A DNA stretch of 35,521 nucleotides from Priapulus caudatus (Eukaryota > Priapulida > Priapulimorpha > Priapulimorphida > Priapulidae), in NCBI RefSeq assembly GCF_000485595.1, contig NW_014577157.1:141609-177129 (forward strand). The letters run 5' to 3'. Numbering within the stretch: position 1 is the stretch's first letter; every line of letters begins with the position of its first letter. Position numbers and translations under genes: made by a program. Positions 1 to 35,521 of this stretch are shown here, piece by piece. The notes below the pieces were generated by a model that saw only the letters and a program-made list of their open reading frames with translations, ran no database searches and had not been told where the DNA came from.

Positions 1-505
1 GCAGCGATGCGTAGTGTACGCGTTTACGAGCATTGACGTGGTATGGGGTAAAAAAATACACGCGTCCGGGGGGCCTGGTGAAATGGAATTCTTGACGATT
101 CGATTCCCGCGCTGTCCAACTTTTATGTGGTGCGATTGTAATGGGCGGAGGTAATTTAAACGTGGCGGGCAACGATTGAAATGGGCGGGGGGGAGTTTCC
201 CAAAAGGGGTTGGGGCGCGCCCATAGGTTTGCGCAACGTAGGGGCCATGGAAACTCCATTGCCAGACAAAAAGATTTGTTCGGACGAACATTTGTTCGGG
301 AAAATGTTCGGCAATGTGCGCCAGGCTTTAGATAGTGCGCGTTAGACGCGTGCGAAAATTCGTAGTCTGTACGGGGTATATAAACGATATTTATATTTAT
401 ATTTCTATACTGTACGTCGACTCGGTCATACTTGACTAGTATTATACGACGGGCCATCCATAGGGTGTGACCTAGCTTGGGGTAAAGCCAGGTAGGCCTA
501 GTTAG
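1..505. other. 5' flank without a recognisable gene
   Basis: No credible ORF or RNA gene is visible. The stretch has several GC-box-like strings (gggcgg near 144 and 184) and a short palindromic cluster around 284-312 built on cgaacatttgttcg. A TATA-like string (tatataaacg) lies near 377. None is strong enough to call a promoter. Confidence 0.4.
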
Positions 506-513
506 CCTTTTAG

Positions 514-1008
514 TTTGGAAGTGTCTAAACAACCGGATCCGGTTTCGGTATCCTGAAAACTAAACAACTCTTCTCTGATTGGCTAATTTTGTCACTATTT
601 TATTTTTTATTATTTTTGGCTAATTTTATTTTATTTTAGAATTAGGGTTAGCTCTAGGGTTAGGGTCTATATCCCTCACTTACAAGTTGGTTTCAGTGGC
701 TCAACATTAGAGCTTTCGCTTCGTGATAGTAAGGGACCGTGTTCGAACCTAGTAAAATGTTTTTATTTTCCTCTGCTTTCTGTATTTCTTTGTATTTTAT
801 TTGTTTCTGCATTTATTTGTTCCGTATTCATTTATTTGTTCTGTAACTTTTGTTATGTTCGGAATTAAATATATTTCTTTATGTTTTGCATTAAAAATTG
901 TCCTATTATATATTTGTCCTGTTATGTTCGGAAACTGACCAATCAGAGAAGAGAGCCGGTTGTTTAGTTTTCAGGCCTCCGAAACCGGGTCCGGTCGTTT
1001 AGACACTA
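514..1008. mobile_element. Non-autonomous inverted-repeat element (MITE-like) with 8-bp target duplication
   Basis: The left end (about 514-588) and right end (about 935-1008) are inverted copies of each other over roughly 70 bases. Both contain gtgtctaaac, ccggtttcgg and ctgaaaactaaacaac in mirrored order, and end inward at ctctgattgg. The octamer ccttttag lies immediately outside both ends (506-513 and 1009-1016), as expected of a target-site duplication. Eight bases is the size typical of hAT-type insertion. The interior is only ~350 bases and encodes nothing, so any movement would have needed an enzyme supplied in trans. Superfamily assignment is inference from the duplication length alone. 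Confidence 0.75.
686..760 (+). ncRNA. tRNA-like (SINE-type) core inside the inverted-repeat element
   Basis: The segment contains tggctcaacattagagc, very close to a pol III A box and tRNA D-arm, followed about 40 bases on by gtgttcgaacc, a B box and T-arm. Spacing and order are those of a tRNA. The acceptor stem does not pair convincingly and no intact anticodon arm is evident, so this is a tRNA-derived sequence and not a working tRNA. It lies in the middle of the inverted-repeat element. Confidence 0.5.
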
Positions 1009-1379
1009 CCTTTTAGGTATACTAAGTTTTAGCAGATTGGCACTGAAAAATAGAAATAGAAATATAGCTGATTAGCAACAGTAAACTTACGTTACGCCTT
1101 TTCTACTGCGATCCGCGGTGTTGCTCTGTCTACAGTACAATCTGGCCATGCTCTCCATCCTTGAACCCAACTTCGTCTGTCTCCGCCGTCGATATAGCCA
1201 TTATATAGCCTTATAGGTCCTTGCCCTAGGACTGAAGATTAAATCTTCACGAGGTTATGAAGTTACGTGTAAATCAGGACACCACTGCCATTTGAAATGG
1301 CGCGTCACTTGACACTTGCTCCTCGGATACAAACACGATATATAACAAAGGAAGCGGAAAGACACATGAGGCGTGTTCA

Positions 1380-1710
1380 ACAGCGCGAACCTTCTGAACG
1401 ACACTGCGCGGGAGGGTTGGGGGAGCGCTCGCGAGCGCGCGCGATCATGCTTCCGAGACTGTTCGCGCAGCGCGCGAGTTGTTTTCAAGATGGCGACGGG
1501 TGAGTTGGCGAATGCGAATCTAACATTTCTGACTTCAATTTCAATCTATTTCAACTTTATTTCATTTTTCATTCAATCATTCACTTCTGAATTCAAATCA
1601 TATCAATTTCGTCTGCTAATTTGTTTAATAGTACTTGTTCGAAGACATTAAAATCTAGCGAATAAAATCTGCTGAGGAAGCCGCCATGGGGGCCGCCATC
1701 TTGGATAAAG
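1380..1710. promoter_or_regulatory. CpG-rich patch with two oppositely oriented YY1-like motifs
   Basis: GC- and CpG-rich sequence (gcgctcgcgagcgcgcgcg near 1424-1442) leads to aagatggcgac at 1488-1498. An ATG at 1490 is followed ten bases later by a strong splice donor (gtgagt at 1500-1505). About 190 bases downstream gccgccatcttgg (1692-1704) is the reverse of the YY1 consensus. YY1 motifs over an ATG next to a CpG-rich start site are a known feature of housekeeping promoters in animals. This could be a divergent promoter with a very short first coding exon, but no downstream exon was found on the plus strand. Confidence 0.35.
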
Positions 1711-1734
1711 CGAGCGCTCGTGTGCTAGGGTAAC

Positions 1735-1930
1735 CTGTATGACCTGAAACGACCTGAAACCCTGAATGACCTGAATGACCTGAATGACCTAAACCTGAAC
1801 CTGAACCTGACCTGAACCTGACGACCTGAATGACCTGTAAGACCTGAAACGACATCCGACTTTTTGAGTTTCCGAGTTTTCGAGTTTCTGAGTTTCCGAG
1901 TTTTCGAGTTTCTGAGTTTCCGAGTTTCTT
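1735..1930. repeat. Two adjacent short minisatellites
   Basis: 1735-1850 is made of variants of tgacctgaa and acctga. About 1862-1930 is made of alternating gagtttccgag, gagttttcgag and gagtttctgag units (unit about 11, higher-order unit about 33 bases). The minus-strand reading frame across the second block gives a repeated Lys-Leu-Gly-Asn-Ser-Glu-Thr string, which is a by-product of the repeat. Confidence 0.8.
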
Positions 1931-2109
1931 CTGCGCATACACGAGAGACAATAGAACACTGTCACGGTAAACGCCAAAATCAGGTTTAGCGTCGTAAATT
2001 AACTTGCAAACGCCACCGCCAGATGGCGCTACGCGGTCTATCGGCAGTTTTCCTGGGCGTATCAGTGGAACATCGTTCAGCCTTCCGTTAGTTCTGGTAC
2101 AAGGGTACG

Positions 2110-3412
2110 AAGGAGCAGTGTAGGGCGGAGGAAGGGAGGGCAGGAGGCGAGGAGGAAGTTTAGGTAGTACTAGTAGGTGGAGTAGGGAGAAGCTAGTGAA
2201 GTATGAAGGAAGGGGAGATGGAGAAGCTGGTGGAGGAGGGTGGAGAAAGCTGAGTGGAGAATGAGGAAGGGGAGAAAGGAGAACTAGTGGGGAGAAGGGC
2301 AGAAGAGGAAGGTGGTGGAGGAGGAAGGGGAATGCTGGTGGAGTAAGGAGGAGGGGATAAGGCTGGTGTGAGAAGTGAGGAAGGGTAAGAATGAGGGGAG
2401 AAGAGAGGCTGTGTGGAAGAGAGAGGGGGAGAAGGGAGAAGTTGGTGGAGAAGGAGGAGGAGAGAAGCTGGTGGAGAATGAGGAAGGGGAGAAGGGGAGA
2501 GCTGGGTGGAGGACGAAGAGGAGGAAGGGGAACGGTGGTGGGAGGAGGGGAGAGCTGGTGCGAGAAGAAGGAGGTGGGAGAAGCTGGGGCAGAAGGTGGG
2601 AAAGGGGAGAAAGAGGGGGTAGAGAAGGGACGGTGGTGGAGGGCAGGGGGGAGAATGAAGAAAGGCCTGAATGGGGAGAAGAGAGAAGGGGCAGAAGCTG
2701 GTGGAGAATTGAGGAAGCGGAGAGGGAGAAGCTGTGGGGGAGAAGGGAAGAAGCTGATGGAGGAGGCAAAGGGGAGAATGGTGGTGAGGAAAGGGGAGAA
2801 TGCTGGTGGAGAGGAGGGAGGGGGAGAAGGCTGGTGGAGAAGAAGGAAGAAGGGGAGAACGGGAGGCTGGATGGAGGAGGAGGGGGAGAAGGGAGCTGGT
2901 GGAGAGGAGAGGGAGAAGGGAAAAGCCTGCGTCGTGAAGAAGGAGGAGGGGGAAGAAGTGGTGGAGAAGGAGGTAAGGGAGAAGGGAGAACGGTTGGCCT
3001 TGGAGAGGGAGGAAGGAGAGAAGTGGTGGAAAGGAGGGAGGGGGAGAAGCTGGCTGGAGAAGGAGGAAGAGGGAGAAGGCGAGGAGGGATTAAGGGAGAG
3101 CTGGTGGAGGAGGAGGGGAGAGAAAGAAGCTGGTGGCAGAAGGAACGGACGGTGGAGAATACTGGTGGCAGATGAGAAATGGGAGAAGCTGGTGGAGGAG
3201 GAAGGGGAGAAGGGAGGTGGTGGGAGGAATGGGGAGAAGCTGGTGGAGAAGGAGGACGGGAGAGAAGCTGGTGGGGAAGGAGAAAGGGTGAGAAAGCACG
3301 GAGGAAGGAAGCTGGGTGGCAGGCAGGAGGGAGAGAAGGGAGAAGCTGGTAGAGAAGGAGGAGGCGGGGGAAGCTGGTGGAGAATGTAGGAATCGGGAGA
3401 AGGAGGAAGCTG
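2110..3412. repeat. 1.3-kb polypurine minisatellite
   Basis: The plus strand is almost pure A and G, built from degenerate units around ggagaagctggtggagaagg with irregular spacing of roughly 24-36 bases. Such a tract leaves frames open on both strands because stop codons are rare, which explains several long Glu/Gly/Lys- or Pro/Ser/Phe-rich frames here. It could form triplex or slipped structures; that is inference from base composition. Confidence 0.9.
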
Positions 3413-3420
3413 GAGCAGTT

Positions 3421-3595
3421 CCATGTCTCCCCTCCTTCTCCGCCTATCTTCTGCTCCGCCAGCTTCACCCCTCCTCCTTCACACCAACCTTCTCCCCCTC
3501 CTCCACCACCTTCTGCCTTCCCCTTCCTCCTCCAGCAGCTTCTCCCTTCTCCACAGCTTCTCCCTTCTCCCTCCATACCTGCCTCACTCTACCGG
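3421..3595. repeat. Inverted arm of the polypurine array (polypyrimidine on plus strand)
   Basis: Immediately after the purine array the plus strand switches to pyrimidine-rich units (ctccttctcc, cagcttctcccttctcc) that are the reverse complement of the preceding repeat units. The 170-base arm could fold back on the last part of the array. Either a local inversion or an assembly turn-around could give this. Confidence 0.75.
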
Positions 3596-3599
3596 TTAT

Positions 3600-4345
3600 G
3601 TAGTGAAAGCGAAACCGAGAAGCCGCCTTGTATCATACAGGTTACTAAGAAACGTATTTATAGGAGAGTGTACAACATGAAGCTATTTCGTTAGAAAAGT
3701 AGCCTTTTTGGCATTTTTTTTCGCGGAAGTGTCGGCACTAGAGTGTCATAATTAGCATTCAATGTCAGCGCAAGTTGGATGCCATCGTTGGACGTCGAGA
3801 AAGCATTAGAAGTACAAAATTCTTGTTGTGTATTCCGTTGGACATTCCGTCATCCGCCCTGGCTTTGTAATGAAATGTGTTCAGACAACCTTGCAGAAAT
3901 TCGCATCATAGATGCAAATGGCAAAGGTTTCGAGCGGAGCCATAGAGCATGAATCTGTAGTTATTGTTAAACACTGAATAAAGTGAGTAGTTTGTAAAGT
4001 GGCAGTAACAGTGAGTATATTTTTAAATGAATTTCTGTTCGAGATGCTTATTCAGGCCTGCAGGCCTATGTACGCCTAGCTAGTTAACACCTCATATATA
4101 CAATTGAGGCGTCGTTATTGTTTAGATTCTGACACTAGGCAGCAGGGTCACAAGAGCGGAGGACAAGCTCAAGCATACCAGGGTAGCGGGAGTATCGTAT
4201 TGTTTTTTTTTTGGTAGAGTTTGTACGTCTATTGGGTCCAGGAAATGGAACAGAAATCGGTCACTCAACATTTAAAAAGATGAACCAGTATAACCTGAGC
4301 TAAGAGTGTGTCATTGTGTTATTTGTCTTACGTGGTCAATCAAAC
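3600..4345. other. Unique AT-rich sequence without a recognised gene
   Basis: No sustained coding frame, RNA gene or repeat was recognised. A ten-T run lies near 4203. The short frames here have no family resemblance. Confidence 0.4.
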
Positions 4346-4349
4346 ATTA

Positions 4350-4495
4350 CGAGAGAGAGAAGATGACGAGCGAGAGCGAAGCGAGAGAGAGAGAGAAGAG
4401 ACGATGAGAGCAGAGAGAGATGAGAGATGAGAGAGAGAGAAGAAGAGAGAGAGAGAGAGAGAGAGTTAGAGAGAGATTAAGAGAGATGAGAGACG
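4350..4495. repeat. GA microsatellite
   Basis: The stretch is dominated by (GA)n with interruptions such as cgagcgaag and gatgag. It accounts for the Leu/Ser-rich minus-strand frame across it. Confidence 0.9.
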
Positions 4496-4654
4496 GGGCG
4501 AAGAGAACCGGGGAAGGGAAAGCACTGCGGTTGATTTTATATGAATAAATAAACTGAAGGATATAGGAAAAAAATAAAAATAATATATAATGTATATATA
4601 ATACAAACATGAATATAATGATTGCAATAATAATTCTTCTCACAGAATCCCTGG

Positions 4655-4740
4655 TAACGTGGCATAGATTATAGGGCCTATAGTGTTAGATCTCTGGGGG
4701 CGCTTCCCTAATATCGGTTCAAACCCATACTATTCTCTTG
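4655..4740 (+). ncRNA. tRNA-like fragment
   Basis: A B-box-like ggttcaaaccc (about 4718-4728) lies about 50-60 bases after tggcatagattatagg (about 4660), which has the outline of an A box. A full cloverleaf is not evident. It probably marks a SINE remnant, placed directly beside the inverted-repeat element that starts at 4744. Confidence 0.35.
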
Positions 4741-4743
4741 CGA

Positions 4744-6444
4744 TTATAGCCTCGTCTACACGACGAACCTTAACTCGAGTTAAGCGTCTACACGGGGCCT
4801 TAACTCGAGTTAGCGCTTAACCGAGTAACCTCGCCACTCGATCGAGGTTAAAGCTAAACTTCGAGTTAACCTTAACTCGAGTTAAGGCCCTAACTAACTC
4901 GAAGTTAGCGAATAAGTACATAATCACGACTATAGGCGGAACTACTAGTCGATGTACTGTACCACGGAACACGCACCGGGCAGACACAATCATGCAGCGC
5001 ACGTGTACGTTGGCGCCTACGGCACGCACGGCACGCACGCAGCTGTCTACGTGCACATGAATAAGCACGACGCACGCACGTGTAACTCACAACGAACACG
5101 CACGCAACGCACACATGCACACACGTGGTGTACCTGCCACAAGCACGCACCACGCACGCATCGCACGAACGTGTACCTGCCCACCGCGCGCCACAACGCA
5201 CAACGGTGTACCGCTGTCCACGACAGCGCACGTAAGCACGCGACGCATTCAACGCACGTGAGACCGCATGCACGACACCACGTCTAAGGCTACGATGCAC
5301 GCACGGCGCTAAGGCAACACACGCGCGACACACGCAGCCGCCGTGTACCGTGCACACAGCACGGACGGACGCACGCATCGTACGCATGGCACGCACGTGT
5401 ACGTGCAGCACGTACTGACAGCGCAACGCACGCACGCACGCCCCGACCACGCAACGCACGTCTACGTGCATCATGACACACGCGCGCACGGTGTACGTGC
5501 ACAACACACGGGACGCAGCGGACGCACGCGACGCACACAATAAACGCACACGTTGTACCTGCACAAGCACGCACGCTCGCGACCACGAAACGAACGTGTA
5601 CCTGCAGCACGCGCGGCACACACGCACGCACGTCACGCACGTGTAACGTGCACACACGAACGCACGCCACGCATGCAGCGCACCACGTGTGACCGTGCAC
5701 ACGCACGCATGCCACGCAACTGTTGGTACACATGCACGCACGCCACGCATGCACTCACGCGTACAGTGCAGCCGCACGCACGCACGCACGTCTAACGTGC
5801 ACATGCATCACTTGGCAGCGCACACACGCACGCACGTGTACGGCTACACACACCACCACCGCACGCATGGCACGGCACTGTGTACAGTGCACACGCACGC
5901 AATGCCGCACGTGTAGGTAACACATGCAACGCACTGCAACGTGTACGTGTCACACGCAGCGCACGCACGACACGCACGCACGAACCGCACGTGTACGTGA
6001 CACAACGCACGCAACACATGCACACACGTGTACTTAGTACAGCAGCAGCACCACACGCACGCAACGAACGTGTACCTGCACAACGCTGCGGCACACACGC
6101 GCCACGCACAGTGTACGTGCACACAAACGGCACGTACGCACGGCACGCACACTGATGCCACAACGGTGTACGTTGCCACAAGCACCCACGCACGGCACGA
6201 ACGTTACCTGCACCAACGCGCGCAGCAACGCACATGTACGTACACACGCGCGCACTCACGCATGCACGCACGTGTACGTGCACACGCACGCACGCACGCA
6301 CGTTTACATACACACGCACGCACGCATGCATAATAAATCGGTAATAATCGCTCTCGGGTGTTGTCGTGTAGACGAGTTAGCTTAACTCGAGTTAAGGTTC
6401 GTCGTGTAGACGAGTTAAGGTTCGTCGTGTAGACGAGGCTATAA
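4744..6444. mobile_element. Inverted-repeat-bounded element carrying a minisatellite
   Basis: The left end (4744-4784) starts ttatagcctcgtctacacg and runs into ttaactcgagttaa. The right end (6381-6444) is its reverse complement, with a ~23-base segment duplicated before the final gaggctataa. The palindrome ttaactcgagttaa recurs several times in the first 150 bases and again at the right end. There is no transposase-like frame inside. No clear target-site duplication was found. The element resembles a non-autonomous foldback or MITE-type insertion whose interior was expanded by the array at 4950-6330. Confidence 0.65.
4950..6330. repeat. 1.4-kb CA/CG-rich minisatellite, period about 40-45 bases
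   Basis: The near-palindrome gtgtacgtgcac, with variants gtgtacctgcac and gtctacgtgcac, recurs about every 40-45 bases (for example near 5003, 5046, 5127, 5171, 5491, 5597, 6070, 6111, 6272). It is separated by acgcacgcacgcac runs. All reading frames across it (His/Thr/Arg/Ala or Cys/Val/Arg-rich) are repeat by-products. Confidence 0.85.
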
Positions 6445-7320
6445 ATGTATATGTGTTAAAAATAGAAGGCAATGAAGGACTCGAGCAATTTCATGTGAAC
6501 ATTTCTATCCAAACAAAAACGGACCAATGACCAAGTCTATGGCAGTTCGCCACGTAGATGAACTAACAACCACGTACTATAAATACTTACACATGCGAAC
6601 TGCCTTGATAGCAAATACATAATCTTGAGCGTACGTTGAGATTCCGTTCAGAGTACGTACGTGAATTCCACAATTATCGCGAGGGTGACAGTCTGGCTCA
6701 CTAGAGAAGCGGGCGTTTTTTCATCCAAATGAAGATGACTAAATAAAACGGCCGAATAATAGATGGGTATTATCTGCCATTTGAAACGTCATATGCAAGG
6801 TCCTGTCAATCAACGCGTGACGCAGTGGGCTGTGTTTTGGGCCAGATCGGGCGCACTCTGATAGCGGACCTAATACCTTTTCATAAAAAAGCAATTGCAT
6901 GTGCGCATTGGCTTCCTAAATTCTTCTCTGATTGCAACAAAATAGTAGTAAATTCGTATGATAAAAGCTGGACCAACAGCTGCATGTGTGTCATATAGAA
7001 CAAACATAACCGCACACAGGTATTGGGCAGCGCGAGTACAGGTCATCCGCTAACGCGGGGGACACTCCATGCGTATCCGTTAGTCTGTGGTGCTACTATG
7101 CCTATAGTGACTAAACTGGCTGCTGAGTATGCACTCTGTGAATTAATAGTATAATTGCAACAAAATACCAGTTATTTCAAGTGACGGACGGGTAGACTGA
7201 GAGAAGGCAATTAAGAAAATAAATTCAAAATATACCTGAAATGTACCATATGCAAGCATTTTTCTCAAAACAATTTCGTGGGGCATGCCACCATGACCCT
7301 CTGTCCACTTAGGGATCCTT
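6445..7320. other. Unique sequence without a recognised gene
   Basis: This is mixed-composition sequence with no frame above background, no tRNA-like core and no repeat structure that I could see. Confidence 0.4.
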
Positions 7321-7321
7321 T

Positions 7322-7540
7322 ACTCTAGGTTCTTAATCTGGGGTTCTTTTCAGATAATTTAGGTTAAAATTACGCTACATAAAAAGTTTCATGGTTCGAT
7401 CACCATTAGAATTTTGTTTTTAAAGGAACAGTAGCCTCTAGGTCTAGGTTCATTTTCAGCTGAATTTAGGTTATAAATGCGCTAACATAAAAAGTTTCAT
7501 GGCTTCAATCCACCTATTAGAAATATTTTTTTTTTGAATG
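7322..7540. repeat. Diverged tandem duplication, period about 112 bases
   Basis: The unit around 7322-7425 (with tctaggttctt, attttaggtta-like and cataaaaagtttcatgg strings) repeats at about 7437-7540 with small indels. Both copies contain aaaaagtttcatgg followed by a catctattag-like string and a poly-T run. Confidence 0.7.
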
Positions 7541-7544
7541 TTTT

Positions 7545-8400
7545 AAAAACTAACGAACTACAGTTTGATTACAACGAACGGTGGCGCCGCACTCAAGAGC
7601 GCACGATCTGAGAAGTTCCGCAAAACGTCACTGTTCCAGCCAAGGGCTAGCAGACCTGAGGTATTCTTATTTAGTCATGATTAAAAACAAAGGATGTAAT
7701 ATCATTAAAACGACATATAGTTTCAGTTATAATATGGAATAAATTTGCCCTAAAATGAATATCGTTACGGGTTAAAATACATTTAGGTAAGAATATAATT
7801 GCACTTTGTGATCTAGCGCCTCGTCATTTACCTGCAAAATAAAAATGCAAATACGCGCAACTTTTCCAGGTGGCAGCACGGTCGCTGGGTGTCATGGCGC
7901 TTTTTTTTTGTTTGGTCTTTGTTGTTTTTATTTCTTTTTCCGATCAATTCGTAAGCGTGATTGTGTAAATAATTAATTATAGTATCTGGTGACAAATATA
8001 TGTGGGTATAGACGAGTTGTTAGTACAGTAAAGTACAGGTTGTATGCCAGTAAAATCGCTAGAGGCCTACTGTCCCTTTAAAAGTGTTTTAAAGACTAAA
8101 CGGCTAAACGAGTTTGAATTAGCAAATCGAACGTGGCGCCGCCACTCAAAGCGCAACGAATCTGAAAAGTTGCGCATAACGACTTTTCATAGTTTCCTTA
8201 TTATTTATTTCTATCAATTTTGTATTCTCTGTATTTTTTTTTGGTTTTTCTTTATTTTTTTTATTTTATATTTTTTATTATAACAAAAGGATTGTAATAT
8301 CTATAAACGGACATATGTTTCAAGTTATTTATGGATACATTTTTCTAAATGAACTATCGTTCGGTTAAATAGATTTAAGGTATAAATATAATTGCGCGTC
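7545..8400. repeat. Two diverged copies of a ~0.5-kb repeat unit
   Basis: About 7545-7640 (acgaactacagtttga, tggcgccgcactcaa) is repeated at about 8085-8190. About 7680-7830 (ggatgtaatatc, cgacatatagtttca, gaatataattgc) is repeated at about 8290-8395. The copies are in the same order and orientation about 0.55-0.6 kb apart, so this is a tandem or paired dispersed repeat. There is no coding content. Confidence 0.65.
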
Positions 8401-9870
8401 TCTTTTGTGTTATGTGTAATATTCTTCTTTTCTGTTATATCTATTATTGAATATTAGTTATTATTGTTATTATCTTTTCTTTTTATTTTATGTATTTTAT
8501 GTATTATTTGATTATTTATTTTTATTGTTTTATTTTTTTTATTTGTTTTTTTTATTATTTTTTTTTTTTTATATTATTATTATATATTATATTTTTATAT
8601 TATTTATTTATTTATTATTTATATTTATTTATTATTATATATATTATTATTATATTATTTATTATATTATTATATATTTTCTAATTTATGTTATATATTT
8701 TATTTATCTTATTCTATCTTTTATTGTTTTTTATATCTTGTTATCTATATTATATTTTTTTATATTTATTTTTTTTTGTTCTAGTGTGTTTCTAGTCACT
8801 GGTTCGGTCTTGTTTTTTCTATTATTCTTTTTTTTCTTCTATCAATTATTTTATTTGTCTTTAGTCTTGTATTTGTTTATTTTTTTTTTTATTGTTAATT
8901 TATTATATATCTCTATATTTTATATATAATATTATATCTTTTTTTATATTTATTCTTTTGTTTTGTAATTTGTTATTTTCTATTTTTTATTTATTTTTTT
9001 TTTTCTTTTATCTATATTCTATTTTTTTGTTTTTTGTATTGTTCTATGTTTATATTATATCTCATGTCTATTGTATCTTCTCTCTCCTATCTATATGTAT
9101 CGTGTCTATCTTATATATATATATATATATATTAATTGTGTATATATTGTTCTATCTATCTCTTATATCTATATATATTTTTATATTTTCTATGTATTTA
9201 TATAATATATCTATTATATTATATTCTATCTATGTGATTATGTTATTTATCTATTATATCTATCTATATATATCCTTCTCTTATCTATATATTTTCTAAT
9301 ATGTATTTATATGTGTATATGTGTATATTTAATGATGAGTGTAGTTGTTCTATCATTATATTATATGGGATTGGAACATATTGATTATGCATATTTTCGT
9401 TATTATCTGTATATCTGTTATATTTTATATATATATATCTATATAATCTTCTATGTCTTCGTATTTTATATGTCTAATATTAATCTATTATCTAATATAT
9501 CTATTTAATTATTTATAATATTTTCTATTTATCTCTTTCTTTTTTATATTTATATCTAATATTCTAGTGTATCTGTAATATTTTCTTTATCTATATATAT
9601 CTATATATCTCTCTGTGTTTGTTTTTCTATTATTTATTTTACATGTATTTTTTTTTTATATCTATATTATATCTTTATTCTTGTGTATATATCTATTTCT
9701 ATATATCTCTCTTATTCTATCTAATATGTGTTCTCTCATAATATCTATAATATAATATTTATATCTATAATTATATATATTATCTCTTATCTTCTCTATT
9801 CTATTGTTTATTATCTTTTCTTCTTTTATCTTCTCTATATTTTCTTTTTATTTCTTGGTTATTTTGTTCC

Positions 9871-9911
<41 letters not shown>

Positions 9912-10005
9912 CTCTCTATTGCTCTATTTTTCTTCTTATTTCTTTATTGTATTTATTATTCTTATCTTTCTTTTCTTTATTATTCTATTAATTTAAATTA
10001 ATTTT
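8200..10005. repeat. T-rich, G-poor low-complexity tract I
   Basis: About 1.8 kb of T with A and C and only a few percent G, in degenerate tatttt, tcta and ttatta strings and long T runs (for example 9881-9911). The corresponding interval of the second copy (19545-20097) is only ~0.55 kb and of ordinary complexity. The Phe/Leu/Ile/Tyr-only reading frames are spurious. Confidence 0.85.
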
Positions 10006-10008
10006 TAT

Positions 10009-10395
10009 TAGCACTGATGAGTAACGACGTCGCATACACTGACAACACGTGGAGAGATTGGAAATATAACAAACTGCCGCACTCGTCCAGTGAGGGTCCT
10101 GCGTTCGCAGACATTGACAGAACACCAAAATAACGAGGACGATGACATCTTGACTGACCACTAAAACCACGTTACCTGACAGCGTCTGTAATTACGACCG
10201 AGAAAGCGAGACATAGGGCAGGGCAGAGTGTGTTTTTGTTTATGAATTTGTCAACATTTCCGTTAAGTGGTATGAAAACTACTGAGGCAAGTGGTCCGGC
10301 TCTCTCTCGAGCTCTCTCTGCCTGCTCGTCCTCTCCTCTCTCTCTCAGGAGCTCTCCTCCTCTCTCATCTTCTCTCTCTCGCACACGCACGCACA
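10009..10395. repeat. Noisy copy of 20098-20395
   Basis: Strings such as ctgatgagtaacg, cgtggagagattg, cagacattgacagaacac, ggcagggcagagtgtg and gtggtccggctctctctcg occur here and at 20098-20395 in the same order with scattered indels. Both copies end in a CT microsatellite. The block is non-coding. Confidence 0.85.
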
Positions 10396-10419
10396 GCGAC
10401 GCATTTTTTTTCTTTATCT

Positions 10420-12676
10420 TCTAGTTGTTTTTTTTTTTTTTTTTTTGTTTTTTTTTTTTTTTTTTTTTTTTTTTTTCTCTACTCATCTTTCTCTATCATC
10501 ATCATTCTTCTATCTATTATATCTTATTTATTTTTTTTTTTTTTGTTTTTTTGTTGTTCTACTTCCTCTTTCTGTTGCTTCTTATTCTTATTCTTAATTC
10601 TATCATATCTATTTTATATTATTCTTTGTTTTATTCTTCTCTCTCTCTCTTCTCTTCTTATCTATCTATATTTTCTTATTTCTAATTCTATTCTATTCTA
10701 TTCTCTATTCTATCTATTCTTTCTATTCTATATATTATTTCTTTTCTTCTCTTCTCTCTCTCTGTCTATTCTTCTTATCATCTTATTTTCTATTCTTATC
10801 TATTATCTTATCTATTTATCTATTTCTTATTATTTATTTCTTCTCTCTCTTTCTCTCTCTTCTTTCTTTTTTTTATTTCTCTTTTTTCTTCTCTCTTCTT
10901 CTTCTCTCTCTTTCTTCTTTTTTATCTTTTATTTATATTTCTATGTTCTATTCTTCTATCTTTATTTCTTATTTTATTTATTTATATCTCTTATTATATA
11001 TTCTTCTTTTATGTCTGGATTCAATGAGTATTTAAGTATATTTAATCATATTTTGTCTTTTTCTTTTTATCTTATTTTTTTTTCTTGTTTATATGTGTAT
11101 AATTCATATATATTATTATTTTATTCTTGATTGCAAATAGTTAATTAGTATTTTGTCTATATTATCTTTAACATTTATATTCTTATCTTTATATTTTAAT
11201 TTTTCTTATATCTTTTTTCTCTATCTTTTTTTTTCTAATCTTTCTTTATTTTATTATATTATTCTTATAATCTATATCTATTTTTTTTATATATATATTT
11301 ATCTTTTCTCTTTTCTTATTCTATTATTAATTTTTATTTTTTTTTATTATATTATTTATTATTCTGATATTTCTATCTAATTTTATTTCTATTATATCTT
11401 ATATTTGTATTTTGTTTCTATATTTTATTCTATATTTATTCTATTTTGTCTATTCTTCTATTTTGTTTATATATATATATTATTGTGTTTTTATTTTGTT
11501 ATCCTATTTTATTTTAATTCTTTTATTCTGATTGTATCTATATCTCGATATATCTATTTTTTTTTATTTTATTTTTTTTTTTTTTTTTTTTTTTTTATCT
11601 TTTTTTTTTTCTTTATATATATTTTTTATATTTCTCTTTGTTTATATTCTCTTTCTTTTATTATTCGTTCTATTTTTTTTATTTTTTTTTTTTTTTCTCT
11701 TTGTTCTAATGTTTTTTTTTTTTATTATATTTTTTATTTCTTTTTTATATTTTTCTGTTTTTTTTTTTTTTCTTTTTTTTTTTTTTATATTTTTTATTTC
11801 TCTTCTTTTTCTTTATAATTTCTTATTATTCTTGATTTTTTTTCTTCTTATTTATTTTTTTTTTTTTTTGTACTTTTATTAATCTTTTATTTTATCTTTT
11901 TTTTTTTTTTCCTGACTTTATATTTCTTTTTTTCGTTGCATGTTCTCTCTTTTATTCTTATCTCTTATTCTATTATTATTTTTTATTTATTTTTTCTTTA
12001 CTTTTTCTATTTTATTTATTATTAATTGTTTATTTTTTTTATTTATTTTTTTTTTCTCTTATTTTTTTTTTTTCTTTTTTATATTATATTTATTATTTCT
12101 CTATTCTTAATTTTTCTTCTATATTTCTCTTATTTTTTTTTATTATCAGTATTATTCTTCTATCTTTAATTATTTCTCTATTTTTTTTTTTCTTTTATTT
12201 ATTTCTCTTATTATCTTATTTTTTGTTCTTTATTATTTTATTCTATTTTATTTCTTATTATCTGTAATTATTTTTTTTGATAATTTGTTTTCTGAATTTC
12301 TTTATATTTTTTTTATCTTTTATATTATATTCTTATAATATTCTATTTCTCTTCTCTATTATTTTTATCTATAATATTATATCTTATTATCTTATTTATT
12401 TTTCTAATCTTTTATTATTATTTCTATTCTTAATTTATAGTCTTGATATGTTAGTTTTCTATTGTTGTTTGTATATTTTTCTCTATTATATATTTTTGGT
12501 ATCTGATGTCTATTTTTTCTCTAATATGTATATTATCTTTTATTTATTATATTATTATTTTTAATTTATATATATATCTTCTATCTCTTTATTTCATTTT
12601 ATATTTTGTCTTTATATTTTTTTCTTATTCTTTATATTATAATAATTTCTATTATCTTCTCTCGTGTATGTTTATT

Positions 12677-12750
<74 letters not shown>

Positions 12751-14120
12751 TTTTTTATTACTTATTTTGTTATTTCTATTCTATTATTTCTCTATAATAT
12801 ATCTATTATATCTTTTCTGTTTCTTATAATTATCTATTTTTCTCTTTTATTATCTATCTAAATATATATATAATTTATCTTCTATATTATATTATTTATC
12901 TATATCTCTATATATTATTCTATATTTCTATATTAATTATTTCTCTCGTTGTTGTCTCTATCTTATTATATTTTCTTTCTTATTATTTATTTATTATTCT
13001 TCTCTATCTTCTTATATATCTCTCTTATATTTATTCTTATTCTGTATTATTCTAAATTATATCTATTTCTATTTTTGATATATTCTTCTCTTTTTATTAT
13101 CTTCTATGTTTCTATATTTTTTGTAATTTATTATTTATAATATTTATTTATTATATTTTTTTTTGTTAATATATATATTATTTTATTTCTTATATTATAT
13201 ATTTTATTTCTTAATAATTTAATTCTAATATTTTCTCTCTCTCTTATTGTTTATTTATTTAATATATTATATCTATATTTCTTCCTGTTTTTTTTAATTA
13301 ATTTTCCATTTTATATATTATTATCATTGTATGTCTCTATATCATTCTTTGTGTCTTCTCTCTCTATATATATAATATCTATCTTGGTTTTTTTTATTTG
13401 TTTTTATCTTAATCTGTCTAATTCTATTCTATCCATTATATATTTATCTATTTTTATCTCTTTTATTCTATTTTTTTTTTTTTTTTTTTTTTCTATATTT
13501 CTATTATTTATTCTGTATTTTGTTTATCTTTTCTCTATATATATTATATATCTCTCTTCTATCTATTTAAATTATATTGTGTATATATATTCTCTTATAT
13601 ATTTATATCTTATTATCTTTCTCTCTTTTCTTTTCCCTTTCCCTCTTTTTTTTTTTTTTTTTTTTTCTCTCTTTTTTTTTCTTCTTTCTCTCTATCTTTT
13701 CTCTTTCTATCTTTCTCTATCTTTCTATCTTCAATCTTTTATATATATATATATTATATTCTAATTATTATCTCTTTATTATATTCTTTCTAATTTTCTC
13801 TAATAATATTATATGTTATTTTTCTATTCCTATTCTATCTATCTCTTCTTTATTTTCTCGTTCTTATCATACTTATCTCTCTATCTTCTCTTTTAAATCT
13901 TTTGTCTATCTATATTTCTTATAATATTATTATCTCTGGTCTCTTCTATCTTGTTTCTGTGTTTATTATTCTTTCTATCTGTTTTCTTTATCTGTCTTTT
14001 AATCTATGTAATTCTTAATATCTCTTTCTTTTTCTCTCTATGTAATATTCTATTATTATATTTCTATTTCTTCTATTCTTATTCATTTATATTATATTTA
14101 TTCTATCTTGTATATATTAT
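10420..14120. repeat. T-rich, G-poor low-complexity tract II
   Basis: About 3.7 kb of degenerate poly-T, tcta and tattt sequence, almost without G. T runs longer than 20 bases occur near 10450, 11578 and 12680-12750. It begins where a CT microsatellite ends. The partner interval in the other copy (20410-22215) is 1.8 kb of normal complexity. No gene is credible here. Confidence 0.85.
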
Positions 14121-14124
14121 TGTC

Positions 14125-14798
14125 TGGTATCAGCGTTATCGGAACAACTTGGCATTAAATTTCTGTTTGTCATAACTTCATCATTTGCATACCGTAATCG
14201 TTTGTATCACAACACGTATCTCATCGTGACATTGTCTCATCACAACGTACGTTGCAGCCCCTACTGGCATCCCATATCAGCCATAAAATACGAACTTCAT
14301 ATCGCGAAATGGAAATGCTCAGAAGAGAAGCCATTCTTCGCGTTGATTAACACGTGTGGCAGAGGCTTGGTATTCCCCCCATTATCAGGTGCTAATGAGC
14401 AGATAAGTTCGTCTAGGGGCCAGAAACCAGCTCTCGTCATAAATATCCATACAGCCTGTGATTGTGCGACGTGCGAAAATATCCATGTAATTTCAGCATC
14501 TGTACAAGGTTGTAACGCGAAGGTACGTGAAATCAGCACACGCCAGCACAGCAGGTGGCAATCAATCCAAAAATGGCAGCAGTAAATTCATTATTATAGC
14601 ACGAAGATAATTATAAAAGACAACATTCCAAAAATGGCACATTTGGCAGTGCGCGACAATCAATAAATTCATCGTCACACAAAACAAACTCGTTGAAACG
14701 AATTGACGTAGGCTCTGGCTTTTCCGCCAACTCAGTGTGTAATGAGATAATCTTAGCGTACAATTCTTGGGCTCAAAGAGCTGGTTGAACCTTCAGCA
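14125..14798 (-). other. Noisy copy of the BCL9 3' flank/UTR
   Basis: It matches 22215-22876 throughout (for example ggcattaaatttctgtttgtcat, split by indels, and aaaaatggcag near 14569) with scattered one-base differences. The only long frame (14202-14585, plus strand) is shared with the other copy only in part and has no family resemblance. Confidence 0.7.
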
Positions 14799-17700
14799 TC
14801 AGAATTGCCATGCCCTGGCTTGATGTGAGGCTGCCTGTTTTGAATTTACTACCTGGCAAGGCATACAGCATGCTCTGAAAGTTTCCGAAACTGCATCATT
14901 GTAGGCAGGGTGCTGGAGACGGGTGGAAAGTAGGGCGTGGTTTGGATCGAGTGTTTGCATAGAGGCGTTCATGTGCATGGATGACTCATGCCAGGATACT
15001 TGGTGCATATGTGACTGCAATCCCATCTCCGACATAATATCTTGTTTCCCGCCCAGGTCCGTCGGCGGCACCCCAATGTTCATGCCTGCCCCCCATCCCA
15101 TCCCTGGATGGCTGCTGCATCATGCGGGTGCCTGACGCGGTGCTGGCCCAATCCCGGACCATGCTGCTGCTGCGCAGGCATGCCCAGCCTCGCTTGGGCT
15201 CTGCCAGATTGCGGCGTGATGCAGCATGGCATAGTTGCTGGTGCATACTACTCCATGTGCATCGAGGTACGGCAATGCCGGGAATCCCGGCCCCCAGCCA
15301 ACCTGCCATCAAATGCACCTGTCCCTGACTCTGGTCCATCATAGGCGCAATGCCGGCGCCGTGCATCATCCAGGCCGATGACTTGCATAGCGCCCGCGCC
15401 CCGGACCCTTGCATCCGTGCCCCGCCCGGACCCTGCCATCGTGCGCCCCCGGACCCTGCATCGTGCCCTGAGCCCGGGACCGCATGCATCGCGCCCCAGG
15501 ACCCCGAGCCTGATCTCATACTTGAGCCGGAATTCGGGCCGGACCCTGATTCCCGGCGGAGCACGCCAACGCACCCCGGAGGGCATTCCCGGCGTGCGGG
15601 GCCACCGGGAGGCAGGCCGCGGCGTCGCGGGCCCCGAGCCAGTGCATAGCTGGCCCACAGCTGCGGGGCCCGCATCGCCTGAACATGGGCGCCGCTCTGC
15701 TGAGGGTCCATCGCGTACATGCGCGGATCGGGTGAGTGCACCGAGGGTTCGCCCTTCATCATGCCCAGTGCACCACCGCCTGCCACCAAAGAACTGCCAG
15801 ATTCTGTCTTCTGGGACGCGCTTCTTCTCCATGCCGGCGGCCATCGGGTCGCAAACCGCTGCAAGAAAGTCAAGAGGTTCAGAAGGTCGCGAGGACGGAC
15901 GTCGGCTGCGCACTCAGCTGGACAGGTACTGGATCGTGGTTCGGCGCGTATCGCCTAGCACCTGGACTGCTCTCGCGTTTGGCGAATGGGCACCGCGGCC
16001 GGTTTGCGCGGCCGGCTGCCTTGGCCCATGCCGCCAACCGCATTGCCGAGCGGCGACCATCTCTGCGACATTCGCCACGTCTGTGTTGGCGGGTGACCAC
16101 GACCCCGTGTGTTGATGCTGCTGCTGCTGGCTCGCTGCTTGCTGCTTGCTGTGACGATGAGCCAGCCGCCTCATCGCCTGCTGGCCATGCTCCATGCTAG
16201 TCTGGAGGCGCGACACCCGCCGGCCCGTGCGGGCATACGCTTGGGGCTCGCCAGTGCGGGACGCCCAAATGTGGGCGCCCGCCCTGCGATGTTCGTCCTG
16301 CCCGACGCTGCATCTGCGGCGTTTGTACCCGAGCGGGAATATTCTGTATGTTGAGCTGCTGAGCATGGAGCATGGTCGCAGTTACACGTACGTGTTGTTG
16401 ACGGCGGGGAGCATGTGCTGGCTGGCGGCGGCGCGCTGCTCACGAACGGCCCAGCGGCCTGCCCCGCCGGCCCGTACACTCTCGCCGTGGCCGGGCCTCA
16501 AAGTGCCGGCAGCCGCGGAAACGCAGGCATGTACGTGCTCGCTGGCGCTGCCGCCGTGCGGCTGCTGCCTGCTGCTCTGCTGCTTGCTGCACCTTCTGGC
16601 ACCGGGTCGAGAATGCCCATCTCAGTGCACACGGCCGACGCTCATGTGCAAGCCCTGCATCATCGGCGCGCCTACCCGCGCCTGCACCGGCATCTGTATT
16701 GTTCACAGGAGCATTCCCACCGGGATGGGCTGGTGCATGGCCCCCGGGTGGGGCGCATGCCCCGGGAATGGCGCGGCATGCCCCCGGCGGTGGGCGGACA
16801 TGGCCGCCGGGAGTGCACCGGCTCGAACTGTCCCAGTCGACAAGAACTGGGCGTGTGGGGTCAGTCGATGAAGCCAGAGCCGGCGGTTGGGGCCGCGGGC
16901 GCGGCCCGAGGCCGCCCATGTATGCCGTGTTGAAGCTGCTCTGTTATCGTCAGCTCCATGTGTGCGAAGGCGGCTGACGTTACGACATCCGCTGCCGCGA
17001 TACGGCACGGGGATCACTCCTCTTGGCGGAGCGCTGCCGCCGACTCCTTCGATCCTTGTGCGGCTGCGCGTAACGCGGGCCTTCGGGCCGTCATCGGCCA
17101 GCCGCTCACTTCGGCGCCGGCGATCAACGCCACGTAACTCCCTGGCGGGCTCATAGGCGCCAATCGCCGCAGACGCCGCCGTTCATATCTGCCTCCTGCT
17201 TGCAGCTTCGACAGCATCTCGGGGCAAAGTGTGTAGTTCTGGTCGACGCGCGCGGTGGGTAGGCGCGGCGGCACGGGTGCCGCGGCGGCGAGCTCATGCG
17301 CGGGCCGTGCGTGGCCCGCCCCTGAACTGGAAGTCGCCGGGCTGCATGTGCGGCCGCACAAAAGTGCGCGTGAGGTAGAGGACGGCCCGGTTTGTTAATA
17401 CTTGTGGCAGGCGGTAGGGCCGAGGCTTGGTTGTAGGGCGGCGGCGCCCGCGGCCCTGCATGCCCGTGTTCACCTGCGCACTCGCCATCATCTTCACTGC
17501 TTTTCTCGCGCCAATGTTACTGCTCTGCAGCGATGCCACTCGATCTGCGCCTTCGCCATGCTCTGGTCCTCGGCGGAGCCACATCGCTGCGTGACGCCAC
17601 ATCATCGATCTGAGTCATCGCCTGCCGCGCGGCGGCAGATGCCCATCATTGCTCTGGCTAGGACTGCTGCTGCTGTTCTGCTGTGCCTGCTGCCTGTGCG

Positions 17701-17929
17701 GCTGGCTGCTGCTGCGGCGGACAGCAACGCAGTGCTGCTGGTTAGAAGCCTCGGCGACGCGCCCGGCGCCACCTGTGGCTGACGGAGCGCCTATTCTCGG
17801 GCAAGAGCATCTCCTATGGATCGACGCATCTTGCGCAGTTGCTCTTCTTCGACGCTGCAGCTGCCTGCGGAAGTCCAGGTTTTCTCTCTGTAGATAGCAA
17901 TCGGGGATTGACGTCTTAGCGGTCGCCAG
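14799..17929 (-). pseudogene. Broken second copy of the BCL9-like terminal exon
   Basis: It is collinear with the intact terminal exon at 22877-25804, including the stop-codon region at 14799-14801 and the HD2-encoding region near 17820-17900. The frame is destroyed by dozens of small insertions and deletions. The long CAG/CTG runs of the intact copy appear here as interrupted ctgctgctg and ctgcttgctg strings. The number and even spread of indels argue for sequencing error or an uncorrected haplotype more than for a biological pseudogene. It should not be counted as a second gene. Confidence 0.75.
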
Positions 17930-18261
17930 CTTCACGGCCGGAAAACAACACCGTTGGCAGCGACAAAGGCTGGCAGTAGAGGCAGGAACTGGTTCAGCCC
18001 TGCCCCCCAACCGTGCCCGCTACAATAATTATTCTCCTGTGGGACAGACCAGTAAAAGTCTTGCAAAACCAATTTTCGACGGTTATATAAAAGTAAAATC
18101 TCAATCAAAAATTTGAACAAATAGGCATAAGGGATTTACATTGGTTATCAGGTAAGAAGAAAATTAAAAACGACACAAATTTTAGCAACATCAATTCTAT
18201 AAGAAAGCCAAACCACTTGGAAAAATACTGCTCAGTTATGTCAATCAGTAATCTACAGTAC

Positions 18262-18471
18262 TCATGGCATTACAGACATGCATTGTTCACAGTGTATTCC
18301 CTGGCAAGTCGCGAACATCCTGAAATAGGCATGGACATGGAGCTGGCTTAGATGCTGGGACGCACCTTCCCTGGCCTCCCCACTGTAAGGGATGAGACAC
18401 CTGGCGGCGGGGGGGCACTCATTGCCCAATGGTTCACCTTATCGTTGTAGCTTCATCGCGCCTGGACGAGC
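18262..18471 (-). pseudogene. Broken second copy of the extra exon at 26116-26307
   Basis: It carries the same acceptor context (poly-T, then gcttcac in place of gcttcag) and the same ctcgtccagg and cagtggggaggccaggg strings. Several indels break the open frame. The flanking intron matches 25810-27030 on both sides. Confidence 0.6.
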
Positions 18472-19254
18472 CGTGAAGCAAAACAATTAATTTTTATGGA
18501 GGCAAAAAGTGTTGGGCGGGTGACGAAGAGCACACTTCCAATGTACAGAGTTTGGACTAAAAACATTGGAGAGTAGCAAGCTAGTGAGTACTTAGATAGT
18601 TACTAACAAGTCCATTGAAAAATGGTAAACCAGCAACAGGGGAGATGGTTTTTGCCATTTGCATTCGTTTGCAAGCGAGAAAAGGACAGACGAGCAGTCT
18701 CTTATAAAGTATATCCAAATTGTCAATTACTTTTTTAATGATTTCAACATAAATTCACATCGCACGGTTCAACCATAGCTGGGGGCACCGGAAACGATAG
18801 GCTTATGTTCTCCATTGTGATTCGTGAATGCGGTCTATTGATACACCTGTTAAACTGATGACGCTTAAATTCGATGCTTCTACAATCAAAGAAAATTACA
18901 ATTCAATGGTCAGGCACAAATGCCCCATACATCTTTAACATTCCGTCTACGGTACACTTTACATTCCGTCTTCAGGTCAAGGCCAATAACCAGCAATGCA
19001 ATAAGCCTCGTGGCTTGCATACTGAGTAACATGTTTGGTGACAGCATAATAAGATTGTATGCTAATTTAAAAAGATCAGGCGTATGCGCATGACCAGCGA
19101 CAAAATAAACCTATATCTGTAACAGTGCACATGTACCTGATTCTTAGACCTAACACACACTGCACATTCGCCGTATGTACGATGCTACTTGTCACCCGAT
19201 AATGAGAGATTTGTAAGCCGTACAGTTCACATCCAAGGTCAAATAAGATCTCTC

Positions 19255-19279
19255 NNNNNNNNNNNNNNNNNNNNNNNNN
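19255..19279. other. 25-N assembly gap
   Basis: There are exactly 25 N characters, probably a fixed-size placeholder and not a measured distance. It separates the noisy copy on the left from the cleaner copy on the right. Confidence 0.98.
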
Positions 19280-19323
19280 AAATAGTATAGATAACCTATA
19301 GATATAGGTTATCTATACTATTT
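19280..19323. repeat. Perfect 20-base inverted repeat abutting the gap
   Basis: The arm at 19280-19299 is the exact reverse complement of 19304-19323, with a four-base loop (agat). Placed directly against the gap, it may be the hairpin that stopped assembly or an artefact of joining. Confidence 0.9.
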
Positions 19324-20097
19324 CTATGGTCTGTAACGTGTACAATATATTGGGAAATTTTTCAGGGTAGCAGCACGGTCGCGGTTGTCAATGGCGCCGT
19401 TCAAATTTCGTATAGGCTAGCGTTGATGTATAATTAATTATAACAATTAAATTAGGTATCTGGTAACAAGTACGTGTGGGTATAGACGATGTTATACAGT
19501 GAGTACAGTTGTTGTATGCAGTAAAATCCTAGTCTAGTATCCCTCCACTTAATGACGTGGCTAGCTTAAAGAAATTGAAAAAATGGGAATGAGGGGCAGC
19601 GGTAGCGTCGGATGACGAGAAAGGGTGTGTAATCAGGAGTAGAAATGGTAGGACAAGAGAACACAGGATGAGGAGTACATAACACAAAACCTCTCTTGAC
19701 AGTATACGAAATGTAGAAGGGAAGAGATAAAGAGAGGAGGCACATAATTAGGGATGGAACAAGAACAATTTCGTAACTGAACTAGATAATAAGAACACAC
19801 GCAGACTCGAACGCTAAAACAACAAAACTATTTTATAAAATTCATTACCCTTTTATTATTAATTTCACAGATTTCTGAATTCACATTAAACAATCTCGTG
19901 GTTCTGGGTCAATATTTTACAGTAACAAAAACCTGGATACACAAACTGAATACTCAGTCAAGGCTCCAAACATATAAAATGTATCAAAAATAGACACCTT
20001 TCTACAGTTAACTTTCACTTACTGCCAACCCACTTGGTATTTTGCCCCGCATGCATGTGTCCTTTACATGAGTTGAACTACCCCTAGACAAAATGCT
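19324..20097. other. Non-coding sequence downstream of the gene
   Basis: 19365-19545 matches 7861-8070. The remainder is AT-rich with a purine-rich middle (about 19580-19760). No coding frame or RNA gene was recognised. Confidence 0.4.
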
Positions 20098-20425
20098 AGC
20101 AACTGATGAGTAACGCGTGCATACCCGACACACGTGGAGAGATTGAATATACAAGACTGCCGCACTCAGTCCGTGAGGGTCTGCGTTCGGCAGACATTGA
20201 CAGAACACCAAAATACGAGGACGATGACTCTTGACGACACTAACACGTTACTGGCAGCGTCTGTAATTACGACCGACATAGGGGCAGGGCAGAGTGTGTT
20301 TTTGTTATGAAATTTGTCAACATTTCCGCTTATAGTGGTATGAAACTACTGAGCAGTGGTCCGGCTCTCTCTCGCTATCTCTCGTTCTCTCTCTCTCTCT
20401 CTCTCTTTCTCTCCCTCTCCTTCTC
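20098..20425. repeat. Clean copy of the 10009-10395 block, ending in a CT microsatellite
   Basis: The block shares its whole length with 10009-10395. It ends in (CT)n from about 20370 to 20425. No coding potential is seen. Confidence 0.75.
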
Positions 20426-22214
20426 TACGTTAAACAGCTGAGCGCTTACTTACATGATTACTAACTGGCTAAGAACCTACGATCAATGAGAAACAGAAAA
20501 ATGTCGCAATGCTAGCTGACACGCTGGTAAAATACAATATATAACTGATGCAAAGTATAGTATTTGCATATTATCTTACAAATCTACAATGTTTTACAGC
20601 ATTCACCACTGCTTTATAAAATGCTAAACATATCAAGATAAAATACCTTTCTCTCAATCTATATAATAAAAATGCAATACGTGAATGCATTTCTTATTTT
20701 ACGTATTACAAGTGTATGGTTTCAGTATTTACAATTGATGCATTTCGTCAGCCATGTAATATAAAAGGATGATCCTTAAACGACGATGTTTTTTTACAAC
20801 CAAAACAACGTTCGGTCAAGTATAACCGGGTAAACTCCTGGTTTAGATTCGCCCGTCACGCTAAAACGTTTTATTCGCGAATTTTACCGGCGGAACTTGG
20901 TCGAACGATTTCTCACCGACTGCGAACGACGCCGACAATCTCGCAGCCGCAACTGCCAGTCATGATGAGAGCGGAGGGGCGCGTACTGCGAAATACATTT
21001 GAGATTTATGGTCCATCCGTAATTAGAAACGTGCGCACATGCCACAAACAGTACGTGCACTAAATGCACCATACAGCAGGCAATACAAGTTTATACGAAG
21101 GAAATGTCGACAATGACACAAAACAATAAGATTTTGCCCATTAGTGACAAAATACCACGATCATAGTTTTCACGCACTAATATCTTTTCGATAACGAAGC
21201 AGTTCCAGTGTGAATCGTCGGAGTAGTTTCTGATCGAGTCAGTTCCAGGAGAAACGATATGAAAACTAGTAGAAAAGATGTCACACTCTTTGATACAAAT
21301 TTTGGTAAGCAATTTTCTGTCAAAATAAAATCTGGAGACCCGGGATGTGAACAGGACAGGAGCATATGCTACACCAAAAGCATATGCCCAAACATTGCCA
21401 TAGCGACCAAAACGCTATCATATGTGACAATACAAGCATGATTACAATTTTTTTCGAAATACGCCCGTTTTGTTGTCACTTGAACGCCTGATATTGTAAA
21501 CTCCATCGACTTATTAATCTCTGGATAGGGATTCAATCTGAGATCAGAACATGCAGTTTGATATATTCTCATCAGTCAGCGTAGGGTTATTGATTAAAAC
21601 AATAACTAAGTAAAGATGATATTATTTTCAATAAAAGTGTAATCAATACCAATAACCTGCTCAGCAGTATTATATATTTGCATACAGATCCGGTTAAATT
21701 CCAGTTTAAATTAATCAGTGTAGCAAGCACTGTCCCCTCTCAATAATATATACACGTTGTCTTAGTTGACAAACTTTGCTACCTGCATCTAGGGTGCAAC
21801 GATATACTACAACACCGGTGTATTGTGTTACACAAGTCACGATACGATTTGTTACACGTTCTGGTCTGTATAGAGATGCAAACGCTTCGTCGGCTTTTGA
21901 CTTGCTAATAAAAATGGGCAAATCGGGTGTTGCTTTAGTTTAGTTACGTATTCACTCGCTCGCCCGCTCGCTCGCTCACCCACTCACTCACGAACTTGAA
22001 CAAATACGAGTAACCTAATTTGCTAGGATAATCGTTACTCAGCATCACATTCACGTTCGCACATTACACATTTGCGCTGGTATCTGCATCAATTCAATAA
22101 CCTGGCTCCACTTGCGGATACTAGTCACGGTCGACTGCTACACTTGTATGTGCGTACACTTGTGCCCCATGACTAGGTAGTAACTCATGGCCAGGCACCA
22201 GTTAATGAAGTTGA
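20426..22214. other. AT-rich intergenic sequence
   Basis: No gene was recognised. A tetranucleotide ctcg/actc microsatellite lies at about 21955-21995. Several 60-75-codon frames exist on both strands but have no recognisable motifs. This interval is absent from the noisy copy, which has the T-rich tract II instead. Confidence 0.4.
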
Positions 22215-22876
22215 TGACGTAGGGCTGGTATCGCGTTATGGCAACTTGGCATTAAATTTCTGTTTGTCATACTTCATCATTTGCAACACCGTATCGTTTG
22301 TATCACAACACGTATCTCATCGTGACTTGTGTATCACATACGTATCGTTGCAGCCCTACCTGCATCCCATATCACCATAGAAATAGAACTTCATTCCGAA
22401 ATGGAAATGCTCAGAAGAAGCCATCTCGCGTTATTACAACCGGTGTAGGCAGAGGCTGGTATTCCCCCATTATCAGTGCTAAGATGCAGATAAGTTCGTC
22501 TAGGGCCAAACCAGCTCTCGTCATATCCATCAGCCTGTGCTTGTGCGACGTGCGAAAATATCCATGTATTTACAGCATCTGTACAAGGTTGTACGGAAGG
22601 TACGTGAAAATCAGCACACGCCAGCACAGGCAGGTGCAATCAATCCAAAAATGGCAGAGTAAATTCATTTATATACACGAAGATAATATAAAAGACAACA
22701 TTCCAAATATGGCACATTTGGCAGTGGCAGACAATCAATAAATTCATCGTCACCACAAAACAAACTCGCTTTGAACGAATTAGACGTAGGCTCTGGGCTT
22801 TTCCCGCCAACTCAGTGTGTTAATGAGATATCTTAGCGTACAATTCTGAGCTCAAAGGCTGGTTGAACCTTCAGCA
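22215..22876 (-). other. BCL9: Probable 3' UTR and downstream flank of the BCL9-like gene
   Basis: This is AT-rich sequence directly after the stop codon at 22877-22879 on the minus strand. A canonical aataaa was not found on the minus strand. A weak variant (tataaa) lies near 22669-22674. The interval has a noisy counterpart at 14125-14798. Confidence 0.4.
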
Positions 22877-24118
22877 TCAGAATGGCATGCCCTGGCTTGA
22901 TTGAGGCTGCTGTTTTGATTTACTACTGGCAGTGGCATACAGCTGCTTCTGAAAGTTCTGAAACTGCACATTGTAGGCAGGGTCGCTGGAGACGGGTGGA
23001 AAGTAGGGCTGGTTTGGATCGAGTGGTTGCATAGAGGCGTTCATGTGCATGGACTGACTCATGCCAGGCATACTTTGGTGCATATGTGACTGCAATCCCA
23101 TCTCCGACATCATCATCTTGTTTCCCGGCCCAGGCCCCGTCGGCGGCACCCCAATGTTCATGCCTGCCCCCATCCCCATCCCTGGATGCTGCTGCATCAT
23201 GCCGGGTGCCTGAGGGTGCTGGCCCATCCCGGGACCATGCTGCTGCTGCGGCATGCCCAGCCTCGCTTGGCTCTGCACCATGCCGGCGTGATGCAGCATG
23301 GCATGTTGCTGGTGCATACTACTCATGTGCATCGAGGTAGGCATGCCGGGAATCCCCGGCCCCCCGGCAACCTGCATCATGCCCTGTCCCTGACTCTGCA
23401 TCATGGCCATGCCGGCGCCGTGCATCATCCCAGGCCGATGACCTTGCATCGCGCCCGGCCCCGGACCCTGCATCGTGCCCGGCCCCGGACCCTGCATCGT
23501 GCCCGGCCCCGGACCCTGCATCGTGCCCGGCCCCGGACCCTGCATCGCGCCCGGCCCCGGACCCTGAATCATCACTTGAGCCGGATTCGGGCCCGGACCC
23601 TGCATTCCCGGCGGGCCCGCCAACGCCCCCGGGGGCATTCCCGGCGTGCCGGGACCACCGGGAGGCAGGCCCGGCGTCGCGGGCCCCGAGCCGTGCATGC
23701 TGCCCACGCTGCCGGGCCGCATCGCCTGCATGGCAGCCGCTTGCTGAGGGTCCATCGCGTACATCGCGTCGGGTGAGTGCACCGGGTCGCCCTTCATCAT
23801 GCCCAGTGCACCACCGCCGCCACCAAAGAACTGCAGATTCTGCTTCTGGGACGCCTTCTTCTCCATGCCGGCGGCCATCGGCGTCGCAAACCGCTGCAGA
23901 AAGTCGAGGTTCAGAGGTCGCGAAGGACCGGACGTCGGCTGCGCGCTCGCTGGACGGTACTGGATCGTGTTCGGCGCGTTCGCCTGCACCTGGACGCTCG
24001 CGTTGGGGGCACCGGGCGTGCGCGGCCCGGCTGCCTGCCCGCCGCCACCCTGCATGCCCGCGGCGACCATCTGCTGCGACATCGCCGTCTGGTTGGCGGT
24101 GACCACGACCCCGTGCTG

Positions 24119-24158
<40 letters not shown>

Positions 24159-25557
24159 GACGAGCCAGCGCTCATCGCCTGCTGCATGCTCATGCTAGTC
24201 TGCGGGTGCGCACCGCCGCCGGCGCCGTGCTGCATCGCTTGGGCGCCGTGCGGGACGCCCATGTGGGCGCCCGCCTGCATGTTCGTCTGCCCGACCTGCA
24301 TCTGCGCGTTGTACGCCGAGCCGGGAATATTCTGTATGTTGAGCTGCTGGATGGACATGGTCGCGTTCACGTACGTGTTGTTGACGGTCGGGGGCATGTG
24401 CTGCTGCGGCGGCGCGCTGCTCACGAACGCCAGCGGCCGCCCCGCCGCCCCGTACATCTCGCCGTGGCCGGGCTCAAAGTGCGACAGCCGCGGACCAGGC
24501 ATGTACGGCTCGTGGCCGCCGCCGTGCGGCTGCTGCTGCTGCTGCTGCTGCTGCACCTTCTGGCCACCGGGCGAGAATGCCATCTCGTGCACAGGCCCGA
24601 CGCTCGAGTGCAGCCGCTGCATCATCGGCGCGCCCATCCGCGCCTGACCCGGCATCATGTTCACGGGCATCCCACCGGGATGGGGCGGCATGCCCCCGGG
24701 GTGGGGCGGCATGCCCCCGGGATGGGGCGGCATGCCCCCGGGGTGGGGCGGCATGCCGCCGGGGTGCACCGGCTCGAACTGTCCGTCGACAAACTGGCGC
24801 GCTGTGGGGTCATCGATGAAGCCAGAGCCGGCGGTGGCGGCCGCGGGCGCGCCGCCCGGCTCCATGTATGCCGTGTTGAGCTGCTTCTGTATCGTCAGCT
24901 CCTGCGTGTCGAAGGCGGCGACGTACGACATCGGCTGCGGCGACGGCACGGGGATCACCTCCTTGCGCGCGTCTGCCGCCGCCTCCTTCATCTTGTGCGG
25001 CTGCGCGTACGCGGGCGGCTTCGGGCCGTACATCGCCGCCGCCACTTCGCCGCCGGCGATCACGCCGTACTCCTGCGGGCTCATAGGCGCCATCGCCGCG
25101 ACGCCCGCCTTCATCATCTGCTCCTGCTGCAGCTTCGACAGCATCTCGGGGCTGTTGTAGTTCTGGTCGAGCGCGCCGGTGGGCGGCGGCGGCGGCACGG
25201 GCTGCCCCGGCGGCGAGCTCATGCGCGGGCCGTGCGGGCTGAACTGGAAGTCGCCGGGCTGCATGTGCGGCGACACAAAGTGCGGTGAGGTAGAGGACGC
25301 CCGGTTGTTAATACTGTGCAGGCGGTGGCCGAGGCTCTGGTTGTAGGGCGGCGGCGGCCCCGGCGGGCCCTGCATGCCCGGGTTCACCTGCGCACCGCCC
25401 ATCATCTTCACCTGCTTCTCGCGCATGTACTGCTCCTGCAGCCGATGCCACTCGATCTGCGCCTTCGCCTGCTCTGGGTCCTGCGGGAGCACCATCCGCT
25501 GCTGCGCCATCATCATCTGACTCATCGCCTGCCCGCGCGGCGGCATGCCCATCATGC

Positions 25558-25613
<56 letters not shown>

Positions 25614-25804
25614 GGCGGCATCGCGTGCTGCTGGTAGAACGCCTCCGGCGACGCGCCCGGCGCCACCTGTGGCTGACACTTCTCGGGGAAGAGCATCTCC
25701 TGGATGCGACGCATCTTGCGCAGTTGCTCTTCTCGACGCTGCAGCTGCTGCGGAGTCAGGTTTTCTCCTGTAATGCAATCGGGATTGACGTTAGCCGGTC
25801 GCAG
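22877..25804 (-). CDS. BCL9: BCL9/Legless terminal exon: HD2 and C-terminal activation region
   Basis: This exon is 2,928 bases and encodes 975 residues plus TGA. Near its start LTPQQLQRREEQLRKMRRIQ is followed by EMLFP. This is the HD2 helix that docks on beta-catenin: the Arg after the His-equivalent and the hydrophobic Leu, Met, Ile, Leu, Phe face of vertebrate BCL9 are kept. Some 100 residues on, AQIEWHRLQEQYMREKQ matches the conserved post-HD2 helix (EQIAW-LQ-E-Y-EK in BCL9). The rest is Met/Gly/Pro/Gln-rich, as in BCL9, and ends in GMPF, comparable to the NMMF end of the human protein. The acceptor chosen (gtgaag before CTG at 25804) keeps phase 0 with the HD1 exon. A stronger-looking acceptor (cattacag, exon from about 25762) would need phase 1. 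GC content is far above the introns. A broken copy lies at 14799-17929. Confidence 0.92.
23443..23575 (-). repeat. 24-base coding repeat (Gly-Pro-Gly-Pro-Gly-Thr/Ala-Met-Gln)
   Basis: About five near-identical 24-base units encode GPGPGTMQ or GPGPGAMQ inside the terminal exon. The uniformity suggests recent slippage or unequal exchange. The noisy copy around 15400-15490 shows fewer, garbled units. Confidence 0.85.
24119..24157 (-). repeat. Polyglutamine tract (pure CAG), ~12 codons
   Basis: An uninterrupted CTG run on the plus strand encodes polyGln followed by His-Gln-His. A second coding CAG run (about 24529-24554) encodes 8-9 Gln. Pure CAG runs are expected to vary in length between individuals. 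Confidence 0.9.
24664..24765 (-). repeat. 21-base coding repeat (His-Pro-Gly-Gly-Met-Pro-Pro)
   Basis: Four to five 21-base units encode HPGGMPP in tandem within the terminal exon. The only variation between units is at synonymous positions (cccgggg and cccggga). Confidence 0.9.
25559..25613 (-). repeat. Longest polyglutamine tract (pure CAG), ~18 codons
   Basis: An unbroken CTG run on the plus strand encodes about 18 Gln between an Ala-Met-Pro-Pro and a Ser-Met-Met context, some 55-60 residues after HD2. In the noisy copy (about 17655-17720) the same place reads as broken ctgctg strings. Confidence 0.9.
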
Positions 25805-26115
25805 CTTCACGGGGCAACACCGTTAGGCGGGACAAAGGTGGCATAGAGCAGGAACTGGTCAGCCCATGCCCCCCAACCGTCCCGCTACAATAATTTTCCT
25901 GTTGGCAGCCCAGTAAAAAGTCTTGCAAAACCATTTTCGACGGTTATAAAAAGAAAAATCTCAAAAAATTTGAACAAATAGCATAGGATTTACATTGGTT
26001 ATAGGTTAAAAGAAAATTAAAAACGACCACAAAATTTTAGCACATCAATCTGATAAGAAGCCAACCACTTGGAAAAAATACTGCTCAGTTTATGTCCAAT
26101 CAGTTCTACACGTAC

Positions 26116-26307
26116 TCATGGCATTAGGCATCATTTGTTCACAGAGTATCCCTGCAGGTCCGACATCTGAAATAGGCACTGGACTGGGCTGGCTAGATGC
26201 TGGACCACCTCCCTGGCCTCCCCACTGTAAGGATGGAGACACCTGCGGCCACTCATTGCCCAACTGGTTCACCTTATCTTGTAGCTGCTCCAGCGGCCTG
26301 GACGAGC
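26116..26307 (-). CDS. Probable additional exon between HD1 and HD2, phase unresolved
   Basis: An excellent acceptor (ttgtttttgcttcag) precedes 26307. The frame beginning with two carried bases is open for 63 codons (it starts SSRPLEQLQDKVNQLGNEWP and then becomes Gly/Ser/Pro/Gln-rich), in keeping with BCL9 linker style. A donor-like gtacgt follows ATGA at 26116 and would leave phase 1, matching the cattacag acceptor of the terminal exon (about 25762). However the HD1 exon ends in phase 0, so joining it here gives an early stop. Either a small exon or base is missing, or this is an alternative exon. Splice ends are tentative. Confidence 0.5.
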
Positions 26308-26731
26308 CTGAAGCAAAAACAATTAATTTTTATGGAGGCAAAAGTGTTGGCGGGTGAGAGAGCACACTCAAGTACAGAGTTTGGACTAACAACATTGGAG
26401 GAGTACAACTAGTGAGTACTTAGAGGTTACTACAAGTCATTAAAATAGGTAAAGCCAGCAACAGGGAGATGGTTTTTGCATTTGCATTCGTTTGCAAAGC
26501 GAGAAAGGGCAGAACGCAGTCTTTTAAAGGAACCAAATTGCAATACTTTTTTTAATGATTTCACATAAAAATTCAACATCGCACGTCAACCATACCTGGG
26601 GGCACGGAACAGATAGGCTTGTTTCCATTGTGATTCGTGAATGCGGTAGAACACCTGTTAAACTGATGAAGCTTCATCGGATGCTTCTACAATCAAAGAA
26701 AATTACCATTCAATGTCAGGCACAATGCCCA

Positions 26732-26779
26732 TACATCTTTACATTCCGTCTCAGGTACATCTTTACATTCCGTCTCAGG
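26732..26779. repeat. 24-base intronic tandem duplication
   Basis: The unit acatctttacattccgtctcaggt-like sequence occurs twice back to back. The same two-copy arrangement, with indels, is at about 18928-18980 in the noisy copy. This supports both copies representing the same locus. Confidence 0.85.
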
Positions 26780-27278
26780 TCAAGGCAATAACCAGCAATT
26801 CATAAGCCTCGTGGCTTGCATACTGAGTACATGCTTGTGACAGATTATAACGATTTATGCTAATTAAAAGCATACAGGCGTGGCAAGACAGGACAAAATA
26901 AACTATATCTGTAACAGTGCACATGTACCTGTTCTAGACCTAAACACTGCAGCATGCCCATGTACGTGCTAGCTTGTCACCTGATAATGAGGGATTTGTA
27001 ACCTACAGTTCACCCCGAATAGGTGAGATCTTATTATTTCATTGTATGGTTATACATATGCCTAGAACAATATTCGCACTGTGCTCAGGTTAGCACAAAT
27101 TTTACGTACTTCCTTTACGCACAATGCAAACTGTTTAAAATCATTAATCCTCTAAGAAGGTTAGGAGTAACAGTCTGAAATTGAATTAATCCGACTGTAA
27201 ACCCCCCTCCTCCCCCACCACAGGTATCAATCAGAACCTCAATCAGCCATTCACTTGGACAGTTCGGCTGCTACATAC

Positions 27279-27455
27279 CTGTAAGAACTGTTTCGTGGCT
27301 GGCTGTGAGCAGTGAAAGGCGATGATAGACGGGCAGTGGCCCTGCATAACGGCCTCGGCCGCCTTGTTGGCCATCTGCGTCGTGAAGACGAATATCTGAC
27401 TCTGCTGTTGCATGTACTGGGGGTCCATAGGTGGTTTTGGCACATTTGACGGTAC
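27279..27455 (-). CDS. BCL9: BCL9/Legless HD1 exon (Pygopus-binding)
   Basis: The exon is 177 bases, 59 codons, phase 0 at both ends. The acceptor is aacaatgtgcag at 27456 and the donor gtatgt follows CAG at 27279. The product contains SQIFVFTTQMANKAAEAVMQ followed by a conserved IIAFH. This is almost identical to BCL9 HD1 (YVFSTEMANKAAEAV in the human protein), the helix that packs against the PHD finger of Pygopus. The preceding Pro/Gln-rich residues and the short tail before the donor are unremarkable. It has no copy in the noisy block, which ends before this exon. Confidence 0.93.
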
Positions 27456-27968
27456 CTGCACATTGTTCATGACAAATGTTAACTTATGTATATAATTGGT
27501 TACATCCAAGCAGAGAACTTTCGTGTGAATCGTTGAAGATATTGATCACATCAAATATCAAGTTTCTCAGTCTTGATCAAGAAGCGAACCATTCATCCTT
27601 ACTGGCCACTTACTTTACAACTTGGCCTTACTAAGAGGTTTCATTATGCTTTGACCAATGCATCACTTCGACAATATGAATGCCACAATATACTATGTAT
27701 GTAATTAGAGTCACTGTAGTTTTTTTGAACCAGTATTTTTGAATGAATCGTTCACTAAAACCATCGTATGTGAAGAAGATAGGGGCCCATTGTCAGACAC
27801 AAAATTAGTCTTAACATTAGTCTGAACATCAACTTTTTCCTCTATACACTGCGTACGGTAAATTAGTAACTCCAAGATAGTTCTGTCAACTGTCCATGAG
27901 GAAAAGTTCATGTTAAAACTATTGTTAAGAGTAATTTCGTTTCTGACAACGGGCTTCGGGACACTGAC

Positions 27969-28141
27969 CTGCTGCGGTGTACCAGGACCCCCCGATATTT
28001 TGCTAGATTGCGGCGTTGGTGCCTTTGTAGGCCGTTTCGAGGGTGCGGCTTGTGGTTGTGAGGTAGCAGATTGTGGACCAGGGGTCGGAGTACTGCTGTC
28101 AACACTCTTCATGCCATCCGCTGCGCCATTGGGAGTGTGCC
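27969..28141 (-). CDS. BCL9: BCL9-like linker exon upstream of HD1
   Basis: The exon is 173 bases. The acceptor tctctccatctag ends before GG at 28141 (phase 1 in) and the donor gtcagt follows CAGCAG at 27969 (phase 0 out). The translated linker begins HTPNGAADGMKSVDSSTPTP and is Ser/Pro/Thr/Gln-rich. The joined Gln-Gly-His-Thr-Pro start recalls the His-Thr-Pro-rich segment before HD1 in vertebrate BCL9. No folded domain is expected. Confidence 0.85.
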
Positions 28142-28442
28142 CTAGATGGAGAGATACAACTGTAGCATTAGTGTGGTCTACCATCGTTCTACACTCCGTT
28201 GATATACTTTAGTCATGAGTATGTACGAGCTAGGTGCTGCATTTGTTGAAACTATATTGTGGGAAGAAAATATTGCAAATGTTATAATCGAAAGTATGGT
28301 CATACGCAGGCAGAGAGTTTGGTAGCTAAACAGTATAACAGGAAACCACGCTTCTGGAGATGTGAAATTGGTGAGGTGACTGGTTGCAATCGCATACAGC
28401 AGTAAGGGGTACGAATTCTACCTACAATCTGCACACATTTAC

Positions 28443-28668
28443 CTTGCACACTGTTGCACTGAGGGGTCGCAGGGGTTCCTGGCATCTGGACAGAAATCGG
28501 CGTATTGCTTTCCGATGCCTCAACCTTCTCCTGCACGCCCTGGTCCTCAGTCTTCAGCACATCGTCCAGCTTGCCATTGCCCCCACCAGGCGTCAGCATC
28601 GCCTCTGCTTTGACCAGCTTATTGTTCTCGGGCAGGGTGGGCTTCACGTCATTCTGTTCTTCCTTCAC
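28443..28668 (-). CDS. BCL9: BCL9-like N-terminal linker exon (Lys-Gln/Glu-rich)
   Basis: The exon is 226 bases, phase 0 in (acceptor ttatgttacgacag) and phase 1 out (donor gtaaat after CAAG). It encodes VKEEQNDVKPTLPENNKLVK and then an acidic, Thr/Gly-rich stretch ending near PQCNSVQ. The VKEEQNDVKP start may correspond to the KQEVMVRP segment of vertebrate BCL9. Alternatively it continues a KEE-rich region after a WHIM module. Composition is disordered and no motif defines a function. Confidence 0.8.
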
Positions 28669-29182
28669 CTGTCGTAACATAAAAACGTGAAGTGACGCTA
28701 TATATTGAGTGCCTGGTTCTCACATCGCAGCACGGGGAAGCTTTTCAATTAACATTGAACTGTTCATTACATGTTCACTCATATACACTCATAAAGGTCT
28801 CATGTTTTTGTACTCTTCAACTAGAACACTATTATACGGGATTACACTTTGTAACCAACTCCCTACTGCCACCTATAAAATCACGTCATTTTACACTTCC
28901 TGAAACATTTTCAGCACAATTTCAGAAATCAGTTAGCGTCGCAAGCGTTCACCGGGCATTAAGTAGAAATCCCGGTTTACAGGAAAACCTGCAAGCTTTT
29001 CTCAGACATGAGACAATATGTACACAAAATCCTCAACACGCTGGTATAGCCTATGGACACGTTGTTAGACATTACTGAGAGCAGCCATCACCTGTTATCG
29101 GGTTCAGATTCACTAAACTCGGTATTGCGATAGAACTGCATGCTAGCGTTTACACACCGTGAACATGAACGATATGCCCAAC

Positions 29183-29360
29183 CAGGGCCGTACGCAGCAG
29201 GGGGGCAGCAGGGGCAGTTGCCCTCCCTAGAGATTTTCAGAGTATGCCTTTTAATGGGACAAATAGGGCAATAGAGGGTGTGGGGAGTACCTTTGCCCCC
29301 CCTACAGAAAATTTCCTGCGTATTTGCCCCCCTACAGAAAATTTCCTGCGTACGGCCTTG
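29183..29360. mobile_element. Short inverted-repeat element (178 bp)
   Basis: The ends are cagggccgtacgcag (29183-29197) and its inverse ctgcgtacggccttg (29346-29360), with one mismatch. The inner part is G-rich on one side and C-rich on the other (ggggggcagcaggggca against ttgccccccct). A ~30-base unit containing ctacagaaaatttcctgcgta is tandemly doubled at the right end. No target duplication was seen. It looks like a MITE remnant sitting in an intron. Confidence 0.6.
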
Positions 29361-29393
29361 CACCACTGATATACCACATAATACTACCACTGC

Positions 29394-29580
29394 TATAAAG
29401 CACTAAATATATACTACTGCAACTACGTAGAACTACAAAGCACTATATAACACTAGTGCGACTACGTAGAACTAAAAAGCACTATATAACACCATTCCAA
29501 ATACGTACAGCTTACGACCACTATATTAATACTACTCCGACTGCACGGAACTAAGAAGCACTACATAACACTACTGACTG
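29394..29580. repeat. Intronic minisatellite, period about 60 bases
   Basis: Repeated strings ctacgtagaacta and agcactatataacact recur three times with increasing divergence. Confidence 0.75.
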
Positions 29581-29666
29581 TGTGGGACTCCATAGTACTG
29601 TAGAGGATGCCAGCTCTATACCAGGAATAACAGTAAGCACCCGTAATAGCATCACCAAGCGCGCAC

Positions 29667-29854
29667 CTTCAACTGCACCTCGATCTTTGGCATCAGCTTC
29701 TCGGTGACGTAGGAGAAGAGGTCCTTCTCCGCAGGGCTCTTGCTAGCCGCATACCGCTTCGCGAAGCCCTGCCACTCCAGCAGGCTGGAGCAGACGCATT
29801 CCCAGTCCCGCTTGCTGGGCTTCTTCGCCGTGTTCTCCTTATAAAGCCTCAGAT
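29667..29854 (-). CDS. WHIM-like exon (CECR2/RSF1 type)
   Basis: The exon is 188 bases, 62 codons, phase 1 in (acceptor tgttctactgtctggttgcag) and phase 0 out (donor gtgcgc). It encodes LRLYKENTAKK, then RDWECVC, EWQGFAKRY, EKDLFSYVTEKLMPKIEVQL. The spacing of R-YKE, W-x-x-VC, EW, then E-x-x-L-x5-E-x-LMP-x-I follows the WHIM segment of CECR2 as I remember it (RMYKED, WWLLC, EEW, ERQLYKLLSEDFLPEI). RSF1 shares the first half. WHIM modules support ISWI-type chromatin remodelling. Nothing like this is in vertebrate BCL9. Strong splice borders and helical character make it a real exon; whether it belongs to the same transcript as HD1 is inferred. Confidence 0.8.
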
Positions 29855-29879
29855 CTGCAACCAGACAGTAGAACAACCC

Positions 29880-31619
29880 TGCAGAATTACTTCCGTCTTC
29901 TACGGATGATAACTAAACGCCTCTCATGAAGGTTTTAATTAAATTTATATCAAATACTGTGCCAGTTTAAAAAAATGCAATAGTCGGTTACAAAAAGTGA
30001 CCCCTACATAATAATTACAAGATAAGATCTGTATACGGAGGTTGAATTTGAATTTACGCTGGGTAAGTGTTGTTTTTGCTTTAATCAGAACTTTTAGGTC
30101 ACCACGGGTACCAAGGCAGAAGTTTCGTTCACAGATGGGTTATCAGAAGGCCAGTTACCTTTTAACAAGACTTTTTATATGAGACAAACAGTGACACATA
30201 GAAAACGTTCAATAAAGAGCATGGAATAAATCCAGAGGCAGACCAGGGCGCAAACCAGGTAGGGCAACCACAGTGCTGCGGCAAGACCCATGGCAAAATT
30301 CGAGTGTGTAGAAAACTTTATCATAGTTACAGACAACCATGCTACATAATATTGACAAACCCCAGGCTAAAAACCCAAATTCCTGAAACGTGAATGTTCT
30401 GAGTAGGATTTTTCAGAGAGAAATTAAACTATAAATCATATGATGTAGCTGTAAGTAGTGAAATTATCGGTTTGATAGATCTGTCTAAAGCTCCTGCAAT
30501 CCTCCTGGAGGGGAAAGGCATTTACTGTCTAAATGCAACATGCCACGTTTAGCAATGACATGCAACTACACTATTAACACCACTAGTCTCCAGTCACTGT
30601 GATATTCGAAAACAATTACGTCTGGGCGGGGCTGGTAAGACCAGCATAATGCAGTTAACAAACGAAATTCATACGAGCACTGTGCAAAGTATGAAATGTC
30701 ATGTAAGTTGCTCGAGTCATGCCAAGTCAATGCTAACCACCATACGGCAGTGCTGCCAGCCCCACCACGGTGCTAGCCAGTAACCAGTACGGTGCTAGCC
30801 GGCCCCACCACGGTGCTAGCCGGCCCCACCACGGTGCTAGCCGGCCCCACCACGGTGCTAGCCGGCCCCACCACGGTGCTAGCCGGCCCCACCACGGTGC
30901 TAGCAAGCCCTTTCCTGCGCTCACTGCACCACAGTGTCCATTCAGACAATAACTAGTATACAGCATTAGGTGCGAAAAAGAATCTCCACAAACCATTTTC
31001 CACTTATCTAACTAAATTTAAACATTAACCTTGTACGTTATGGCACGACTGCTCCAGTATGGTCTAAGAACACAGTGAGCGATTAGATCATGAAAGGGGG
31101 CTACGGTAATAGCTGCGGATATTAACTGCCTCTAAGATGCTTATGAACAGCACCCTCAGCCGACAATTCTAAAGCATACTTTGATTGTAAACTATATGTC
31201 TGCAGCCTGCTGTAACATTTAATTAGGCAAAAACAGGTGCAAGAAACGTATTTATTCTCATGAGATGTTTTTCACCAGAGAATCAATAATTGGGCTTTTT
31301 AGTGATTTTTGGAATAGGGTACGCTCTGAGATTGGTTCTGATATTGACAAGCATTCAAACGTTGAGTGCACTGTAGAACATCCAAAAAAATCCAATAAGT
31401 GGCAATGCCATATCATAGATCCATATAAAGATGTACAAACTTTGATAGATAAAATCTTTCAAAATCATACTTTGAAAAAAATACTGGCTATTTAGTTCCA
31501 TGATATGGAATTGCTGAAATACACATGCCCACAAAAACTGGAATAAGGCAGAATAGAAATATTGACATAATAATTTCCATAGAATTGCTAAAAAAAAGCC
31601 AAATATCAAGTCTACTCAC
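29880..31619. other. Intron with a minisatellite
   Basis: This is the intron between the two WHIM-like exons. Apart from the 21-base array at 30748-30904 it is unique AT-rich DNA with no further exon recognised. A 76-codon plus-strand frame at 31265-31495 is not supported by any motif. Confidence 0.5.
30748..30904. repeat. 21-base GC-rich minisatellite in an intron
   Basis: About five to six perfect copies of cggtgctagccggccccacc plus one base, flanked by one or two degenerate copies. The unit contains a gctagc and a ccggcc palindrome. The array is open in several frames only because its period is a multiple of three. Confidence 0.92.
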
Positions 31620-31674
31620 CATCAAAATACCAATACTTGTTGTTACAAGCATCCTTGCCAATAACGGTACCCCG
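31620..31674 (-). CDS. Small WHIM-like exon (YWYF core)
   Basis: This 55-base exon is easy to miss. The acceptor is cttctgtactgtctgtttttag and the donor gtgagt follows GATG at 31620. Phase is 0 in, 1 out, matching the acceptor at 29854. It encodes RGTVIGKDACNNKYWYFD, and across the junction gives YWYFDDLRLYKEN. In CECR2 the same place reads G-x-D, then YWYFYGTRMYKED (from memory), so the Gly-x-Asp, Tyr-Trp-Tyr-Phe, Arg and Tyr-Lys-Glu landmarks all agree. That the match runs across a predicted splice junction is strong support for both exons. Confidence 0.78.
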
Positions 31675-31689
31675 CTAAAAACAGACAGT

Positions 31690-32495
31690 ACAGAAGAATA
31701 AGTTACAGTCACAGTGCAGTTTAATGAATAAAATTACAATTTATAGGCAAAATGAACCACACGACACAGTTGCACTTAATGGCACTGGGCCTCCTTCAAT
31801 GTGACATTGCAAGTGGCGCTGTAAAATTGTCAGTTTCAAAGTTCAATAATTTAATTCAGCACAACGACATACTTAGGTAAACAAAATTTCAAATACATGC
31901 TAACACTGGCTATGCAAATACATATATATTGCATGAATCAACTTGTACTCACGCATGTTTGCTCAAGTTCTCAACTCAATCTCACAGCTCAATATTAAAC
32001 ACCTACTTGAGAGCATAAGAGGCTAGGAATACAAAGTCAGTGTGTGCACCAAACCTTATTAGAGCTCGGTGATAAATACTTACACATCAAAGCATCAGTG
32101 TACACACCCCTTTTATTGCCTCTTCACTCATCTCCATTCGTGTCATCTAATCTTCTGTGGGACATTTTTTCGTCCCTCCTCCCATACCTCCTTTTCTTAC
32201 TCTCCACTCCATGGTCCATACCCCCACTTCCTCTCTACTCATCCTAATCCCCCTTTCTTTCTATTCCCCTCACACCCTTTTTACTCAACCCTATACTGTC
32301 TTTTTCCTCCTTCCCTGACCCCTTCTTTCTGTCTCCTTTCTTTGTTCCCACTGCCCTCTCTGGATGGTTTTGTGGAAAAAATACTGCGCTTTGCATATAT
32401 ATCAAATAGTTCTAATCACAGTTATTCAATTTGAAGAGTAAATTTAACATGGCCAGCTGGTGAATTCATCTTTATCCTGCAACGTAGCTGCACCT
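31690..32495. other. Intron with a pyrimidine-rich stretch
   Basis: No exon of a DDT-type domain was found. 32100-32350 is C/T-rich on the plus strand, which leaves frames open without coding character. Two isolated donor-like strings on the minus strand (near 31955 and 32088) have no acceptor or open frame before them. Confidence 0.4.
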
Positions 32496-32501
32496 GCTCA
32501 C

Positions 32502-32596
32502 CATATCACTCGACTTGTGGTTGTTGTTCGCACGCTTGCTCATGCCCTCCGCGCAGATCGAGCGACAAAATCAATCAGCCTCTTTCCTGGAGTAGC
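32502..32596 (-). CDS. Candidate first coding exon
   Basis: The minus strand has an acceptor (gtcttcgttgcag) before 32596 and a donor (gtgagc) after ATG at 32502. An ATG at 32541-32543 opens MSKRANNNHKSSDM, ending in phase 0, which fits the 31674 exon. The sequence before the ATG has stops in frame, as a 5' UTR would. The peptide has no homology, and a real N-terminus (for example a DDT domain) could instead lie beyond the window. This is the weakest exon in the chain. Confidence 0.35.
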
Positions 32597-32999
32597 CTGC
32601 AACGAAGACAGCTGATGACTATGTAAACTGCGTGCTCAATTCTAACGAAATAAACTCACAGCAAAACCATGCAAATGCGCAGATGGAGCAGCTAGCAAAC
32701 GGGGCAACTACAATTGATCTTAGCTCACGCTCAAAGGCATGGACAGGGAGGCAATGCAACAGGGGAGATGATGGATGGGACGAAATTAGGAGAGAAGATA
32801 GAAGAATTCAGTTAACCAGACAGCAGTTGGTGAAAAGGGGAGAAGAAGAATGTGAGTGGAGGTCAAGTAATGAGGTCAATATAGACGGAGGCGAAAGAGT
32901 AAAGAAGGTTTGGTAAATCAAGAGAGAGGAGGGGTGACGTCGGGGGTACACACGGGGCTTCATACAAGGCCAGGAAGTGATACATTGTGTGTTTGAAGG

Positions 33000-33065
33000 A
33001 AAATAGAAAGAGAGAGAGAGAGCGCGCGCACGAGAGAGAAGAGGGGAGGGAGGAGAGACAGGCAG
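33000..33065. repeat. GA/GC microsatellite
   Basis: (GA)n followed by gcgcgcgcac and a purine-rich stretch. The Ser/Leu-rich minus-strand frames across it are by-products. Confidence 0.8.
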
Positions 33066-33304
33066 GGAAGGAAAGCAGATAGGCGTCATGAACGTGAAGA
33101 AGAAAAAATGCATACTTAGATCTCAACAGACACGTACGTGGAGAAGGCACACTGAAACTGTAAGAGATCATGCAGGGACCTAATAGCAGGAAGTGGCAGG
33201 ATGTATCTAAACGCAGCAGCGCGAGAGTGAACAAGCAGCTAAACCATTGCGATAAAAACACAACTGGCTGCAGAGAGCTGCCTTATTCTATAACATTTAC
33301 TCAC

Positions 33305-33620
33305 GTGAGGTCGGCCACATAGCTGCGGCCATGGTGTGGTGAGCTGTCTCAGCCAATCATGTCTACTTCCTAGGTTCTGTGACCCGCGCGCTCACTCCCG
33401 ACGACTCTCTGTAATAGAGACATCTTTATAGCTAATTGGCGTGCCTGCTCTCATCTGCTAAATGCAGTGTCGTCATCGCTAGTGTCGAATAAATCACATG
33501 AGTGGTTCGGCTCGCTGTCAGCCACGCGCGGGCAGCTTACAGCTTACGCGCCGGCGTACTGACAAATAGCGGCTGTTTGTCGTTCATTGCGACGCTACGC
33601 CCAGCCACATCAAAAAATCC
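33305..33620 (-). promoter_or_regulatory. Candidate promoter and 5' UTR exon of the minus-strand gene
   Basis: A strong minus-strand donor (gtgagt) follows 33305. Upstream on that strand are an ATG (33330-33332) in a good context, an inverted CCAAT box (plus-strand agccaatca near 33351) and a CpG-rich stretch (about 33380-33600). Spliced to the acceptor at 32596, the ATG at 33330 gives only a short upstream reading frame of about 17 codons ahead of the ATG at 32543. The arrangement is plausible for a first exon but unproven. Confidence 0.3.
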
Positions 33621-34370
33621 TGGCAGCGGCTGATACACACTGTTCGGCACACTCAAGCCCTATATATAAATTACATAGCTTCTCCCCGTGATGGGAGCCG
33701 GGGGTAATCACGAGAAATATGGATTAGTGTTAGTGGATACGTTATTAATTGCACCACGTGCAAGATCGCATGTTCTCGTCATTGACCACATGCTGCCTGA
33801 ATGACAGGGACCTGATCTTTCTTGACCACCCCTACCTACTGCCACACAAAACCTGGCAATGCAGCTGTGAACAAGCATTGGAAGCTTTGGGATCTGTGCA
33901 ATCTCTGCATCCTCATAAACCACAATATTGATTTTACGCGCAGCAGCGCTGCCCACAAAGGATAAGGACTTCGTGTTATTTCGATCTTGTTCAGCAAACA
34001 GCGGCTGATCAGCTTGCTGCGCCGTATTACTTTTAAAATTTCGCGTCAAACATGTGTGTGCCTTCGCACGTCTCATTTCGCCTCTGCACCCGGCGGCGCT
34101 TTTCAGCTTCGCTGCTACATTAAGATTCGTTTTTCTGCATCGGCAAACACGAGCATCTGTAAATGATCTGCATCTCAAACTGCCCTTGCCACCGCAGGCT
34201 CCAGCCATTCTGCGGCGTCCTTCTGCTAACATGGGACGAGGATAGTAGATTTACACTAACTGATAGCAGGCGGGCAGTAAAAAGAGAAGCCAATGAACGA
34301 ATATATTCTGAAGGCAGGCGGTAGACGTCTACGACAGAGATACAGTAGGCAAGATCTATAGATATGTAAG
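33621..34370. other. Upstream flank without a firm gene
   Basis: A TATA-like tatatataa lies at 33661-33669. A 174-codon minus-strand frame (33708-34232) is open in ordinary-complexity DNA but shows no domain, no splice logic and no homology, so it is not called. Confidence 0.35.
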
Positions 34371-34379
34371 ACAAGAATG

Positions 34380-34680
34380 TATCATGCAGAAAATAAGAAG
34401 GCTCACGCAGATTGCAACAAAACTAGAAGTTACACAATTAAACAACAGACACCACATCCATGACACATGTATGACAAAAATGCAAGAGAGAAACATGACA
34501 AAAAATGCAACAGAGACAGATAACAAAACATCAAGTTACACAGATGGAAAACAGCATACACAGATAAGAAAAATACTGCTGAAACATTAAAGGAGAGCAG
34601 ATACTGGTGACAAGACAACATACACAAATGACAAGAATACCACTGAAACAGATGACACAGAAACCCATTGGATAAATCAA
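34380..34680. repeat. Degenerate A/C/G-rich repeat
   Basis: The plus strand is T-poor and carries loosely repeated strings such as acacagat, gacaaaa, caagagagaaac and cactgaaacagatgacac. Period is unclear. Confidence 0.4.
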
Positions 34681-35289
34681 CTAACACGTAGAGAATTCAG
34701 ATATTCTGCGCCAACACACGAAGCCATAATGAAGCGTGTGCGCATTTAGCTGTCTGGATAGCCTCGTGTTTTCGCTAACAGTCAACACGATCTGTAAACG
34801 CACAGCGATCATCGTCTGCTCTCAGTCAAATAGGCGTGCGTGTCATAGGCACTGACACTGACAGGCGGCAGGGTGTTGTACAATCAGACTCTCGCGTACT
34901 GGCAATAACGGAGATGCTTTGTGCTAGGCCACAAAACATGCCTTTTTACAGGACGCAAAAGCACTAAGCACACGTCCAGCAATGACACCGGGGGGTTTCA
35001 TCTGTGCAAGCGCTACAGTCATTATGAAAGGGACATCTCAGATTCAAGCGCAGCGAACCATGTATTCGAATCTATACATATCACAAATGGAACCGAAACG
35101 GTTTCCCATCGAGAGAGAATAAACTCATAGCCAGCAAGCAGGCGATGAGCTGCATTCTCCCCTTTCCAGTCGTGCTGAGATTGATCAAGCAGGCGGGAAG
35201 ATATATGATGTTCTTACTTTTGCTGGCTGCCATGCTCAGGTCAACCTGGCAGTGATGTCGACAAGTAGGCAAAACATATCATGTTCTTT

Positions 35290-35521
35290 CTCACTCCCAC
35301 GTACTTTTAGGTGAAGCAGGCAGGCAGATAGACATGCAAGCAGCACGCAGACAGACAAGCACGCAGGCAGGCATATATACGGACAGGGAGATACTGCATG
35401 CTCTCTCTCTCTCTCTCTCTCTGTCTCTCTGTCTCTCTCGCTCCCGCTCTCGCTCTCGCTCTCGCTCTCACTCTGTCTCTGTCTCTCTGTCTCTGTCTCT
35501 GTCTCTCTGTCCCTGTCCCTG
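35290..35521. repeat. Tetranucleotide and CT microsatellites at the window edge
   Basis: gcaggcaggcaga- and cagacagacaag-type tetranucleotides (about 35315-35375) are followed by (CT)n and ctgtct/ctcgct variants from about 35400 to the end. The array runs off the window. Confidence 0.9.

What the first reader, a model, noticed from the sequence alone, without database searches (positions are those of the whole stretch)
27279..31674. Possible WHIM-BCL9 fusion gene
Two exons (31674-31620 and 29854-29667) together spell a CECR2/RSF1-like WHIM segment, and its diagnostic YWYF...RLYKE motif is created exactly at their splice junction. They lie just upstream of, on the same strand as, and in phase with exons encoding BCL9 linker and HD1. 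Known BCL9/Legless proteins have no WHIM module. If the exons are one transcript, the protein would tie an ISWI-type remodelling module to the Pygopus/beta-catenin complex. Alternatives are a tandem neighbour whose last exon lies here, or a misjoin.
Basis: partly seen in the sequence, partly recalled or inferred. Interest (0 to 1): 0.8.

Follow-up and report, generated by a model that had tools for sequence, protein, structure and literature searches.

The report
Ancient chromatin-remodeller arm on BCL9
In many invertebrates the Wnt-pathway adaptor BCL9 carries an extra front end shaped like the part of other proteins that grips ISWI nucleosome-sliding machines, a piece that databases do not label and that the vertebrate BCL9 records seen here lack.

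Summary
A WHIM2 profile built only from other species finds exactly the two named exons in the window (E 3e-24 and 5e-6; next best 0.96), and eight minus-strand exons from 31674 to 22877 splice in phase into one 1,330-residue frame with WHIM2, HD1 and HD2. It is very unlikely to be a private fusion or a misjoin: of 35 BCL9-like proteins found, 17 carry WHIM2 and 16 also the preceding DDT/WHIM1 part, in odonates, horseshoe crab, spiders, tick, an annelid, a nemertean and amphioxus. Two vertebrate and several arthropod records lack it, so the module is probably ancestral and repeatedly lost. Pfam sees DDT, WHIM1 and WSD in canonical order, mostly below threshold. A confident AlphaFold2 model aligns best, over 219 of 236 residues, with Ioc3, the ISWI partner in yeast ISW1a. 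The window's own DDT/WHIM1 exons were not found; the window ends at 5.5 kb of N where they may lie. Most likely the protein recruits an ISWI remodeller to Pygo/beta-catenin-bound enhancers; that step is inferred. Ten paper searches, seen as listings, showed no description of such a BCL9 module.

The parts
31620..31674 (-). coding exon: first part of WHIM2/WSD (RGTVIGKDACNNKYWYFD), with the GxD signature GKD
   Evidence: profile hit E 4.7e-6
29667..29854 (-). coding exon: rest of WHIM2/WSD (DLRLYKE...MPKIEVQLK); its junction with the exon above completes YWYFDDLRLYKE
   Evidence: profile hit E 3.4e-24; only scored match of the Tachypleus module in the assembly, C97:171275-171502
28443..28668 (-). 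coding exon: acidic/lysine-rich linker with VKEE and VKAE, starts in phase 0 as the WHIM exon ends
27969..28141 (-). coding exon: S/T/P-rich linker
27279..27455 (-). coding exon with HD1, the Pygopus PHD-binding region
   Evidence: HD1 match to solved Legless HD1, E 1.9e-8
27303..27401 (-). HD1 proper (SQIFVFTTQMANKAAEAVMQGHCPSIIAFHCSQ)
   Evidence: query residues 10-42
26596..26686 (-). coding exon after HD1
26116..26307 (-). coding exon before HD2
22877..25767 (-). last coding exon: HD2, poly-Q tracts and P/G/M/Q-rich C-terminal part, ends with stop
25679..25765 (-). HD2, beta-catenin-binding helix (ENLTPQQLQRREEQLRKMRRIQEMLFPEK)
   Evidence: PF11502 42.9 bits over cut-off 25; solved BCL9 HD2 chains 2gl7 and 3sl9, E 0.001-0.002

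Best explanation
The exons are one gene: the organism's BCL9/Legless orthologue, which keeps an ancient N-terminal DDT-WHIM1-WHIM2 module. Shown: the WHIM2 exons, their phase with the BCL9 exons, the same order DDT-WHIM1-WHIM2-linker-HD1-HD2 in related BCL9 proteins, and a predicted fold of a relative's module that best matches the ISWI partner Ioc3. Inferred: the module holds an ISWI-family remodeller (as Ioc3 and ACF1/BAZ proteins do), while HD1 holds Pygopus and HD2 holds beta-catenin, so that the protein brings nucleosome spacing or sliding to Wnt-responsive enhancers. Also inferred: the module was present in the bilaterian ancestor of BCL9 and was lost in vertebrates and in several arthropod lines.
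Confidence: 0.78

Rival explanations
1. Neighbouring gene or assembly misjoin: the WHIM exons belong to another DDT-WHIM gene that only happens to lie upstream of BCL9.
For: The assembly has errors here: a noisy second copy of the BCL9 3' part (window 14124-19230) and N runs.
Against: The same order in 17 of 35 BCL9-like proteins, 14 of them from 11 named species in four phyla; in-phase junctions; the Tachypleus module scores at no other place in the 385-Mb assembly (one candidate scored); the other WSD and DDT genes found there look BAZ2-like, BAZ1A/ACF1-like and BPTF-like by eye and lie on other contigs.
Confidence: 0.03
2. The long form is real but minor: most BCL9 is made from a downstream promoter or start codon and lacks the module, so the module has a restricted role only.
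For: Several records begin inside the linker (for example P0018 from Ixodes starts at MKCNGAPSVDK, which is internal in Rhipicephalus P0009; P0021 and P0025 start near the MIKE stretch of Hetaerina), and exon 28668-28443 of the window has in-frame Met codons.
Against: Many such records may simply be incomplete gene models; the module stays well conserved (33-64% identity to the first row in the two module alignments), which suggests selection.
Confidence: 0.2
3. The module keeps the DDT-WHIM fold but no longer binds ISWI; it binds another partner, or its first half acts like a CH domain.
Against: CH matches cover only about half of the module, Ioc3 covers 219 of 236 residues; Pfam DDT, WHIM1 and WSD fall in the right order; GxD and YWY are invariant across the aligned set.
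Confidence: 0.22

Closest known systems
BCL9 / BCL9L / Legless (Wnt enhanceosome adaptor)
   Same: HD1, HD2, long P/Q/M-rich C-terminal part; blocks NNTYVNATMSIQQLNIQ and APNTI shared with several invertebrate BCL9s
   Different: Carries an N-terminal WHIM2 (in relatives DDT-WHIM1-WHIM2) that the vertebrate records P0035 and P0036 lack; that Drosophila Legless lacks it is recalled, not tested
Ioc3, accessory subunit of yeast ISW1a (2y9y, 2y9z, 7x3t)
   Different: No sequence-level match; Ioc3 has no BCL9 HD1/HD2 (recalled)
BAZ1/ACF1, BAZ2, BPTF, CECR2, RSF1 and KIAA2026 (DDT and/or WHIM proteins)
   Same: Domain order DDT, WHIM1, WSD with GxD; weak Pfam DDT, KIAA2026_hel, WHIM1 and WSD matches; the BCL9 DDT profile reaches a BPTF-like DDT (E 0.0019)
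   Different: No bromodomain or PHD matched in the five proteins scanned whole; profile tests against BAZ2-like WSD and DDT of this genome did not stand out; CECR2 and RSF1 themselves were not compared

Membership tests
BCL9/Legless | HD1 (Pygo PHD binding) | tested here: met
   E 1.9e-8 to Legless HD1 of 3zpv
BCL9/Legless | HD2 (beta-catenin binding), PF11502 | tested here: met
   42.9 bits, cut-off 25; 2gl7 and 3sl9 E 0.001-0.002
BCL9/Legless | HD3 (ChiLS contact) and C-terminal blocks | tested here: inconclusive
   APNTI and NNTYVNATMSIQQLNIQ blocks shared with other invertebrate BCL9s; HD3 not tested by a model
BCL9/Legless | orthology in a tree | tested here: inconclusive
   19-row quick tree places the window beside annelid/nemertean and arthropod BCL9s with long branches and open forks
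DDT-WHIM (ISWI accessory) module | WHIM2/WSD with GxD and YW | tested here: met
   Window: profile of relatives E 3.4e-24 and 4.7e-6; GKD and YWYF present. Pfam WSD itself sub-threshold, 16 bits against 25.4
DDT-WHIM (ISWI accessory) module | DDT domain upstream | tested here: inconclusive
   Relatives: Pfam DDT in 6 of 10 module sequences, best 5.2e-5, over cut-off in P0028. Window: none found; a 5.5-kb N run begins at its edge; no Pfam DDT on this contig
DDT-WHIM (ISWI accessory) module | WHIM1 between DDT and WHIM2 | tested here: inconclusive
   Relatives: 4 of 10 module sequences, best 0.0025, below cut-off; not found in the window
DDT-WHIM (ISWI accessory) module | fold of a solved ISWI partner | tested here: inconclusive
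DDT-WHIM (ISWI accessory) module | binds ISWI HAND-SANT-SLIDE | not testable with these tools
   needs biochemistry
CECR2/RSF1 | sequence closer to CECR2 or RSF1 than to other DDT-WHIM proteins | not tested
   No CECR2 or RSF1 sequence was compared; resemblance recalled only

The most novel reading that the evidence does not exclude
The ancestral animal BCL9 was itself an ISWI accessory subunit: a DDT-WHIM nucleosome ruler with built-in Pygopus and beta-catenin arms, so that Wnt signalling directly steered nucleosome spacing at its enhancers. The vertebrate and fly proteins on which the Wnt enhanceosome model rests are then shortened descendants that lost this arm, in several lineages independently.
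Probability: 0.55. Interest if true: 0.9.

Novelty: new variant of a known kind. Interest (0 to 1): 0.77.

Why it matters
BCL9 is described, in the passages read, as an adaptor between Pygopus and beta-catenin with HD1 to HD3 and a C-terminal part, and the remodeller tied to the Wnt enhanceosome there is BAF (PMC5352222 and PMC10287724). A built-in ISWI-type module in annelid, nemertean, chelicerate, odonate and amphioxus BCL9 would give a physical link between Wnt/beta-catenin and ISWI remodellers, which work in flies had tied to Wingless targets through ACF1 (Liu et al. 2008 as cited). It would also mean that the standard model organisms show a reduced form of the protein, and it makes a direct binding test possible.

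Tried and rejected
Misjoin or tandem neighbour: judged very unlikely because the order recurs across phyla. DDT/WHIM1 exons in the window: tblastn and profile search gave only chance-level hits (cut output, and 50); C97:177000-216999 also none; the first 5,479 bases beyond the window are N, whether an assembly gap or withheld I cannot tell. Pfam DDT in the whole assembly: two places, C1523 (BPTF-like by eye) and C1263 (BAZ2-like by eye), neither on this contig. Sequence link to solved structures: none for the spliced segment nor for the module profile. WHIM2 profile against the genome's BAZ2-like WSD: not clear, 7 of 500 shuffles scored higher. Pfam on X-filled three-frame translations of the minus strand 26000-35521 found nothing relevant, because the WHIM segment is split by an intron. 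NCBIfam: nothing relevant. Protein searches 2 and 3 reached only amphioxus, so the list of species rests on one search of limited sensitivity; absence from molluscs, echinoderms or cnidarians cannot be read from it. The origin of P0028 is unknown. A tree to place the window's organism was unresolved.

Papers: ten searches, seen as listings with the start of abstracts; passages were read in PMC5352222, PMC11789628, PMC8536118, PMC3820798, PMC6238394, PMC5575660 and PMC10287724. Aimed at this point: BCL9 with WHIM (one paper, titled on Waldenstrom macroglobulinemia, not opened), with 'DDT domain' (none), with DDT as a whole word (7, none on this by title and abstract start), with ISWI (14 hold both words, 13 listed, none on this by title and abstract start). 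Searches (166 papers, 20 listed; 228, 15 listed; 737, 12 listed) were capped lists. The library holds open-licence papers only, so 'not in print' is not claimed.
Full report
What is there. On the minus strand, eight exons run from 31674 to 22877 (31674-31620, 29854-29667, 28668-28443, 28141-27969, 27455-27279, 26686-26596, 26307-26116, 25767-22877); every internal border is AG/GT, all phases agree, and the spliced frame is 1,330 residues long with a single terminal stop. HD1 and HD2 of BCL9 follow and are confirmed against solved structures and Pfam.

More than chance. A WHIM2 profile made from nine BCL9 proteins of other sources, the window row left out, was run against all 1,511 six-frame stop-to-stop segments of at least 12 residues in the window. 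The two best hits are the two exons (E 3.4e-24 and 4.7e-6), the third has E 0.96. Pfam's own WSD model gives only 16 bits, cut-off 25.4, so annotation by cut-off would miss it.

Not a private fusion. One protein search with the whole frame, scored on residues 1-290, returned 35 proteins at E <= 1. By profile, 17 of the 35 carry WHIM2 and 16 the DDT/WHIM1 part in front of it (P0014 starts inside WHIM2). The profiles were trained on some of these, but blastp with the window's 81-residue segment finds the same 17. Fourteen of the 17 come from 11 named species in four phyla: Hetaerina americana and Ischnura elegans (odonates), Tachypleus tridentatus, Araneus ventricosus, Nephila pilipes, Uloborus diversus and Rhipicephalus microplus (chelicerates), Owenia fusiformis (annelid), Tubulanus polymorphus (nemertean), Branchiostoma floridae and B. 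belcheri (amphioxus). P0011, P0014 and P0028 are unnamed contig proteins. In each the module precedes the HD1 motif. Sixteen of the 17 carry the precomputed BCL9 domain; P0028 does not, but its HD1 region superposes on Legless HD1 (3zpv, 47-50% identity). The window WHIM2 is 42-54% identical to theirs.

Records without it. Eighteen of the 35 have no WHIM2 match, among them two vertebrates (P0035, P0036), a beetle (P0025), wasps and an ant (P0027, P0029, P0031), a mite (P0026), an ostracod (P0030), Artemia (P0021) and a millipede (P0017). Several of the 18 are short or contig-derived and may be incomplete: P0018 from Ixodes starts at a methionine that is internal in the Rhipicephalus protein. 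Carriers and non-carriers are interleaved among arthropods in a rough tree, so ancestral presence with several losses is the simplest reading; it is an inference.

The missing first part. DDT and WHIM1 exons are not in the window by this profile. The window is C97:141609-177129 of a 385-Mb assembly, and the next 5,479 bases are N. In C97:177000-216999, of which 11,180 bases are N, there is no hit. The Tachypleus module scores at a single place in the whole assembly, the window's second exon (one candidate scored). So either those exons lie in the gap, or they have diverged or been lost here. This is the main hole in the case for this species.

How it most likely works. From the passages read, DDT and WHIM motifs together form the pocket that holds the SLIDE domain of ISWI, with linker DNA (PMC8536118; PMC11789628), though the GxD signature is not proven to be the contact. 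BCL9 HD1 binds the Pygo PHD finger and HD2 binds beta-catenin (PMC5352222; PMC10287724). A protein with both would bring an ISWI remodeller to Wnt enhancers. Whether it closes chromatin before the signal or opens it after cannot be told; ISWI and ACF1 are reported to repress Wingless targets (Liu et al. 2008, not read, cited), which favours a role in the silent state. The binding step is inferred.

Novelty. Proteins with this architecture are in public databases under names such as 'protein BCL9 homolog', but the only domains precomputed for the 17 are the BCL9 one and, in P0016, PF02389 (Cornifin); P0028 has none. Ten searches of the paper library, seen as listings and partly capped (see Tried and rejected), showed no description of a DDT/WHIM module in BCL9. 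It is a new variant of a known kind.

Noticed in passing
window 14124-19230: A second, noisy copy (85.8% identity, 516 gap positions) of window 22225-27013, the 3' part of the BCL9 gene, with broken frames; it ends just before a run of 25 N (19255-19279). Most likely an uncollapsed haplotype inserted by scaffolding, not a paralogue.
   Followed up: partly
window right edge, C97:177130-182608: The window stops at a 5,479-base run of N, the likely place of the DDT and WHIM1 exons.
   Followed up: yes
window 30763-30930: About six copies of a 21-base tandem unit (CCACCACGGTGCTAGCCGGCC) in the intron between the two WHIM exons.
   Followed up: no
window 29297-29352: Two identical 26-base pieces 30 bases apart (CCCCCCTACAGAAAATTTCCTGCGTA), possibly part of an interspersed repeat.
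   Followed up: no
window 2001-3500, 5000-6300 and 8000-14000: Strongly biased low-complexity tracts: purine-rich, CA-rich, and a 6-kb T-rich stretch with GC of 12-32 percent.
   Followed up: no
L001, L003 and L010 (C1263), L002 (C53), L009 (C1523): The assembly has other WSD or DDT genes over the Pfam cut-off, by eye BAZ2-like (C1263), BAZ1A/ACF1-like (C53) and BPTF-like (C1523).
   Followed up: partly
P0028: Unnamed contig protein with a DDT-WHIM module plus divergent HD1 and HD2-like segments and a long charged middle; its origin is unknown and it may be an early-branching animal.
   Followed up: partly
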